The notes under the pieces are model-generated. The model made no database searches. It had not been told where the DNA came from and saw nothing but the letters and a program-made list of their open reading frames with translations. The translations under genes were made by a program, and so were the position numbers. From assembly GCA_021768085.1 (NCBI GenBank), contig JAETOJ010000016.1, forward strand, positions 1 through 59,240: a stretch of 59,240 nt of DNA, read 5' to 3'. Of this stretch, positions 1-59,240 are shown piece after piece (position 1 is the first letter of the stretch; each line of letters starts with the position of its first letter). Source of the stretch: Bacillota bacterium (GTDB taxonomy: Bacteria; Bacillota; Clostridia; Oscillospirales; Oscillospiraceae).

Positions 1-308
1 CCTTTCCGGGCACTTTTTCTGCCCTATGGGGAGTCTATCTTTTTTCCCTCCTCTCCGCCACATAATTACATTTTTTCCTCGGCGTTTTCTTACATTTTAT
101 CACTGGCGCTGACACTGAACATAGACAACAACCTCGGGCATGAGATCATGGAGCATGTGCACAAAACGTGGAACGCGCTCATGCTCCAGAAGCACCGGAC
201 TGCCTGAAACTGGCCTGACTATAGTGTTTCCGAGACGGTAGACAGCATGGGAGCAATGTCTGCCATTCGGCGGCATCTTTCCATCCCCGTTTCATATCAC
301 AATTATAT
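1..308. other. Window edge, no recognisable gene
   Basis: An open plus-strand frame enters from the left and ends with TGA at 205-207; its last residues read LGHEIMEHVHKTWNALMLQK. I do not recognise the family and no start or ribosome site is visible. It may be the 3' end of a gene or a remnant. Nothing else is seen before the hairpin at 309. Confidence 0.2.
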
Positions 309-349
309 GTGAAAAGGGCTGTGATTTCAACCATCACAGCCCTTTTCAC
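309..349. terminator. Bidirectional hairpin terminator
   Basis: A perfect 17-bp inverted repeat (309-325 with 333-349) surrounds a 7-base loop. The arms begin GTGAAAAGGGC, so each strand carries an A/T-rich side next to a GC core, as in bidirectional intrinsic terminators. It lies between the left-edge frame and the small minus-strand gene ending at 376. Confidence 0.6.
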
Positions 350-375
350 GCTTTATATGGGTACAATGGATTTGC

Positions 376-591
376 TCAAAAGATACTAAAATTCTTTCTC
401 GCTGATTTCCAGTACTTTCCCTGTCTGTCCCTCTGGCCAGGGACATGTTCCGCTCTGTGTTTTCCTTGCAAAAATCCCTGCCCGTCCTGAGACACGTACA
501 CGCTGCCGTCGTAGGGGTCATGCTTCAGATAGTACCGCACGATAGCCGTCAGTCCGTCCACCTCTGTATACATACTGGTGTTCCGCACCAT
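376..591 (-). CDS. Small hypothetical protein, possibly frameshifted
   Basis: A 71-residue frame starting MVRNTSMYTEVDGLTAIVRY. The start at 591 is preceded by GGAGAGG at good spacing, which is the main support. The first 38 residues look protein-like, with mixed hydrophobic and charged residues. The second half is basic and low in hydrophobic residues, as if out of frame. I do not recognise the family. It could be a truncated or frameshifted small gene downstream of the GPH symporter at 804. Confidence 0.3.
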   Translation of the reverse strand: MVRNTSMYTEVDGLTAIVRYYLKHDPYDGSVYVSQDGQGFLQGKHRAEHVPGQRDRQGKYWKSARKNFSIF

Positions 592-803
592 TCGCACCTC
601 TCCTCTACATGGGTCTGATCCAACGCCAGCAGAACCGGCTGCCATATTTCCTGCCTTGATGCTTCCCTATCAGCTCCGCCACGTACGTCCGGCACTCATT
701 GCTGTACTATTTCTACTGCGTGATATGGCACGTTGGAATAGAACTCCTTCCGCAATCCTCGCAGTTCAGTTCTCCTGCCCCCACCTCGGCCCGCCAGCGC
801 AGC

Positions 804-2189
804 TCAGCCATTGCCGTTCTCCCGAGCCCTCAGCTGCCGTCCGATCTCCTCCACCCGTTGGTCGGTGAGGGTGAACTTCTTTCGGAACAGCGCCAGGGCT
901 ACTGCCAGCACCACCATGGGTAGCACCGTCATCATCAGCCGCAGTCCCAGCAGGGTTTCAGCGCTCTGGACGGCGATGGGGCCCGTCTCGTCTGTATTGC
1001 CCACCAGCCCGATGAGATCCAGCCCGATGCCAGTGAGAAACACCGCCACGCCGGAGGCGGCCTTCACCACAAAGGTCTGCATGGAGAAAATGACGCTCTC
1101 CTCTCGCCGTCCAGTCTTGAGCTGGCCGTAGTCCACGCTGTTGGACAAAAACAGGGTGGTGAGGACGGACAGCATCCCGTTGCAGGCGAAAACCACCACC
1201 CCGGGGACGCACAGCAGGGGCAGGCTGCCGGAAAAGCCCGCCAGGCAGAGCCCCAGCAGCAGGGCATAGGCCCCCAGGGCCAGCCCGATGCTGAGGGTGA
1301 ACACCCTGGTGTTGGACAGCTTTTTGCGAAGCAGGGGGTAGAGCACCATCATGCCCAAGATCTGGGCGGCCCCGCCAATGGTGGAGAACAGGGTGAAGTC
1401 CCCTTTCCAGCCCGCGCCGCCGAAGTCATACTTGAAGAAGTAGATGACAAAGTTGGAGGTGAGGTAGAGCGCCGAATTGATCAGCACGATGGAGGCCACC
1501 ACCACCATGGCCTGATCGTTGCGCACCAGGGCGGAGAACATCTCCCTCACCCCGGCGGTCTCCATCCTGGTCTGGGAATTCTCCTTGAAAAAGGCGCAGC
1601 ACAGGATCTCCGCCACCACAAATACCACCGACACGATAAGGGCGAACCGGCCGAAGCCCACCCGCTCGCTGTCGCCGCCCAGCACACCCACCATCAGCAC
1701 GGTGAACATGGCGATGAGGGCGCTGCCCACCCCCGCGCAGGTGCGGCCCACCACGGACAGATTCTCTCGATCTGCCGGGGTCTTGGTGACGGCAGGGATC
1801 ATAGACCAGTAGGGGATGTCCATCATGGTGTAGGTCACGCCCCACAGGATGTAAACCACGGCAAAGTAGATCATCAGCCCTGCGCCCTCGATGCGGGGGG
1901 CTGCAAACAGGGCGTACAGTACCACCGCATTTAGCACCGTGCCACTGAGGAGCCAGGGGCGGAACCGGCCCCAGCGGCTCTTGGTTTTTGCCACCAGTAC
2001 CCCCATGAAGGGGTCGTTCAGTGCGTCGAACACCCGGGCGATCATGAGGATCAGCCCCACGAAGGTAGCGCTGAGGCCCAGCACGTCCTGGTAGAAGTAC
2101 ATCACATAGGAGGCGGACAGAGCGTACACCATGTCCTTGCCCACGGCGCCGACGCCAAAGGCGGCTTTCTGCTTCAGGGTCAGTTCCAT
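804..2189 (-). CDS. GPH-family sugar:cation symporter
   Basis: A 461-residue membrane protein of the glycoside-pentoside-hexuronide:cation symporter family (MelB/GusB-like, MFS fold). It is expected to import a glycoside or sugar acid with H+ or Na+. Visible are about 12 hydrophobic segments, the family start region FGVGAVGKDMVYALSASYVM, and a loop MGVLVAKTKSRWGRFRPWLL containing the conserved D/N-P-x-M-G and RxGRxRP elements. Length is normal for the family (450-500). Its start overlaps the end of the GH2 gene by about 10 bases, so it is translationally coupled and probably supplies that enzyme's substrate. The substrate cannot be named from sequence. Confidence 0.9.
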   Translation of the reverse strand: MELTLKQKAAFGVGAVGKDMVYALSASYVMYFYQDVLGLSATFVGLILMIARVFDALNDPFMGVLVAKTKSRWGRFRPWLLSGTVLNAVVLYALFAAPRIEGAGLMIYFAVVYILWGVTYTMMDIPYWSMIPAVTKTPADRENLSVVGRTCAGVGSALIAMFTVLMVGVLGGDSERVGFGRFALIVSVVFVVAEILCCAFFKENSQTRMETAGVREMFSALVRNDQAMVVVASIVLINSALYLTSNFVIYFFKYDFGGAGWKGDFTLFSTIGGAAQILGMMVLYPLLRKKLSNTRVFTLSIGLALGAYALLLGLCLAGFSGSLPLLCVPGVVVFACNGMLSVLTTLFLSNSVDYGQLKTGRREESVIFSMQTFVVKAASGVAVFLTGIGLDLIGLVGNTDETGPIAVQSAETLLGLRLMMTVLPMVVLAVALALFRKKFTLTDQRVEEIGRQLRARENGNG

Positions 2190-4531
2190 CTTGCGTCCTC
2201 CCCAATCTCAATGGTAAAGCCGACATGCACATCCTCCGTCTGTTCTGTGTGGACGGTGAGGGCGGCGGTACCCGCCCGGCCCAGGGTGCGCACATAGGCG
2301 CCGCACATACCGCCCTCCGCCGTGGAGACAGCGGGGCCCACCAGCTCCAAGTCTCCCGCAAGGGTAAAGACCACCGGGAGCTGGACATAGGGGGCCGGAT
2401 TCCCGTTCTCGTCCAGCACCCGCACCCGAACGGCGGCCATATCATAGCTCACCGCTTCCCGCAGGGCAGTGCGGCTGGCCGTTACCTCCAGATGGAGCTT
2501 TGCCGAGGGGCAGCAGGTGACGCTGGCCACAACCTGTCCGTCCCTGAGCCCGTCAAAGCGCCATACGGTGGCCTCGCCACCCCAGTTGGCCACGTACTTG
2601 CCGTACAGATCCACGCCGTCCTGAAGCTTCAGACCGTACCGGGCCATGCACCACAGCAGTTTCGCCTTGGCGGAGGCGGACAACCCCGCCAGACCGCCGC
2701 AGTCCCGGGCGGCCAGCAGGCACTCCCGGATCACCTTGGCCTTGGCGGGCGGGAAGCCCTCCTGGCTCTCCAGCAGCTGGCCGATGGTGTCGTCCACCAC
2801 AAAGGGCGGGTGGGGCAGGGCGGCCCACCGGGAGCGGTGCAGCTTGGTGACAAACACGCCGTTTTTATACAGAGCCACCTCATCCGCGTTGGAAAACACA
2901 TACACCTGCCGGATCCGCCCGGCGGGATAATCCCCGATGTCCATGGACGAGCCCACTGCCAGCACCGGGGTCTCATCCCCCTGGCTGGCATAGGCCGCCG
3001 CCGCCAGTTTGGGGTTGCGGAAGGCGTCCAGCACCCCGTGGTAGCAGATCCGGTCGCCGGAGCCAAAGTCCTTGTGGGTGGGGTAGTCGAACATACACCA
3101 GCCGAAGCACCCCGCGTGCTCCTTCAGCGCCGCGTTCTGCACCCGGATGTGGCGCAGGGCATGCTCCTGCCGCCGGGCCCAGGTGTCCCAGGGCTTGGTG
3201 GGGAACATATGGCCGTTGCACTCGGAGATCAGCAGGGCCTTGCTCATGTCCGGAGTCACTGCTTTTTTGGGCTTGGCCCCGGGGGTGCGCCCGTTGTGGG
3301 AAAAGTCGTTATAGGCGTACACGTCCTCTAAAAGATGGCTCTGCTCCAGGTAGCGCACGCCGGAGGTCTGGCGGCTGGGATCCAATTCATGGGCGGCGGC
3401 GTTGGTGCGGGCGTACAGCCCGTCGTCGTCCAGGCTCTCGTTGATCCGCACCCCCCACAGCACCACGGAGGGGTGGTTCCGGTATTGCAGCACCATCTCC
3501 CGGACGTTTTCCACCGCCTGCTCCTTCCAGGCCGCGTCCCCGATGTGCTGCCAGCCGGGGAGCTCGGTGAATACCAGCAGGCCCAGCCGGTCGCACTCGT
3601 CCAGGAAATACTGGCTCTGGGGGTAGTGGCTGGTGCGCACGGCGTTGCAGCCCAGCTCCTCCTTCAAAATGCGGGCGTCCTCCCGCTGGAGGTGCTCCGG
3701 GGCGGCATAGCCTACGTAAGGAAAGCTCTGGTGGCGATTCAGCCCCCGCAGGAAGGCCTTTTTGCCGTTCAAATAGAAGCCGTCCGCCGCAAACCGCGCG
3801 GTGCGGAAGCCGAACGCCGCCTCCTGCCGATCCAGCTCCGCCCCGTCCGGGGCCAGCAGCCGGACGGCACAGCGGTACAGGACGGGGTGCTCCGTGTCCC
3901 AGGGCTTGGCGGAGGGGACACCGGCCAGCCCCGGCGCGCCCGTCCACACCGTCTCCCCGTCTCCGTCCAGGATGGCCGCCTCCAGTCTGGAGCCCTCCGG
4001 CGCGCCGTCAGTGGAAACCTTGACGTCCGCCGTAGTCAGGGACGGCGTGGTGACGTAGATGTCGGTGATGTATCCGCTCTCCCGCACGTCCAGCCACGCC
4101 TCCCGGTACAGTCCGCCGTAGGTAAGGTAGTCCACCACGAAGCCAAAAGGCGGGATGGCCGGATTCTCGCTGGTGTCCAGCTCCACCGCCAGCAGGTTCT
4201 GCCCCGGCTGCACCAGCCCGGTCAGCTCCACCCGAAAGGCGGTGTAGCCGCAGCGGTGGACGGAGGCCTCCACGCCGTTGACATAGACCGTAGCGATGTG
4301 GGCCGCGCCATCCAGCTGGAGGAACAGCCGCTTCCCCTCCAGCTCCGGCGACACCTCCAGCCGCCGCCGGTAGCCGCACACCATCTGGTAATCCGCCGGG
4401 TCGATGCAGTGCAGGGGCAGCTCCCGGTTGGTGTGGGGCAGGCGGACGGGCTGGGCCGTCCCCTCCTCCGCCGCAAATTCCCTGCTCCATCGGGGGGTGA
4501 ACTCCCAGCCGTCACATAAACTATACCTCAT
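2180..4531 (-). CDS. GH2-family beta-glycosidase
   Basis: A 783-residue glycoside hydrolase family 2 protein without a signal peptide, so cytoplasmic. The order is an N-terminal sugar-binding jelly roll (about 1-170), an Ig-like middle, a TIM barrel (about 260-510), and C-terminal beta domains. Catalytic signatures are NAVRTSHYPQ at the barrel start, the acid/base Glu in GVRINES (about residue 365), and the nucleophile Glu in LLISECNGH (about residue 437). The segment DFGSGDRICYHGV is seen in galactosidase-like GH2 members. I do not see the NxK motif that marks beta-glucuronidases, so a beta-galactosidase or related activity is more likely, although the TetR-GH2-GPH order resembles uidRAB. 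Its start overlaps the end of tetR. Confidence 0.88.
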   Translation of the reverse strand: MRYSLCDGWEFTPRWSREFAAEEGTAQPVRLPHTNRELPLHCIDPADYQMVCGYRRRLEVSPELEGKRLFLQLDGAAHIATVYVNGVEASVHRCGYTAFRVELTGLVQPGQNLLAVELDTSENPAIPPFGFVVDYLTYGGLYREAWLDVRESGYITDIYVTTPSLTTADVKVSTDGAPEGSRLEAAILDGDGETVWTGAPGLAGVPSAKPWDTEHPVLYRCAVRLLAPDGAELDRQEAAFGFRTARFAADGFYLNGKKAFLRGLNRHQSFPYVGYAAPEHLQREDARILKEELGCNAVRTSHYPQSQYFLDECDRLGLLVFTELPGWQHIGDAAWKEQAVENVREMVLQYRNHPSVVLWGVRINESLDDDGLYARTNAAAHELDPSRQTSGVRYLEQSHLLEDVYAYNDFSHNGRTPGAKPKKAVTPDMSKALLISECNGHMFPTKPWDTWARRQEHALRHIRVQNAALKEHAGCFGWCMFDYPTHKDFGSGDRICYHGVLDAFRNPKLAAAAYASQGDETPVLAVGSSMDIGDYPAGRIRQVYVFSNADEVALYKNGVFVTKLHRSRWAALPHPPFVVDDTIGQLLESQEGFPPAKAKVIRECLLAARDCGGLAGLSASAKAKLLWCMARYGLKLQDGVDLYGKYVANWGGEATVWRFDGLRDGQVVASVTCCPSAKLHLEVTASRTALREAVSYDMAAVRVRVLDENGNPAPYVQLPVVFTLAGDLELVGPAVSTAEGGMCGAYVRTLGRAGTAALTVHTEQTEDVHVGFTIEIGEDARWN

Positions 4532-5081
4532 TGTCCCGCCTCCTAATTCCGTTCATAATGATGTCGATCATGGCCGCCAGGGTATCCGCATAGCTGGTTC
4601 CATCGTCGCCCCTGGTGAGGAAGCATTCGATGGAAGCGGTAATCATCTGCCGCAGTACCGGGATTGACACCGGGCGGATGCGCCCTGCCGCCATCCCCTC
4701 TTCCAGGAGCGTGATGGTGGGTTCCCAGTTGCTCTCCAAGTGCTCCCGCACCCGGTGGGCTGCGGCAGGGTATTTTTCGTCCAGCGTGTCAAGCAATCGG
4801 AAATCCAGCGCCCGGTACTGTTCGGGCAGAGCCACAATGACGGCGCGTATGCGCTCCTCAATAGGGATGGACGCGGCCCTCAGCTCTCCCTTCACCCGAT
4901 GAATGTCGGCGAACAGGGCGTCCACCATGTCCACCAGCAGCGCCTCCTTGGAGGGGTAAACGGTGTAGATGGTCTTCTTGCTGATGTGCAGGGCGTCGGC
5001 TACCTTCTGCATGGTGAATTGCAAGCCTTCCACCTGAAACAGTGTGGTGGCCGCGTCGAGCATGCGCTGGCGCAGATCCAT
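4521..5081 (-). CDS. TetR-family transcriptional regulator
   Basis: A 186-residue protein. Its N-terminal helix-turn-helix (about residues 5-55) reads RQRMLDAATTLFQVEG then KVADALHISKKTIYTVYPSK, typical of TetR. The C-terminal ligand domain is all-helical. The frame is open further upstream, but the ATG at 5081 is chosen because GGAGGGGG lies just before it. It is the first gene of an overlapping three-gene operon with the GH2 enzyme and GPH symporter, so it probably represses the operon until a sugar ligand binds. An inverted repeat at 5102-5129 beside the promoter is a plausible operator. Confidence 0.9.
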   Translation of the reverse strand: MDLRQRMLDAATTLFQVEGLQFTMQKVADALHISKKTIYTVYPSKEALLVDMVDALFADIHRVKGELRAASIPIEERIRAVIVALPEQYRALDFRLLDTLDEKYPAAAHRVREHLESNWEPTITLLEEGMAAGRIRPVSIPVLRQMITASIECFLTRGDDGTSYADTLAAMIDIIMNGIRRRDNEV

Positions 5082-5101
5082 CGGCGATCCCCCTCCTTCA
5101 C

Positions 5102-5159
5102 GGAAACCAAGTTCCTCTATATAGTTTCCATGATAGCATAGGAAATCACATTGTTTCAA
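5102..5159 (-). promoter_or_regulatory. Promoter and putative TetR operator
   Basis: Read on the minus strand: -35 TTGAAA (5154-5159), an 18-base spacer and -10 TATCAT (5130-5135). Just downstream is an inverted repeat, GGAAAC at 5124-5129 and GTTTCC at 5102-5107. This places a candidate operator across the transcription start of tetR-GH2-GPH. Autoregulation is inferred. Confidence 0.45.
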
Positions 5160-5300
5160 GCGGTTCCCAGAAGTTCTATTATCCCAACAATTAGGGACTT
5201 GCTTTTTTGTATATTTTGCCGGTTTAATAGCGGGGTGTTTTAGAAATCTCCCATATTGTGGGCCGAAAAAGGTTTGGCGGTGACCTATGACAAACAGAGT

Positions 5301-5338
5301 AAAAAAATCCTGCAGCCCTGGAAGCATAGGGCTGCAGG
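5301..5338 (-). terminator. Intrinsic terminator
   Basis: On the minus strand, an 11-bp stem CCTGCAGCCCT / AGGGCTGCAGG (5309-5338) is followed by ATTTTTTT. It ends transcription of the small 5873-5407 gene pair and insulates the tetR promoter. Confidence 0.75.
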
Positions 5339-5406
5339 TTCGCTGATCATGTCAGCAAGGGAATAGACCTGTACTCTACTCGCGGCATTTGCATAAAAGT
5401 ACAGCA

Positions 5407-5640
5407 TCATGCAGAGTGTTCAACTGTTTCATCTGCGGTCAGATAGGCCCGGAGCAGATCTTCCAGCAGATCGTATCGGTCAACCCCTGCCACCAGCTGC
5501 CTTGCACCGCTATGATTGGTGATGTACGTGGGGTCACCCGTCAGGATATAGCCGGTAATCTGATCCATGGGCCGATATCCCCGCTCCGTTAAGGAGGCGT
5601 ATACACGCTCCATTACCGCTCTGCGTTCCGCTTGGTTCAT
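5407..5640 (-). CDS. IreB-like (DUF965) small protein
   Basis: A 77-residue protein with the IreB/UPF0297 core LTERGYRPMDQITGYILTGD followed by PTYITNHSGARQLV and a helical LLEDLLRAYL tail. IreB in enterococci is a phosphoprotein target of the Ser/Thr kinase IreK. Housekeeping copies normally sit next to ruvX and an UPF0473 gene. This copy instead lies 3' of a deleted polymerase/YolD fusion and overlaps it by 4 bases, as in mobile-element cassettes carrying short IreB-like proteins. Its role here is unknown. The first residues differ from housekeeping IreB. Confidence 0.7.
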   Translation of the reverse strand: MNQAERRAVMERVYASLTERGYRPMDQITGYILTGDPTYITNHSGARQLVAGVDRYDLLEDLLRAYLTADETVEHSA

Positions 5641-5873
5641 GATAGTTCCTCCTCGAAGGGAAGCTCCGCGAACAGTTCGCCCTCCACTTCCAGAATGCCC
5701 TCAATCGGGATAGTGGTTCCATCGGCGAGGGTCAATCGACCTTCCAATGGCTCCAGTTTTTTCCGTGCCCACGGCAGTGACTTGGTGGTCAAGGGCTCCA
5801 GGCCGCGCTCAATGCATTCCACCGAGGCGTAAAAGCTTTTGAGATCACGGGTGATGTAGACCCTGTCCGGCAT
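5637..5873 (-). pseudogene. Deletion fusion: Y-family polymerase N-terminus to YolD C-terminus
   Basis: The first ~27 residues after ATG 5873 read VYITRDLKSFYASVECIERG, the first motif of UmuC/DinB-type Y-family polymerases, including the catalytic Asp and the aromatic SFYASVE. The frame then changes character to EGRLTLADGTTIPIEGILEV and GELF, which matches the C-terminal part of YolD-like proteins. In intact elements the polymerase and YolD-like genes are separate neighbours, so a deletion has removed most of both while keeping the frame. The ATG at 5873 is preceded by GGAGAGG; a TTG upstream is less likely. The product cannot be a polymerase. Confidence 0.7.
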
Positions 5874-5911
5874 AAGTCCGCGCCTCTCCAATGTTGATAT
5901 GGGTTGATATT

Positions 5912-5940
5912 AGTATACACCACAGAAAATGATTTGTCCA
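5912..5940 (-). promoter_or_regulatory. Promoter of the polymerase remnant
   Basis: On the minus strand TGGACA (5935-5940), a 17-base spacer and TATACT (5912-5917) form a good sigma-A promoter. Just upstream is CGAACGTATGG, matching one half of the Gram-positive SOS box (CGAAC-N4-GTTCG). LexA control would fit a Y-family polymerase but the second half-site is poor. Confidence 0.4.
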
Positions 5941-6259
5941 TACGTTCGAGTGTGGAAATATAATCAAATATTTGTTCCCTATCTGTTGGCGGGGCTTCCA
6001 CTCTTACGCAGCAAGTTCTTTCCTGATTGAATATGTTTGTCTCGCCAGCCCCTCTATGGTATACTGCACTTAGAGATAACAAGGCGGTGACAGATGAAAG
6101 GAAAAGCGTGCTATACTGATGGACGGAGTCTGCGAAACAGGCGATAGAAAACGCGCGATCTGCTCCTGCAATTTGAAGGACAGATGGCTATAATGATCAA
6201 CAGGAAATGAAGTTCTCCCTTGGGAAACCTAAACCGCTTATGAAAGCTGATGACTTCTG

Positions 6260-6480
6260 TGATTTGACATCGCAGAAAGCATCGGCTTTTCTGCGTGATC
6301 GCGTATCTTCCAAAAGCGACTGTCCAAGCGGCAATCGGCTCCGTCCCCCTGGCGCTGGGACTGCCCTGTGGAAGCATCGTCCTGTCTGTTGCTGTGCTGT
6401 CTATTCTAATCACCGCGCCGTTGGGGGCAATTGGGATGGATTTGTCCTATCAAAAATTACTAAAGCAGGAGAGCACATAG
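6260..6480 (+). pseudogene. C-terminal fragment of a CPA-type cation:proton antiporter
   Basis: After an in-frame stop at about 6257 the frame reads RLFCVIAYLPKATVQAAIGS and continues with hydrophobic VPLALGLPCG..VLSVAVLSILITAPLGAIGMD to the stop at 6478-6480. This matches the last two membrane helices of NhaP/CPA1-type antiporters. The preceding ~330 residues are absent, so this is a remnant. It shows that sequence between 5.4 and 9.3 kb has been repeatedly deleted. Confidence 0.65.
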
Positions 6481-6575
6481 GAAAAAGCGGTTACTGTCAC
6501 GATTCCTGGCACTGGCTCTGACGAATAGGACCGGTTATCCCGGCAGTTGCGGCAGGCAGCACCGCAAGCGTACAG

Positions 6576-6878
6576 ATGAAAACGGCTATTCTCACCCACA
6601 CCATCGACGGACACAATTTTGAGGGTTTTGACGGAATTGATGTAGTTTATGCGTAGAAGCTGAGCCAGTGGGACAATGATTCCGACTATGAAAAAATCAT
6701 TGTGAATGGCTCCCTTTTCTGGCTGGAGGGGGCGGTAGTGATCCCTGAATTGGGAAAACGACTGGAACAGCACCTGCGAAAGCTGTTCAGGGACGGGAAA
6801 TTCATAGATGTTCCGCTAACCACCGAACGGCGCAGTGTGCCAGACAGGCGGTGCCGATGGGGCAAACATCCTCGTTAA
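6576..6878 (+). pseudogene. Unrecognised frame broken by TAG
   Basis: Starting at ATG 6576 the frame reads MKTAILTHTIDGHNFEGFDG, meets TAG at 6654-6656, then continues for about 73 codons in the same frame (WDNDSDYEKIIVNGSLFWLE...) to TAA at 6876-6878. The composition looks protein-like on both sides of the stop. I do not recognise it. Its end overlaps the 3' end of the M20 gene on the other strand, which argues that the last part is not functional. Confidence 0.2.
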
Positions 6879-7974
6879 ACTGAACCTTCGGGTTGTGGGC
6901 GGGGGCATCACCCCGTTCGTCCATATATCCTGCCGAAAGATACATGAATACGCTGGGGACTTTTTCCGCAATCGTGGCAAAGTCCTCAGAGGCACTGGCC
7001 GAAGTGTTTGGGACGGGGGTCAGGCTGGGAATCGGCAGTTCCTTCATATATTGCACCATCTCATCCGTCATGACCGGATCACAAACCAGCGGCGGCACCT
7101 CGGAAATCATCTCAACGTCTGCCGAACCCCCATATACTTCTGCGGTCTTTTGGGCGACTTCCTTTAAGCGACAAACCAGCTTTTCCCGGCTGGCGCTGTC
7201 ATTGGTGCGCAGGGTTCCCTGGAGAACGGCGGTGTCGGGAATAATATTGGGGGCCGAGCCAGCGGAGAAATTACCGATGGTCAGCACACAGGCTTTACTG
7301 GGATCCGCCTCGCGAGCAATCAGCGCTTCCAGGGCGAGGTATATGTGAACGCCAATATTGATGGGATCAATGGAGTTGTGGGGATAGGCGCCGTGGGCGC
7401 CGCGGCCGTGAACCGTGATCCGAAAGCCGTCCACGGAGTACATCATCGTGCCGCCGCTGTTATACATGAACAGGCCCACCGGCATTCTGCCAGAGCCCAC
7501 ATGATAGGCCAGGGCCCCGTCCACGCCCTCTAAGATCCCGTTTGCGATCATATCCTTCGCGCCCTCAAAGGTCTCCTCGGCGGTCTGGAACATGAACCGA
7601 ACCCGGCCGGACAGCGCGGCCTCGTTTTCCTTCAGCAGCTTTGCCGCCGTCAGCAGCATGGCGGCATGGAAATCGTGGCCGCAGGCATGGGCCTCTGTGC
7701 CGGTTGGGCAGGCAAAGCTTTCGCCGCTCTCCTCTGGCATGGGCAGTGCATCCATGTCCGCCCGGAGCAGGAGCGTTTTGCCTCCCTCCCGGCCCAGCTC
7801 GGCGGTCACGCCATGCCCGCAGGGCTGAGGTTCCAGACCATAGTTTCTCAGCTGCTCCATAACATAGGTTTTCGCATTTGGCATATCCAGGCCGACCTCC
7901 GCATGGCTGTGCAGCCAGCGGCGGTGGGCCACCGTCTCCTCACGTAATTCCAACGCCCGTTTATAAAAGTCCAT
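6802..7974 (-). CDS. M20D-family amidohydrolase
   Basis: A 390-residue cytoplasmic metallo-aminoacylase of peptidase family M20 subfamily D (hippurate hydrolase / N-acyl-amino-acid hydrolase type). It should cleave an N-acyl or amide bond with two metal ions. Visible are RRWLHSHAEVGLDMPNA at the N-terminus, ADMDALPMPEE, the metal ligands in HACGHDFHAAML, and the catalytic QTAEETFEGAK. The dimerisation domain follows HGRGAHGAYPHNSIDPI. The ATG at 7974 is chosen for AGGAGG seven bases upstream; an earlier ATG lacks one. It is the only intact gene in a stretch of remnants and has no obvious operon partner. Confidence 0.9.
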   Translation of the reverse strand: MDFYKRALELREETVAHRRWLHSHAEVGLDMPNAKTYVMEQLRNYGLEPQPCGHGVTAELGREGGKTLLLRADMDALPMPEESGESFACPTGTEAHACGHDFHAAMLLTAAKLLKENEAALSGRVRFMFQTAEETFEGAKDMIANGILEGVDGALAYHVGSGRMPVGLFMYNSGGTMMYSVDGFRITVHGRGAHGAYPHNSIDPINIGVHIYLALEALIAREADPSKACVLTIGNFSAGSAPNIIPDTAVLQGTLRTNDSASREKLVCRLKEVAQKTAEVYGGSADVEMISEVPPLVCDPVMTDEMVQYMKELPIPSLTPVPNTSASASEDFATIAEKVPSVFMYLSAGYMDERGDAPAHNPKVQFNEDVCPIGTACLAHCAVRWLAEHL

Positions 7975-8082
7975 AGCCGTACCTCCTCGTTTCTGAAAAA
8001 TGTGATGAAGTATAAGATGGCTAAATTGTAGCAAAAGGATTTGACACCGTCAACAGCATTTACATTTTTAGGAGGAGTATGT

Positions 8083-8550
8083 GTGGCTGTCACAAAAATT
8101 TTGGCTCGAAAGGGCCGTCTGGACATCGGCATCAACGAGGCCTTCAACGGGAACAAGACCGAGGAGCTTGTCCTCACCGCCCTCCTGAACTGCGACCCTG
8201 GCCGGGAGTGCTACCAGATGCTGGACGCCAAACGGGATATGGGTAAGGAGGACAGTGTGCAGTATTGCTATATCATCCAGTCCTTCAAGCCTGGAAAGGT
8301 CACGTCGGAACAGGTACTGGAGATCGCCAGGAGAGTTTACCCAGGAGCATCTGCCGGGGCATGAGACGGTGATCGGTGTCCATGCGGATAAGGGAGCATA
8401 TCCACGCCCACTTGGGTCTCAATTCCGTCAACGCCGATACCGACGAGAAGTACCATGGCGATGCCAGAGCTGTTACCGACAGATCTGGGTGATCTTGAAC
8501 CGGCGGGCCTGGAGCATGGCCTGTCAGTCATCATAGAAGGCAACTGCGGC
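8083..8550 (+). pseudogene. Frameshifted relaxase/mobilisation nuclease
   Basis: From GTG 8083 (GGAGGAG five bases upstream) the frame reads VAVTKILARKGRLDIGINEA and later YCYIIQSFKPGKVTSEQVLE, matching the N-terminus of MobA/Tn4451-type relaxases of Clostridia. Around 8337 the match moves to another frame (FTQEHLPGHETVIGVHADK). It moves again for the HIHAH-like metal motif and LNSVNADT, and again for EHGLSVIIEG near 8510. At least three frame changes and early truncation make it non-functional. It marks a decayed mobilisable element. Confidence 0.75.
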
Positions 8551-8559
8551 AAGGCAAGT

Positions 8560-9100
8560 CGGCAGCAGTATCTACCCAGGGCCATGCCCCAACTCGGCCA
8601 GGAGGTGATGGAGGCGGAGCAGTACCGGGTGCAGTCCGCTTTTCTCCACCAAACGTGGGCGCCGGGCAGGGGGATCATCAAGTGCGGTTGTCGTATACCA
8701 GAGGCACCAGGTCATGTGGCCGTCCACCATCCCAACGGTCTGCATGAATGAATTGACGATAGTGGAGCCTGCAAGTTTGAAGTCCTGCCTGCATTCCTTC
8801 CAAAATCAGCACTTCAAGCAGTTTATTGTTGTCATGGACTGGCCTGTCCCATTTTTCATCATTTGCTCGGGCAGATGGGACCGTACAGGAAATGGTGAAA
8901 ATGGCAGCCGGCACGCCCGGGAAAACAGCCGGCGCAGTCAGGCGAGTCGTACAGTGTATCACCTGCGACAACCTACAAGCCCAGCGGTGGGCTGGACAAG
9001 GCCGCTGCGGAGTGAAACGTGGCCAGAGCCGCGGCATCGGCCCTGCGTGGGGCCATGTTGGCCAGACGCTCCCGATGCTTTAAAGAATATAGCGTTATTA
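8560..9100. other. Non-coding or decayed sequence
   Basis: About 540 bases following the relaxase remnant. Frames exist on both strands, but none has a ribosome site, recognisable motif or protein-like composition over a useful length. I see no RNA gene or promoter. It is probably decayed mobile-element sequence. Confidence 0.4.
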
Positions 9101-9105
9101 AGATA

Positions 9106-9282
9106 TCAATGCGCAAAGGAGATAGTTACTTCCACATCGTTGGCATAAGACCCCAGTGCCTCAATCCCTGCCTGATCCATCCGGGCGATGACCTCCATCC
9201 CGGCGGCGTTTGTCCCGCAGGCGGCCAGGGATAGCGCCATTGCTCCCGCGAGGAGCAGCGCGTAGAGTTTATGTTTCATCAT
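9106..9282 (-). pseudogene. Truncated lipoprotein
   Basis: A 58-residue frame beginning MMKHKLYALLLAGAMALSLA then ACG, a lipoprotein signal peptide with the lipobox Cys. Only about 35 residues follow (ending VEVTISFAH), with no recognisable domain. Solute-binding or other lipoproteins are far longer, so most of the gene has been deleted. The start has AAAGGA upstream, and tandem TGTGAG boxes lie at 9349-9387 in the promoter region, so the regulatory part may outlive the gene. Confidence 0.5.
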
Positions 9283-9348
9283 CAAAATCCTTTCTGTGTG
9301 ATTGTGAGGGATGTCCCCTCCGCATCTTGTCACACTTTACCGCCCATT

Positions 9349-9391
9349 TGTGAGAAAAGTTTGAAGGAAAAAGCAGGATTTTGTGAGGAAA
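9349..9391 (-). promoter_or_regulatory. Tandem CTCACA-type boxes upstream of lipoprotein remnant
   Basis: On the minus strand CTCACA occurs at 9382-9387 and 9349-9354, 33 bases (three times 11) apart, with a degenerate copy at about 9360. The best copy reads ATTTCCTCACAA, matching the boxes before the response regulator (10983-11003). These are candidate response-regulator sites; the binding protein is inferred. Confidence 0.4.
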
Positions 9392-9429
9392 TAAAAATCA
9401 CAAATCCGTCTGGAAGGACAGATGAGCAG

Positions 9430-9458
9430 TGGAAATTTCTCCGAATTTGCGTTATAAT
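9430..9458 (+). promoter_or_regulatory. Promoter of the AraC-type gene
   Basis: TGGAAA at 9430-9435, a 17-base spacer, and a consensus TATAAT at 9453-9458, about 33 bases before the start codon at 9492. Confidence 0.5.
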
Positions 9459-9491
9459 CAAACAACAATGAAAACGGTAGGGTGAAATGAC

Positions 9492-10382
9492 ATGAGGGAT
9501 ACGGTCTGCCGGTTACAACATCAAGTGCGCGCGCTTCTGGAAACGGACAACAGAGGGATTCCTGCCGTAACGCTATACCGATTTACAGCGGAGTATATCC
9601 CCATGCCCCAGACGGAGCGTCCCTATCTCTACCTTGTGCTGGATGGTGCGCTCCGGCTGCACACGCCGTCGGGAATGCTGGATTACATGGCTGGACAGTA
9701 TTCCATATCCCAAATCGACACCCCACTACGGGGGACGGTGGTTTCCTTTTCCGACCGGCAAGATTTTTTGGCGGTTTGCGTGGAGTTTCTGTCCAGCGAG
9801 GCAATCCAGACGGTCTTAGGCCTGGACAACGATCTCACAGAGCGGATCATGTCAGATCAGATGGGAGAACAGGAAATGTCCGCAGCCGATCGGGCTGTGC
9901 TGGAATCAACCGGCAGGCTTCTGAGCGCTATGACAAGCGCCGTTCCATCGGACTTCATCCGCGGGCTTATCCTGCGGGAAATCATCTACTACGCCCTGTG
10001 CGGCTCCTGCGGGAAGCAATTCATCCAGAGCATCGCAAATGTCCGGCAGGCAGACGAGATCTACAAGGCCAACAGCTGGATCAAGGAGAATTTTCGTGAT
10101 TCCTTTGCCGTGGAGGATCTGGCGGGGCAGAGAAACATGAGTGTGTCTCTGTTTCACCAGAGGTTCAGGAGCGCGGTGGGCATGGGCCCGCTGCAATGCC
10201 AGAAGCGGCTGCGACTCACCGAGGCCAGGCGGTTGATGCTGGATGAGCGCAAAAACGTGACCGAGGCCTCCGCCGAGGTGGGCTATGAGAGCCTGTCTCA
10301 GTTCATCCGGGACTATCGGAGGATGTTCGGTGCGGCGCCCAGGGAGGACATTATGAATTTGCGAAAAGGTCTAAAGAAATAG
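9492..10382 (+). CDS. AraC-family transcriptional regulator
   Basis: A 296-residue regulator with an AraC_N-type cupin sensor (about residues 20-170) and two C-terminal helix-turn-helix motifs (about 190-290). The second DNA-binding part reads RLTEARRLMLDERKNVTEAS then VGYESLSQFIRDYRRMFG, a textbook AraC signature. The ATG has a weak upstream GGGTG. AraC_N regulators usually activate small redox or aldehyde detoxification genes. The neighbouring HbpS, cupin and flavodoxin pieces fit that pattern, but no ligand can be inferred. Confidence 0.92.
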   Translation: MRDTVCRLQHQVRALLETDNRGIPAVTLYRFTAEYIPMPQTERPYLYLVLDGALRLHTPSGMLDYMAGQYSISQIDTPLRGTVVSFSDRQDFLAVCVEFLSSEAIQTVLGLDNDLTERIMSDQMGEQEMSAADRAVLESTGRLLSAMTSAVPSDFIRGLILREIIYYALCGSCGKQFIQSIANVRQADEIYKANSWIKENFRDSFAVEDLAGQRNMSVSLFHQRFRSAVGMGPLQCQKRLRLTEARRLMLDERKNVTEASAEVGYESLSQFIRDYRRMFGAAPREDIMNLRKGLKK

Positions 10383-10494
10383 GCAGATTTCCTGGAGAAA
10401 CGGGCAAGTATTACAGGGGAAATCTCTGCTATACTGCGGTTGCCGCACAAGGGGAGGCACCCTGGCGGCAAATTGCAGAACGGAGGTTTTCCAA

Positions 10495-10905
10495 ATGATT
10501 TTGACGGATGAACTGTGTGACAAATTGTGCGCTGCCGCGTGGGAAAAGAGCCGGGAGCTGGGCATTGACATCAGTTTTGCTGTCTACGATGAGCACGGGC
10601 TACCCCGAGTATACCGGAGATATGGCGAGGCGCTGGTACTGAGCGTGACCCTGGTTCCTGGGAAGGCGTATACCGCCGCTGTGACCCAGTGCAAAACCAA
10701 GGACGTGGCGGGGGCGGCCGCGGAGGGCGCCCCGCTCATGGCGATCCAGACAAACGACCCGCGGATCACGCTGGTGGCCGGGGGATATCCCCTGTTCGTG
10801 AAGGGCAGGATCGCCGGAGGGATCGGAGTAGGCGGCGGTACGGAAGCGCAGGACTGCGAAATTGCGGAATATGTCCTGTCTGTGTTCGAGGGACTGACCG
10901 CCTAA
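10495..10905 (+). CDS. GlcG/HbpS-family protein
   Basis: A 136-residue protein of the GlcG/HbpS (DUF336) family. Members bind haem or cobalamin, or act as small extracellular sensors or chaperones. Typical signatures are AAAWEKSRELGIDISFAVYD near the N-terminus, KAYTAAVTQCKT in the middle and a glycine-rich core GGYPLFVKGRIAGGIGVGGG. Length matches the family and there is no signal peptide. GGAGG lies before the ATG. It follows the AraC gene by 112 bases on the same strand and ends just before a long hairpin. Haem binding is not shown by any specific residue I can point to. Confidence 0.85.
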   Translation: MILTDELCDKLCAAAWEKSRELGIDISFAVYDEHGLPRVYRRYGEALVLSVTLVPGKAYTAAVTQCKTKDVAGAAAEGAPLMAIQTNDPRITLVAGGYPLFVKGRIAGGIGVGGGTEAQDCEIAEYVLSVFEGLTA

Positions 10906-10910
10906 AATGG

Positions 10911-10951
10911 TGACAAAATGAGCCGCCCGGACCGGGCGGCTCATTTTGTCA
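10911..10951. terminator. Perfect 20-bp hairpin terminator
   Basis: TGACAAAATGAGCCGCCCGG is followed, after one base, by its exact reverse complement. The A/T-rich outer and GC inner parts resemble a bidirectional terminator. It separates the GlcG/HbpS gene from the two-component operon. Confidence 0.7.
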
Positions 10952-10982
10952 TCTGCAAAAGAAAAGCGATCAAATTTTTTGA

Positions 10983-11003
10983 TTTCCTCACACTTTCCTC
11001 ACA
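10983..11003 (+). promoter_or_regulatory. Tandem TTTCCTCACA repeats upstream of the response regulator
   Basis: TTTCCTCACA occurs at 10983-10992 and again at 10994-11003, a period of 11 bases, about 50 bases before the start codon. OmpR-family regulators commonly bind such tandem direct repeats. Similar boxes occur at 9349-9391 and 13978-14019. Confidence 0.5.
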
Positions 11004-11050
11004 ACTATGCTGTATCCTATGGTATCATATCGGCAAAAGGGGGTTGCTCC

Positions 11051-11722
11051 ATGCCAAGTATGCTGATTGTAGACGACGATCTCCACCTTCGCAAATTGGT
11101 GCTGACCTACGCGCAAATGGAGAGTTACCAGTGCCGGGAGGCGGAGAATGGGGAGCAGGCCCTGGCCCTGCTCCGGGAGGCCGAGTCCGACATCATCATT
11201 TTAGACGTGATGATGCCGGGGAAGGACGGCTTTGAGACGCTGGGAGAGCTGCGGCAGTTCACCCAGGCCCCGGTCATCATGCTCACCGCCCGGGGCGAGG
11301 AATATGATAAGCTGCTGGGCTTCAATCTGGGGGCGGACGACTACGTCCCCAAGCCCTTCAGCCCCAAGGAGCTGATGGCCCGGGTGGGCGCGGTGCTGAA
11401 ACGGGCGGGAGGGCAAAAGCGTCCCGCCGGGCTGGCCTTCGGCGGACTGACGATTCAGCCAGAGGCCCGCGCCGTAACGGTAGACGGCAAAGCGGTCAGC
11501 CTGCCGCCCAAGGAATTTGACCTTCTGCTGAAGCTGGCGGAGAATGAGCGCATGGTCTTTACCCGGGATCAGCTTTTGGATCAGGTGTGGGGCTTTGACT
11601 ACTTCGGGGACGCCCGGACAGTGGATACCCACGTCAAGGCCCTGCGGGAGCACCTGGGGCCGTACCGAAAATTGATTGAAACCGTATGGGGGGTAGGATA
11701 TAAATTTGAGTACAAAGAGTAA
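11051..11722 (+). CDS. OmpR-family response regulator
   Basis: A 223-residue regulator. The receiver domain (1-120) has the acidic pocket in MLIVDDDLHLRK, phosphoacceptor D52 in IILDVMMPGKDG and Lys in DDYVPKPFSP. The winged-helix domain (about 130-223) has PPKEFDLLLKLAENERMVFT and DARTVDTHVKALREHLG. The ATG at 11051 is chosen over an upstream in-frame ATG because AAGGGGG precedes it and the receiver begins there. It overlaps the kinase gene by 17 bases. Tandem repeats at 10983-11003 suggest autoregulation. Confidence 0.93.
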   Translation: MPSMLIVDDDLHLRKLVLTYAQMESYQCREAENGEQALALLREAESDIIILDVMMPGKDGFETLGELRQFTQAPVIMLTARGEEYDKLLGFNLGADDYVPKPFSPKELMARVGAVLKRAGGQKRPAGLAFGGLTIQPEARAVTVDGKAVSLPPKEFDLLLKLAENERMVFTRDQLLDQVWGFDYFGDARTVDTHVKALREHLGPYRKLIETVWGVGYKFEYKE

Positions 11723-13163
11723 GAAAAAATGCCGCTGCGTCAGCATGGCCATCCTTCTGTGGGGCATTATGATGGTGCTGGTGCTGGTGACGGTGGCCTT
11801 TATGTGGGTATTCCAGATCCACTTTATGGAGCGCAACTACATCGAGTCCAACATCACCGAGGTGCAGGCCCAGGTGGAGGCGGTGCTGGACGATTTAAAA
11901 ACAGAGGATCTGGCCTATAATGAGCAGCTTCTCTCCTCCCTCAGCCATGCGGCGGACGGGAAGCTGCTGATTGTCAACGGCAGCGGCCAGCTGATCGACC
12001 TCTATACCCTGGGACATCCGATTGACTTAAAAGAAAACCGCACAGATATTTTAGTGTGGGAGCGGATCGCGGACGGGGAGAACTACGCCGCTATTCTGGC
12101 GGGAGAGACCTATTGCCATGAAACGGTGGAGGGAAACCGCATCGTCTCCTATGAGCAGGGGGTACCGGTGCGGTATTACGGCGAAGATGCTTACCTGATC
12201 CTCTACCACTCGTTCAGCGAGCTATATACCGTGCTGGACATGAACCGCCAGCAGCTGGTGATGCTCACAATCCTGCTGACGCTGATCTCCGCGATTCTGG
12301 CGGGGGTGCTGTCCAAACTGTTCACCAGCCCCATCCTAACCATCAAAAAGACGGTGGACGCCTTGGCGGCGGGCGATCTGACGGCCAAGCCGGGGCTGAA
12401 GCGGCGGGACGAGATCGGCCAGCTGTCCTGCTCGGTGGAGAAGCTGGGGCAGGCTCTCCAGCGGGTAGATGTTCTGCGGAAGGAGGTCATCGCCAACGTC
12501 TCCCACGAGCTGCGCTCCCCGCTGGCGCTGATCGGCGGCTACGCGGAGATGGTGCGGGACATCACCTGGAAGGACGACGCCCAGCGGGAGGAAAACCTGA
12601 ACCTGATCATCAGCGAGGCCAACCGTATGAGCGTGATGGTTAGCGACATTCTGGACTATTCCCAGCTCCAATCCGGCTGTCTCCAGTTGAACCGGGGGGA
12701 GTATGATCTATGCGAGATTGTGGAGCATGAGGTGCGCCGTTGTGAGCAGAGCGCCCAGGAAAACCACCTTGCACTGTCCTTTGAGGGCCCGGGCGAAGAA
12801 TTGAACGTCCAGGTGGACGCCCTGAAAATCAGCCAGGTGGTGCGCAACCTGCTCAACAACGCCATCAATCACACCAAAGACGGGGAGACGATCACGGTCT
12901 CGGTGGGGAAAGACAGGCAGGGCTATCTGGTGCGGGTGGTCAATCCCGGCGAGCCCATCCCGGAGGAGGACCGGGCGATCATCTGGGAGCGCTACCAGCG
13001 CAGCCAGCACCAGGCCGGGCGGCGGCAGGGGACGGGCATTGGCCTGTCCATCGTCAAGACGATCCTGGACGCCCACGGCATGACCTATGGTGTGGACTGC
13101 CGGGACGGGCTGACCTGCTTCTGGTTCCGTTATCCCGTGAGCCCTTTATCATCAAATCAATAA
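11706..13163 (+). CDS. Membrane sensor histidine kinase
   Basis: A 485-residue kinase paired with the preceding regulator. It has a first membrane helix at about 13-35, an extracytoplasmic sensor of about 145 residues, a second helix at about 180-205, HAMP, a dimerisation domain with phospho-acceptor H267 in NVSHELRSPLALIGGYAEM, and an ATPase domain with N-box NLLNNAINHTKDGE and G-box GTGIGLSIVKTILDAHG. The TTG at 11706 has AGGA upstream and overlaps the regulator gene, favouring coupled translation; ATG 11745 is an alternative. The sensor region matches no family I recognise. Confidence 0.9.
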   Translation: MSTKSKKKCRCVSMAILLWGIMMVLVLVTVAFMWVFQIHFMERNYIESNITEVQAQVEAVLDDLKTEDLAYNEQLLSSLSHAADGKLLIVNGSGQLIDLYTLGHPIDLKENRTDILVWERIADGENYAAILAGETYCHETVEGNRIVSYEQGVPVRYYGEDAYLILYHSFSELYTVLDMNRQQLVMLTILLTLISAILAGVLSKLFTSPILTIKKTVDALAAGDLTAKPGLKRRDEIGQLSCSVEKLGQALQRVDVLRKEVIANVSHELRSPLALIGGYAEMVRDITWKDDAQREENLNLIISEANRMSVMVSDILDYSQLQSGCLQLNRGEYDLCEIVEHEVRRCEQSAQENHLALSFEGPGEELNVQVDALKISQVVRNLLNNAINHTKDGETITVSVGKDRQGYLVRVVNPGEPIPEEDRAIIWERYQRSQHQAGRRQGTGIGLSIVKTILDAHGMTYGVDCRDGLTCFWFRYPVSPLSSNQ

Positions 13164-13185
13164 TAAAACAGGAGGAATCACAACT

Positions 13186-13623
13186 ATGGCGAAAAAGCAG
13201 ACGGCGGGCCGGGACAATCTGGGGGATCTCGCCCCCAAATTCGCGCAGCTGAACGACGACGTTCTCTTTGGCGAGGTGTGGTCACGGGAGGAGCAGCTTT
13301 CCCCCCGCGACCGCAGCATGATCACCATCGCGGCGCTGTTCTCGGCGGGCCTGTATCCCCAACTCAAGTCCCATCTGATGATCGGGAAGGAGCACGGCAT
13401 CACCAAACAGGAGGCCGTGGAGATCGTGACACAGCTGGCCTTTTACTGCGGCTGGCCCAAAGCGTGGAGCACCTTTCCGCTGATTCGGGAGGTCTATGGG
13501 GACGGAGAGGCCGAAGTGACCGATCCCGCCAAGCTCTCCGCCTTTCCTGTGGGGGAGAAAAACGACGCCTTTGCACAGTATTTTATCGGGCAGAGCTACC
13601 TTGCCCCGCTGTCCACCCGGTAG
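13186..13623 (+). CDS. Carboxymuconolactone decarboxylase-family domain (first half of a split gene)
   Basis: A 145-residue CMD/AhpD-like domain with LSPRDRSMITIAALFSAGLY, KSHLMIGKEHGITKQEAVEI and LAFYCGWPKAWSTFPLIREV. GGAGG precedes the ATG. The frame ends in TAG at 13621-13623 directly after YFIGQSYLAPLSTR. The following codons continue in the same frame into a cupin domain with no gap. CMD-cupin fusions of about 250 residues with a similar FIGQSYLAP linker are known, so TAG probably replaces a sense codon such as CAG. The CMD half alone may still fold. CMD proteins are often reductases or decarboxylases of unknown substrate. Confidence 0.85.
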   Translation: MAKKQTAGRDNLGDLAPKFAQLNDDVLFGEVWSREEQLSPRDRSMITIAALFSAGLYPQLKSHLMIGKEHGITKQEAVEIVTQLAFYCGWPKAWSTFPLIREVYGDGEAEVTDPAKLSAFPVGEKNDAFAQYFIGQSYLAPLSTR

Positions 13624-13929
13624 GTGCCGGTGTTCAACGTGACCTTTGAACCCGGATGCCGGAATAATTGGCATATCCACCACGCCTCCAAGGGCGGCGG
13701 TCAGATGCTGATCTGCGTCAGCGGCCGGGGCTGGTATCAGGAGTGGGGCCAGGAGGCTCGGGAACTGCACTCCGGTGATGTGGTAAACATTCCAGCCGGG
13801 GTTAAGCACTGGCATGGCGCGGCCCAGGATTCCTGGTTTCAGCATCTGGCCATTGAGGTTCCTGGAGAGGATACCCATACTGAGTGGTGCGAGCCGGTGG
13901 ACGGAGAACAATACAGCAAAATAGGATAG
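13624..13929 (+). CDS. Cupin domain (second half of the split CMD-cupin gene)
   Basis: About 101 residues of a single-domain cupin in the same frame as the preceding CMD domain, beginning with GTG immediately after its TAG. Cupin metal-site motifs are visible: NNWHIHHASKGGGQMLICVS (His pair), a Glu/Gly strand, and VVNIPAGVKHWHGA. No ribosome site precedes the GTG, so expression would need readthrough, reinitiation at the stop, or reversion. It is best treated as the 3' part of a gene broken by nonsense mutation. Confidence 0.7.
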   Translation: MPVFNVTFEPGCRNNWHIHHASKGGGQMLICVSGRGWYQEWGQEARELHSGDVVNIPAGVKHWHGAAQDSWFQHLAIEVPGEDTHTEWCEPVDGEQYSKIG

Positions 13930-13932
13930 CGA

Positions 13933-13976
13933 AAAAAGCCGGTTATCAACATGAAAGAACTGATAACCGGCTTTTT
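13933..13976 (+). terminator. Intrinsic terminator
   Basis: A 16-bp stem (13933-13948 with 13961-13976), core GCCGGTTATCA, ends in TTTTT followed by ATTT. It lies four bases after the cupin stop. Confidence 0.85.
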
Positions 13977-13977
13977 A

Positions 13978-14019
13978 TTTCTCACAGAATCCTGTGAATT
14001 TCCTCACATTCTCTCACAA
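13978..14019 (+). promoter_or_regulatory. CTCACA box cluster
   Basis: CTCACA occurs at 13981-13986, 14003-14008 and 14013-14018, at spacings of 22 and 10 bases. One copy is embedded in TTTCCTCACA, identical to the repeats before the response regulator. It overlaps the 5' end of the flavodoxin remnant, whose original promoter it may have served. Confidence 0.4.
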
Positions 14020-14242
14020 ATTCGAGGAGCTGCGGCAGAATGCCCGCCCGGAGCTGTCCAGTGCGATTGAAAACCTGGACAACTACAACGTGATCTTTCT
14101 GGGCTATCCCAACTGGAACGCCGACTTGCCCATGCCCCTCTATACCTTCCTGGACACCTATGATCTCTCCGGGAAAAATGTTGTCTACTCTCTGGTAAAG
14201 ATTTTGGCAGACGCGGAGCATGGAGCGGCTGGGGGTGTCTGA
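13994..14242 (+). pseudogene. Internal fragment of a flavodoxin
   Basis: From about codon 8 the frame reads FEELRQNARPELSSAIENLD then YNVIFLGYPNWNADLPMPLYTFLDTYDLSGK, the middle of a long-chain flavodoxin including the FMN-contacting YPNW loop. The N-terminal phosphate-binding loop is missing and the frame leaves the family after DLSGKN, ending with TGA. It is a deletion remnant, perhaps once co-regulated with the two-component system through the boxes at its 5' end. Confidence 0.7.
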
Positions 14243-14344
14243 CCCTGTCCCATAGCCCCACGGCATCACCTGTCCCATCGCGAAAATCGGTGTGGACAAT
14301 ATGGTTCTCACAAAAAGAAGAAGTATGTCCTATAAACGCAAAGA

Positions 14345-14379
14345 GGCGGACGCAGCCGTGTTTTCACGGTGCGTCCGCC
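14345..14379. terminator. Hairpin, probable terminator
   Basis: GGCGGACGCA and CCGTG pair with CACGG and TGCGTCCGCC around a TTTT loop, with a two-base bulge. It lies between the flavodoxin remnant and the 3' end of the malic enzyme gene and could serve either. The ~170 bases up to 14546 show nothing else. Confidence 0.5.
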
Positions 14380-14546
14380 ATCTTCGTTCTTATTCTGTTT
14401 TGACCGTCTGTTTTTTCCCGACATTCAGCATACTGATTTCAGAAATAGTGGCTGGACATCAAGAATTTTAGGATCGTTTCCATCCACTGTCCATTGACTT
14501 TTTTGATTCATATCTCATGTCAGGATAATTCGCCATTTGCCGGAAC

Positions 14547-15719
14547 TTATCCCCGCGCAATGCCCTGCTCCCGGGCCTCGGCGGCTACGGCTTCGGCTAC
14601 GGCTTCGGCCACAGATTTGTCCAGGACAGAGGGAATGATGTATTCCGCGCTGAGCTTGTTCTCAGGCACCAGGGCCGCCAGAGCTTTAGCAGCCCTGACT
14701 TTCATGCCCTCGGTGATATCGGTGGCCCGCACAGATAAAGCGCCCTTGAATACACCGGGGAACACCAACACATTGTTGATCTGATTGGGAAAGTCGCTCC
14801 GCCCGGTTCCCACGACGACGGCGCCTCCCCGCTTGGCCTCATCGGGCATAATCTCGGGCACAGGGTTAGCCATTGGGAACACGATGCCATGATTCATGGT
14901 TTCCACCATCTCTGCGGTAACCAAGCCGGGACGGGATACACCAATGAAGGCGTCCGCCCCCTTCAGCGCATCGGCCAATGAGCCGTGCTCATGGCCGCGG
15001 TTGGAGATGTGGCTGATTCCCTCCTGGCCAGCGTTTAGGCCCTCGTCGCCCTCACAGATAATGCCATTGATATCGCACATCACTACGTTGCCAAACCCCA
15101 TGGAGATGAGCAGCTTTCCAATGGCGCATCCAGCGGCACCTGCACCGTTGATGACGATTCTAATCCTGCCCATTTCTTTTCCCGTCACCTTCATGGCATT
15201 GATAAGAGCGGCGGCGACTACGATGGCAGTGCCGTGCTGATCATCATGAAATACCGGGATATCGCACAGCTCCTTCAACCGCCGCTCCACCTCGAAGCAC
15301 CGGGGGGCGGCAATGTCCTCTAAATTAATGCCGCCGAAGCTTTTGGAGATCAGATAAATGGTCTCCACCAACTTGTCCACATCTTTTGTGTCCACGCAGA
15401 TGGGGAATGCATCTACATCACCGAACTCTTTAAATAGGGCACATTTGCCTTCCATGACAGGCATACTGGCGGCAGGGCCGATATCGCCCAACCCCAGCAC
15501 AGCGGAGCCGTCGGTAATAACCGCCACCAGGTTGCTGCGGCGGGTGAGGGCAAAGGACTTGTCATAGTCCGCCTGGATTTCCCGGCAAGGCTGGGCTACG
15601 CCGGGGGTATAGAGCAAGGACAGGTCATCCCGGCTCTCAACGTGTTTGCGGGACACCACCTCAATTTTACCGCGGAGCGCGTAGTGAAGGGCCAGAGACC
15701 GCTGGCTAATTTCGTCCAA
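14547..15719 (-). CDS. NAD(P)-dependent malic enzyme
   Basis: A 390-residue oxidative decarboxylase converting malate to pyruvate and CO2 with NAD(P)H. It is the short bacterial form. Signatures are LSLLYTPGVAQPCREI, the divalent-metal region VFHDDQHGTAIVVAAALINA, Rossmann motif VINGAGAAGCAIGKLL, and FPMANPVPEI. The start is TTG at 15719 with AGGAAG eight bases upstream; no ATG fits the family N-terminus. It is the last gene of the minus arm, 45 bases after class II fumarase, so fumarate to malate to pyruvate is encoded contiguously. Confidence 0.93.
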   Translation of the reverse strand: MDEISQRSLALHYALRGKIEVVSRKHVESRDDLSLLYTPGVAQPCREIQADYDKSFALTRRSNLVAVITDGSAVLGLGDIGPAASMPVMEGKCALFKEFGDVDAFPICVDTKDVDKLVETIYLISKSFGGINLEDIAAPRCFEVERRLKELCDIPVFHDDQHGTAIVVAAALINAMKVTGKEMGRIRIVINGAGAAGCAIGKLLISMGFGNVVMCDINGIICEGDEGLNAGQEGISHISNRGHEHGSLADALKGADAFIGVSRPGLVTAEMVETMNHGIVFPMANPVPEIMPDEAKRGGAVVVGTGRSDFPNQINNVLVFPGVFKGALSVRATDITEGMKVRAAKALAALVPENKLSAEYIIPSVLDKSVAEAVAEAVAAEAREQGIARG

Positions 15720-15764
15720 AGAAATAACTTCCTTTCTTGTTTAATAAGGAGGCAGAACGTGGAT

Positions 15765-17132
15765 CTATACCATCTCCTCTGGGTGGAACACTTCGTCAAA
15801 ACGATCTGCGGTTAAGAAACCCTGCTTGACGCACGCTTCTTTCAGGGAAATACCTTCTTGATGGGCCAGCTTGGCGGTTTTGGCCGCGTTGTCATAGCCG
15901 ATGTAGGGATTTAGCGCGGTGACCAGCATCAGAGAATTGTGCAAGTTATGGAGGCAGCGCTCCCGGTCGGCCATGATACCGCTGCAACAGTTGATGTTGA
16001 AAGACTCGATACAGTCAGCCAGCAAGCGGGCCGATTGGAGGAAATTGTAGATGCACACAGGCATAAAGACATTGAGTTCAAAATTTCCCTGGCTGGCCGC
16101 AAGGCCCACTGCTACGTCGTTCCCCATCACTTGGACCGCCACCATGGTGACGGCTTCACATTGAGTTGGATTGACCTTGCCGGGCATAATAGAGGAACCC
16201 GGCTCGTTTTCTGGGATATGCAGCTCGCCCAGGCCGCACCGGGGTCCGGAGGCCAGCCAGCGTATGTCATTGGCGATTTTCATCAGGTCTGCCGCCAGAG
16301 CCTTCATAGCCCCATGGGCAAACACCAATTCGTCCTTGCTGGTAAGGGCGTGGAACTTGTTGGGATCTGTAGTAAAGCCCTTGCCTGTCAGCTCCCGCAC
16401 CGCCGCGGCGACCTCTTCGGCAAACCCAGTTGGGGCGTTGAGGCCGGTGCCAACGGCAGTGCCTCCAAGTGCCAGCATCTGGAGTCCGGACAGGCTGGCC
16501 TCAAGCATTTTGCAGTCCCGCTCCAAGGAGGCCCGCCAGCCACTGATCTCCTGCCCCAGGGTAATGGGCACCGCATCCTGAAGATGGGTGCGGCCTGATT
16601 TTACAACATCAGCATTTTCCACCTCCAGCCGTTGGAAGGTTTCGATCAACTGCTTTAGGGCGGGGAATACCGCATCTTCCAGTGCCAGCACCGCCGCGAT
16701 ATGCATTGCGGTGGGGAAGGTATCGTTGGAGGACTGGGACATATTTACATGGTCGTTTGGATGAAGCAGCTTTTTTCCGGCCAGTTCGTTTCCCCGGTTG
16801 GCAATGACCTCGTTGACGTTCATGTTGGACTGGGTGCCCGAGCCGGTCTGCCACACCACAAGGGGAAAGTGACTGTCCAGCGTGCCTGCCGTTACCTCGT
16901 CCGCTGCGGTGCAGATGAGGCGGAACCGCTCCTCATCCAGCTTACCCAGCCGGTGGTTGGCCATTGCCGCGGCCTTTTTCAGTATGCCAAAGGCATGGAT
17001 GATCTCCTGCGGCATCCGCTCCGTCCCGATTTTGAAATTTTGATAGCTGCGCTGGGTCTGGGCCGCCCAGTAGCGGTCCGCCGGGACTTGCATTTCACCC
17101 ATGCTGTCCCGCTCGATGCGATATTCCATCAT
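15765..17132 (-). CDS. fumC: Class II fumarate hydratase
   Basis: A 455-residue fumarase/aspartase-superfamily enzyme, oxygen-stable and iron-independent, interconverting fumarate and malate. Signatures are [20 protein letters not shown], the conserved [29 protein letters not shown], and the mobile loop [16 protein letters not shown] with the catalytic Ser. Length is typical. Two adjacent ATGs (17132, 17129) follow AGGAG; either could start. A two-subunit class I fumarase-type enzyme lies directly upstream in the same operon, so one of the two may have another substrate. Confidence 0.95.
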
Positions 17133-17153
17133 AGTTTCTCCTTCCGTAGTGCT

Positions 17154-17744
17154 TTACGCCGGATAGCGTGCGGCAATTTGCTCCAGAGCTGCCTTCCGCA
17201 GGTTGGCATAGATGCTGTCTCCATGGGTATCCATACCCACCACCAGAGGGCCGAACTCCCTGGCCCGGAGGTCCCAGATGGCTTCAGGCATTCCCATATC
17301 CAGCCAGGTCACATCTTCAATGCTTTCCACCCCCTGGGCCAGCTTGGCAGCACAGCCGGGGGCTGCCTGAAGATACACATAGCCGTATTCGCCGCAGGCG
17401 CGCAGGGTATCCTCCGCCATGCCGCCCTTACCAATCACGGCCCGAAGACCCAACCCGCCCACCATTGCGGCGTAGGGCTCCATCCGGATAGAGGTGGTGG
17501 GACCGATGACGTTCAACCGCCAAGAGCCGTCGCTGTTTTTCAGCGCTACAGGCCCGGCGTGAAAGACCGCCGCACCGGCAAAGTTCTTAGGCGGGGGGGT
17601 TCCTTCTTTCAGCAGGCCCTGAATCCTAAGATGGGCCATATCTCGAGCGGTAAAGATATGCCCGCTGAGGTAAACCACGTCGCCCACCTTCAGGCTACGT
17701 ACGTCCTCCTCCTTTAAAGGTGTCGATAGATGATAGATAGCCAT
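17154..17744 (-). CDS. Class I fumarase/tartrate dehydratase-type hydratase, beta subunit
   Basis: A 196-residue protein matching the C-terminal (beta) half of class I Fe-S hydro-lyases. Signatures are LKVGDVVYLSGHIFTARDMA near the N-terminus, FHAGPVALKNSDG, GPTTSIRMEPYAAMVGGLGL and AVIGKGGM. It pairs with the alpha subunit 29 bases upstream; together they would carry an oxygen-sensitive 4Fe-4S centre. Fumarase, L-tartrate dehydratase and mesaconase share this architecture. The ATG at 17744 is chosen for AAGGAGAA upstream. Confidence 0.9.
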   Translation of the reverse strand: MAIYHLSTPLKEEDVRSLKVGDVVYLSGHIFTARDMAHLRIQGLLKEGTPPPKNFAGAAVFHAGPVALKNSDGSWRLNVIGPTTSIRMEPYAAMVGGLGLRAVIGKGGMAEDTLRACGEYGYVYLQAAPGCAAKLAQGVESIEDVTWLDMGMPEAIWDLRAREFGPLVVGMDTHGDSIYANLRKAALEQIAARYPA

Positions 17745-17773
17745 ATCATATTCTCCTTTTGCCGCAGCGGCGC

Positions 17774-18658
17774 TTATAGCAGTCTTTCGGTCCGGCCGTC
17801 TGGGTAGATTCGGACGCCTGCCCGACGGGCCACCCAGCAGTGGAAATTGATGCAGACGGGGGCGATGGCGGTATGGGTATGGGCACACTCCATTTTCACG
17901 GCCAAACAGACGGTATCTCCGCCGGTGCCGGCGGCACCCAGACCCAGCGCATTGACAGCGTCTTTCAACTCGTGCTCCAATTCAGCCAGTTGAGGGTCAG
18001 GGTTTACATCATCCCAGCGGCGGGTGGAAATGGCTTTGCGGCTGAGTTTGGCCGCCACATCCATCTGTCCACCAATACCGATCCCGATGCCATAAGGAGG
18101 GCAGGGCTTCCCACCGGCACCGACGGCGGTTTCGAGGATAAAGCGCTTCAAACCGACCAGATCTTTCCCCAGTTTAGCGGTGGTCATGATCTGCATGGCG
18201 TTTCCTAACTCGGCTCCACAGCCTTTAAAGCTAATGATAAAATCCACATACTCTTGGTTGGGAACGTATTCCAGTTCGATGTTAGGTACACCCTTGCCGG
18301 TGTTGTCTCCGGAATTGACGCGGGTCAGCGGGTCTACGATGCTGGGGCGGAGGTAGCCCCTTTGGGTGGCCTCGGCCACCGCGTCGGCCACCGCTTGCTT
18401 GATACATGGGTGAGGGCCGTCTTTTCCAAACCACACCCAGGCAGTCGGATAGCCAGGAGATTGACACACCGCCTTATCCGCCTGCTTGGCGATAGACAGG
18501 TTGTCCACCATGGATGAGAGCATACTCTTTGCCGTCTCATTACTTTCTCGGGCTAACGCCTCATCTAAAAGCCCTTTTACGTCTGCTGAGATCTCCGTTA
18601 CCGCCCGAAGGACGGCCTGATAAACCTCAGTATAGATCAATTCTTCGTATTGCAGCAT
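17774..18658 (-). CDS. Class I fumarase/tartrate dehydratase-type hydratase, alpha subunit
   Basis: A 294-residue Fe-S subunit of the class I hydro-lyase. Three candidate cluster cysteines are seen: one in ADKAVCQSPGYPTAWVWFG, one in ISFKGCGAELGNAM, and one in AVGAGGKPCPPYGIGIGIGG. GGDTVCLAV follows near the C-terminus. The start at 18658 (MLQYEELIYTEV) has GGAG about nine bases upstream. It is coupled with the beta subunit. With a class II fumarase in the same operon, substrates such as tartrate, mesaconate or 2-methylmalate should be considered; the sequence alone does not decide. Confidence 0.9.
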   Translation of the reverse strand: MLQYEELIYTEVYQAVLRAVTEISADVKGLLDEALARESNETAKSMLSSMVDNLSIAKQADKAVCQSPGYPTAWVWFGKDGPHPCIKQAVADAVAEATQRGYLRPSIVDPLTRVNSGDNTGKGVPNIELEYVPNQEYVDFIISFKGCGAELGNAMQIMTTAKLGKDLVGLKRFILETAVGAGGKPCPPYGIGIGIGGQMDVAAKLSRKAISTRRWDDVNPDPQLAELEHELKDAVNALGLGAAGTGGDTVCLAVKMECAHTHTAIAPVCINFHCWVARRAGVRIYPDGRTERLL

Positions 18659-18727
18659 GGTGTTTTTGCTCCATTTCTTCTTCGGAAGGACGAGCAAATG
18701 GCCTGCAACAGGGCAGGCCAAAGGAAC

Positions 18728-20083
18728 TCACAGATCAAACAGCTGTGAGATATCTTCAAGCTTGTCCAAGTTGTGGATGCGACCGCACAACGCCTCAGCA
18801 TCTGTAGGGGGAAGGAGCTGTCCGGTCACAGCGTGAAATTTTTGATCGATCTCTGCTTGACTGAATGGGTTGCGGGCGTCTCCTGGCGGATCGTCTACCC
18901 GTTTTTGCAGAACCTGTCCATTTTGAAGGGTCACTTCTACAATATGGGGCCAACGGCTGGGATCCGCCAAATGCTCCGCTTCCAATGTGGGGTCCAACAC
19001 CACAGATATCCGAGCCATCAAAGGTGGAAGTCGGGAGTCGGATGCGAAAGGTTCTTGGAACGCCTCCTCCAGCAGCTTGCTCCCCAAGAGCAGGGCTGCA
19101 ATGCAGTATTGGGCGCTGAACTTACACGCATAGAGGGTTGCCGGACGGGGGGTGTCCACCACCTGCTTAGCCGCAGCATAGGTTCGGTCGGTAATGTGAA
19201 TAATGTCTTCTGGCCGGACCTGCTGGTGAGCCATCAGATCCGCCGCAGCGGCGGCAGCCCCGTGAATGTGCCGGCAGCAGGCGTAGGATTTGAATGAATT
19301 TTCCTGAATCTTCAAGTTTGCACAATCCAAGTCCCGAACCAGGGCCTCCATATGCGGCTCTTGAGTCAATGCTCGGAGCAGGCCTCGCTTGCCCTCCAGA
19401 ATTCGGCTGGCACCCGTCAGTCCCAGAGCGGACAGCCGGGCGGAACGGATGCCACACAAGGCGGCATTGGCGGTATGGAGCGCCTTGCTCATAGCGCCGT
19501 CTTCTAAAAACTCCCACAATCCGGCGGCCTGAGTTCCGGCGGAGCCCAAGGCATTCAAATACTGCTCCTCGTCCAGGCCCATCAGCTTGCCACTGACGAC
19601 GGCGGACGCCAGAGCGCCCACAACGCCGGTGGTATGCCAAAAGCGGTAGGACTCGGGGTTAATTGCTTCTCCAACCCGGGCACCCACCTCGTAACCCGCT
19701 GCTACAGCAGCAAGAACCGCACGCCCTGAGCAGTGGAACGCGCTTCCGACCGCTATCGCAGCGGGGATGGTGACAACGCCCAGATGAACGATGGACCCGT
19801 TGTGGACGTCGTCCAGGTCCAGCAGGTGGCCATATGCGGCGTTCAGGGCCGCCGCTTGAGGATATGCAATGCGGGGAAATTGGGGTGTCCAGGCAGCGGC
19901 CTGCTTGGGCTGGATGCCGGAAGCGAAATAGTTGTGCCAAATATGTGCCTGCGGGCTGGCCGAACCGGCGAGAGCAACGCCGATCAGGTCCTCCACGCAT
20001 AGCTTGCCCAATGCCACGGCTTGAGGAGAAAGATCCTCATAGGTCAAAGCGTGGGCAAATCGTGCCAATTGTTTTGTGTACAT
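18728..20083 (-). CDS. MmgE/PrpD-family protein
   Basis: A 451-residue protein of the MmgE/PrpD family, which includes 2-methylcitrate dehydratase, cis-aconitate decarboxylase and iminodisuccinate epimerase. These act on di- or tricarboxylates without a metal. Visible are LCVEDLIGVALAGSA at the N-terminus, AAALNAAYGHLLDLDDVHNG (usual signature ...HaLDfDD.h), AGYEVGARVGEAINP and KSYACCRHIHGAAAAAADLM. The ATG at 20083 follows GGAGG. It is the first structural gene after GntR in the minus arm. Its substrate may be the key to the locus but cannot be read from the sequence. Confidence 0.88.
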   Translation of the reverse strand: MYTKQLARFAHALTYEDLSPQAVALGKLCVEDLIGVALAGSASPQAHIWHNYFASGIQPKQAAAWTPQFPRIAYPQAAALNAAYGHLLDLDDVHNGSIVHLGVVTIPAAIAVGSAFHCSGRAVLAAVAAGYEVGARVGEAINPESYRFWHTTGVVGALASAVVSGKLMGLDEEQYLNALGSAGTQAAGLWEFLEDGAMSKALHTANAALCGIRSARLSALGLTGASRILEGKRGLLRALTQEPHMEALVRDLDCANLKIQENSFKSYACCRHIHGAAAAAADLMAHQQVRPEDIIHITDRTYAAAKQVVDTPRPATLYACKFSAQYCIAALLLGSKLLEEAFQEPFASDSRLPPLMARISVVLDPTLEAEHLADPSRWPHIVEVTLQNGQVLQKRVDDPPGDARNPFSQAEIDQKFHAVTGQLLPPTDAEALCGRIHNLDKLEDISQLFDL

Positions 20084-20132
20084 GGCCGCCTCCTTTTTGC
20101 GGTTTGACGCAAAGGCAGCTGGCAGAGAGGTA

Positions 20133-20894
20133 TTAACTGACCGAATGGGCCTGGGACAGCTCGGCTGTCTCGGCATCGGCCAGAGTGGCGTTGAGTTTTA
20201 TGCGCACCTCGGATAGGTGCTCTTTCATAGACTGCCTGGCTCCTTCTGCATCCTGTTGGATGATGCGGTTAAAAATTGCCTCATGGGCCAGGATTGAGTC
20301 GTAGGAGATACCACTGGTATCAATTGTAAACTGGCGCGAGATATCTAACAGCTCATAAAGGTTTTCATAAACACTGGTCAGCACAGCATTGTGGGCGGCC
20401 TGTACCAGGCATCGGTGGAATTGGTGCGAGAGCTGGCGGAGTCGGGCAATTGTCTCGCCATCCGGCGTGGAATTCCGCTTGGCCTCACGCATATCCAGCA
20501 GCGCCTTGCGAAACAGGGCAATGTCTTCGTCTGTCCGGCGCAGGGCGGCATAGTAGGCCGCAAAGCATTCCAAGTCGATTCGCAGTTCCAGCAGGTCCAT
20601 GATGGTGTCCGCCGTGCCGGTGACGATAAAATTCATCCGTTCGATCAGATCCGGCACCGTAAAATTCCTTACATAAGTACCGTCGCCCTGGGTACTGTCC
20701 AATATACCCATGTACTCCAGGATTTTCAGCGCTTCCCGGATAGGGACGCGGCTGACGTTAAAGCGCTCGGCCAGCTCCCGCTCGGATGGGATCTTTTCCC
20801 CCTGCTTCAGCTCGCCCCGGATGATCATGCCTTTGATGTTATCAATTACATATTCGTAATAACGCACATTGGTTGATTTTGTCTCTGCTTTCAC
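20133..20894 (-). CDS. GntR-family (FadR/FCD type) regulator
   Basis: A 253-residue regulator. The N-terminal winged helix (about 15-80) has GEKIPSERELAERFNVSRVP and REALKILEYMGIL. The helical FCD ligand domain (about 90-235) has ELRIDLECFAAYYAALR and HEAIFNRIIQQDAEGARQSM, with the conserved Asp/His positions that often bind a metal plus an organic acid. It lies between the two divergent arms and heads the minus arm. Three copies resembling TGGTATACCA in the intergenic region are likely binding sites. The effector is probably the transported acid or a breakdown product. Confidence 0.92.
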   Translation of the reverse strand: MKAETKSTNVRYYEYVIDNIKGMIIRGELKQGEKIPSERELAERFNVSRVPIREALKILEYMGILDSTQGDGTYVRNFTVPDLIERMNFIVTGTADTIMDLLELRIDLECFAAYYAALRRTDEDIALFRKALLDMREAKRNSTPDGETIARLRQLSHQFHRCLVQAAHNAVLTSVYENLYELLDISRQFTIDTSGISYDSILAHEAIFNRIIQQDAEGARQSMKEHLSEVRIKLNATLADAETAELSQAHSVS

Positions 20895-20915
20895 AAGCGT
20901 AGCACCTCACTCAAA

Positions 20916-20925
20916 TGGTATACGT
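20916..20925. promoter_or_regulatory. GntR box 1
   Basis: TGGTATACGT, matching the palindrome TGGTATACCA at 8 of 10 positions. It lies 22 bases upstream of the gntR start, where binding could repress the minus arm. The GT-AC core fits known FadR-subfamily operators. Confidence 0.5.
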
Positions 20926-21101
20926 TTATTGCATTCTAACACAGGTTTTAGGAAAATGGAAGCTTTCTTTGAAATTTTGGTGAATATCAACAGTTTTTTT
21001 TGCCTGACTTGAGCGTTTTTACCAATTGAGTTGGCCTGAAGTCGAACACTTTTGAGAGAACAGGAGGGAAAATCTGCAAAACATATAATCAGATTTCAAA
21101 A

Positions 21102-21111
21102 TGGAATACCA
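21102..21111. promoter_or_regulatory. GntR box 2
   Basis: TGGAATACCA, one mismatch from TGGTATACCA. It lies midway in the divergent region, about 110 bases upstream of the plus-arm -35. Confidence 0.4.
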
Positions 21112-21221
21112 AAATGACGTGCGGCGCACAAATAAGTAACAATTTCCATTTATTTGCTGAGCATTATGCACATATTTTAGAAATAATTTTTGGATATTTC
21201 ATCAATTTTTCAAGTGAGGTA

Positions 21222-21250
21222 TTTACAAAAGAAGAAAAACATAGTATGCT
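21222..21250 (+). promoter_or_regulatory. Promoter of the plus arm
   Basis: TTTACA (21222-21227), a 17-base spacer and TATGCT (21245-21250). Transcription would start near 21257, directly upstream of GntR box 3. Confidence 0.6.
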
Positions 21251-21261
21251 TTAGCTCGCAG

Positions 21262-21271
21262 AGGTATACCA
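21262..21271. promoter_or_regulatory. GntR box 3 at the plus-arm start site
   Basis: AGGTATACCA, one mismatch from TGGTATACCA, with a perfect GGTATACC core at 21263-21270. Its position just after the -10 element is classic for repression by blocking promoter clearance. Confidence 0.55.
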
Positions 21272-21389
21272 ATATGGTTGTGCTGGCAGCAAAGAGCAAA
21301 AGGGCGCCGGCTCGATGCCGGGTGAAATGAGAGCAACATTTTACCCCATTGTGCCGATCAACAACGATTGAAAGCAAGGAGGAAAACCG

Positions 21390-22589
21390 ATGACATACGA
21401 CTTTGAGACAAATGTGGACCGAGATCCGATCCTTCGCGGTACTGGCAAGTATAACATCATGCGCGACTCCAAGGGAAACAAGCCGCCCAAAGGCACTGTG
21501 CCTCTTTCTGTGGCGGATATGGAGTTCCGCACGGCCCCATGCATTATTGACGCCATCAAGGCGGAAGCTGATTTTGGCCTGTGGGGCTACCATATGGTTA
21601 CGGACAGCTTCCGTCAGGCCTGCTGCCAATGGATGGCGGACCGGCACAGCTGGCAGATTCAGCCGGATTGGATTGTTCCCATTGAGCAGGTGGTACCCTC
21701 TCTTTATGTTTCTCTGTTCGCCTTCACGCAGCCCGGTGACGGTGTAATCGTTCAGACGCCGGCATACCACCACTTTATCGGTGCTACGGAGCACACCGGA
21801 CGCAAGGTTTTGGAAAACCGCCTTCTGGTAGATGCGAATGGGCGGTATACCATTGATTTTGACGACCTGCGGAAAAAGGCCGCGCAGGCCAAGCTCATGT
21901 TCCTTTGCTCCCCCCACAATCCCAGCGGCCGGGTATTCACTCCCGAGGAACTGCGGCAGATTGGTGACATCTGTTTGGAAAACGGGGTCCTGGTTGTATC
22001 GGACGAGGTTCACCACGATTTGATCCAGAAGGGATACACTCACACGGTCTATGCCTCTTTGGGGGACAAGTATGCCCAGAACAGCGTGATCTGCACCTCT
22101 CTGAGCAAAACCTTCAACTTGGCTGGGCTGTGCTTTGCCTCCATCATCATCCCGAACCCGGAGCTGCGCGCTACGTTCCAGAATACCATGTCCACCCACG
22201 GCTTTAAGCACACCAGCCGATTCGGCCCGGTAGCCCATGAGGCAGCTTACCGCAGCGGCGCCCCCTGGCTGGATGAGCTGCTTGACTATATCAAGGGGAA
22301 CTATGACTATTTCCGCGCATTCATGGCGGAGCATTTCCCAAAGGTGGTCGTCACAGAGTTGGAAGGGACCTATTTGGCCTGGTTCAACTGCTCCAGTTTT
22401 GGCCTGAGTGATGCTGATCTGGCCGCGTTCCTCACGGATGAGTGTCTGCTCTACCTGGACAATGGTTTGGAATTCGGTCCGGCAGGCTCCGGCTATCAGC
22501 GCATCAATTTGGCCTGCCCCAGAAACATTTTGGCCGATGCCCTGGGGCGGCTTTATACCGGCTGCAAGGCCCGGGGGCTGGCGCAGTAA
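21390..22589 (+). CDS. MalY/PatB-family PLP enzyme (C-S lyase or aminotransferase)
   Basis: A 399-residue fold-type I PLP enzyme. The family start (YDFETNVDRDP then VPLSVADMEFRTAPCIIDAI) is characteristic of MalY/PatB cystathionine beta-lyase-like proteins. The cofactor Lys is K240 in CTSLSKTFNLAGL, and the PLP-stacking region VSDEVHHDLIQKG and SPHNPSGRVF are conserved. AAGGAGG precedes the ATG. It is the first gene of the plus arm, directly upstream of the TRAP transporter, so it probably acts early on an imported amino- or thio-compound, or makes a 2-oxo acid. The two activities cannot be separated by eye. Confidence 0.9.
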   Translation: MTYDFETNVDRDPILRGTGKYNIMRDSKGNKPPKGTVPLSVADMEFRTAPCIIDAIKAEADFGLWGYHMVTDSFRQACCQWMADRHSWQIQPDWIVPIEQVVPSLYVSLFAFTQPGDGVIVQTPAYHHFIGATEHTGRKVLENRLLVDANGRYTIDFDDLRKKAAQAKLMFLCSPHNPSGRVFTPEELRQIGDICLENGVLVVSDEVHHDLIQKGYTHTVYASLGDKYAQNSVICTSLSKTFNLAGLCFASIIIPNPELRATFQNTMSTHGFKHTSRFGPVAHEAAYRSGAPWLDELLDYIKGNYDYFRAFMAEHFPKVVVTELEGTYLAWFNCSSFGLSDADLAAFLTDECLLYLDNGLEFGPAGSGYQRINLACPRNILADALGRLYTGCKARGLAQ

Positions 22590-22630
22590 CATAACAGCCG
22601 TTGTCCAAGCAGAAAGGAGGACCCACTTTT

Positions 22631-24556
22631 ATGGATACGCTGGATCGAAAGTCCGGCCCAGTGAAGGTTGCTGAAGCTGCCTTCCTCATCATCTCAATTG
22701 CGTTTGTCCTGTTCCATATGTATACAGCGCTGTTTGGCGCTTTCCCTGGCGTGGTTCAAAAGGGAATCCATCTGGGATTTGTACTCGTCCTTTTCTTCCT
22801 GGGGGAGATTTCTGCCAAAGAGACCCCTATCCCCCTGCGGATTCTCTTTGGCGTTGCGCTGGTGGGCGGTATCTTAGGCTGTGGCTACTACGTATTGGTG
22901 GATGAGCAGCTCCAGAACCGCCTGGGCATCATTACCCAGCCGGATATTATCTTCGGCATCCTCCTGCTGGTGGTCATCTTTATCGCGGCCCAACGGTGTG
23001 TAGGCAACGCCATGGTGATTGTGACGCTGATCTTCATCGCCTACGGTTTTTTTGGCCCCTATTTTCCAGGCTTCCTGGCCCACCAGGGATTGAACCTGCG
23101 GCGATTCATCAATCTGGTTTTTGTCACCAGTGATGGTGTGTGGGGCACGCCTCTCTATGCCTCCGCTTTATACATTGTGCTCTTTGTCATTCTGGGGGCC
23201 GTCCTTCAGGAGACCGGTGTTGGCGACTACCTCACTGACCTGGCCACCTGTGCCTTTGGCAAATACCGAGGCGGTCCAGCCAAGGTGGCCGTGGTAGCCA
23301 GCGGTTTCTTCGGCTCCATCAGTGGCAGCCCTGTGGCCAATGTCATTGGCACCGGAACCTTCACCATCCCGCTGATGAAACGCAACGGGTTCTCCCCGGA
23401 ATATGCTGGCGCGGTAGAGGCGGCCGCCTCCACCGGCGGACAGATCATGCCCCCCATCATGGGTGCCACCGCTTTCATCATCGCAGAAATGTTGGGCGTG
23501 CCCTATTTTGAGATTGTGGTTGCCGCCTTGATCCCCGCTGTGCTGTACTATGTGGCATTGCTGGTGGCAGTGGACATGAATGCGATGAAAAATGGCCTGC
23601 GGGGGGTTTCGGCTGCGGAGCTACCCAAGTTCCGCGATCTGGTAAAGCGCATCTATTTAATTGCCCCCCTGGTCTTCCTGGTACTGGCTCTGGGTGTATT
23701 CAAGCTGACCATTGCCCGCACGGGATTTTACACCATCCTCATCACCATTGGTATCACTCTACTGGACTCCAAGGTCAAGCTGACCTGGGAGCGGTGGAAG
23801 GCCATCTTTATTGGGGCAGCCAAAGGCGTTATCCCGGTGGCGGTAGCCTGTGCCATGGCCGGCATCATCAGCGGTGTCATTGTGGGTTCCGGAATCGGCT
23901 TCAAGCTCTCCTCCTCCCTCATTGAGATCGCCGACGGGCGGATGATCGTGCTGTTGGTACTGACGATGGTGGTGTGCCTCATTATGGGCATGGGGGTGCC
24001 TACTACGGCTGCCTACCTGGTGCTGGCGATCCTGGTAGCCCCCGCCCTGACCGGAATGGGTCTGGAGCCCAAGGCCGCGCATCTGTTCATCTTCTATTTC
24101 GGGATCATCTCCGCAGTCACGCCTCCGGTGGCCCTTGCCGCATATGCTGGCGCAGGTATTGCCAAATGCAGCCCCAGCAAAACCGGCTTTGTAGCTTTCC
24201 GTTTGGCGATCTCCGGCTTCCTGCTCCCCTATATGTTTGCCTATAACAACGAGCTGCTCATGATCGGTTCCTGGTATGACATTCTGCTGGCTGCGTTGAC
24301 CTCAGTGATCGGCGTCTACTGTTTGGCAGGCGTGGTGGAAGGCGTGATCTTTAAGTGGAAGATCCCGGCCTGGGAGCGGGTCATCCTGATGGGCGCGGCC
24401 CTTTCCCTCATCAAGCCCGGCGTTTTCACCGATGTCCTGGGCGTAGGCATTCTGGTTTTGCTCTACCTTTGGCATTCCATCCGAACCAAATACGGCAAGG
24501 ATGTACCATGCACCCATGTTCCTGACCCTGTCCCAACACCCCAAAATGAAATGTAA
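22631..24556 (+). CDS. TRAP transporter fused permease (TAXI type)
   Basis: A 641-residue membrane protein fusing the small (DctQ-like, about 1-170) and large (DctM-like, about 190-600) TRAP subunits, the usual arrangement for TAXI-TRAP systems. Signatures are FGSISGSPVANVIGTGTFTI, AAASTGGQIMPPIMGATAFI and MGMGVPTTAAYLVLAILVAP. The ATG at 22631 has GAAAGGAGG upstream; an upstream TTG is less likely. With the TAXI binding protein 34 bases downstream it would import a carboxylate by ion-coupled secondary transport. Confidence 0.93.
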   Translation: MDTLDRKSGPVKVAEAAFLIISIAFVLFHMYTALFGAFPGVVQKGIHLGFVLVLFFLGEISAKETPIPLRILFGVALVGGILGCGYYVLVDEQLQNRLGIITQPDIIFGILLLVVIFIAAQRCVGNAMVIVTLIFIAYGFFGPYFPGFLAHQGLNLRRFINLVFVTSDGVWGTPLYASALYIVLFVILGAVLQETGVGDYLTDLATCAFGKYRGGPAKVAVVASGFFGSISGSPVANVIGTGTFTIPLMKRNGFSPEYAGAVEAAASTGGQIMPPIMGATAFIIAEMLGVPYFEIVVAALIPAVLYYVALLVAVDMNAMKNGLRGVSAAELPKFRDLVKRIYLIAPLVFLVLALGVFKLTIARTGFYTILITIGITLLDSKVKLTWERWKAIFIGAAKGVIPVAVACAMAGIISGVIVGSGIGFKLSSSLIEIADGRMIVLLVLTMVVCLIMGMGVPTTAAYLVLAILVAPALTGMGLEPKAAHLFIFYFGIISAVTPPVALAAYAGAGIAKCSPSKTGFVAFRLAISGFLLPYMFAYNNELLMIGSWYDILLAALTSVIGVYCLAGVVEGVIFKWKIPAWERVILMGAALSLIKPGVFTDVLGVGILVLLYLWHSIRTKYGKDVPCTHVPDPVPTPQNEM

Positions 24557-24590
24557 AATGAAAATGTAAAATGAAAAGGAGAATGGACAC

Positions 24591-25634
24591 ATGAAAAAGA
24601 CACATAAGTTGGTAAGTATGCTGGTGGCTCTGATCATGCTGCTGGGCATTGCCACATCCTGCTCCAGCCAGAGCGGCACCCCTTCCACACCTCCGAGCAA
24701 CGCTCTTGAAACCGACAATCCAGCGAAACCCTCTGGGAACAACCCCTCCACCCAGAAGCAGTACCTGCGTATGAGCGCCGGTCCCTCCGGCGGATACAAC
24801 TACACCTTGTTTGCCGGCATTGCTGACTTGGTGGCCAAGGAATACCCCGGCCGCTATGACATCCAGGTGGACATCTCTACCGGCACCTCGGAAAACGCCC
24901 GCAACATCATGATGGGCGAGGCCCAGTTCGGCATGGTGGGCCTGGACGTAGTAAAGGACGCCTATGACGCCACCGGTGAATTCGAGGGAATGGAAGCGGG
25001 ACAGATTCAGCACATCATCTCGGGCCCCGCCGCCGTAGTCCACATCTTGACGGTAGAGGGCTCCGGCATTGAGACTGTGGAAGACCTGGTGGGCAAGAAG
25101 GTTGGCGTAGGCAAGGGCGTCATGAGCACCTATCTGCCCATCCTGTTTGAGGCCATGGGGCTGCCTACAGATTCCACCAGCATGACCCAGTTGACCATCA
25201 CTGATATCTGCAACGGTCTGGCAGACGGTACCATTGACGCGGGCCTCTACGGCACCCCCTATCCCACTTCCTCCATCTCCGACTTGTCCATGACCAGTGC
25301 GCTCAAGCTGATCCCCATCCCTGTGGAGACTGTGGAAAAGGTAGCGGAGCTTTACCCCTTCTTCTATGCAGATACCATCCCCGCCGGCAGCTATAATGGT
25401 GTGGACTATGATACGCCCACCATGTCCCGCCGCAGCGCTATCATGACAAACCCCGATGTGCCGGAGGATGTGGTATATGACATCCTGAAGGTCATCCTGG
25501 AACAAAACGACGCTCTTGTCCAGATCCATGCCGACTCGGCCAGCTTGAATCTGGACAACGCCCTGAGCGGCCTTCAGACGCCGTTGCATCCTGGCGCGGA
25601 GCGGTACTATCGGGAAGTCGGCCTGATTGACTGA
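24591..25634 (+). CDS. TAXI-family TRAP solute-binding lipoprotein
   Basis: A 347-residue extracytoplasmic receptor. The signal peptide MKKTHKLVSMLVALIMLLGI ends in a lipobox with Cys at about residue 21 (ATSCSSQ), followed by a Ser/Pro-rich tether. The mature domain begins YLRMSAGPSGGYNYTLFAGI, typical of TAXI proteins, with later VEDLVGKKVGVGKGVMSTYL and a C-terminal helical TRAP fold. AAGGAG precedes the ATG. It delivers substrate to the fused permease. TAXI ligands known elsewhere are mostly acidic molecules such as glutamate and 2-oxoglutarate. Confidence 0.93.
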   Translation: MKKTHKLVSMLVALIMLLGIATSCSSQSGTPSTPPSNALETDNPAKPSGNNPSTQKQYLRMSAGPSGGYNYTLFAGIADLVAKEYPGRYDIQVDISTGTSENARNIMMGEAQFGMVGLDVVKDAYDATGEFEGMEAGQIQHIISGPAAVVHILTVEGSGIETVEDLVGKKVGVGKGVMSTYLPILFEAMGLPTDSTSMTQLTITDICNGLADGTIDAGLYGTPYPTSSISDLSMTSALKLIPIPVETVEKVAELYPFFYADTIPAGSYNGVDYDTPTMSRRSAIMTNPDVPEDVVYDILKVILEQNDALVQIHADSASLNLDNALSGLQTPLHPGAERYYREVGLID

Positions 25635-25655
25635 GAGAGGGGGAGCGAATCATCC

Positions 25656-26498
25656 ATGGAACGCGTGATGCCTTTCTGCCTGGACCATTTCAGCATCATC
25701 ACCGACAAACGCCGGCAGGCTTCCGAGGTGCTCAAAGGCTTGGGCTTTGTTACGTCAGACACCCACAAGAACGGATCTACCCACTTTATTTTTGACAACG
25801 CCTACTGTGAGGTGTTCTACACTGCCCAGGGCGGAGACCTGAAATGGCTGACCAACACCATCCCGGCCGGTGCAATGCCACGGGTGGGTTCCTACCGCCT
25901 GAGCGTAGGGGGCAGGGATGCCAGCCGGGTCCGCAAGGCGCTTCTGGCCGGAAATGTGGACGGTGTGGGCGAGGTCAACCCTGTATTTCGCCAGCCCGTC
26001 CGATACGGCGAGGAGTCCGGCGAGGCCGGTTATCAGACCATTTTCGTTATCGGCCAGGAGCCCTTTACCGATGTGCTTTTTGGAGCCACAACCCACCTGA
26101 ATAAGGAGTATATCGTGGCCCTACCCAGCAAATTCCGCCATGTGAACGGCGCCAAACGCATCTCCAGTCTCAGCTTTTTCTGCGAGGACCAGGCCACCTG
26201 GGATCAGGCTGTTGCCAATGTGGACAAAGTCTATCGCGCCATGGAGGCTGTTACCGACCATGAGCACTGCCTGGATACTGTGCGCTTACTGGATAAGTCT
26301 GCTTATGAGGACGAGTTCGGTGTCTCCTGTCCGGAATCCGGCCATTTCCCTGCGGCAGCTGCGACCTTCTCCGGTTGTGTGCTCCACTATGTGGAGGAGC
26401 AGGCCAGCGACTGGGGCCTGCATTGGTTCCGGCGGGATGAAAAGGTGTATGTGGATACCCGGGCTGAGCTGGGCATCTTCCTCATATTTGAACCGTAA
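25656..26498 (+). CDS. Glyoxalase-like (VOC superfamily) protein
   Basis: A 280-residue two-module protein of the vicinal-oxygen-chelate fold (glyoxalase-like domain type). The first module starts CLDHFSIITDKRRQASEVLK with FDNAYCEVFY as the usual beta-strand metal ligand (His in CLDHF, Glu in CEVFY). The second begins KRISSLSFFCEDQATWDQAV. Members may be dioxygenases, epimerases or isomerases, or may lack activity. In an anaerobe, isomerase or epimerase chemistry is more plausible than oxygenation. It lies between the TRAP genes and the BKACE gene, with 21- and 19-base gaps. Confidence 0.8.
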   Translation: MERVMPFCLDHFSIITDKRRQASEVLKGLGFVTSDTHKNGSTHFIFDNAYCEVFYTAQGGDLKWLTNTIPAGAMPRVGSYRLSVGGRDASRVRKALLAGNVDGVGEVNPVFRQPVRYGEESGEAGYQTIFVIGQEPFTDVLFGATTHLNKEYIVALPSKFRHVNGAKRISSLSFFCEDQATWDQAVANVDKVYRAMEAVTDHEHCLDTVRLLDKSAYEDEFGVSCPESGHFPAAAATFSGCVLHYVEEQASDWGLHWFRRDEKVYVDTRAELGIFLIFEP

Positions 26499-26517
26499 TT
26501 AAGGAGGTCATTTACCT

Positions 26518-27531
26518 ATGTCTAACCAGAGCAACAAGATCGACTGGGCATTGGTGCACGAGATGAGCGCCCAGTATGGCCATATTGTCCCCAATATGCG
26601 TTTTGGCAAGGAGAACGTAGTTCCGTCTGGAACCAATTTTGCCCCAGGCATTGACATGACCCCCAAGTGGGCCATTCCTGAAAAGGTTGTGATCAACACC
26701 ACGGTCACCGGCGGGTTTTTCAGCAAGAACATAAACCCGCAGCAGCCCATCACCACCCAGGAGATCTACGAATCCCTGCGGGCCAGCTGCCAGGCGGGTG
26801 CCCCTATGGTTCATGTGCACGTGCGGGACGCTCAGGGCTTTAACGGTCTGGACATGGATCTCTACCACCAGGTCCTGGACCCTTTGCGGGAGGAATTCCC
26901 CGATGTGGTTGTTGACGGCTGTGTAGTCTCTTATAAAGAGGGCTACTGGGATCGGATGGTGGAGATACTGAAGGCGGGCCTGCTGGACACCACGCCCATA
27001 AACACTACGGCCAACTATGCCAGTGACCGGCTTTTTGCCCCATATCCGCACCACATTATTGAAAAATGTGAGTTGGTGCAGACCTATAATGTCCATCCTC
27101 AGCTGGCCATCTTCACGGACGGCGATGTGGATAATGCCTATCGCTATTTGATTGCCCCCGGCCTGTTGGAGGCTCCCTACACGTGGTGTGTTGTCCCTGG
27201 CCTGCCCGGGTGCAGCCCCACCAGTAGCCCTGAGGTGATGATCGAAAGCGTTATGCACATCGTCCATCGCATCCGCGAGATTTCCGATCAGCGCATTATG
27301 ATCTGTTCAGGTGGACGGGGCAGCAGTTACATGGTTACCCTGGCGCTGCTCCTGGGTCTGGATATCCGAGTGGGCATGGAAGACACGATTTGGAAGTGGC
27401 CTCATAAGGACGAGCTCATCCAGACCAATGTGGAGTGCTTTGAGAGTATGCGCACGATCGCCCATCTTCTGGGTCGTGAAGTATATACGGCCCAGGAGCT
27501 TCGGACCGAGTTGGGCCTGAAGGCCAGGTAA
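26518..27531 (+). CDS. BKACE-family beta-keto acid cleavage enzyme
   Basis: A 337-residue member of the BKACE family (DUF849; 3-keto-5-aminohexanoate cleavage enzyme Kce is the prototype). These Zn-dependent enzymes condense a beta-keto acid with acetyl-CoA and split it into acetoacetate and a new acyl-CoA. The metal motif is H99/H101 in MVHVHVRDAQG and E288 in VGMEDTIWKW; ICSGGRGSSYMVTLALLLG precedes the latter. Length exceeds the usual 270-310 because of about 50 extra N-terminal residues (IDWALVHEMSAQYGHIVPNM). GGAGG precedes the ATG. It ends the plus arm. Confidence 0.9.
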   Translation: MSNQSNKIDWALVHEMSAQYGHIVPNMRFGKENVVPSGTNFAPGIDMTPKWAIPEKVVINTTVTGGFFSKNINPQQPITTQEIYESLRASCQAGAPMVHVHVRDAQGFNGLDMDLYHQVLDPLREEFPDVVVDGCVVSYKEGYWDRMVEILKAGLLDTTPINTTANYASDRLFAPYPHHIIEKCELVQTYNVHPQLAIFTDGDVDNAYRYLIAPGLLEAPYTWCVVPGLPGCSPTSSPEVMIESVMHIVHRIREISDQRIMICSGGRGSSYMVTLALLLGLDIRVGMEDTIWKWPHKDELIQTNVECFESMRTIAHLLGREVYTAQELRTELGLKAR

Positions 27532-27624
27532 GCCATAAAGCGCAGAACAAAGTAACTGTGAACCATCTCAACATCTCACGCCAGATAGAGCAGAGTGAGA
27601 AAATGCAATAGAGTTAGCTTGTCG

Positions 27625-27661
27625 AAAAGCGGCCTGCCTGGCTTCTTGCCAGGCAGGCCGC
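27625..27661 (-). terminator. Terminator between the BKACE and ATPase genes
   Basis: A perfect 14-bp stem GCGGCCTGCCTGGC / GCCAGGCAGGCCGC with a TTCTT loop. On the minus strand it is followed by TTTTCGAC, so it mainly serves the P-type ATPase gene. The bases at 27620-27630 (TTGTCGAAAAGC) resemble the start of the repeat element at 42323. The remaining ~200 bases of this gap show nothing else. Confidence 0.65.
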
Positions 27662-27755
27662 AAAGCAATGGGAATATAAACACAAAGGAGGCAACGGCAG
27701 GGAAGGAGCGAAACGGTATTCTTGTGTTCTATTTGCGCTATTGCGTCTGGGTTCT

Positions 27756-30278
27756 TTAGCGCCGCGCCGCCCGTTTGGGCGCGGCCCGCTTAGGACGTTC
27801 GCCGCTCCGCCGCTGGGCCATCAGGGCCAAGGCCGCGCTGCCCCACTCAAAAGCCCGCTCAAAGACGAAGATCACCGACGGTGTCAGCATCAGGAATACC
27901 AAGATCACCAGCCCCGCCTGGAAGTCCAGAGGGACGAGCTCAAACATCTCGCCAAAGGCCAGCACCGCCACGGCAAAGGCCGCCGTCATGGTGCCCAGCA
28001 GCGTCCACCGCTTCCAGTCCAGCGGCCGGGAGATGTAGTACAGCACCAGCAGGCCCACCTCGCCCATGATCACCGTGGCCAGGGTGGACAGGGTGACCCG
28101 CTCAAAGGCGAAAGCGAAGGTGAACAGCTCGATGAGGATCATCAGCACCACGTTGGCCAGCCCTCCCGGCAGGGCCCGTCGCAGCACGTTTGTCATAAAG
28201 CGGCCCTTCACGATCTCGTGGTTGGGCTCCAGGGCCAGCACGAAGGAGGGCGCGCCGATGGTGAGGGCGCTGATGAGGGTGAGCTGGATGGGCACGAAGG
28301 GGTAGGGGAACCCGGCGAACAGGGTGACCAGGGACAGGAATAGAGACATGATATTCTTCACCAGGTACAGCGCCGCTGCCCGCTGGATGTTGTTGATCAC
28401 CCGCCGGCCCTCCTCCACCACCTGGGGCATGGAGGCGAAGTTGGAGTCCAGCAGCACCACCTGGGCCACCTGGGCCGCCGCCTCCGCGCCGGAGGCCATG
28501 GCGATGCCGCAGTCTGCGTCCTTCAGGGCCAGCACGTCGTTGACGCCGTCCCCGGTCATAGCCACGGTGTGGCCCGCCTTTTGCAGGGCCTTCACCAGCT
28601 TGCGCTTCTGATCCGGCGTCACCCGGCCAAACACGTTGTACTCCCGCACCGCCCGGGCGTAGTCCGCCGGCTCCTTCAGGGTGGCGGCGTCCACGTATCT
28701 GTCCCCGCCGGCGATGCCCGCCTGAACCGCCACGGCGGACACGGTGGAGGGGTTGTCCCCGGAGATCACCTTGACGGTGACCCCCTGCTGGGCGAAGTAC
28801 TGGAAGGTCTTGGGGGCCTCCGCCCGGATGGGGTTGGAGATCACTGCCAGGGCCAGGGGCTCCACCCCGCCCACGATGCCGCCCTCCATGGTGGGAGCGT
28901 TGGCGCATCTGGCCAGCAGCAGCACCCTGCAGCCCTGCTCCTGATAGGGGGTGACCATATGCTGTAAATCAGCGTACCGGGCCTTCATGATGAACTCAGG
29001 CGCGCCCACCACGTAGGCCCCGTAGGCCTTGAACACCACCGCCGACCACTTGTTGGCGGAGGTGAAAGGCACCGTCCGCTCCACCTGCCACAGGGAGGAC
29101 TTGGAAAACCGCTGGGCCATGGCCCGGGCGGTGTCGTTGTCCGCGTCGATGGCTCGATAGTAGGCGTTGAAGATCTCCTCCACCCTGCCGGCGGGGCAGC
29201 GATCCTCATCCAGGGGGACGATCTCCTGCACGGACATCTCCGGCTGGGTGACGGTGCCCGTCTTGTCCACGCAGAGCACGTCCACATGGGCCAGGGTTTC
29301 CACGGCGGACAGCTCATGCACCAGGGTCTGCTTCTGGGCCAGCCGCATGACGGACACCGCCAGCGCCACGCTGGTGAGCAGATACAGCCCCTCGGGGATC
29401 ATGCCGATGAGTGCCGCCACCACCGCGGGGACGGCATCGGAAAACTCGTTGCCCTGCACCATCAGCTCGTTGTAGAACAATGCCGCGCCGATGGGGATCA
29501 GGGCAAAGCCGATGAACCGGATGAGCTTGTCCAGCGACTTCATCATCTCCGAGCGGCCCACCCCCTGATCCGCCTTGGCCTCCAGGGACAGCCGGGAGGC
29601 GTAGCTGGCCGCCCCCACCCGATCCAGCCGGGCCCGGCATTTGCCGGACACCACGAAGCTGCCGGACAGCAGCTCGTCGCCGGGATCCTTGGTGATGGGG
29701 TCGGCCTCGCCGGTGATGAGGGCCTCGTTCACCGTCACCTGCCCCGACATCACCGGGCCGTCGGCGGGGATCTGATCCCCCGCCCCCAGCTCCACAATGT
29801 CCTCCCGCACCAGCTTGTGGACGGGGACGGTGCCCAGCTGCCCGTCCCGCACCACCTTCACCCGGGTCTCGCTGATGAGGGACAGCTTCTCCAGGGTGGC
29901 CCGGGAGCGGAGCTGCTGGATGATGCCGATGAGTGAGTTGACCAGGGCGATGCCCAGGAACATCATGTCCTTGAAGTCTCCGGCCAGGATCAGCAGGGCG
30001 GCCAGCACCACAAACACCAGGTTGAAGAAGGTGAGGGTGTTCTCCCGAATGATCTGCCCGGTGGACTTGGAGGTGGACCCCACCGCCTCGTTGCCCATGC
30101 CCTGCTCCAGAAGGCGGGCGGCCTGGGCGGCGGTGAGGCCGGTTTTGGGGTCGGGGAACAGGCGCTCCGGCTCCCTGGGCGAGCGGGCGGCCCGCTCCTC
30201 CCGGCGGCGCTCCCGCTGCTTTTCTTCCCGTCCCCGTTTGGGGGGCGGGGCCTGTTGTGTCTGCGACGATTGAGCCAT
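27756..30278 (-). CDS. P-type cation-transporting ATPase
   Basis: An 840-residue HAD-type P-ATPase. A basic N-terminal tail (KRGREEKQRERRREER) is followed by the actuator domain, with ALITGEADPITKDPGDELLS as the usual TGES region. Phosphorylation motif VDKTGTVTQPEMS holds the aspartate at about residue 336. The hinge reads MTGDGVNDVLALKDADCGIA. About ten membrane helices are visible. The heavy-metal CPx motif is absent, so transport of Ca2+, Mg2+ or another light cation is more likely. The ATG at 30278 is chosen for AAGGAG; 27 further residues are open upstream. It stands alone, ending in its own terminator. Confidence 0.88.
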   Translation of the reverse strand: MAQSSQTQQAPPPKRGREEKQRERRREERAARSPREPERLFPDPKTGLTAAQAARLLEQGMGNEAVGSTSKSTGQIIRENTLTFFNLVFVVLAALLILAGDFKDMMFLGIALVNSLIGIIQQLRSRATLEKLSLISETRVKVVRDGQLGTVPVHKLVREDIVELGAGDQIPADGPVMSGQVTVNEALITGEADPITKDPGDELLSGSFVVSGKCRARLDRVGAASYASRLSLEAKADQGVGRSEMMKSLDKLIRFIGFALIPIGAALFYNELMVQGNEFSDAVPAVVAALIGMIPEGLYLLTSVALAVSVMRLAQKQTLVHELSAVETLAHVDVLCVDKTGTVTQPEMSVQEIVPLDEDRCPAGRVEEIFNAYYRAIDADNDTARAMAQRFSKSSLWQVERTVPFTSANKWSAVVFKAYGAYVVGAPEFIMKARYADLQHMVTPYQEQGCRVLLLARCANAPTMEGGIVGGVEPLALAVISNPIRAEAPKTFQYFAQQGVTVKVISGDNPSTVSAVAVQAGIAGGDRYVDAATLKEPADYARAVREYNVFGRVTPDQKRKLVKALQKAGHTVAMTGDGVNDVLALKDADCGIAMASGAEAAAQVAQVVLLDSNFASMPQVVEEGRRVINNIQRAAALYLVKNIMSLFLSLVTLFAGFPYPFVPIQLTLISALTIGAPSFVLALEPNHEIVKGRFMTNVLRRALPGGLANVVLMILIELFTFAFAFERVTLSTLATVIMGEVGLLVLYYISRPLDWKRWTLLGTMTAAFAVAVLAFGEMFELVPLDFQAGLVILVFLMLTPSVIFVFERAFEWGSAALALMAQRRSGERPKRAAPKRAARR

Positions 30279-30431
30279 AAGAAAGCTCCTTTTTGTCATA
30301 GTTTGTAGCTTGCTGTGACTTCTATCATACCATAAGAAAGGGCTGGCGTAAACCGCCAACCCTTTAACGTTTTATTAAATCAGACAAAAAAGAAGTGCGG
30401 AGGGCATGAGCGTGACAAGGCTGCGGTTCCT

Positions 30432-31331
30432 TTAAAGGCTCCATCTTACCTCAAGGGTGAACACCCCGCCCTCCCACCGGGCGGCGGCGGAATGGCCCAT
30501 CCGCTCCGCCAGGGCCTTGACGATGGCCAGCCCCAGGCCGGTGGATTGGCCGGTACGCATTTTGTCGGCGGTGTAGAACCGCTCGAACACGTGGGCGGCG
30601 TCCTCCTCGGTGAGCCCCTCCGCCCGGTTGGAGAAGGCGGACACGATGGCGCCGCCCTCCCGGTACAGCCGCACCGTGAGGGTGCCGGTGCCGTGGCGCA
30701 GGGCGTTGGTGAGCAGGTTGGAGAAGATCCGGGTCACCGCCCCGCTATCCGCCCACACCGGGGGCAGGCCCTCCTGGATATCCACCGCCATGTCCAGTCC
30801 CGCCTCCTCGATCTGCCCATAGGAGGCGGCCAGCTGATCGGACAGGGCGCGGCCCAGATCCACCTGCTCCCGCTCCAAGGGGAGCTCGCCCCCCTCGATC
30901 CGGGACAGGTCGTAGAAGGAGGCGATGAAGGTCTGGAGGGTGCGGGCGCGGCCCTCGATCACCGTCAGGTACTCCTCTTTTTTTTCGGGGGACAGCCCGT
31001 CCCCCTCCAGCAGCTGGAGATAGCCCAGGATGGAGGTCAGCGGCGTGCGGAGATCGTGAGATACGTTGGCGATCTGCCGCCGCAGCTCCTGCTCCTTCCG
31101 GCGGTAGAGGGCCCGCTCCTCCTGCCGCAGCTCCAGCAGCTGGTTTAGGCAGGCCAGCAGCTCCTCCGCCCCGGCGCTGGGGCAGGGGAGGGACAGCCGG
31201 GCCGTCGTCTCGTCGGCCATCTGCTCCCGCATCCGGCGGGCGGCCCGGTGGAGGCCCTGCTCCAGGGTATACTGCCGCCAGATCAGGACGGCGCAGGCCA
31301 GGGCCAGGAGGACAATGAGGACAATCTGCAT
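30432..31331 (-). CDS. Sensor histidine kinase, single membrane helix
   Basis: A 299-residue kinase. One membrane helix lies at about 2-20, then a short helical linker without a sensor domain, H92 in NVSHDLRTPLTSILGYLQLL, and an ATPase domain with NLLTNALRHGTGTL and GQSTGLGLAIVKALAERMG. This build is typical of intramembrane-sensing kinases linked to antimicrobial-peptide ABC exporters. The ATG at 31331 is preferred over a GTG nine bases earlier because AAGGGG is at proper spacing. It lies at the 3' end of the ABC transporter cluster with its likely partner regulator at 33579. Confidence 0.9.
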   Translation of the reverse strand: MQIVLIVLLALACAVLIWRQYTLEQGLHRAARRMREQMADETTARLSLPCPSAGAEELLACLNQLLELRQEERALYRRKEQELRRQIANVSHDLRTPLTSILGYLQLLEGDGLSPEKKEEYLTVIEGRARTLQTFIASFYDLSRIEGGELPLEREQVDLGRALSDQLAASYGQIEEAGLDMAVDIQEGLPPVWADSGAVTRIFSNLLTNALRHGTGTLTVRLYREGGAIVSAFSNRAEGLTEEDAAHVFERFYTADKMRTGQSTGLGLAIVKALAERMGHSAAARWEGGVFTLEVRWSL

Positions 31332-31352
31332 GGAGGGCACCCCTTCCGGCGG

Positions 31353-31523
31353 TCACAGAATTCTGAACAGGACAAGCAGCAGCAGGGCCAGCAGCGCAAG
31401 CAGGGCCGCCTTGACATACCAGGGAGAGCGGTCACCCCGGGCCAGCCAAAGCCCTGCCGCGATCAACAGGATGGGGCTGAAAATGCCCAGGGGGCCTCCG
31501 GCAAAGATCAAAAACCATTCCAT
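31353..31523 (-). CDS. Small membrane protein (56 aa)
   Basis: The frame MEWFLIFAGGPLGIFSPILL then IAAGLWLARGDRSPWYVKAA ends in a run of Leu/Ala. It predicts two membrane helices joined by a short charged loop. Its start overlaps the end of a 22-codon hydrophobic ORF, suggesting coupled translation; it has no strong ribosome site of its own. No family is recognised. It lies between an ABC-2 permease and a kinase. Confidence 0.55.
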   Translation of the reverse strand: MEWFLIFAGGPLGIFSPILLIAAGLWLARGDRSPWYVKAALLALLALLLLVLFRIL

Positions 31524-31576
31524 CCGAACAGCACCATATAGAGAAGCATAAGAAAAACAACGATAGGGATCTTCAT
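31508..31576 (-). CDS. 22-residue hydrophobic peptide ORF
   Basis: ATG at 31576 is preceded by AGAGGTG six bases upstream, a good ribosome site. The frame encodes MKIPIVVFLMLLYMVLFGWN plus GF, essentially one membrane helix. Its stop overlaps the start of the 56-residue ORF (31523). It could be a real small membrane peptide or a leader that couples translation of the next gene. Confidence 0.4.
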   Translation of the reverse strand: MKIPIVVFLMLLYMVLFGWNGF

Positions 31577-31600
31577 AGTGCACCTCTTGTGAAGCCGTCC

Positions 31601-31622
31601 AGCCGGGCCTTTCGGCCCGGCT
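31601..31622. other. Intercistronic hairpin
   Basis: AGCCGGGCC and GGCCCGGCT pair perfectly around TTTC. No T-run follows on the minus strand, so it may be an mRNA-stabilising or attenuating hairpin rather than a strong terminator. It sits between the 26-residue and 22-residue ORFs. Confidence 0.45.
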
Positions 31623-31631
31623 GAACAGGTC

Positions 31632-31712
31632 TTATTTTTCCCGCTTTTGCAGGATGCAGCAGAGCCCGGCAATCACGGACGCCGCAAGGACAATACCAAA
31701 GGCGATGCCCAT
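31632..31712 (-). CDS. 26-residue membrane peptide ORF
   Basis: ATG at 31712 has GAGGAG eight bases upstream. The product MGIAFGIVLAASVIAGLCCI then LQKREK is one membrane helix with a positively charged tail, a common shape for transporter-associated small proteins. An in-frame ATG at 31733 overlaps the permease stop as ATGA and would add MKRGEKR. It lies directly after the ABC permease. Confidence 0.45.
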   Translation of the reverse strand: MGIAFGIVLAASVIAGLCCILQKREK

Positions 31713-31729
31713 CCGTTTTTCTCCTCGTT

Positions 31730-32509
31730 TCATTTGATCTCCTTTCTGTGGAACCCGTACAGGCCGATGGCGGTACACACGACCACCCAAAAGGCTCCCA
31801 CCAGCCACGACTGGCCCAGATAGACCGGGTCGCCCACCACGGCCTTGACGTTGGACAGCATGGTATTGGGGAAATAGGCGTGTACCTTCAGCAGCAGCTC
31901 CCCGATCCCGCCCTCAAGGAGCAGGCCCGCCACCTCCACAACACTGGGCGCCACAAAGATCAGGCCCACATGGAGGAAGGACGCCGCCATTTCCCCGTGG
32001 ATCAGGAACAGGCACATACAGGCCGCCGCCTGGGCGCCGATCCACAGGGGCAGGCCCGCCGCCAGGAAATAGCCCACAATGGCCATGGCGTCTGCGGCAG
32101 AGTAAAATCCGGCGGACGGCTCCATGGGCAGCACAATGGCGCACAGGCCGATGAAGAAGCCCATCATCACCGCCAGATATACGATGGAGAGCAGGGTCTG
32201 GGCGATGAGCTTGCCCAGGTAGATCCGGGTACGGCTCAGGCCAAAGGACACCTCATTTTTCAGGGTGGAGTTCTTGTACTGCCCTGCGAACACAATGTCC
32301 CCGGTGAGCAGGCAGACGCATAAGCCGATGGCCCCCATCACCACGATGCTGACGACGGCCCCGCCGAAGGGGGTTGCCATGGAATGGGAGTTGTGGAAGG
32401 CGAACATGGAGGCGTACAGCCCCTCCAGGGCCAGCAGGACACCCAGGGTGATATAGGTGTAGGGCCGGCGCAGCAGCTTGTAGATCTCGGCGCGGATGTA
32501 GTTAAGCAT
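31730..32509 (-). CDS. ABC-2 type permease
   Basis: A 259-residue membrane subunit with six hydrophobic segments, beginning MLNYIRAEIYKLLRRPYTYI, the cytoplasmic amphipathic start common to lantibiotic/bacitracin-immunity ABC permeases. Later FAGQYKNSTLKNEVSFGLSR matches the conserved NE-S-GxSR loop of this family. The ATG at 32509 overlaps the ATPase stop (32502-32504), so the two are coupled; an upstream GTG is less likely. With the ATPase it probably exports or removes a peptide or lipid-active drug. Confidence 0.88.
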   Translation of the reverse strand: MLNYIRAEIYKLLRRPYTYITLGVLLALEGLYASMFAFHNSHSMATPFGGAVVSIVVMGAIGLCVCLLTGDIVFAGQYKNSTLKNEVSFGLSRTRIYLGKLIAQTLLSIVYLAVMMGFFIGLCAIVLPMEPSAGFYSAADAMAIVGYFLAAGLPLWIGAQAAACMCLFLIHGEMAASFLHVGLIFVAPSVVEVAGLLLEGGIGELLLKVHAYFPNTMLSNVKAVVGDPVYLGQSWLVGAFWVVVCTAIGLYGFHRKEIK

Positions 32510-33428
32510 GAGGGCCACCCCCGATCAGGTTGAGGAAATAGGCCTCCAGATCCGCGCCCTTCTGCTCCATGGCCAGCAGGGCCACCCCGTTCTGGGCCAG
32601 GGCGTAGGACGCCCGCTTGGGGTCGTCCAGGCAGTCGTAGAGCTGGATCACGTTGCCAGGCAGCACCTCGAACTTGTCGGTGCCCAGCTGGGTCTGGAGG
32701 ATGGCGGCGGCCTTGGCCGCGTCGTCCACCTCTAAGCGCAGGCAGGTGCGGCACTTGTCGTGCAGCGCCTCCGCCGAGATCTCCTCCAATAGCTTTCCCT
32801 GCTCCATGAAGCCGTACCGGGTGGCGATGCTGGACAGCTCGGACAGGATGTGGCTGGAGATCAAAATGGTGGTTTCCCGCTCCACATTGAGCCGGCGGAG
32901 GATCTGCCGGAACTCCGCCACCCCCTCGGGATCCAGGCCGTTGATGGGCTCGTCCAGGATGAGGAAGTCCGGGTGGTTCATCAGGGCCAGGGCCAGCCCC
33001 AGCCGCTGCTTCATGCCCAGGGAGAACGATTTGAACTTCTTTGTCCCCGCAGCCGTCAGATTCACCAGCTCCAGCGCCTCGTCCACCACGCCCTTGCCGG
33101 GGATGCCCCGCTGGAGGCGGTAGTACTCCAGGTTCTCCCGGGCGGTGAGGAAGGGGGAGAAGGAGGGGATCTCGATCATGGCCCCGGTGCGGGATCGCTG
33201 GGCGCGCAAGTCCTTTCCCGAGGCGCCGAACAGCTCCAGCTCGCCGCCGGTGGGGGTGGACTGGCCGGTGGCCATCCGCATAAAGGTGGTCTTGCCTGCC
33301 CCGTTCCGGCCCACCAGGCCGTAGACGTCCCCCCGGCGCACCATCAGGTTCAGCCCGTCCAGGGCCAGGCAGCTCCCGTAGGCCTTGGACAGGCCGTAGG
33401 CCGCCAGCACCGCTGTATTTTCCGTCAT
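32502..33428 (-). CDS. ABC transporter ATP-binding protein
   Basis: A 308-residue ATPase. Walker A is GLVGRNGAGKTTFMRMATG, the Q-loop region GAMIEIPSFSPFLTARENLE is typical of bacitracin/lantibiotic immunity ATPases (BcrA type), the signature is FSLGMKQRLGLALALM, and Walker B is LILDEPINGLDPEG. About 80 C-terminal residues form the usual regulatory extension. GGAAA-type sites lie upstream of the ATG. It is coupled with the ABC-2 permease and lies between regulator (33579) and kinase (30432). Confidence 0.93.
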   Translation of the reverse strand: MTENTAVLAAYGLSKAYGSCLALDGLNLMVRRGDVYGLVGRNGAGKTTFMRMATGQSTPTGGELELFGASGKDLRAQRSRTGAMIEIPSFSPFLTARENLEYYRLQRGIPGKGVVDEALELVNLTAAGTKKFKSFSLGMKQRLGLALALMNHPDFLILDEPINGLDPEGVAEFRQILRRLNVERETTILISSHILSELSSIATRYGFMEQGKLLEEISAEALHDKCRTCLRLEVDDAAKAAAILQTQLGTDKFEVLPGNVIQLYDCLDDPKRASYALAQNGVALLAMEQKGADLEAYFLNLIGGGPHA

Positions 33429-33551
33429 AGCGTTTCCGCCTTTCTGTTTGAACTGTCCCTATGATACCGCCGAAAGGCCAAAACTCCTGAAAGGAAATCT
33501 AAAGAAAACCTAAATTCCATCGCACGCATTTTCCGAGGAAAAGCGGCGTAC

Positions 33552-33585
33552 CCTGTAGGGGAGGGGCTTGCCCCTCCCCTACAGG
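33552..33585. repeat. Perfect 16-bp palindromic repeat (REP-like)
   Basis: CCTGTAGGGGAGGGGC and its exact reverse complement are separated by TT. The right arm includes the TAG stop of the response regulator gene. The TGTAGGGG start resembles dispersed palindromes I recall in Oscillospiraceae genomes. It is not followed by a T-run, so a mobile palindrome is more likely than a terminator. Confidence 0.55.
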
Positions 33586-34271
33586 ACGTCTCCCAATTTG
33601 AAGCCAATCCCCCAGACTGTTTTAATATAGCTGCGATCCGGATCGGCTTTGGCCAGCTTGGAGCGCAGGTTGCTGACGTGGACGTTCACCGTGTTGTCGT
33701 CCCCGATGAAGTCCTCCCCCCACACGGCCTCGTAGATCTGGGCCCGGGAGAAGGCCCGCCGGGGGTTTTTCATCAGCAGGGCCAGAATGTCGAACTCCCG
33801 GCCGGTGAGGGGCACCTCCCGCCCGTCCACCAGGGCGGCGTGGCTGTCCAGATCCAGGGTCAGCGGCCCCGCGGACAGGGCCTCCGCCGCCGGCACGCTG
33901 AACTGGCGGCTGCGGCGCAGCTGGGCCTCCACCCGGGCCAGCACCTCGGCATTGTCAAAGGGCTTGGGGATGAAGTCGTCCGCCCCCAGCTTGAGGACGT
34001 TCACCCGGTCGGACACCCCCAGCTTGGCGGACACCACGATGATGGGCATGGTTTTCCCCCGGCGCACCCGCTGGATGAACTCCTCACCGGTGACCCCGGG
34101 GAGCATGAGATCCAGCAGCACCAGATCATAGTCGTATTTTTCCGCCCAGAGCAGGGCCTCACTGCCGGAGAAGGCGGCCCGGCAGGTGTAGCCCGCCCCC
34201 TCCAAAATGGCGCACAGCAGGCGGTTGATGTCGGCGTCGTCCTCGACGATCAGGATGTTGGCGTGTTCCAC
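33579..34271 (-). CDS. OmpR-family response regulator (VanR-like)
   Basis: A 230-residue regulator. The receiver begins ILIVEDDADINRLLCAILEG, has the phosphoacceptor Asp at about residue 54 in VLLDLMLPGVTG and Lys in DDFIPKPFDNAEVL. The DNA-binding domain has LTGREFDILALLMKNPRRAF and DNTVNVHVSNLRSKLAKADP. It lies upstream of the ABC genes on the same strand with about 150 bases between, and probably forms a system with the kinase at 30432. It likely controls the transporter in response to a cell-envelope drug. Its stop lies inside a palindromic repeat. Confidence 0.92.
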   Translation of the reverse strand: MEHANILIVEDDADINRLLCAILEGAGYTCRAAFSGSEALLWAEKYDYDLVLLDLMLPGVTGEEFIQRVRRGKTMPIIVVSAKLGVSDRVNVLKLGADDFIPKPFDNAEVLARVEAQLRRSRQFSVPAAEALSAGPLTLDLDSHAALVDGREVPLTGREFDILALLMKNPRRAFSRAQIYEAVWGEDFIGDDNTVNVHVSNLRSKLAKADPDRSYIKTVWGIGFKLGDVL

Positions 34272-34309
34272 GGTGCTCCCCCCAGTTCATTACTTGGATA
34301 GTATAGCAT

Positions 34310-34341
34310 AAAAGCCCCCGGCGTTTCCATACGCCGGGGGC
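34310..34341 (-). terminator. Terminator of the ATP-grasp operon
   Basis: An 11-bp stem GCCCCCGGCGT / ACGCCGGGGGC with a TTCCAT loop; on the minus strand it is followed by TTTTATG. It lies six bases after the ATP-grasp stop. Confidence 0.85.
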
Positions 34342-34346
34342 AGACT

Positions 34347-35573
34347 TTAGGATTTTTTCACTTTTCCGGCCGGGGCCTTGGCCTTGCGCAGCTTCAGCAC
34401 GTCCTTGTAGAAGGCGTCCAGCCCCCGCTTGGTGGGGAAGACGGCCACGTACATCTGGTTGCCCATGGCGTCGGACAGCACGTCGGGGATCCGGCCCATT
34501 AGCTTCAGCTGGGCGCCGTACTTGACCAGAATGTCCGCGTGGCTCAGGGCGAAGTCCTTGCCGTCCCGCCGCCCGGCATAGGCGCAGAAGGCGTGCTCCC
34601 CGTCCTTTAGGGTGGAGCGGTCGAAGGCGATCATGTCCGCCCAGATCTTGTAGACGTTGGTGGAGTTGGCAAAGTTCATCATGTCCGGGCTGAACCCGCC
34701 GCAGGGCCGCATATTGACCTCCAGGGCCACCACGTCCCCCTCTTTGCCCATGCCCTCCTGATCCTGGGTGAGGCGGAAGAACTCGAAGTGGACGAAGCGG
34801 CTTTTCACGCCGAAGCTTTTGACGGTGGCCCGGCCCGCCTTCCGGGTATCGGCGGGGAGATCCTTGACGATATAGTAGATGGAGTTGTCCTCGTCGTTGA
34901 CAATGTCCATGATGGACATGGGGGTGACATTGCCCGTCTCAAAGATGGGGTTCCCTTGGGAGTCGATGATGGCGTCGTAGGAGTTGACCTCCGCGTGGAT
35001 GAACTCCTCCATGATGTAGGTCACGTCCTGCCTGGTTTCCAGGAAGCGCTTCAGATCCGCCTGGCAGGACAACTTGTGGGTGTCGGAGGCGCCCACGCCG
35101 TTGTCCGGCTTCACCACCACCGGCCAGCCCACCTCCTGGATGAAGGCCAGACAGCCCTGCTCGTCGTCCACAATATGCCACCGGGCCACAGGGATGCCCG
35201 CCTTCTGATAGAACTCCTTCATCCGGGACTTGTACTTGATTCGGGGCATATCCTCTGTCTGGAAGCCGGAGGTGATGTGAAAATCGGTGCGCAGCATGGC
35301 GTCACGCTCCAGCCAGTACTCGTTGTTGGACTCCAGCCAGTCGATGCGCCCGTACTTGAAGATAAAATAGGCCACGGCCTGGTACACCTCGTCGTAGCTC
35401 TCCAGGCTGTCCACCCTGTAGTATTCGTTGAGGCTATCCTTCAGCTCACCGGACAGCCCGTCATAGGGCGCGTCCCCGATGCCCAGCACGTTCATGCCGT
35501 TGTTTTTCAGCTCCCGGCAGAACTGCCAGTAGTTGGTGGGAAAGTTGGGGGAAATGAAGATGACGTTTTTCAT
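34347..35573 (-). CDS. ATP-grasp ligase-like protein
   Basis: A 408-residue protein with a pre-ATP-grasp domain (VIFISPNFPTNYWQFCRELK...) and an ATP-grasp core related to carbamoyl-phosphate synthase large subunit. Visible are the lysine-rich strand WPVVVKPDNGVGASDTHKLS, the hinge YIMEEFIHAEVNSYDAIIDS, and metal-binding ALEVNMRPCGGFSPDMMNFA. It should form an amide or ester-like bond between a carboxylate and a nucleophile, using ATP. The ATG at 35573 follows GAAGGA. Two esterase genes lie upstream on the same strand; the three look like one biosynthetic or modifying unit of unknown product. Confidence 0.85.
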   Translation of the reverse strand: MKNVIFISPNFPTNYWQFCRELKNNGMNVLGIGDAPYDGLSGELKDSLNEYYRVDSLESYDEVYQAVAYFIFKYGRIDWLESNNEYWLERDAMLRTDFHITSGFQTEDMPRIKYKSRMKEFYQKAGIPVARWHIVDDEQGCLAFIQEVGWPVVVKPDNGVGASDTHKLSCQADLKRFLETRQDVTYIMEEFIHAEVNSYDAIIDSQGNPIFETGNVTPMSIMDIVNDEDNSIYYIVKDLPADTRKAGRATVKSFGVKSRFVHFEFFRLTQDQEGMGKEGDVVALEVNMRPCGGFSPDMMNFANSTNVYKIWADMIAFDRSTLKDGEHAFCAYAGRRDGKDFALSHADILVKYGAQLKLMGRIPDVLSDAMGNQMYVAVFPTKRGLDAFYKDVLKLRKAKAPAGKVKKS

Positions 35574-35691
35574 GGGGATTCCTTCTCTCTTTTTGTTTCG
35601 CGGTTCGGACGGTCGGACGCGCCGGATCGGGCAGAGCGGCCGCCTTGTCCGCCGCACCCTGACGGGCGCGGGGAAAGGGCTTCCTCAGAGC

Positions 35692-36450
35692 TTACCTCTG
35701 ATCCAGCAGGTAGGGCACGAAGTAGGCCACCTGTTTATACCACCAGTCCCAGTCGTGGGACACGTCCCAGCCCCAGAAGTCCACCCAGAGGTGGATGTTC
35801 TTCCGGAAGCAGATATCCGCCAACTGCCGGGTGGACTCCGGGAGCTCCCAGGGGCCCTGGCCCACGCAGACGACCCCTTTTTTCTTATTGTACAGCTCAA
35901 TATACGGGTGATCGTTGGGCATACCCGCCAGATAGTGCACCGGGGAGTTGCGGTACACGACCTCGTCCATATAGCCGTCGAAACCATAGTCCGCAGTGTA
36001 GATCCCGCTGAGGGCCAGCAGCCGGTCGAACAGATCCGGGCGGCGGAAGAACAGGTTAGCGGCGTGGGTGGCTCCCAGGCTGCACCCGAAGGCCATCACC
36101 CCAGGCTCTCCCGTCCAGCCGTTGCGCTCATTCACCATGGCCCGCATAAAAGGCACCACCTCGTCGGTGATATAGGCGATCCACTGCTCGTACCGGCGGA
36201 TGCGCCAGTAGGGGTCGCCTTCCTTGTCCGACCAGCTCTCCTTATCTATGGTGTCGATGGAGAACACCATCACCTGGCCGGAGTCGATCCAGACAGACCA
36301 TGCGTCCGTCATCTTGAAGTTCTCAAAGTCAAAGAACCGCCCGTCCTGGCAGGGGATGAACAGCACGGGCCGCCCCCGGTGGCCGTATACCTTCATCTCC
36401 ATGTCCCGGCCCAGGGCGGAGCTGTAGTGCTTAAAATACTGTGTCTCCAT
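35692..36450 (-). CDS. Alpha/beta-hydrolase esterase 1
   Basis: A 252-residue protein of the esterase (Fes/esterase D-like) group without a signal peptide. Nucleophile elbow is GVMAFGCSLGATHAANLFF; the Asp and His likely lie in LWVDFWGWDVSHDWDWWYKQ. The N-terminus YFKHYSSALGRDMEMKVYGH resembles small-molecule ester hydrolases that contact an aromatic or peptide ester. It lies between the second esterase and the ATP-grasp gene (118-base gap). Confidence 0.85.
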   Translation of the reverse strand: METQYFKHYSSALGRDMEMKVYGHRGRPVLFIPCQDGRFFDFENFKMTDAWSVWIDSGQVMVFSIDTIDKESWSDKEGDPYWRIRRYEQWIAYITDEVVPFMRAMVNERNGWTGEPGVMAFGCSLGATHAANLFFRRPDLFDRLLALSGIYTADYGFDGYMDEVVYRNSPVHYLAGMPNDHPYIELYNKKKGVVCVGQGPWELPESTRQLADICFRKNIHLWVDFWGWDVSHDWDWWYKQVAYFVPYLLDQR

Positions 36451-36488
36451 AGGTGTTCCTCCTGTCGTCTGTTTTGCCCGCGGGGCGT

Positions 36489-37259
36489 TCAGCTCTCTCT
36501 ACCATAGAGCAGGGTGCGTATAAAAAATGGGATCTGCCGCTCCCAGCTGGCCTCGCAGTGCTCCCCGCCGGGGATGATGCGAAAGTCCAGCCCGATGCGC
36601 TTTTCCGAGAGCAGGGCCGCTGCCCGTCCCAGCTGCCGCAGCTGGGTGGGGTGGTTGTCCAGCTCCAGGGAGCCATAGTCCATATACAATACCGTGTCCG
36701 GCGCCACCCGGGCAGAGCGGATCAGGTTTTCCACCCGCCCCGGGGCCACCCACAGAGAGGGGGACAGCGCCGCCGCCCGGGAGAACACGCGGTTATACTC
36801 CAGCAGGGCGTACAGGCTCATCAGCCCCCCCATGGAGCTACCGGCGATGAAGGTGTCCTCTCGGCCGGGGAGGGTGGGGAACGCTCGGTCGATCTCGGGT
36901 TTAAACACCCGGGTCATCCACTCCATGGTGATCTTCCCCCGGCCCGTCACCTTTTTAAACTGGGGGGTGCGGAAGGTAAAGGGGGAGTACTCGCTCAGCC
37001 GCCCATTGTCCGGGTGGTGGTTGCACTCCACCGCCGCCACCAGGATCTGGGTCTGGGTGGCGTCCAGATAGTCCCCCAGACCCCAGCTTTTGCCGTAGGT
37101 GGCGTCCTCGTCAAAAAAGACATTGTGCCCGTCGAACATATAGAGCACCGGGTAGCGCAGGTCGTGGTTCTCCTCCCAGGAGTCAGGCAGGTAGACATAG
37201 GCCCGGCGGGGCTCGTCGCCGGTGAGGGCGGGTATGGTGAGGTTCCATTGATCGATCAT
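36489..37259 (-). CDS. Alpha/beta-hydrolase esterase 2 (enterochelin esterase-like)
   Basis: A 256-residue putative esterase with RRAYVYLPDSWEENHDLRYP then VLYMFDGHNVFFDEDATYGK, typical of the esterase-D/Fes group. Nucleophile elbow is FIAGSSMGGLMSLYALL, with Asp in YMDYGSLELDN and a C-terminal His in IPGGEHCEASWERQIPFF. The start is either ATG 37259 or TTG 37265, both downstream of AAAGGA. It is the first gene of the esterase-esterase-ATP-grasp unit, which would both make and cleave ester or amide bonds. Confidence 0.85.
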   Translation of the reverse strand: MIDQWNLTIPALTGDEPRRAYVYLPDSWEENHDLRYPVLYMFDGHNVFFDEDATYGKSWGLGDYLDATQTQILVAAVECNHHPDNGRLSEYSPFTFRTPQFKKVTGRGKITMEWMTRVFKPEIDRAFPTLPGREDTFIAGSSMGGLMSLYALLEYNRVFSRAAALSPSLWVAPGRVENLIRSARVAPDTVLYMDYGSLELDNHPTQLRQLGRAAALLSEKRIGLDFRIIPGGEHCEASWERQIPFFIRTLLYGRES

Positions 37260-37433
37260 GAACAAGGCGTCCTTTCCTGCTTCAAAGCGTTGATGGATTA
37301 CAGTTTAGCACAGCAGCGGGGAAAAATCAACCGGCGGATTGCGTGAGGCCCGCCCTGGGCCCTATTTTAGGCAAAATGATGGACGCCCACCCTGGTCTCG
37401 CCCCCTGCCGCTGGCCTTTTTTTGAAAAAACGG

Positions 37434-37462
37434 TTGATAATTCCCGCCGGGCGTGATAAAAT
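37434..37462 (+). promoter_or_regulatory. SRP RNA promoter
   Basis: TTGATA (37434-37439), a 17-base spacer and TAAAAT (37457-37462), a near-consensus strong promoter. Transcription would begin around 37469, matching the 5' end of the SRP RNA. Confidence 0.75.
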
Positions 37463-37469
37463 AACCGAT

Positions 37470-37795
37470 AGCCTGCCAAGCGCCTCAGCGCGGGGTAAGG
37501 CCGCGATAGTCGGGGAGATAGCGGTGCCCTGTACCTGCAATCCGCTACAGCAGGGATGAATCCCGGCCCCCGGAGGCGGGATGTGCCGCCTGCCCCATAT
37601 AAGTAGCGATGATGGATCGGTCCCGCGCAACGCCCACCCGTGAACCGTGTCAGGCGGGGAACCGAGCAGCACTAAGCGGACCCGGACGTGTGCCGCGGGG
37701 CTGCCGATCCTGAGCCGGCTGTATGGGTAACGGGCATATGCCGTCCTTCAAAGGCCGGTTCGCGGTCTTACCATGCGCTGAGACGCCTTGCCCCG
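37470..37795 (+). ncRNA. ffs: Signal recognition particle RNA, large bacterial type
   Basis: The conserved helix 8 core is visible at about 37650-37670, with GTCAGG, GGAACCGAGCAGC and ACTAAGCGG in order, the hallmark of SRP RNA that binds Ffh. The 5' segment AAGCGCCTCAGCGC (37478 on) pairs with 3' GCGCTGAGACGCCTT (ending 37789), closing a long Alu-type domain. This is therefore the ~300-base Firmicutes form, not the short 4.5S RNA. Ends are estimated to within about 5-10 bases. It lies directly upstream of dnaX, the usual Firmicutes location. It works with Ffh in co-translational membrane targeting. Confidence 0.85.
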
Positions 37796-37891
37796 GCGGG
37801 GGGCTGGCCGGTCGTTTGTTTCTTGTGAAAACGGATGGAGCGCGGCGCGGACGTGGCGCTGCGCATTTCTTTTATGCTGAGGTGGTTTTCC

Positions 37892-39637
37892 ATGTACCAG
37901 GCGCTGTACCGCAAGTGGCGCTCCCGCACCTTTGATCAGGTGGTGGGGCAGGAGCACGTGACCCAGACGCTGAAGCGGCAGGTGGAGACCGGGCGGCTGT
38001 CCCATGCCTACCTGTTCACCGGTACCCGGGGGACGGGCAAGACCTCCTGCGCCAAGTTGCTGGCCCGGGCAGTGAACTGTGAACATCCCGTAGAGGGAAG
38101 CCCTTGCAATCACTGTCCCTCCTGCGTGGGCATTGAGAACGGATCCATCCTGGACGTACTGGAGCTGGACGCCGCCTCCAACAACCGAGTGGACGACATC
38201 CGGGCCATTCTGGATGAGGCGGTGTATACCCCCGCCACAGTGAAGAAGCGGGTTTACATCATTGATGAGGTGCATATGCTCTCCGCCCAGGCGTTTAACG
38301 CCCTGCTGCAAATCTTGGAGGAGCCGCCGGAGCACTTGATGTTTATTCTGGCCACCACCGAGATCCACAAGGTGCCCGCCACCATCAAGAGTCGGTGCCA
38401 GCAGTTTTCTTTCAAACGCATTCGGGCCGAGGACATCGCCGCCCATCTGCTCCATGTGGCGGGGGAGGAGGGCTTTGCCCTCACCGAGGGCGGGGCGGCC
38501 CTCATCGCGCGGCTGGCGGATGGCGGAATGCGGGACGCGCTGTCCCTGCTGGATCAGTGCTCCGGTGGAGGGGCCGGGGCGGTGGACGAGGAGCGGGTGT
38601 ACGCCTGCTTGGGGCTGGCGGGGAATGTGGAGACCGCCCGGCTGTTGATGGATGCGGCCCAGGGGGATACGGCTTCCGCCCTGGAGCGGTTGGATGGGCT
38701 GTACGCCAACGGTAAGGAGATGACCGCCCTGGCGGGAGAGCTGTCCGCCCTGGTGCGGGATCTGCTGGTGCGCAAGACCGCGCCTAAGGCAGGTTCCGCT
38801 CTGATGACCGGCGGCTTCGACGGGGAGACCCTGCGGAAGCTGTCCGCCCAATTCGACGTGCCCCGGCTGGTGCAGATGCTGGCTTTGTTACAGAGAACAG
38901 CGGCGGATCTGGCCCGGTCCGCAAATCGCCGCACCGATCTGGAGCTGTGCGTGGTGACGCTGTGCGATCCCACGCTGGATCCCTCCCCGGCGGGGCTGGC
39001 CGCCCGGATGGCGCGGCTGGAGCAGGGGGGCGTACTCGCCCCGGTTCAGGCCGCGCCCCAGTCGAGGCCCGCCCCAAAACGGGAAGTGCCCTCGGCGGCT
39101 CCACCTGTGCCCCGGGAGGAGCCGCCCTTACCCGACGAGCCGCCTCTGCCGGAGGAACCCCCAATGGAGCGGGACGTACCCCTGCCGGAAGAACCCCCGG
39201 TGGAGCGGGAGGCTCCCAGACCCGTACCCGCGCTCCGGGAGGAGAAGCCCCTCCAGTCCCCGGCGGCGGAGCCGGAGCCCGTCCCGGCCAACGTCCCCGG
39301 CTGGCCGGGGTGGGCCGCCTTTGTGGAGCGGCTCAAGGGAGTGCTGGACATCGGCGACTACAGCTTGATCAAAAATCCTGCCATGGCGGAGGGGCGTTTT
39401 GACGGACACAAGCTCACAATCTGGACGAATATTGAGGTGGTGCGCACCACGCTGGGTAAAGCGGAGGTGGCCCAGGCCATGGCCCGACTGTGCCAACAGC
39501 TGACCGGCGTTGCCCGACAGGTGGAGGTCAAGGAGGGGCAGGCCCCGGCTGAGGAGCTACCTGCTGCCGCAGAAGGGGCAGCGGATCCGCTGGACGCATT
39601 TCTGGTGGACGCGGGGCCCAACATCATCGTAGAGTAG
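37892..39637 (+). CDS. dnaX: DNA polymerase III subunit gamma/tau
   Basis: A 581-residue clamp-loader ATPase. It begins [20 protein letters not shown]; Walker A is [20 protein letters not shown]; the zinc module has Cys in [16 protein letters not shown]; Walker B with sensor is [20 protein letters not shown]. Residues ~390-470 are an acidic Pro/Glu-rich linker, followed by a C-terminal domain (about 490-575). ATG 37892 with GAGGTGG upstream is chosen over an upstream in-frame ATG that overlaps the RNA leader. No slippery heptamer for gamma/tau frameshifting is visible. It loads the sliding clamp at replication forks. Confidence 0.96.
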
Positions 39638-39698
39638 TGTGACACAGCGTCCCCGCCCCGGCGGAGGACGGGAAAAATCCATACAGGAGGCAATAAAC

Positions 39699-40046
39699 AT
39701 GGCAAAGGGATTCAACAGCCGCGGCATGGGCGGCATGGGGGGCGGCAACATGAACAACATGATCCGCCAGGCCCAGAAGATGCAGCAGGATATGCTCAAG
39801 GCCCAGGAGGAGCTGGAGAGCAAGACCTACGAGGCCGCCGCGGGGGGTGGCGTGGTGTCTGCCGCGGTGTCTGGTAAAAAGGAGCTGGTGTCGGTCACCA
39901 TCGACCCCGAGGCGGTGGATCCGGACGACGTGGAGATGCTCCAGGATCTCATCGTGGCCGCCGTCAACGAGGCGCTGCGCAAGGCTACCGAAGACGCCGC
40001 CAGCCAGATGTCCCGGCTCACCGGCGGGCTGAATCTGCCGTTCTAA
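39699..40046 (+). CDS. YbaB/EbfC-family nucleoid-associated protein
   Basis: A 115-residue DNA-binding protein. A Gly/Met-rich start ([20 protein letters not shown]) is followed by the helix [20 protein letters not shown] and the beta part [26 protein letters not shown] precedes the ATG. It follows dnaX by 61 bases, the usual dnaX-ybaB order, but recR, normally next, is absent and a NUDIX gene follows. The glycine-rich N-terminus is common in Clostridia. Confidence 0.92.
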
Positions 40047-40059
40047 AAGGGCACCGGAT

Positions 40060-40551
40060 ATGTACAACAGCACGCTGTGTTATCTGGAAAATCCACAAGG
40101 AGAGTACCTGATGCTTCACCGGGTGAAGAAACAGGTGGACATCAATAAAGGCAAGTGGATCGGCATAGGCGGCAAATTTGAGGAGGGGGAGAGCCCCGAC
40201 GAGTGCCTGCGCCGGGAGGTTCGGGAGGAGACGGGCCTGACCCTGACTGAATTCCAGTTCCGGGGCGTAGTCACCTTCCTGTGCAATGACAGCGGCTCGG
40301 ATCAGTATATGTACCTGTTCACCGCCACGGGCTGGACAGGGGAGCTGAACCCGGACTGTAGCGAGGGCGACCTGGCCTGGGTGCCCAAGGGGAAGGTATT
40401 GGATCTGCCCATCTGGGAGGGGGACGAGATCTTCCTCAAGCTGCTGGCGGAGGACGCCTCGCCTTTCCTGCTCACCCTGGACTACCGGAGCGAAGGTGAG
40501 CGCCTGGTACGGGCCGTGCTGAACGGCAAGACCATCGGATCAAATGGATAA
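40060..40551 (+). CDS. NUDIX hydrolase (MutT-like)
   Basis: A 163-residue NUDIX protein. The full box GKFEEGESPDECLRREVREE then TGL fits GX5EX7REUXEEXGU. The N-terminal MYNSTLCYLENPQGEYLMLH and strand KWIGIGG resemble 8-oxo-dGTP diphosphatase/YtkD-type members. It starts 14 bases after ybaB, so it is cotranscribed, and probably cleans oxidised nucleotides or another nucleoside diphosphate derivative. A 3' extension beyond the NUDIX core (about 120-163) is unassigned. Confidence 0.9.
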   Translation: MYNSTLCYLENPQGEYLMLHRVKKQVDINKGKWIGIGGKFEEGESPDECLRREVREETGLTLTEFQFRGVVTFLCNDSGSDQYMYLFTATGWTGELNPDCSEGDLAWVPKGKVLDLPIWEGDEIFLKLLAEDASPFLLTLDYRSEGERLVRAVLNGKTIGSNG

Positions 40552-40566
40552 GGAGATGGATGTCAT

Positions 40567-42270
40567 ATGAAATTTTCCGAGATGCCCTATGAGCGCCCCG
40601 ATTGGGAGGCGTTCAAAGCGAAGCAGGCCGAATTTACCGCCCGCCTCAAGGCGGCGGAAAGCTATGGCGAAGCCAGGGCCGTCTTTCTGGAAAAGGAGAA
40701 CACCGACAAACACACGGAGACGATGTCCACGCTGGCCAGCATTCGCAACTCCATCGACACCCGGGACAAGTTCTATGATAGCGAGATGGATTTCTGGAAC
40801 GCCGCCCTGCCTGAGTGGGAGGAGTGCGAGCAGGCGTGGAATATCGCCATGCTGGAATCTCCCTTCCGGAAGGAGTTCGAGGCGGAGTACGGCGGTCTGA
40901 TGTTCCTCAACACGGAGATCGCCCTGAAAGCCTTCTCCCCAGAGATCGTGCCCCAGTGTCAGAAGGAGAACAGCCTCACCCAGGAGTACCAGAAACTCAT
41001 TGCCTCCGCCAAGGTTCCCTTTGAGGGCAAGACCTACACCCTGGCCCAGATGGGCCCCTTCCAGAATGACTCGGATGACGCCCGCCGCCTGGCTGCCTGG
41101 AAAGCGGTGGGGACATGGTACAAGGAGCACCAGGCCGACCTGGATCGCATCTATGACGAGCTGATCCACCTGCGGGACGAGATGGGCCGCAAGCTGGGTT
41201 ATGAGGGGTACACCACCCTGGGCTACTACCGTATGAAGCGCAACTGTTACGGCAAAGAGGATGTGGAGCAGTTCCGGGCCGCTGTGCGCAAGTATCTGGT
41301 GCCCCTGGCCGAGCGGATCTTCCGGGAGCAGGCCCGCCGAATCGGGGTGGAGTACCCCTTGAGCTATGCCGACAACGCCCTGAAGTTCCGCTCCGGCAAC
41401 CCAAAGCCCCAGGGCACGGCGGACGAAATCATCGCTCAGGGCAAGAAGTTTTATAACGAGCTGTCCCCGGAGACCTCTGAGTTCTTCCAGACCATGCTGG
41501 ATAACGAGCTGCTGGACGTACTGGCTACCGAGGGCAAGGCCGGGGGCGGCTACTGCACCTCCATCCCGGATTACAAGGTGCCCTTCATCTTTGCCAATTT
41601 CAACGGTACCCAGGGGGATGTAGAGGTGGTGACCCACGAGGCGGGGCATGCCTTCGCCTGCTGGATGAACCGGGATCGGGTGCCCGCCAGCTACATCTGG
41701 CCTGGTATGGAGGCCTGCGAGGTGCATTCCATGTCCATGGAGTTCATGGCCTGGCCCTGGGCGGAGGGCTTCTTCGGCCCGGACACCAAGAAATTCCTCT
41801 ACAGCCACCTGGCCGGGGCGCTGACCTTTATCCCCTACGGCACCCTGGTGGACCACTTCCAGCATGAGGTCTATGCCAATCCGGACATGACCCCTGCCCA
41901 GCGCCACGCGGTCTGGAAGGAGCTCCAGCACCAGTATATGCCCTGGGTGCGGCTGGACGGGGACATCCCCTTCTTTGCCGACGGCGAGGCATGGCAGCGG
42001 CAGAGCCACATCTATGAGGCTCCGTTCTACTATATCGACTACTGCCTGGCCCAGACGGTGGCGTTGGAGTTCTGGGCGCTGCTCCAGAAGGACAAAAAGG
42101 CGGCCTGGGAGAAGTACATGGCCTACACCCGCCAGGGCGGCAGCTGCACCTTCACCGACCTGTTGAAAAACGCTGGGCTGGACACCCCCTTCGACGAGAA
42201 GTGCCTGCGGGAGGTGTGCGAGACCGCCGGCCAGTGGTTGGACGGCTTCGATCTCACCGGCATCGCGTAA
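40567..42270 (+). CDS. M3-family oligoendopeptidase
   Basis: A 567-residue zinc metallopeptidase of family M3 (PepF/oligoendopeptidase type), cytoplasmic, cutting short peptides. Zinc motif H357/E358/H361 lies in VVTHEAGHAFACWMN; the third ligand is likely in EACEVHSMSMEFMAWPW. The N-terminus MKFSEMPYERPDWEAFKAKQ and IRNSIDTRDKFYDSEMDFWN are typical. AGGAG precedes the ATG, 15 bases after the NUDIX stop. It closes the dnaX operon before paired hairpins. Confidence 0.94.
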   Translation: MKFSEMPYERPDWEAFKAKQAEFTARLKAAESYGEARAVFLEKENTDKHTETMSTLASIRNSIDTRDKFYDSEMDFWNAALPEWEECEQAWNIAMLESPFRKEFEAEYGGLMFLNTEIALKAFSPEIVPQCQKENSLTQEYQKLIASAKVPFEGKTYTLAQMGPFQNDSDDARRLAAWKAVGTWYKEHQADLDRIYDELIHLRDEMGRKLGYEGYTTLGYYRMKRNCYGKEDVEQFRAAVRKYLVPLAERIFREQARRIGVEYPLSYADNALKFRSGNPKPQGTADEIIAQGKKFYNELSPETSEFFQTMLDNELLDVLATEGKAGGGYCTSIPDYKVPFIFANFNGTQGDVEVVTHEAGHAFACWMNRDRVPASYIWPGMEACEVHSMSMEFMAWPWAEGFFGPDTKKFLYSHLAGALTFIPYGTLVDHFQHEVYANPDMTPAQRHAVWKELQHQYMPWVRLDGDIPFFADGEAWQRQSHIYEAPFYYIDYCLAQTVALEFWALLQKDKKAAWEKYMAYTRQGGSCTFTDLLKNAGLDTPFDEKCLREVCETAGQWLDGFDLTGIA

Positions 42271-42287
42271 GAGAGCAAAAAAGAAGA

Positions 42288-42317
42288 ACCCCCGGGACGA
42301 GCCTTCGTCCCGGGGGT
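42288..42317 (+). terminator. Terminator hairpin, copy 1
   Basis: A 13-bp stem ACCCCCGGGACGA / TCGTCCCGGGGGT with GCCT loop, 17 bases after the M3 peptidase stop. It is identical to the copy at 42403-42432. Confidence 0.7.
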
Positions 42318-42322
42318 GAGTT

Positions 42323-42401
42323 TGTCGAAAAAACCGCTTCTGTCCCGATTTCGGGAAGGAAGATAGTGTGAAAGAAACCCAGGAAGGGTGTCTTTCACGT
42401 T
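42323..42401. repeat. 79-bp dispersed repeat, copy 1
   Basis: Matches 48406-48484 at 74 of 79 positions. It contains an extended hairpin in which GTGAAAGA pairs with TCTTTCAC and inner ACCC with GGGT, plus a smaller stem CCCGA/TCGGG near the left. In both copies it sits between strong hairpins in a gap next to a surface-protein gene. It has no coding potential; it may be a mobile palindromic element or a structured RNA. Confidence 0.7.
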
Positions 42402-42402
42402 G

Positions 42403-42432
42403 ACCCCCGGGACGAGCCTTCGTCCCGGGGGT
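42403..42432 (-). terminator. Terminator hairpin, copy 2
   Basis: Identical 30-base hairpin to 42288-42317, nine bases after the SLH gene stop on the minus strand. The pair flanks the 79-bp repeat. Confidence 0.7.
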
Positions 42433-42440
42433 TTGTGCTG

Positions 42441-43451
42441 CTATTTCGCGATGTTCTTCTGGAAACGCATGAGGATAGCGGCCACCTGGGCCCGGATGGC
42501 GGAGCCCTGGGGCTGGAGGAAGGTTGTGCCGCCGTTGGCTACGCCGTTGATGAGCTTGGCCTGGTTGGCCCAGGCCAGGGCGTCGGCAGCGTACCCGCTG
42601 ACCCTGCCCGCGTCGGGGAACAGGGCGGACAGGTTGGCCCTGCCGCTCACGTCGTAGGCCTTGTACTTGGCGTAGTTGAACAGGATGGTGGCAAGCTGCT
42701 CCCGGGTGATGGCGGCCTCGGGCCGGAACGTCCCGTCGGTGTAGCCGTTGACAATGCACTCCGACGAGGCCCAGCGGACGGCCTCGGTGTACCAGCTGGC
42801 GGGCACGTCGGTGAAGGGCATCAGGTAGTTCACCACCGGCTCCCCCTCCAGCCGCCAGAGGATGGTGACGATCATGGCCCGGGTGGTGGTTTTGTTGGGC
42901 TCGAACAGGGTGCCGCCGGTGCCATTCATCAGCTGGGCGGCGTAGACGTAGGCCACCGCGTCGTGATACCACTGGCCCTCGGGCACGTCGGTGAAGGGCA
43001 GGGCCACGGTGGGAGAGCCCACGCCCACCGTGGTGTAGGACAGCTCCCGGCCGCCCCCTGCCTCCAGATCCAGCAGCTTCACGCCGGTGGCGGCGGTGAT
43101 CCGGAAGGCGCTGTCCGCGGTGAGCACGCCCAGCAGAATGGCGTCCCCCTGGTTGATCTGGTTGCGGGAGGTGACATAGAGGGTGACGCTGTTTCCGCTG
43201 ACGGTGAGGGCAGTGTGGGTCTCGCCACCGGACAGGGCGGGGGCAAACTGAAAACCGACGGGGGCTCTGTCCAGGGTTAGGGTGATCTGCACAGAGTCGA
43301 AGCTGCCGGACAGCCCTCGGAGGGTGACGGTCTGGCCGGCGGTGCCCTGGCCGTCCACCTGTACCCAGAGGGGGGAGGCGGCGGAGGCCGGGCCGATGAG
43401 CAGGGCGGCAGCCAGCGCCGCGGCCAGCAGCAGGGAAAGAATGCGTTTCAT
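42441..43451 (-). CDS. SLH-anchored surface protein with cohesin-like N-terminal domain
   Basis: A 336-residue exported protein. Signal peptide MKRILSLLLAAALAAALLIG ends PASAA. Residues ~26-145 form an all-beta domain (GTAGQTVTLRGLSGSFDSVQ ... DAILLGVLTADSAFRITAAT), whose pattern resembles a divergent cohesin. Three S-layer homology modules follow: LPFTDVPEGQWYHDAVAYVY, MPFTDVPASWYTEAVRWASS and ALFPDAGRVSGYAADALAWA. SLH modules bind pyruvylated cell-wall polymer. The gene starts 13 bases after the dockerin-bearing M60 peptidase, so it may anchor that enzyme. The SLH call is firm; the cohesin reading is my inference. Confidence 0.85.
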   Translation of the reverse strand: MKRILSLLLAAALAAALLIGPASAASPLWVQVDGQGTAGQTVTLRGLSGSFDSVQITLTLDRAPVGFQFAPALSGGETHTALTVSGNSVTLYVTSRNQINQGDAILLGVLTADSAFRITAATGVKLLDLEAGGGRELSYTTVGVGSPTVALPFTDVPEGQWYHDAVAYVYAAQLMNGTGGTLFEPNKTTTRAMIVTILWRLEGEPVVNYLMPFTDVPASWYTEAVRWASSECIVNGYTDGTFRPEAAITREQLATILFNYAKYKAYDVSGRANLSALFPDAGRVSGYAADALAWANQAKLINGVANGGTTFLQPQGSAIRAQVAAILMRFQKNIAK

Positions 43452-43464
43452 GGTTGGCCCTCCT

Positions 43465-46400
43465 TTATTGGACGCCCTCGCCCGTCAGGACGAGCTGGGG
43501 CAGGGTGTGGGTCTGGGGGAAGCTGATCCACAGCGTCTCGCTGGTCACCCGGCGGCTGGCGCTGGAGTAGGGATCGTCGGTGCGGTAGAGCACCGCCCGG
43601 AACTCGGTGGGATCGTCGGCGGTGACGCCGGTCTGGGCATTGAGGGCCTCCTCCGCCTTCCAGTCGGGGACAAACACCCAGAAGCCGTCGCTGGTGTCGC
43701 TCACCTGGCCGTCCGCCGGGATCTCGGCGAAGAACAGGGCAAAGCCGTTCAGGGCGCGCTCCACGCTGGTGACGCCGTTCTCTTCCTGGGCCTCGGGGGT
43801 GGTGTTGTAGCGGGCCTGGATCTCCAGAGTATTGTAGACGGGGTCGCCCCGGTAGGTGCCCACCACAACCACTGTGCCCGCGGGCACCACGCCGCCGTCA
43901 TAGGCCAGAGGCTGGGCCAGCTTGCCCACCGACGCCCCCGGGTAGAAGTCCACCCGGTCGCCGGGGTAGTCCAGCAGCTCCACCTGCGCCCCGGCGGACA
44001 GGCCGGAAATCCGCAGGGCAGACACATCGTACGTCCAGATGCGGCTGTCGCCGGGGGCGCCGGGCTTGGCGAAGTAGACCACGCCGCCGTTGTCCGGGCC
44101 CAGGGCCACTGGGCTCCAGCTGCCGCCCAGTAGGGCGCTGACGGTACAGCCTGCCAGACTGCCGCCGCTGACCTTCAGCCCGGTGACGGAAACGGCCCCG
44201 GTCCGCATGGTGATCTCCACGTCCGCCCCATTGCGGGTCAGGGTGTAGAGGCTGGGGGAGACGGTCTTGTCATAGGCCACCCGCACCTGTCCGGCGGACA
44301 CGGCGTCCCCCCGGTTGCCCAGCCTGTCCACCGGGATGACGGAGTAGGAATAGGTCAGGTTGTTGGCCGCGCCCAGATCGTCCACATAGGCGCTGCCGGT
44401 GGTGAAGCCGATGGGGTTGCCGTTACGCAGGATCTCATAGCCCAGCACCGTGCTGTCCCCGCCGGAAATGGACACCGTGGCGTGGTTCTGGCTGACGGAG
44501 GCGGAGGCGGACACCCTGCCGCGGAAGGCGCTGCCGTTTTGCAGGCGGTAGGCATAGGAGTCGTCGTTCAGATACCAGATGGCCCGGGTTTCGGTGGGCA
44601 GCCTGGACAGGGTGGCCTTGGCCTCCTCCCCCAGGATCAGGCCCCAGCGGGTGAAGAACTCGGTGAGGTTCCGGCCCGCGGTCTGGGAGGCGATGAGGGC
44701 CACCCGCTCGTCGTAGGAATACCCGCTGTAGCTGCCCGACTTCCAGGCGGTGAAGAAGCGGTTATAGAAGTCCAGCGGCTTGGCGGCGCCGTCATAGGCC
44801 AGGTGGAGCTGCCAGTACATACCCAGCTGGACGAACACATTTCCGGCGGAGCCGGGACGGCCCTGGGCGGTCTTGTCATAGACGGCGGGCCAGATATTGC
44901 TGAGGGTGAGCCGGGTAGGCCGGGCCATGGAGCCGCCGTCCCAGGCCTGGACGGCCAGAGCGTAGATGTTATTGGTGATCTCGGCCCGGCCCAGCTTGTC
45001 CATGTTGTGGCCGATCTCGTGGGCGATGCCCCAGCCGAACAGGCCGTTGGCATTGCCCGCACTGGTCTGGGACACGGGCCGCCCGCACACCATGCCCTGG
45101 GCGGAGCCGTAGCCGATGCCGATATGGTTCCCGGCGGCGTACATGAAGGCCCCGGCGAACATTCTCATGTAGCGGATATTCTGACGGGTGCTCATGGGAT
45201 AGCAGTAGGAATCCGTCCGGGCCCCGCCGGCGGGCACGATGCCCTGCACCTGATTGGCCACGTACAGCACATCCTCCCAGGCCAGCACGTTCTGGTACAT
45301 GGCCTGCGTCATCTCATCCACCGACGCGCCGATGCCGGACAGGCCGGCCAGCGCCCGGTCGGCGGGGATGGACAGCAGTACGCTGGGAGTGGAGATCTCG
45401 GTGGCGTTGCGGATATCGGTGCCCGGCATGGAGAGCTTGAGGGCGGCCACATAGGTCTGAAGCTCGGCGACATAGGCGCGGATGGTATCCCGGCGGACGG
45501 CCTCGCCCATGTTATACCAGCCGGACAGCTCCAGCACGGGCATGGCAAAGCTGTTCTGATCCAGCCGCACCTGGAGCTTGATGGCCCCGGGGCTGCCCCC
45601 GGCGTAGGACAGGTACAGCGGGCCGCCCCGCTCGTCGGTGAGGGAGCCGATCTTGGGCACATAGATGTAGTTGCGGCCGTTCTCCAGTTTGACGGCAGTG
45701 CCCCGCCAGATGCCGGACTCGCCGTAGAACTGGGTGGGGGTGACATATACCGGCGCGTCCCCGGGCAGGGAGGCGTACACCGCCACCACCGAGCCCGCCC
45801 GGGCGGTGACGCCCAGGGGCTGGAGATCGCTGGCGCTCTGGCCGTAGGCGGCGTCCTTGGCGGAGCCCCGGCTCTGGAAATCGCCCTTGATCAGGCCCAG
45901 GGCGGAGGTGTTGCCGGCCAGCAGGGCGGAGGCCAGATCCAACTCGTCCCGCAGGCGGGCCGGATCCAGGTAGAAGTCCGCCTTGGCGTCCAGCCGGGCG
46001 GAGAGGGCGGCGATGGCCCCGGCGGTGGCCCCCGGCCGCAGAGAGGTGAAGCTGCCGTCGGCAAAGAGGGAGGCGATCTCGTCGGGCAGGGTGTCGCTCT
46101 TGTAGAAGGCCATGTCCGAGATGCTCACCCGGCAGCCGTTGCCCTCCCGCTCGTTGAGGGTGAAGGAGAGCTTGGTCACGTCCTCCAGCAGGGGGAAGGT
46201 CAGCACCAGGTAGTTCTTGCTGGGATCCATGGAGCGGGCGGTGTACTGTGTCTCCTCCAGTACCTGTTCCCCATTGCTGTTCCAGGCGGTGACGGTGTAG
46301 GTTCTGAGGGCGTACTTGTGGTTGCCACCCAGGTAGGGCACCAGGATGGCGTAGTTCATGTCCTGGGGCTCCCGGAAGGTGTAGGTGAAGCGGCTGCTCA

Positions 46401-48237
46401 CCCACCACTGATTGGCCACCCAATAAGTGGCCGCGTCGTTGTCAATGACGTGCTCGGTCTTGAAATTGGGGCACAGGGAGCGGTTCACATTGTTGGGGTT
46501 CTCCATCACCACGGAGGTCACCATGCTGTTGTCGATCCGGCCCTCCCGGGGCAGGTCGGGCATGACCAGTGCCTCCTGCTTGGGGGTGCCCAGGGCGGTG
46601 GCGGAGTAGGGGCCGGTGCCCCGGGCGTTGCCTGCCTTCACCGCCACCTCATAGGCGGTGCCGTTCACCAGCCCGGTGATGGTGGCGGAGGTGGCGGTGA
46701 TATCGCCGCCGAACTGTTGGAAGGCGCTCTGTCCCGCGGGGCGGTAGAACACCTGATAGTAGGCCGCGTCCTTGGTTTTGCCCCAGGTGAGCCGCAGGGA
46801 CTGATCCGCCTCGGTCAAGCCGAGGTTGGAGGGGGCCCCGGGCACCCCGGCGGGCTGGGGCATGGCGGACACCGTCCGGGAGGGGGCGCCCCGCCAGTCC
46901 CCGTTGACGGCGGTGACCTGGAAGTAATAGGTTTTCAGATTGTCCAGCCCGGTGATCACCGCCCGGTTGGTGTTGACCGGGAGAGTCTGGGTGAGGGCGG
47001 AGGCGCTGAGGCCGTAGGCCACGGTGTAGCCGGTGACGTTGCGCACCGCGCTCCAGTCCAGGGTGACGCTGCCGTCGCCGGGGGTGGCGGCGAGGCCCTT
47101 CACCCGGTCGGCGTCGTTGATCGGGTTGTCGGGCACGATGTCCTTGAGGAACTCGATCTTGGTGACGGTGGCGAAGCCGCTCCCGCTGCTGGCGGCGGTC
47201 ACCTGGATGGTGACCTTTTTCACCGCCACCTTGCGGCCCAGGTCGATGGTGACCACCCGCTGGCCCTCCTGCTCCCCGATGGCGTACACGTCTGCCGGGG
47301 CGGCGGCGTCAAAGGGGACGGTGAGGGTGGAGCCGTCGGCCAGCTCGGCCAGCACCGTGCCGGCCTCCACGCCGCCCTGGCCCACCCCGTCGGGGCAGGT
47401 GATCCGGATCTGGCTCATCTCCACGCCGCGGCTGTCGTCCAGGGTGATGGGGAGCTCCACCGACCCGTTGGAGGGAAAGACGGTAACAGAGCCCTCGTCC
47501 CGAAACAGATCGTCCGCGTTTCCTTGCAACAGGCCGGCGGGCACATCCACCCGGGGGGCGACGATGGCGGCGGCGTCCAGCACCTGGGCCTGGCCGGCGG
47601 CGTTCCGGGCGTGGTTGACGTAGGCCAGATCGGTCACGTCCACCTTGCCATCGCCGTTGAGGTCGTAAGGGCCAACCTGGGCGGTCTTGCCCAGGCGGAC
47701 GTCCAGGGCGGTGAGATCGGCGCCATCCACCGCGCCGTCCCCGTTCACATCTCCCAGGGAGAAGGTGGCGTCGCCGGTGCCCACGATGATGTGCTGGCTG
47801 TAGCCGTCCAGGGTGACGGTCTGGCGGAAGGGTTTGTACCCCACGCCGGTGAGGGTCAGCTCATACCGGCTCCCGCCGGCGGGCAGGCCGGACAGCTGGG
47901 CCTCGTAATAGCCCACCTGGGTCTCGTGGGTGAGCTCCACGCCGTCGGTGTTCTTCACCGAGACGGAGGGACCGGCGCCCAAGCTGTTCTCCAGGGGAGT
48001 CCCCTCGGGCAGGGAGATCCGGGCGGTTCCGCCGCTCCCCCGCACCTCCAGCCGAATGTCCCGTCCCGCGGCGGAGGCGGCGGTCTGGGGCAGATCGAAC
48101 CGGAGGGTGAGGCCGATGGAGCCGGTGAGCGGTTCCGCGCCCGGCGCGGCATAGGCGGCGGGCAGCCCCCCGGCCAGCAGGGAGAGGGCCAGGAGCAGGC
48201 CCAGCGCCCGGTCGATCAATCGCTTCGCAGGTTTCAT
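43465..48237 (-). CDS. Secreted multidomain M60-like peptidase with dockerin and Fn3 domains
   Basis: A 1590-residue exported protein. Signal peptide from MKPAKRLIDRALGLLLALSL to AAYAA. Then a beta domain (about 40-150); a type I dockerin (about 157-215) with paired Ca loops LGDVNGDGAVDGADL and YDLNGDGKVDVTDLAYVNHA; a carbohydrate- or ligand-binding region; two Fn3 domains (about 375-560); an F5/8 C-like domain (about 585-740); and the M60-like zincin with H1073/E1074/H1077 in GIAHEIGHNMDKLG. Further beta domains and a C-terminal tail follow. M60 peptidases cut O-glycosylated proteins such as mucin. Start at 48237 is chosen for the signal peptide and AGGATG-type site. Confidence 0.9.
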   Translation of the reverse strand: MKPAKRLIDRALGLLLALSLLAGGLPAAYAAPGAEPLTGSIGLTLRFDLPQTAASAAGRDIRLEVRGSGGTARISLPEGTPLENSLGAGPSVSVKNTDGVELTHETQVGYYEAQLSGLPAGGSRYELTLTGVGYKPFRQTVTLDGYSQHIIVGTGDATFSLGDVNGDGAVDGADLTALDVRLGKTAQVGPYDLNGDGKVDVTDLAYVNHARNAAGQAQVLDAAAIVAPRVDVPAGLLQGNADDLFRDEGSVTVFPSNGSVELPITLDDSRGVEMSQIRITCPDGVGQGGVEAGTVLAELADGSTLTVPFDAAAPADVYAIGEQEGQRVVTIDLGRKVAVKKVTIQVTAASSGSGFATVTKIEFLKDIVPDNPINDADRVKGLAATPGDGSVTLDWSAVRNVTGYTVAYGLSASALTQTLPVNTNRAVITGLDNLKTYYFQVTAVNGDWRGAPSRTVSAMPQPAGVPGAPSNLGLTEADQSLRLTWGKTKDAAYYQVFYRPAGQSAFQQFGGDITATSATITGLVNGTAYEVAVKAGNARGTGPYSATALGTPKQEALVMPDLPREGRIDNSMVTSVVMENPNNVNRSLCPNFKTEHVIDNDAATYWVANQWWVSSRFTYTFREPQDMNYAILVPYLGGNHKYALRTYTVTAWNSNGEQVLEETQYTARSMDPSKNYLVLTFPLLEDVTKLSFTLNEREGNGCRVSISDMAFYKSDTLPDEIASLFADGSFTSLRPGATAGAIAALSARLDAKADFYLDPARLRDELDLASALLAGNTSALGLIKGDFQSRGSAKDAAYGQSASDLQPLGVTARAGSVVAVYASLPGDAPVYVTPTQFYGESGIWRGTAVKLENGRNYIYVPKIGSLTDERGGPLYLSYAGGSPGAIKLQVRLDQNSFAMPVLELSGWYNMGEAVRRDTIRAYVAELQTYVAALKLSMPGTDIRNATEISTPSVLLSIPADRALAGLSGIGASVDEMTQAMYQNVLAWEDVLYVANQVQGIVPAGGARTDSYCYPMSTRQNIRYMRMFAGAFMYAAGNHIGIGYGSAQGMVCGRPVSQTSAGNANGLFGWGIAHEIGHNMDKLGRAEITNNIYALAVQAWDGGSMARPTRLTLSNIWPAVYDKTAQGRPGSAGNVFVQLGMYWQLHLAYDGAAKPLDFYNRFFTAWKSGSYSGYSYDERVALIASQTAGRNLTEFFTRWGLILGEEAKATLSRLPTETRAIWYLNDDSYAYRLQNGSAFRGRVSASASVSQNHATVSISGGDSTVLGYEILRNGNPIGFTTGSAYVDDLGAANNLTYSYSVIPVDRLGNRGDAVSAGQVRVAYDKTVSPSLYTLTRNGADVEITMRTGAVSVTGLKVSGGSLAGCTVSALLGGSWSPVALGPDNGGVVYFAKPGAPGDSRIWTYDVSALRISGLSAGAQVELLDYPGDRVDFYPGASVGKLAQPLAYDGGVVPAGTVVVVGTYRGDPVYNTLEIQARYNTTPEAQEENGVTSVERALNGFALFFAEIPADGQVSDTSDGFWVFVPDWKAEEALNAQTGVTADDPTEFRAVLYRTDDPYSSASRRVTSETLWISFPQTHTLPQLVLTGEGVQ

Positions 48238-48377
48238 TAGGTGACATCCTTTCTGTTCTGTCAGAGTGGTTCCTGTTGTTATGTCAAACAAAACAGTTAT
48301 GCGGAAATTTATTGTAATCTCCCCAGGAAGTTCTGTCAACCATAATTCCGGATTCTTTCCAAAAGGACAGCGAAAAA

Positions 48378-48399
48378 GGGCGTCCCTTATGGGACGCCC
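48378..48399 (-). terminator. Intrinsic terminator
   Basis: GGGCGTCCC / GGGACGCCC around TTAT; on the minus strand it is followed by TTTTTCG. It lies between the small-protein operon (ending 48598) and the M60 gene. Confidence 0.7.
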
Positions 48400-48405
48400 G
48401 GAGAC

Positions 48406-48484
48406 TGTCGAAAAAGCCGCTTCTGTTCCGATGACGGGAAGGAAGATAGTGTGAAAGAAACCCAGGAGGGGTGTCTTTCACGTT
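48406..48484. repeat. 79-bp dispersed repeat, copy 2
   Basis: Second copy of the element at 42323-42401, same orientation, five differences. The long-hairpin arms are conserved. It ends six bases before another strong hairpin. Confidence 0.7.
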
Positions 48485-48491
48485 CAATCAA

Positions 48492-48588
48492 CGAATTTTT
48501 GGAACGTTTTTTGTTCCAAAAATTCGCCCTCCGCGTGGCGAAAAGACTTTTTCGACACGCGGAGGGCGCCCCTTATGGGACGCCCCGT
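48492..48588. other. Array of stacked hairpins
   Basis: Three inverted repeats in a row: CGAATTTTTGGAAC with GTTCCAAAAATTCG (48492-48526); CCCTCCGCGTG with CACGCGGAGGG (48527-48566), holding an inner CGAAAA/TTTTCG stem; and GGGCG...CGCCC (about 48564-48588). They could be serial terminators for the small gene ending at 48598. With the repeat they fill the whole gap between that gene and 48378. The rest, 48240-48377, is the AT-rich leader of the M60 gene. Confidence 0.55.
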
Positions 48589-48597
48589 TCCGCGCTG

Positions 48598-48780
48598 TTA
48601 CATTTTCAGCGAGCGATCCAGGTGCTCCACCACGTCGCCCACGGCCTTAATAGCCCGGCCCGCCGCCTTCTGGGCGGAGTGCTTCTTCTTTTTGGGCATC
48701 ATCATCATGCCCAGGGCGGCGGCCCCCGCCACCATGGTGGCTCCCGCGATGGGCAGCACCGCCTTTTTGTCCATTTTCAT
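48598..48780 (-). CDS. Small basic membrane-associated protein (60 aa)
   Basis: The frame starts MKMDKKAVLPIAGATMVAGA then AALGMMMMPKKKKHSAQKAA and ends in an amphipathic helix (GDVVEHLDRSLKM). It has a glycine/alanine hydrophobic stretch and a lysine cluster, somewhat like short YtxH-type proteins. GGAGGG lies six bases before ATG 48780, so translation is likely. It follows exonuclease III by 68 bases on the same strand. Function unknown. Confidence 0.65.
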   Translation of the reverse strand: MKMDKKAVLPIAGATMVAGAAALGMMMMPKKKKHSAQKAAGRAIKAVGDVVEHLDRSLKM

Positions 48781-48848
48781 TGGAATCCCTCCTTCGCCGT
48801 GTTAGCTTGCCCGTTTTTCGGCGAAAGAGTGGGATGGATTCATGGAAA

Positions 48849-49601
48849 TTATTTCAAAATCAACGACACCGGGCAGTGATCGCTGCCCAGGATGTCCGGG
48901 TGGATGGCGGCCTCGGCCACCTGAGCCCCCAGCCGGTCGGACACGATGAAGTAGTCGATGCGCCATCCCGCGTTCTTCTCCCGGGCGTGGAAGCGGTAGC
49001 TCCACCAGGAGTAGGCCCCGGTCTCCTCGGGGTGGAGCAGGCGGAAGGTGTCGGTGAAGCCGGAGGACAGCAGCCGGGTCATGGCTCCCCGCTCCTCATC
49101 GGAGAAGCCCGCGTTGCCCCGGTTGGTTTTGGGGTTTTTCAGGTCGATCTCCTCATGGGCCACGTTGAGGTCGCCGCAGTACACCACCGGCTTGGCCTTG
49201 TCCAGCCCCTTCAGGTAGCTGAGCAGATCGTCCTCCCACTCCATGCGGTAACCGATCCGGGCCAGCCCATCCTGGGCGTTGGGGGTGTAGCAGTCCACCA
49301 GGAAGAAGTCCGGGTACTCCAGGGTGATGAGCCGCCCCTCATGATCGTGCTTGTCCAGATCCATGCCGTAAAAGACGGACAGGGGCTCCCGCCGGGCGAA
49401 TATGGCGGTGCCGGAGTAGCCCTTCTTGTCCGCCGAGTTCCAGAACTCGTGGTAGCCGGGCAGATCCGCCTCTGCCTGCCCCCGCTCCATTTTCGTCTCC
49501 TGCAGGCAGATGAAGTCGGCGTCAAGCCCCAGCATGGACTCCGCAAAGCCCTTTTTCAGGCAGGCCCGCAGGCCGTTCACATTCCAGGATACAAATTTCA
49601 T
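48849..49601 (-). CDS. xth: Exodeoxyribonuclease III (AP endonuclease)
   Basis: A 250-residue endonuclease/exonuclease/phosphatase-fold enzyme acting in base-excision repair. Signatures are MKFVSWNVNGLRACLKKGF, metal Glu in DFICLQETKMERGQ, VYCGDLNVAHEEIDLKNPK, WWSYRFHAREKNAGWRIDYF and the C-terminal catalytic His in ILGSDHCPVSL. Length matches the family. Its ATG overlaps the upstream gene stop as ATGA, so the two are coupled. It cuts DNA at abasic sites. Confidence 0.95.
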   Translation of the reverse strand: MKFVSWNVNGLRACLKKGFAESMLGLDADFICLQETKMERGQAEADLPGYHEFWNSADKKGYSGTAIFARREPLSVFYGMDLDKHDHEGRLITLEYPDFFLVDCYTPNAQDGLARIGYRMEWEDDLLSYLKGLDKAKPVVYCGDLNVAHEEIDLKNPKTNRGNAGFSDEERGAMTRLLSSGFTDTFRLLHPEETGAYSWWSYRFHAREKNAGWRIDYFIVSDRLGAQVAEAAIHPDILGSDHCPVSLILK

Positions 49602-50959
49602 ATGGCATCCAGCCCCTTTCGATGATCTCGCAGTTCCCGAATCAGCATGACGGCGGAGAATGCCAGCGCCCCCAGCATAGCCGCCGTCTCCAGCGGCATG
49701 ACGTAGAACTTCCCGCCGCTGGTGAGGGTGAAGTTGAATTTCAGCCGCAGATAGAGGATGTAGCTGGCCAGGGAGGAGGCCTCTGCCAGCACCGCGGCGG
49801 GCAGGCGGCGCCAGTTGGCGCAGGCCCAGCACAGGGTAAACACGTCCGCCAGGAAGAAGTACCGCTCGTGCATATAGGGCAGCAGGAAGGGCACCCCCAG
49901 GCACAGCACCACCGCCATGGCCATGGCCAGCCGGTTGTCCAGCCTGCCCCGGAGCAGGAAACCCAGCGCCAGCAGGGCCAGCACCAGCGCCCCGGCGGCG
50001 GCCACGCCCAGCAGGGCGAAGTACCCCGGATCCTCGGTGCCGTAGGGCAGGAGCTGGTACACGGAGGGGGCGTTGAGCACCAGACGGCTGCTGTACTCCC
50101 CCATCTGGTTGAAGTAGATGCCCACAATGTCCTTCAGGGGCTTGCCCAGCAGGAGGGCGGGGATGATGGTGATCAGGTAGGTGAGGGGGAACACCCACAG
50201 CTCTCGGAACTTCACCCGGCCCGCCAGCCACAGCACCCCCCACAGCGGCAGAACGAAAATAGCCTGGAGCTTGAAGGAGAAGGCCAGGGCCATCAGGGCC
50301 ACCGAGGTCTTGTTTTTCCCCTCCAGCACCGAGGCGGCGGCGTGGATACACAGCGCGCCGTAGATCCCGTCGCACTGGCCCCAGAGGGCCCCGTTGAGCA
50401 CCACCGTGGGCAGCAGCAGGGCAGCGGCGAAGGCGATGAGGGGAGCGGCGCGTCCCTGGCGTTCCCCGGTGAGGGAACGCACCAGCCGGTAACAGCCCCA
50501 GGCCAGGATCACGTCGAACACCAGGGAGAACAGCTTGATGAGGTACAGATCCGGTACGGATAGATAGGAGATGAAGGCCATGAAGTAGAGGTAGGGCACG
50601 TTGTAGTCCCCAACCGAATGGGCCACGGCCCCGAAGCCCCCGTTTTCCTGGAAATATTGATACCACCCGGACAGGAAGTTGTTGTAGTCTGACCCGGCAT
50701 AGTCCAGACTCAGCGCCCGGAACAGCATGGCCGCCCCGATGGGCAACAGCATCACCAGCAGCGTGTCCAGTCGGCAGCCCTCCCGCCGGAGGAGCAGCAG
50801 CGCCAGCTCCGCCAGGATCAGCAGCGACGCCGCCAGCGTGATGTGATCCGCCCTGCCGCCCCGCTCCAGCGATAGACAGGCCCATACCGTGCCGGCCAGT
50901 AGCAGGCCCCCCACTCCGGCGCACAGGGGCGGCAGGTATTTTTTCCAAGGCTCGTTCAT
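49598..50959 (-). CDS. Multi-spanning GT-C/GT87-like membrane glycosyltransferase
   Basis: A 453-residue protein with about 10-12 membrane helices. After the second or third helix it has FRALSLDYAGSDYNNFLSGW, an acidic extracytoplasmic loop typical of lipid-linked-sugar (GT-C) transferases, and PYLYFMAFISYLSVPDLYLI. Later ALWGQCDGIYGALCIHAAAS matches the GQxD motif of GT87/DUF2029-type mannosyltransferases. It would transfer a sugar from a polyprenyl phosphate carrier on the outer face. GGAGG precedes the ATG. It is coupled with xth, an odd partner. Confidence 0.75.
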   Translation of the reverse strand: MNEPWKKYLPPLCAGVGGLLLAGTVWACLSLERGGRADHITLAASLLILAELALLLLRREGCRLDTLLVMLLPIGAAMLFRALSLDYAGSDYNNFLSGWYQYFQENGGFGAVAHSVGDYNVPYLYFMAFISYLSVPDLYLIKLFSLVFDVILAWGCYRLVRSLTGERQGRAAPLIAFAAALLLPTVVLNGALWGQCDGIYGALCIHAAASVLEGKNKTSVALMALAFSFKLQAIFVLPLWGVLWLAGRVKFRELWVFPLTYLITIIPALLLGKPLKDIVGIYFNQMGEYSSRLVLNAPSVYQLLPYGTEDPGYFALLGVAAAGALVLALLALGFLLRGRLDNRLAMAMAVVLCLGVPFLLPYMHERYFFLADVFTLCWACANWRRLPAAVLAEASSLASYILYLRLKFNFTLTSGGKFYVMPLETAAMLGALAFSAVMLIRELRDHRKGLDAI

Positions 50960-51110
50960 GAGAGTTCCTCCGGGTCATGGTTGTCCGATGATGAATGTGC
51001 CTTTCATCATACCACAACTGCCTACGCTTTTCAAATCCCAATTCCCGCGGCAATCTGCCAAATGTCAAGACTAAATTACAAAAAATTATAAAAAGTTTTT
51101 AATGGCCTTA

Positions 51111-51147
51111 AAAACGGGGGTCCCGCTCCATGCGGGATCCCCGTTTT
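51111..51147. terminator. Hairpin terminator
   Basis: AAAACGGGGGTCCCGC pairs with GCGGGATCCCCGTTTT (one G-U) around TCCAT. The A/T ends on both sides suit bidirectional termination. It separates the glycosyltransferase promoter region from the IS30-type gene. Nothing else is seen in 50960-51244. Confidence 0.6.
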
Positions 51148-51244
51148 CCACGCCTCCACAACGCTGGCGGTGCAAAAATGGCGCAAAGAATTGGCCGGCG
51201 TCCCTGGGCGGTTCCGGCCTGGTCGTTTTCCCGTGTTCAGCTGG

Positions 51245-52291
51245 TCAGGCCGCCACGGTCATGTATTCGTCATAGAGCATTTGCGGCGTTTTCCACTCCA
51301 GGATCCGGCGCGGATAGTTGGCCAGCCACTCCTCCACCTCCGCCACCTCCGCCGCGCTCACATTGTCAAAGTTGGTCCCCTTTGGAAAAAACCGCCTTAT
51401 GATCCGGTTCATGTTCTCATTGGATCCCCGCTCATAGGCAGAATATGGGTGACAATAAAAAATCTTTGTGCGCGGTTTCCTGGCCCGCTTTGATCTCTCC
51501 ATCCCCTCGCAGTCCTGGAACTCACACCCATTATCTACTGTGATAGACCGGAAAACCTCCCGGAACTTTGCGCCCATGCGCCGCTCCATGCGGTCCAGCG
51601 CCCGGACCACGCTTTCCATGGTGTGATCTGGCACCCGTACAATGACGGGGTAACGGGTCAGCCGCTCGGTCAGGACCACCAGGGCCGCCTTGCTGCCTTT
51701 GCACCCCATAACGCTGTCCATTTCCCAGTTCCCAAACGTGTCCCGGCTGTTGATCTCCTCCGGGCGCTGTTCGATGGTGTCCCCCTTTGCCGGTCTGGCC
51801 CTTTTCTGGCGGTCCCGGTCCTCCGGTTTCCGGTGGTCGCCTTTATATAGCAGGTCCTCCTCTGTCACGTTCAGGAAAATGTCCCCCCGATAAATCCAGT
51901 TGTAAAGAGTAGTTTCACAAATTTCTGTATCAAACTTTTTCCCGTCAATCTTGATTTGTGCCAGGGCAGCGCCGGGGGACCGCTTTTTATTTATGATCTG
52001 GTCCTCTATGTACTCCACAAAAGCAAAGTCTTTGCCCAGCTTAATGTCCGGCCCCTTTGCCCTCAAATTCTCCTGGTATTTCCGCTCCGCCACGTCCGCG
52101 CAGTATCTTTCCACAAATTCGTATTCACTGGTTTGCTGTACGCACATTCCCCGCTTGATCTCATTGTATATAGTTTTCTTGCATACCCCTATTTCCTGTG
52201 CGATTGCCTCCGGTTTCGCCCCTGTCCGCAGGGCACCCTCTATTTTCAGGCGTTGCTCCCACTGGATATGATGATAGCCCTTGTAATTCAT
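51245..52291 (-). mobile_element. IS30-family transposase
   Basis: A 348-residue DDE transposase. The N-terminal helix-turn-helix reads HIQWEQRLKIEGALRTGAKP then IAQEIGVCKKTIYNEIKRG. The catalytic triad is D192 in GNWEMDSVMG, D253 in ITVDNGCEF and E292 in GSNENMNRIIRRFFPKG, with normal spacing; it is intact and full length. ATG 52291 has GGAGGC upstream. I find no terminal inverted repeats immediately flanking it, so it may be a domesticated or prophage-linked IS30-type gene rather than a complete insertion sequence. Confidence 0.88.
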
Positions 52292-52315
52292 AGCAGCCTC
52301 CTTTTGGCATGACAA

Positions 52316-52344
52316 AACCGGCGCGGTGCAATACCACGCCGGTT
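52316..52344 (-). terminator. Terminator of the XRE gene
   Basis: AACCGGCGCGGT pairs with ACCACGCCGGTT (one G-U) around GCAAT; on the minus strand it is followed by TTTTG. It abuts the stop at 52345. Confidence 0.75.
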
Positions 52345-52587
52345 TCACTCTCTCCCCAGCAGCCACAACACGGAAACGTCCAAAATATCCGCTATTGTGG
52401 TAACTTCATAATCTGCCACATACCTGCTGCCGCTCTCAATCCTGCTTATGCTGTCCCGCTCCATGGGGATCCCTGTTAGTTGTAACTGTCTGCATAGATC
52501 AGACTGTGAAAAGCGTTTCGCCAGGCGGGCCAGCCTTATGCGATCACCACAAATATTTCTTTTTCCGTGAAATGTGTATGCCCTCAT
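52345..52587 (-). CDS. XRE-family helix-turn-helix protein
   Basis: An 80-residue Cro/CI-like DNA-binding protein. The HTH covers about residues 15-72 with RIRLARLAKRFSQSDLCRQL, ISRIESGSRYVADYEVTTIA and DILDVSVLWLLG, the standard HTH_3 endings. GGAGG precedes the ATG. It is short, so a lone DNA-binding domain. It is transcribed toward the IS30-type gene and may be a prophage or element regulator. Confidence 0.85.
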   Translation of the reverse strand: MRAYTFHGKRNICGDRIRLARLAKRFSQSDLCRQLQLTGIPMERDSISRIESGSRYVADYEVTTIADILDVSVLWLLGRE

Positions 52588-52731
52588 GGTTTCCTCCAGC
52601 CGCCGAAATAACCAACACTTTTCTTGATATTACCACGGTTTTTTCAATAGACCCGTTGGAATATCCAGCATTTGAAAAAATAGTTGTTTCAGCTTATGGA
52701 GGAGGGCCGAAAGTGTCCCGGCCCTTTTCCT

Positions 52732-52917
52732 TTACTCCTCGGACAGTTTGCCCATGTCCGCCTCGATCAGCGCAATAATATAAGCGTTCAGGCTTTTTCC
52801 GCTTTCCATGGCGTGGGCCTTGATTTTTTCCAGCCCTCCCTTTGGAACATAGAACACACCCCGATCCAGTTTTGCCATATACCGCTTGTTTCCCTCTAAA
52901 TGTGCCTTTGTGGCCAT
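52732..52917 (-). CDS. Ribbon-helix-helix-like small DNA-binding protein
   Basis: A 61-residue protein beginning MATKAHLEGNKRYMAKLDRG. The strand FYVPKGGLEKIKAHAMESGK then SLNAYIIALIEADM fits the beta-helix-helix pattern of Arc/CopG-type repressors. ATG 52917 has GTGAGG eight bases upstream; ATG 52923 is too close to it. The gene starts 35 bases from three copies of a 14-base sequence, a likely autoregulatory operator array. The 144-base gap before the XRE gene holds only a GC-rich inverted repeat near 52715. Confidence 0.6.
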   Translation of the reverse strand: MATKAHLEGNKRYMAKLDRGVFYVPKGGLEKIKAHAMESGKSLNAYIIALIEADMGKLSEE

Positions 52918-52952
52918 GTTCATCACCTCACTGTTACTATAACACTTTTTTC

Positions 52953-53032
52953 TTCATGTGTATATGTAAAAACTAAACAAATTCATGTGTATATGTTTGT
53001 ATCATTTGTCTATTGCAATTCATGTGTATATG
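52953..53032. repeat. Three direct copies of TTCATGTGTATATG
   Basis: Exact copies at 52953-52966, 52982-52995 and 53019-53032, starts 29 and 37 bases apart. The third is part of a palindrome with AATTCAT and ATGAATT arms. They fill the AT-rich gap between the divergent RHH-like gene and small plus-strand genes, suggesting an operator array. No DnaA box or partition gene is seen, so an origin is less likely. Confidence 0.7.
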
Positions 53033-53073
53033 AATTATAATATAGACAGTTCAAGAGGAAAGGGGGTGGACAG

Positions 53074-53214
53074 GTGGCAAAGGGCAAGAAAAAGCGCCGT
53101 AGGCGCAAGCCCACGGCGCAGCCCAAAAGGTTGGAAGTCCTGGCAGACACAATCCTTGCGGGCACAGTTTCCGGCCTGATAGTTTTAGCAATCCAGAAAT
53201 TGCTTGACTGGTAA
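53074..53214 (+). CDS. Small basic membrane-anchored protein (46 aa)
   Basis: GTG 53074 follows AAAGGGGG. The product is VAKGKKKRRRRKPTAQPKRL then a hydrophobic helix (LADTILAGTVSGLIVLAIQK) and LLDW. The basic cytoplasmic head and single membrane helix suggest a small membrane protein of the prophage or element. No family is recognised. A 12-bp hairpin at 53221-53250 follows the stop. Confidence 0.55.
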   Translation: MAKGKKKRRRRKPTAQPKRLEVLADTILAGTVSGLIVLAIQKLLDW

Positions 53215-53220
53215 AGGCCA

Positions 53221-53250
53221 GGGGTGTGGGGTCCCAAAACCCCACACCCC
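53221..53250 (+). terminator. Hairpin after the 46-aa gene
   Basis: GGGGTGTGGGGT pairs perfectly with ACCCCACACCCC around CCCAAA. It is followed by AAATATAAAATAATA rather than T, so it may be an RNA-stabilising hairpin instead of a strong terminator. Confidence 0.45.
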
Positions 53251-53296
53251 AAATATAAAATAATATCCACCCATTTGTCAATAGGAGGGCGCAAGA

Positions 53297-53401
53297 ATGA
53301 AATTTTTAATTTCCCTGGCCATTTTCGTGGCCGTGTTTGTCCCTGTTAGATACGGGATCCGGGCAATCCGTGAATATTTCAATAGGAGGAATGGGAAATG
53401 A
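53297..53401 (+). CDS. 34-residue membrane peptide
   Basis: ATG 53297 has AGGAGG eight bases upstream. The product MKFLISLAIFVAVFVPVRYG then IRAIREYFNRRNGK has one helix and a basic tail. Its stop overlaps the next ATG as ATGA (53398-53401), so the two genes are coupled. Function unknown. Confidence 0.55.
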   Translation: MKFLISLAIFVAVFVPVRYGIRAIREYFNRRNGK

Positions 53402-53619
53402 AACAGTTTGAGATTGGCCAGGAATACAAAACCCGCAGTATCGGGGACTATGATTGCATTTTCACCATTCATGTCACCGGGCGCACGGCGAAAACCGTTT
53501 CTTATAACTACCTGGGCCGGTCCCGCCGCTCCATGGTCCACGTTGATCAGGATGGCGAATGGATCCAGCCGGATCGGTACAGCATGGCCCCCACGTTCCG
53601 GGCCAGCCGCACGGCATAG
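53398..53619 (+). CDS. Small hypothetical protein (73 aa)
   Basis: MKQFEIGQEYKTRSIGDYDC then a beta-rich segment TIHVTGRTAKTVSYNYLGRS and MVHVDQDGEWIQPDRYSMAP. The composition is that of a small beta-barrel (SH3-like). AGGAGG precedes the ATG, and it is coupled to the 34-residue peptide. I recognise it only as the kind of short protein seen in Clostridia phages and elements. It ends before a hairpin that also closes the opposing prophage cassette. Confidence 0.6.
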   Translation: MKQFEIGQEYKTRSIGDYDCIFTIHVTGRTAKTVSYNYLGRSRRSMVHVDQDGEWIQPDRYSMAPTFRASRTA

Positions 53620-53623
53620 CATA

Positions 53624-53650
53624 GGACCCCCGGCACGTTGCCGGGGGTCC
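53624..53650. terminator. Terminator between convergent genes
   Basis: GGACCCCCGGCA pairs perfectly with TGCCGGGGGTCC around CGT. It lies five bases after the plus-strand gene and nine before the end of the prophage lysis cassette. Confidence 0.7.
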
Positions 53651-53658
53651 TCCCTTTA

Positions 53659-53991
53659 TCATTTCTTGTTTTCCAGGTGGTTGATCTGCTCCAGCATTTG
53701 CCGGAATTTATCAAACCCGAACATGGCCGCAAATGCCACGAAAAAGCCCAGGGCCACGGCGGCGGCCACCATGTACCAGACAATGGGCACCCCCTTGATC
53801 TGGCACACGGCGAAAAATACCAGCATGGTCACGGCCATGGCCACGATAAAGGCCAGCAGGTTGGTGGGCACCTTGTCCCATGTCAGTTTCTTGACCACCT
53901 GCACAATGATATTGGTGATCACCATAAGGATCAGCACCGCCAGCAGGATGGCCGAAAAAATGGCGGGAATGTTCTGCAGAATGGTTTCCAT
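53659..53991 (-). CDS. Small membrane protein, candidate phage holin
   Basis: A 110-residue protein with three predicted membrane helices (AIFSAILLAVLILMVITNII; NLLAFIVAMAVTMLVFFAVC; VAAAVALGFFVAFAAMFG) and a charged C-terminal tail FRQMLEQINHLENKK. This topology and its position directly after the endolysin suggest a holin. ATG 53991 is favoured by GGAGG eight bases upstream; ATG 53997 is closer to the site. The exact holin family is not recognised. Confidence 0.65.
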   Translation of the reverse strand: METILQNIPAIFSAILLAVLILMVITNIIVQVVKKLTWDKVPTNLLAFIVAMAVTMLVFFAVCQIKGVPIVWYMVAAAVALGFFVAFAAMFGFDKFRQMLEQINHLENKK

Positions 53992-54010
53992 GTTCATGTC
54001 CTCCACAAAT

Positions 54011-55012
54011 TTATTTCACAGCCCCGCCCAGGGCGCACAGCAGCGCGTCCAGACTGGGGAATGTGTTATAGTTGGCCAGCCAATAGTCCGGCGTGTCGAT
54101 TACGCCAGCGGCCACCAGGGCACCCACGGCGTTGGCCACGGTGCTGGAGCGCAGCCCGGCCTTGGTGATTTTCGCCGCCGCTTTGATCAGCAGGCGGTCC
54201 AAATATTTGACCTTGCCGGACGCGGCGGCCCGCTGCCAGTAGTCCGGGGAATTGATCACGCCCAGCTTGGCCAGCTTGGCCACAGCTGCCGCCGCCTCGG
54301 TCAAATAGATCACCTGGCCCACCCGGATCAGGTTCTTGTTTCGGATCCCGTTGATGGCCGCCAGGGCGTCCACGGTGGTGCCGTAGCGGGCCGCGATCTT
54401 GCCCAGGGTATCACCCGCCGCAACGGTGTGGGCGGTGCCCTGGACCGCGCTGGAGGCCCCCGTGGCTGGCGTCGTGGTGCTGGTGGTGGTCCCGCCCATC
54501 TTTTTGGCAATCGCCGCAAAGTCCGGGCAGATAAACCCGCGTATGTACCGGCCATTTATGGCCATGGTCCGGGTGCCCACCTTGCCGCCGCTCATGTTGC
54601 CCTCTGTCACCACAAAGGACCCGGCGGAAACCTTGGTCACGATCCCGATGTGGTCCCCGGCTCCGGTGCAATCGCCCTTGCCGTTGTCCTGCCAGTCATA
54701 CACGCAGGCGTCCCCGATCTTGGGCGTGTGGGCGTCGTTCTCCACCCATATTCCCTTGGCTTTTGCCACCAGCGTGTATTTTTCCACGCCGCACTCTGTC
54801 CCGGTGTACTCCGCGATCCCGGCCCGGATATAGGCCGCGCTCACCGTGGTGGCACAATAGGCGTCTTTCACCTGGACTTTGTACCCCCGCGCCAGGGGGC
54901 GGTAATTGTTGTAAACCTCCAGAATGTCCAGGTGTTTGGCGCTGCCCTTGGTGGCCCCCACCCATGCGTTGATGGTGTCCGCCACTTTCTGGCGCAGTTG
55001 GTTCTCTGTCAT
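54011..55012 (-). CDS. Phage endolysin with cysteine peptidase/amidase and LysM domains
   Basis: A 333-residue lysin. The N-terminal domain has a Cys in DAYCATTVSAAYIRAG (about residue 53) and a His in GAGDHIGIVTKVSAGSFVV, the CHAP/NlpC-like dyad. A Thr-rich linker leads to a LysM (about 195-240: HTVAAGDTLGKIAARYGTTV, then INGIRNK). Two C-terminal repeats share the pattern GVI[ND][ST]PDYW: GVINSPDYWQRAAA and GVIDTPDYWLANYN. There is no signal peptide, so a holin is needed. GGAGG precedes the ATG. It would degrade the host peptidoglycan at lysis. Confidence 0.88.
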   Translation of the reverse strand: MTENQLRQKVADTINAWVGATKGSAKHLDILEVYNNYRPLARGYKVQVKDAYCATTVSAAYIRAGIAEYTGTECGVEKYTLVAKAKGIWVENDAHTPKIGDACVYDWQDNGKGDCTGAGDHIGIVTKVSAGSFVVTEGNMSGGKVGTRTMAINGRYIRGFICPDFAAIAKKMGGTTTSTTTPATGASSAVQGTAHTVAAGDTLGKIAARYGTTVDALAAINGIRNKNLIRVGQVIYLTEAAAAVAKLAKLGVINSPDYWQRAAASGKVKYLDRLLIKAAAKITKAGLRSSTVANAVGALVAAGVIDTPDYWLANYNTFPSLDALLCALGGAVK

Positions 55013-55028
55013 TTGTATGCTGCCTCCC

Positions 55029-55442
55029 TTACAGGCCCACGTCCGGGGGTTCCTCCCGCTCGGTGGGCGGGTCCATTGGCGCGGCCTGGTGGCCGCTCCC
55101 GCTTGTTTTGGCGGCCTCTGCCGCCTTGTCCTTGTTGGTCTTGATCCAGCCCATGACGCCGTTTTCCAGGCCGCAGACGCCGAACACGCAGGCGGTCAGG
55201 GTGGCCGGTTCGCTGCCCGTGTGCCAGAACACGATCAGGTCCGCCGCCGTGTAGGCCACCAGGATCACCGCCTCCAGGATCAGCACCTTGTCCATGACGC
55301 CCATTTTTCCCTTGTCCCCGCCGCCGTCCGGTTGGAGGCGGCGGGGACGGTACAGACGCGGCCACACGATCCGGCACAGCAGGAAACCCACGGCGGTCCC
55401 TGCGGCCATGGCCAGCGCGGCCACCACTACGGTGCCTGTCAT
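55029..55442 (-). CDS. Small prophage membrane protein, second holin candidate
   Basis: A 137-residue protein. TVVVAALAMAAGTAVGFLLC is a first helix, VLILEAVILVAYTAADLIVF a second, and ATLTACVFGVCGLENGVMGW a third; the tail is hydrophilic (ERE, PPDVGL). Its ATG overlaps the preceding stop as ATGA, so it is translated with the XhlA-like gene. With two neighbouring membrane proteins it belongs to the lysis cassette. Holin or antiholin cannot be decided. Confidence 0.6.
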   Translation of the reverse strand: MTGTVVVAALAMAAGTAVGFLLCRIVWPRLYRPRRLQPDGGGDKGKMGVMDKVLILEAVILVAYTAADLIVFWHTGSEPATLTACVFGVCGLENGVMGWIKTNKDKAAEAAKTSGSGHQAAPMDPPTEREEPPDVGL

Positions 55443-55774
55443 GGTGTCATGGTCAGCAGGTGGATCAGCCCAGCGCCCAGGGCGGCGGCCAACACCCCCA
55501 GCACCCCATAAAACAGTTTTTCCACCATGCCGTCCCACCGTTTGCCCGGTTTCTTTTCAATGGCGTCCACCTTGGTCCCCAGCGTGTTCACGTCTGTTTT
55601 GATCTCCGCCATGGTTTCCGTCTGGTGCTTTTGCTCCGTCGCCATAACTTCCACGGCGGTGGCCAGCCGGTTCAGGGTGTCCACCTTTTCGTCCATTTCA
55701 TCCAGGCGGTGGGTGTTGGATTTGCTCCGGGCCTCCGTTTCCACCAGCCGGACCGCCATTTCCTCCTGGGTCAT
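55439..55774 (-). CDS. XhlA-like membrane-anchored coiled-coil protein
   Basis: A 111-residue protein. The long N-terminal helix has heptads (RLDEMDEKVDTLNRLATAVE ... MAEIKTDVNTLGTKVDAIEK) and a C-terminal membrane helix (YGVLGVLAAALGAGLIHLL). This build matches haemolysin XhlA-type phage proteins that associate with holin and endolysin. GGAGGTG precedes the ATG, and it overlaps the next gene by 4 bases. Confidence 0.75.
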   Translation of the reverse strand: MTQEEMAVRLVETEARSKSNTHRLDEMDEKVDTLNRLATAVEVMATEQKHQTETMAEIKTDVNTLGTKVDAIEKKPGKRWDGMVEKLFYGVLGVLAAALGAGLIHLLTMTP

Positions 55775-55777
55775 GCC

Positions 55778-55960
55778 TCACACCTCCAATTTTTCAACGG
55801 GGCCGCCGATGGCCTCCGCGTATTTCTGCCGCAGGGCTGCGATCTCCTCCGCACGGGTCAGGGCGTCATGCTGGGCCAGTTCCATGGCCTGGGCCTGTAT
55901 GATCACATTTTGCTGGTCGATGATGGCGCACAGGTCCGCGATCATTTCCACCTGGTTCAC
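55778..55960 (-). CDS. Small helical phage protein (60 aa)
   Basis: The GTG start at 55960 overlaps the upstream stop as GTGA. The product VNQVEMIADLCAIIDQQNVI and then MELAQHDALTRAEEIAALRQ predicts a coiled coil. A small coiled-coil protein at this position is common in Clostridia prophages near tail and lysis genes. Function unknown. No ATG within reach gives a better start. Confidence 0.6.
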   Translation of the reverse strand: MNQVEMIADLCAIIDQQNVIIQAQAMELAQHDALTRAEEIAALRQKYAEAIGGPVEKLEV

Positions 55961-56379
55961 CGCCGCCGCGCCCCCCTTCCGCCCAGCCCGATCAGCGCGG
56001 CAATATGCCGCAGGTCCTCCACGGGGGCCTCGAAAAAGGCATGGGACCAAACCCAAAAATCCGCGTGATCCTCCCGCCGGTATCGGCAGGCCAGCGGATC
56101 CGCCCACAACTTTTTCCACCTGTCCGCGTGGGCCTTGTCCCGTTTGGACACAGTGGCAATGATGGAGGCGGTCAGCTGCCCGCGCTCCAGGCCGTTCCCG
56201 TCGCTGTCCCTGGCAAAATATTTATGGGCGCTTTCAGACGTGACCGCGCACAGGCGCAGGCCGTCCCGCTCCAGGAAACCGTCCACCGCCTCCACGGTGG
56301 TGCCATAAGGGATATTGACCGGGCCGCAGATGGCATTAAACCGCGCCCGCCTGGCCGCTATGTATTGCACCCGCTCCAT
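55957..56379 (-). CDS. Hypothetical phage protein (140 aa)
   Basis: MERVQYIAARRARFNAICGP then GTTVEAVDGFLERDGLRLCA and ESAHKYFARDSDGNGLERGQ. It has mixed alpha/beta character without membrane segments. It starts three bases after the tail-associated CBM gene and ends in a GTGA overlap. I do not recognise the fold. Its place between tail and lysis genes suggests a tail or baseplate accessory. Confidence 0.6.
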   Translation of the reverse strand: MERVQYIAARRARFNAICGPVNIPYGTTVEAVDGFLERDGLRLCAVTSESAHKYFARDSDGNGLERGQLTASIIATVSKRDKAHADRWKKLWADPLACRYRREDHADFWVWSHAFFEAPVEDLRHIAALIGLGGRGARRR

Positions 56380-56382
56380 GGC

Positions 56383-57003
56383 TTACTCCTCCGCCGCCTC
56401 GGTCCAGCCGTACACGCCCGGCTCCCACACGTTGCCGTCCAGGTCGCTGGTCCAGTGTTTCCCGTTCCGGCTCACCTTTGCGCCCTTGGCATAAGCGTCC
56501 TGCGCTCCCACCGGCTGGGACCACTCCGGCCATTCCTCCGCCGGGTCCGCCACCCGTTTCCACAGGCTGGGGGAGGCGTCCGGGGTCCAATCCTCTTGTG
56601 AAGTGTGGTCCTGCAGGCATTGGTAAAGCTGGCCGTCCGTGTACCGGCGGATCTGCCCGGCTTTGTAGTTCACAGGCACGGCCCAGGTGGCGAACAGGTC
56701 CGCGTGTTCCGCCGCCGTGGTGACGTCAATGCTCCCGGCCTCCGCCAGCGTTACAAACATGATCCCGCCGGTTTCCGCCGCCCTGGTGATCTCTCCGCCG
56801 GCGTCGGTTTCCTCCAGCATGACGGTGGCCGCCGCGCCCTCCATGTCCGGGCGGCCCAGCAGGTGGAAAACCTGGCCGCCGTGTGCGATCCCCTCCGCCT
56901 CCGCCTCCCGGCACAGGGTAAAGCACCCGTTTTCAGCCCTACGGACATAGTTGGGGGCCTCGGTCATGGCCACGGTTTCCCCGTCCCTGGTGATCTTATA
57001 CAT
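56383..57003 (-). CDS. Phage tail-associated protein with chitinase-type carbohydrate-binding modules
   Basis: A 206-residue protein. The N-terminal half (MYKITRDGETVAMTEAPNYV...) is a small beta domain. The C-terminal half holds two CBM5/12-like modules: YKAGQIRRYTDGQLYQCLQD with TSQEDWTPDASPSLWKRV, and YAKGAKVSRNGKHWTSDLDG with WEPGVYGWTE. These modules bind polysaccharide surfaces and are common on phage tail tips. GGAGG precedes ATG 57003, which overlaps the reverse-transcriptase remnant by 8 bases. It may help bind the host cell wall. Confidence 0.8.
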   Translation of the reverse strand: MYKITRDGETVAMTEAPNYVRRAENGCFTLCREAEAEGIAHGGQVFHLLGRPDMEGAAATVMLEETDAGGEITRAAETGGIMFVTLAEAGSIDVTTAAEHADLFATWAVPVNYKAGQIRRYTDGQLYQCLQDHTSQEDWTPDASPSLWKRVADPAEEWPEWSQPVGAQDAYAKGAKVSRNGKHWTSDLDGNVWEPGVYGWTEAAEE

Positions 57004-57427
57004 TGCTTTTTCCTCCCTTGTAAATCGCATAGAATAGACGGCGCAGGCGCAAAACACGCCCGTGGTCATTGAATTTTTCAAAATAGGCAATTTGCCCCTG
57101 CAGCCATTCCTCCACCTGATTGACGGTCATTTCCCCGGCGTCCACTTTCCCCTTGAATTTTTTCAGTTTTCGCCTGGCGCGTTTCATGCTGTCCCTGCAC
57201 CCATGCGTGATCACCCGCCCGGTTTCGGTCAGCTGGAATTTTACTTTGCAAAACCGGAACGGTTTGGCAATGCTCACCACTTTGGACTTTTTGCGGTTTA
57301 CTTCTATTCCCATGCGTTCCGCCCGCTCGGTCACGTCCTCCATGGTCTGCCGCGCCTCCTCCATGGTTGGCAGCTTTATACGGACCGCGAAAAGCACCAG
57401 ACCGCCGGTAGAGCGGCACCAACACAA
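56996..57427 (-). pseudogene. C-terminal remnant of a DGR-type reverse transcriptase, catalytic motif lost
   Basis: After about 12 leading residues the frame reads WCRSTGGLVLFAVR, aligning with the RT catalytic box R-Y-A-D-D-L-V-L-F-A but with STGG in place of YADD. Then VTERAERMGIEVNRKKSKVV and FRFCKVKFQLTETGRVITHG and SMKRARRKLKKFKGK match the thumb of DGR reverse transcriptases (NxKKS, F..CK..ltetG). About 200 N-terminal residues, including the fingers and palm, are absent; the frame opens only at the stop of the avd gene. It cannot synthesise DNA. ATG 57427 is only the first available start. Confidence 0.7.
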
Positions 57428-57460
57428 CGGGACATTTTCAAAGACACACCCAAAAAATAT

Positions 57461-57919
57461 TTATTTTCGCTTTCTGTCGCTCTCCATGACCTCCCGGATC
57501 TTTCCGTCCAGCTTGTCGATCTTCTCCCCCAGGCTTTGGGCCATATTATCCAATTTCTTTTTGGCCTCCTCCGCCTTTAGGACCCGCCCGCTGGCCGTGG
57601 TAAAGCACCCCTCCGGGTTTTGCCACATGATGATGTAACAATGGGTCAGGCGCACGTCCAGGGCCGAAAGGCTGGCCTGCGCCTCCAGCAGATGGCCTTT
57701 CCGCAGGCTTTTCCGCTGTTCGTCGGATGGAAAAATTTTGTTTGCCTCCTCGCAGTTGTCCATAACCTCGCCGGCCAGTTTCGCCACCGGCTCCGCCAGC
57801 AGGCGGGCGTACCGGCTGGACAATCGCGTTAAAAACGCGATTGTTTCCATATAAATCTGGTTGGCGGTGTTCACATACTCCGCTTTGCTGTCGGTCCGCT
57901 TGTATTTCAAAACAGACAA
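57461..57919 (-). CDS. avd: Avd-like accessory variability determinant of a diversity-generating retroelement
   Basis: A 152-residue all-helical protein. It begins LSVLKYKRTDSKAEYVNTAN then IYMETIAFLTRLSSRYARLL, with later SLSALDVRLTHCYIIMWQNP and KKLDNMAQSLGEKIDKLDGK. Four long helices and the N-terminal KxKRTxSKxEF-type start match the Firmicutes DGR Avd family. Avd forms a pentameric barrel that binds the DGR reverse transcriptase and RNA. The TTG at 57919 is chosen because GAGGAGGG precedes it; an ATG 13 codons upstream has no site. It lies between the variable gene and the RT remnant, the usual order. Confidence 0.8.
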   Translation of the reverse strand: MSVLKYKRTDSKAEYVNTANQIYMETIAFLTRLSSRYARLLAEPVAKLAGEVMDNCEEANKIFPSDEQRKSLRKGHLLEAQASLSALDVRLTHCYIIMWQNPEGCFTTASGRVLKAEEAKKKLDNMAQSLGEKIDKLDGKIREVMESDRKRK

Positions 57920-57956
57920 GTTTTTCCCTCCTCTTTCGGCTTTGTGCGGCCCTTTC

Positions 57957-57984
57957 ATCCCACCCCATTTTCATGGGGTGGGAT
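57957..57984 (-). other. DGR-type hairpin downstream of the variable region
   Basis: A perfect 12-bp stem (57957-57968 with 57973-57984). On the sense (minus) strand the arms are CCCACCCCAT / ATGGGGTGGG around the tetraloop GAAA. BPP-1 and other DGRs need a hairpin/cruciform with a GRNA tetraloop just 3' of the variable repeat for homing. This one lies 23 bases after the stop codon. A terminator is less likely because no T-run follows. Confidence 0.7.
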
Positions 57985-58007
57985 TAGGCCGGATACGCTG
58001 CGGCGGA

Positions 58008-59240
58008 TTAGACGGTAAAGCCGGGCGCCTCACCCCAGGAAAGGCTCGCGCCGCTGTAGGTGGCGGTGCCGTTGGTGCTGACAAGGCAGAAAATGTGGCT
58101 GTACCCGATGTAGACGGAACGGCACCAGTGATTGGCAGCGGTCCCGGTTTCCCCGTGCTTATACTTCACCTTGCTATTGCCTGCCTTGTAGTAGGCATAT
58201 TGCAGCTGGTAATTTTTCTCCGCGCTGTTGGCGTAGGTCCTGGCCCCGTGGTATTCAAACTCCGCCAGGTTGAAAAGATAGTCCGTGGTGCTGGTGACAT
58301 AGCTGGCATTATCGGACCCGCCGCCGGTGTTGTCGCTGTACTTGGTAACTGGTTTCATAACGGCCCGCAGGTCAGACGGCAGGGCGGCCAGCAGGGAGTT
58401 GGCCGGGGGGCTGGAGGGGGTCCCGCTGTTGCCCAGCAGGGTCTTTCTCATATAGCTGTTGCTCCACCCGCCGCTGTTGGTGTTGCTGGTGTTCATTTGG
58501 AAACGCCCGGACGATGTGGAGGAACTGCCATAATTGCTGTCACACAGGCAAACGTCTTTCCCGCCGATCTTGCCGATCTGGAAGTGGATCCGGTTGGTGC
58601 CCTCCCGGCTGCTGTTGTGGTTAAAGCCGATAATAAAGGCGTCAATGGCCAGGCTGGAAAAAGTGAAATTCCCCACGGTTCCGTTGATGGTGATCCGCTT
58701 GGTGTCGCCCACGCTCCAGTAATTTTCACCCTGGCCCGCGTCGGAAACTTCCTTGATGGTGGCCCATGTATTATCATTCAGGGAGGTGGTGGGCAGGGTC
58801 ACGGACACGCTGCAGGTCTTATCCGTGGGCGCGGTGTGGTTGGTTCCTGCTGCCACCTTGACGGTAATGGTGGCGGTTCCCTTTGCCTTTGCGGTCACGG
58901 TCACGGTGGTGCCGGACACGCTCACCGTGGCCACGTTGGTGTTGCTGGAGGAGGCGGACACGGCCCCGTCCCCGGCCCGCGTCACGGAAATTGTGCCGGA
59001 CATGGTGCCCGTACTCAACGCCAGGCTGGACTTGTTCAGGCTGGAGGATCCCGCCGCCTTTCCGATGGACCAGGCCACCGTTTTGGCCGCCGTGGTGCCG
59101 TCACTCCACTGGTAATTGGAAACCGGGGTAAAGGTGGCGTTATAGCTGCCCGCGTTGGTGCCGCTTGTGGTGCCGCCCAGGGTCAGCTTGGCGGCGTCGT
59201 ACCCGCTCCAGACGGGGGACTGTGCCGATCCGGTATAGGT
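58008..59240 (-). CDS. Phage tail/receptor-binding protein with C-terminal variable (DGR target) domain, partial
   Basis: At least 410 residues; the 5' end is off the window, and the frame is open to 59240. Repeated beta domains come first (SGYDAAKLTLGGTTSGTNAG), then a Big-type Ig domain (ALSTGTMSGTISVTRAGDGA ... KAKGTATITVKVAAG) and a C-terminal domain that resembles DUF6273/C-type lectin-fold DGR targets (TTDYLFNLAEFEYHGARTY, then WCRSVYIGYSHIFCLVSTNG). The last residues are WGEAPGFTV, the usual end of variable proteins. An apparent GTG start at 59078 is internal. It probably displays a diversified ligand-binding face on the tail. Confidence 0.8.
   Translation of the reverse strand, partial: TYTGSAQSPVWSGYDAAKLTLGGTTSGTNAGSYNATFTPVSNYQWSDGTTAAKTVAWSIGKAAGSSSLNKSSLALSTGTMSGTISVTRAGDGAVSASSSNTNVATVSVSGTTVTVTAKAKGTATITVKVAAGTNHTAPTDKTCSVSVTLPTTSLNDNTWATIKEVSDAGQGENYWSVGDTKRITINGTVGNFTFSSLAIDAFIIGFNHNSSREGTNRIHFQIGKIGGKDVCLCDSNYGSSSTSSGRFQMNTSNTNSGGWSNSYMRKTLLGNSGTPSSPPANSLLAALPSDLRAVMKPVTKYSDNTGGGSDNASYVTSTTDYLFNLAEFEYHGARTYANSAEKNYQLQYAYYKAGNSKVKYKHGETGTAANHWCRSVYIGYSHIFCLVSTNGTATYSGASLSWGEAPGFTV
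58020..58127 (-). repeat. Variable region (VR) of the diversity-generating retroelement
   Basis: From the Trp codon at 58127 to the conserved APGF end, most codons have the form NNC: for example TGC, TCC, GTC, TAC, ATC, AGC, CAC, ACC, AAC, GGC. This is what results when AAC codons of a template repeat are rewritten at the two adenines. The invariant anchors (Trp, Phe-Cys, Gly, APGF) occur at the spacing of known DGR VRs. No matching template repeat was found in the window. Confidence 0.7.

What the first reader, a model, noticed from the sequence alone, without database searches (positions are those of the whole stretch)
56996..59240. Diversity-generating retroelement on a prophage tail protein, apparently stripped of template and polymerase
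Four DGR parts occur in the canonical Firmicutes order: a variable C-terminal domain (58020-58127), a GAAA-loop hairpin (57957-57984), an Avd-like helical protein (57919-57461), and the C-terminal part of a reverse transcriptase (57427-56996). Avd's stop and the RT fragment are only ~35 bases apart, where an intact element should hold the template repeat and about 200 RT residues. A deletion therefore seems to have frozen the tail protein in its last diversified state while leaving avd intact. Established: DGR architecture and roles. Inference: timing and cause of the loss.
Basis: partly seen in the sequence, partly recalled or inferred. Interest (0 to 1): 0.85.

Follow-up and report, generated by a model that had tools for sequence, protein, structure and literature searches.

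The report
Broken, mismatched phage tail diversifier
A prophage carries a broken copy of the machinery that is thought to rewrite the tip of a tail protein in its relatives: compared with an intact relative, most of the template and the catalytic part of the copying enzyme are missing, so the tip is predicted to be fixed, and its variable stretch matches the template of a different relative, likely because recombination between phages separated the two.

Summary
At 56996-59240 lies a diversity-generating retroelement (DGR) with target gene, variable repeat (VR), GAAA-loop hairpin and an Avd-type gene, but only a 28-nt stub of the template repeat (TR) and the last 126 residues of the reverse transcriptase (RT). 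A relative with a 98%-identical Avd (L005) is intact and maps the loss: about 1,081 nt, from inside the TR to just past the RT's YMDD. Of 97 related loci with enough sequence, 96 have an uninterrupted RT and one a frameshift; the junction turned up in no other sequence searched. 'Frozen in its last diversified state' needs correcting: the VR does not fit the TR whose stub remains. Of 92 family TRs it fits L045 and L163 best (9 of 98 and 10 of 95 non-A mismatches) and L005 poorly (41 of 101). The locus is a mosaic: L045-like up to 12 nt past the target's stop codon, L005-like through hairpin, avd, stub and RT remnant. Related phages carry different avd-TR-RT blocks beside near-identical flanks, with VR and TR matching wherever testable; here the crossover fell inside the block. 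Three other DGRs in the genome have TRs that do not match this VR. Inactivated DGRs and orphan VRs are known; this is a mispaired, deleted variant.

The parts
58008..59240 (-). DGR target gene: C-terminal 410 codons of an Ig-repeat tail protein with DUF6273 domain; 5' end lies beyond the contig end
   Evidence: DUF6273 E=2.3e-5, Big_2 E=1.3e-4 just under its cut-off; PHROG 37900 E=3e-194; continuation on contig C102 inferred from 111-nt overlap
58017..58145 (-). Variable repeat; backbone of L045/L163 type
   Evidence: against L045 TR: 13 of 31 A positions changed, 9 of 98 non-A positions changed, Fisher p=1e-4; best two of 92 family TRs are L045 and L163
57995..57996 (.). Inferred crossover point: L045-like upstream in the gene, L005-like downstream
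   Evidence: 396 informative sites; upstream side 117 L045-like / 44 L005-like, downstream side 8 / 227; 0 of 2000 shuffles reach the fit
57957..57984 (-). Hairpin after VR: 12-bp stem, GAAA loop (L005 type, identical in L005)
   Evidence: fold -14.3 kcal/mol, z -5.6; alignment
57461..57919 (-). avd: accessory protein gene, 152 aa, TTG start, intact
   Evidence: 98% identical to L005 Avd; predicted fold aligns to BPP-1 Avd; same place between VR and TR in the relatives
57380..57456 (-). 77 nt identical to L005, ending in the TR stub
   Evidence: (100% over 77 nt)
57380..57407 (-). Template repeat stub: first 28 nt of the L005-type TR, no adenine in it
   Evidence: 100% match to L005 TR and to L005 VR
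57379..57380 (.). Deletion junction: about 1,081 nt of the L005 arrangement absent
   Evidence: junction oligomers absent from viral contigs and no other junction in 400 family genomes
56996..57378 (-). Reverse transcriptase remnant: last 126 residues plus stop, without the YMDD motif
   Evidence: PHROG 1423 E=2.4e-11
56383..57003 (-). Flank: next phage gene (CBM_5_12 domain), part of the backbone shared by L005 and L045
   Evidence: 91% to both L005 and L045

Best explanation
This is the remains of a prophage DGR in which, relative to the intact relative L005, about 1.08 kb from inside the template repeat to just past the reverse transcriptase's YMDD motif is absent, so the element is predicted to be unable to rewrite its own target, and its variable repeat fits the template of another cassette type (L045/L163) instead of the stub that remains, likely because an earlier or accompanying crossover 12 nt after the target's stop codon joined one phage's tail-tip gene to another phage's hairpin-avd-TR-RT block. 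Shown by sequence: the parts, the stub, the missing stretch relative to L005, the mosaic of similarity, the A-biased differences between the VR and the L045-type TR. Inferred: that a deletion (and not an insertion in L005) made the difference, which the otherwise complete RTs of 96 of 97 relatives make near certain; that the mosaic arose by homologous recombination; that the protein is now fixed; that a template of the L005 type could not have homed into this VR, by analogy with BPP-1. The order of crossover and deletion is not shown; I favour crossover first, because a non-cognate template would leave the RT without use.
For: Breakpoints against L005. YMDD 245-248 lost, remnant from 252. RT in relatives: 96 of 97 evaluable loci uninterrupted by my thresholds, 1 frameshifted. 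TR/VR cognate (at most 3 non-A mismatches) in 81 of 85 evaluable loci. Window VR: of 30 sites where L045 and L005 TRs differ and neither has A, 24 match L045, 2 match L005, 4 neither; rank of L005 TR among 92 is 57th. Stub against VR in register 15 of 28, longest exact run 7 nt, whereas L005's own VR matches the stub 28 of 28. Switch point. The L045-like stretch runs 500 nt upstream of the VR and 14 nt past the stop region, so it is not retrohoming alone (77 against 35 sites upstream, 2 against 0 between 58010 and 57996). No TR for this VR in the assembled genome. Neither the crossover nor the deletion junction lies in a shared stretch long enough to suggest k-mer mis-joining: longest exact string shared by L005 and L045 near the crossover 14 nt (in the hairpin, not at the switch), by the deletion flanks 6 nt. 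Remnant shows no relaxed selection: dN/dS 0.166 against L005; window branch 15 synonymous and 10 non-synonymous changes, L005 branch 9 and 8, 5 ambiguous, as expected if the loss is recent.
Against: One draft assembly; no reads were available, so neither junction is verified. The deleted part of the window's own TR cannot be seen; only its first 28 nt are known. 35 of 112 informative sites upstream of the VR and 9 of 47 in the VR go with L005, not L045, and against L163 the far upstream part (59240-58701) is more L005-like (59 against 21 sites), so the upstream part may itself be patchy or come from an unsampled relative. Synonymous divergence from L005 differs along the cassette (avd dS 0.14, RT remnant 0.43), which a single donor does not explain. 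L005 is a single metagenomic contig. Avd identity rests on a predicted fold and gene order; sequence profiles did not name it, Foldseek alone gave no match at E<=0.001, and two S23-type or hypothetical proteins score above Avd.
Confidence: 0.85

Rival explanations
1. Assembly artefact: a co-resident intact L005-like and an L045-like phage in the sample were mis-joined into one contig, creating both the mosaic and the deletion.
For: The genome is a 110-contig draft, 90.6% complete; DGR loci are variable and hard to assemble; the contig ends in repeats. One viral contig of the survey (L015) does join an avd to an unrelated gene.
Against: No shared stretch longer than 6 nt at the deletion flanks or 14 nt near the crossover in the two relatives, whereas short-read joins need longer overlaps (general knowledge). 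The genome holds no second avd and no other L005-type TR.
Confidence: 0.08
2. The DGR is not dead: RT and Avd of one of the three resident DGRs act in trans on this VR.
For: Three DGR loci with TR/VR pairs lie in the same genome (18, 14 and 15 A-mismatches, no other mismatch) with open RT frames; the hairpin is intact.
Against: A template matching the VR is also needed and none is found.
Confidence: 0.03
3. Deletion first: an L045-type target gene was recombined into a phage whose DGR was already dead, so the mismatch had no part in the loss.
For: Both events are consistent with the sequence; the remnant shows no decay, so the relative age of the two is not resolved. Recombination in target ORFs is reported as common (PMC3521204, passage).
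Against: None decisive; in the survey no other locus has the RT deletion without mispairing, but that is one case only.
Confidence: 0.35
4. The RT remnant or the retained Avd keeps a separate function, so this is a pared-down system and not a wreck.
For: Both frames are open and conserved (remnant dN/dS 0.166, avd 0.081).
Against: A recent loss gives the same values; the arrangement was seen in no other locus.
Confidence: 0.04

Closest known systems
L005 (IMG/VR 3300035325_000049), intact DGR of the same phage backbone
   Same: Avd 98% identical, identical hairpin and TR 5' end, same gene order and flanks
   Different: Has TR (125 nt, 14 A-mismatches and 1 other to its own VR), spacer and a 377-aa RT with YMDD; its VR matches its TR
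L045 (IMG/VR 3300006137_000051) and L163 (CATKXO010000012.1), DGRs of the same backbone with another cassette
   Same: Target C-terminal region and VR backbone; TR that fits the window VR best
   Different: Avd only 53% identical (L045), hairpin and RT of another type; complete
Faecalibacterium phage FP_Taranis DGR (MG711467; Cornuault et al. 2018, PMC5883640, passages seen)
   Same: Target, homologous small gene, RT in the same order
   Different: Complete; that paper detected Avd homologues only in Mushu and Lagaffe, so the small gene of Taranis was not named Avd there
Inactivated DGRs in the DiGReF survey (PMC3521204, passages seen)
   Same: RT broken, VR kept
   Different: There by nonsense, frameshift or insertion with matching TR/VR repeats; here TR and RT are lost together and VR and TR stub do not match
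Orphan VRs of Treponema denticola (PMC4891356, passages seen)
   Same: Target genes left after loss of TR and RT; strain SP32 keeps a remote VR of another TR type
   Different: There remote chromosomal targets; here one cis cassette split by a crossover between VR and hairpin

Membership tests
Functional DGR | RT with catalytic YxDD and SQ motif | tested here: not met
   YMDD 245-248 and GVEPSQ 214 of the L005 RT lie in the missing part; remnant starts at 251-252
Functional DGR | Template repeat homologous to the VR | tested here: not met
   only a 28-nt stub, 15 of 28 to the VR, longest exact run 7; no other TR in the assembled genome
DGR locus (active or not) | VR at the 3' end of a target gene, differing from a TR mainly at adenines | tested here: met
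   13 of 31 A against 9 of 98 non-A positions changed relative to L045 TR, p=1e-4; the 9 exceed the 0-3 usual for a cognate TR
DGR locus (active or not) | GC-rich hairpin with GRNA loop 4-34 bp after the VR | tested here: met
   GAAA loop, 32 nt after the VR; stem is 12 bp where Guo et al. list 7-10 (PMC3240598, passages)
Avd family | Avd helical-bundle fold | tested here: met
Avd family | Pentamer that binds RT and template RNA | not testable with these tools
   recalled property of BPP-1 Avd; no assay here
C-type-lectin DGR target | C-lectin fold around the VR | not tested
   only DUF6273 profile match; target not folded

The most novel reading that the evidence does not exclude
Mispairing came first: DGR cassettes of these phages can only be exchanged as one linked block (VR, hairpin, avd, TR, RT), and a crossover inside the block, between the VR and its hairpin, left a template that could no longer home, made the diversifier useless and led to its deletion, turning a tail tip that could change into a fixed one. 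The window would be a natural experiment showing that VR-TR matching keeps the block together.
Probability: 0.35. Interest if true: 0.6.

Novelty: new variant of a known kind. Interest (0 to 1): 0.42.

Why it matters
How phages gain and lose the ability to rewrite their receptor-binding tips is little documented. Here one locus, read against two close relatives, shows both breakpoints to the base: a cassette exchange that split the variable repeat from its template, and the removal of template and catalytic polymerase. It suggests that TR-VR matching constrains how DGR cassettes can recombine, which can be tested by counting crossovers inside and outside the block in larger sets. It also warns that a VR beside a DGR need not have been written by that DGR, and it gives a likely identity (Avd) to a phage protein family so far labelled unknown (PHROG 30516).

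Tried and rejected
Tried without result or rejected. Deletion junction as exact 34-mer and 21-mer in viral contigs: 0 matches each. The 281-nt junction region against 400 genomes of the family: besides the window, 6 genomes with weak partial matches of 26 to 105 nt, none across the junction. Avd by sequence profile: nothing above cut-off in Pfam and NCBIfam, no credible PDB relative by sequence (best E 0.19); Foldseek alone gave no match at E<=0.001 and no Avd in the 50 rows shown, so the Avd match comes from the second-look aligner only. First idea that the VR derives from the TR whose stub remains: rejected. Idea that the VR was written by retrohoming from a co-resident L045-type template: rejected as sole cause because the L045-like stretch extends about 500 nt upstream and past the stop codon. 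Idea of decay in the RT remnant: no sign. Group II intron origin of the RT fragment (NCBIfam group_II_RT_mat, 40.8 bits against a cut-off of 300): rejected because the L005 RT is next to a TR/VR pair. Exceptions in the survey that I looked at and did not drop: L193 RT frameshift; TR/VR not cognate in L015 (contig joins an unrelated gene upstream), L151 (VR masked as N), L156 (no pair found), L183 (8 A and 11 other mismatches). Survey loci are not independent: several contigs are near copies, and some contigs occur under more than one locus id.

Papers: only search listings and passages found by term were seen, no paper was read whole. In those searches I found no report of a DGR with VR and TR from two cassette types split by a crossover at the hairpin; the T. 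denticola SP32 case is the nearest.
Full report
What is there. The window is the whole of contig C93 of a draft genome of 2,937,561 bases in 110 contigs, 90.6% complete. Its last kilobases are one end of a prophage: endolysin at 54011-55012, CBM_5_12 protein at 56383-57003, then the locus in question. Read on the minus strand the order is target gene with VR, hairpin, avd, TR stub, RT remnant, CBM gene. The target gene runs off the contig end inside Ig-like repeats; the last 111 nt of contig C102 are identical to the end of C93, and C102 carries the upstream part of the target plus terminase, portal, head protease, tape measure, baseplate and tail genes (ten ORFs of C102 were scanned, not all). 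The join is inferred from the overlap and synteny with L005.

The missing piece. L005, a 7,035-bp viral contig whose Avd is 98% identical to the window's (97% by tblastn; 98% in the alignment), has the same arrangement complete: target 1304-3778, avd to 4325, TR from 4378, RT 4736-5869. Aligned to it, the window follows L005 to W57380, which lies 28 nt into the TR, and resumes at about W57378, one codon before the KLPT at residue 252 of the 377-residue RT. About 1,081 nt are absent: 97 of the 125 nt of TR, the spacer and RT residues 1-250 with YMDD 245-248. The remaining 28 nt of TR contain no adenine and are identical to both TR and VR of L005.

How unusual this is. I collected loci of the same avd family from viral contigs, one genome per species and annotated phages and scored them in one script. 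Of 97 loci other than the window with at least 2,300 nt after avd, 96 have an uninterrupted RT by my thresholds and one (L193) is frameshifted. Of 85 loci with enough sequence on both sides, 81 have a TR/VR pair with at most 3 non-A mismatches; the four exceptions are explained or listed under Tried and rejected. Loci are not independent. The window's junction was not found in viral contigs or in 399 other genomes of its family.

The VR is not the child of the stub. Against the L045 TR the window VR differs at 13 of 31 adenines and 9 of 98 other positions (Fisher p=1e-4), the mark of adenine mutagenesis from a template close to L045's; against the L005 TR it differs at 18 of 28 adenines and 41 of 101 other positions. 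Ranked over 92 family TRs, L045 and L163 are first and second and L005 57th. At 30 sites where the two TRs differ and neither has A, the VR matches L045 at 24, L005 at 2 and neither at 4. In the 28-nt stub the VR agrees at 15, with no exact run longer than 7 nt. In BPP-1, runs of 8 bp or more suffice for the upstream step of homing and 19 or more do better (PMC3240598, passage); by that analogy a TR with this 5' end would home poorly or not at all into this VR. That is an inference; the 3' part of the window's own TR is gone and cannot be compared.

A mosaic locus. L045 and L005 share the backbone on the downstream side (98% in the flank; W-L005 and W-L045 both mostly 48-59 of 60 in blocks from 57020 to 56060), but have different cassettes (Avd of L045 53% to the window's). 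Of 396 sites that separate them between 58700 and 57380, the window is L045-like at 117 and L005-like at 44 up to 57996, and 8 and 227 after it; 0 of 2000 shuffles fit a single switch as well (sites are treated as independent). By stretch: upstream of the VR 77 to 35, VR 38 to 9, 58010-57996 2 to 0, 57995-57920 0 to 31, avd 8 to 158, 57460-57380 0 to 29. The switch lies 12 nt after the stop codon and 11 nt before the hairpin. Because the L045-like part begins far upstream of the VR, homologous recombination is the likely cause. The upstream part is not purely L045-like, and with L163 in place of L045 the far upstream part is more L005-like (59 to 21 sites), so the donor is a relative of these and not one of them.

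Exchange of cassettes is common in this group. In one search, with 99 loci that have a downstream flank, 23 locus pairs have flanks at least 88% identical but avd under 80%; three of these pairs involve the window. Of the 12 other loci in these pairs, 9 have enough sequence to test TR/VR and all 9 are cognate (at most 3 non-A mismatches), 3 (L012, L017, L211) are cut off before the VR. So blocks are exchanged with VR and TR still matching; the window is the only mispaired case with a broken RT among those examined. L183 is a further locus with poor matching but complete RT.

Trans-activity. Four RT genes lie elsewhere in the genome: one is of group II intron type (C22; by its GTPQGG motif, recalled), and three (C88, C33, C75) have TR/VR pairs with 18, 14 and 15 A-mismatches and no other. 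Their TRs do not fit the window's VR (48 of 93, 59 of 95, 53 of 96 non-A mismatches). Searches of the assembled genome with the VR, with the L005 TR region and with Avd return only the window's own copies.

Age. The remnant has dN/dS 0.166 to L005, polarised changes are 15 synonymous and 10 non-synonymous on the window branch, 9 and 8 on the L005 branch, 5 ambiguous, and no stop. So the loss is recent relative to the split from L005. avd shows dN/dS 0.081. dS differs between avd (0.14) and remnant (0.43), which I cannot explain with a single donor.

Verdict. The better account is a mispaired and deleted DGR: a recombinant whose VR belongs to one cassette type and whose avd, template stub and polymerase remnant belong to another. 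RT inactivation and recombination in target ORFs are reported (PMC3521204, passages), orphan VRs too (PMC4891356, passages). The combination, with both breakpoints placed, is a new variant of a known kind and of moderate interest.

Noticed in passing
own genome G000: C88:14729-15325, C33:127308-127946, C75:49416-49952 (L036-L038): Three further DGRs with TR/VR pairs that differ only at adenines (18, 14, 15 positions), so this genome holds four DGR loci, one of them broken.
   Followed up: partly
L183 4609 and 5503: Related DGR with open RT (384 codons) whose VR and TR differ at 8 A and 11 other positions; may be another decoupled pair.
   Followed up: partly
L193 5844-6943: Related DGR with RT split by a frameshift but TR/VR still cognate (16 A, 0 other).
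   Followed up: partly
L015 1-997: Viral contig in which the avd-TR-RT block follows what reads like a glycogen-synthesis gene fragment (name recalled, not searched); probably a mis-joined contig.
   Followed up: no
57461-57919: PHROG 30516, labelled unknown function, is likely an Avd family.
   Followed up: partly
43465-48339 and 42441-43451: 1,624-aa protein with Peptidase_M60, fn3 and dockerin domains beside an SLH-domain protein, both chromosomal.
   Followed up: no
51245-52366: Transposase-like gene (rve, HTH_38) next to the prophage end, beside small HTH gene 52345-52587.
   Followed up: no
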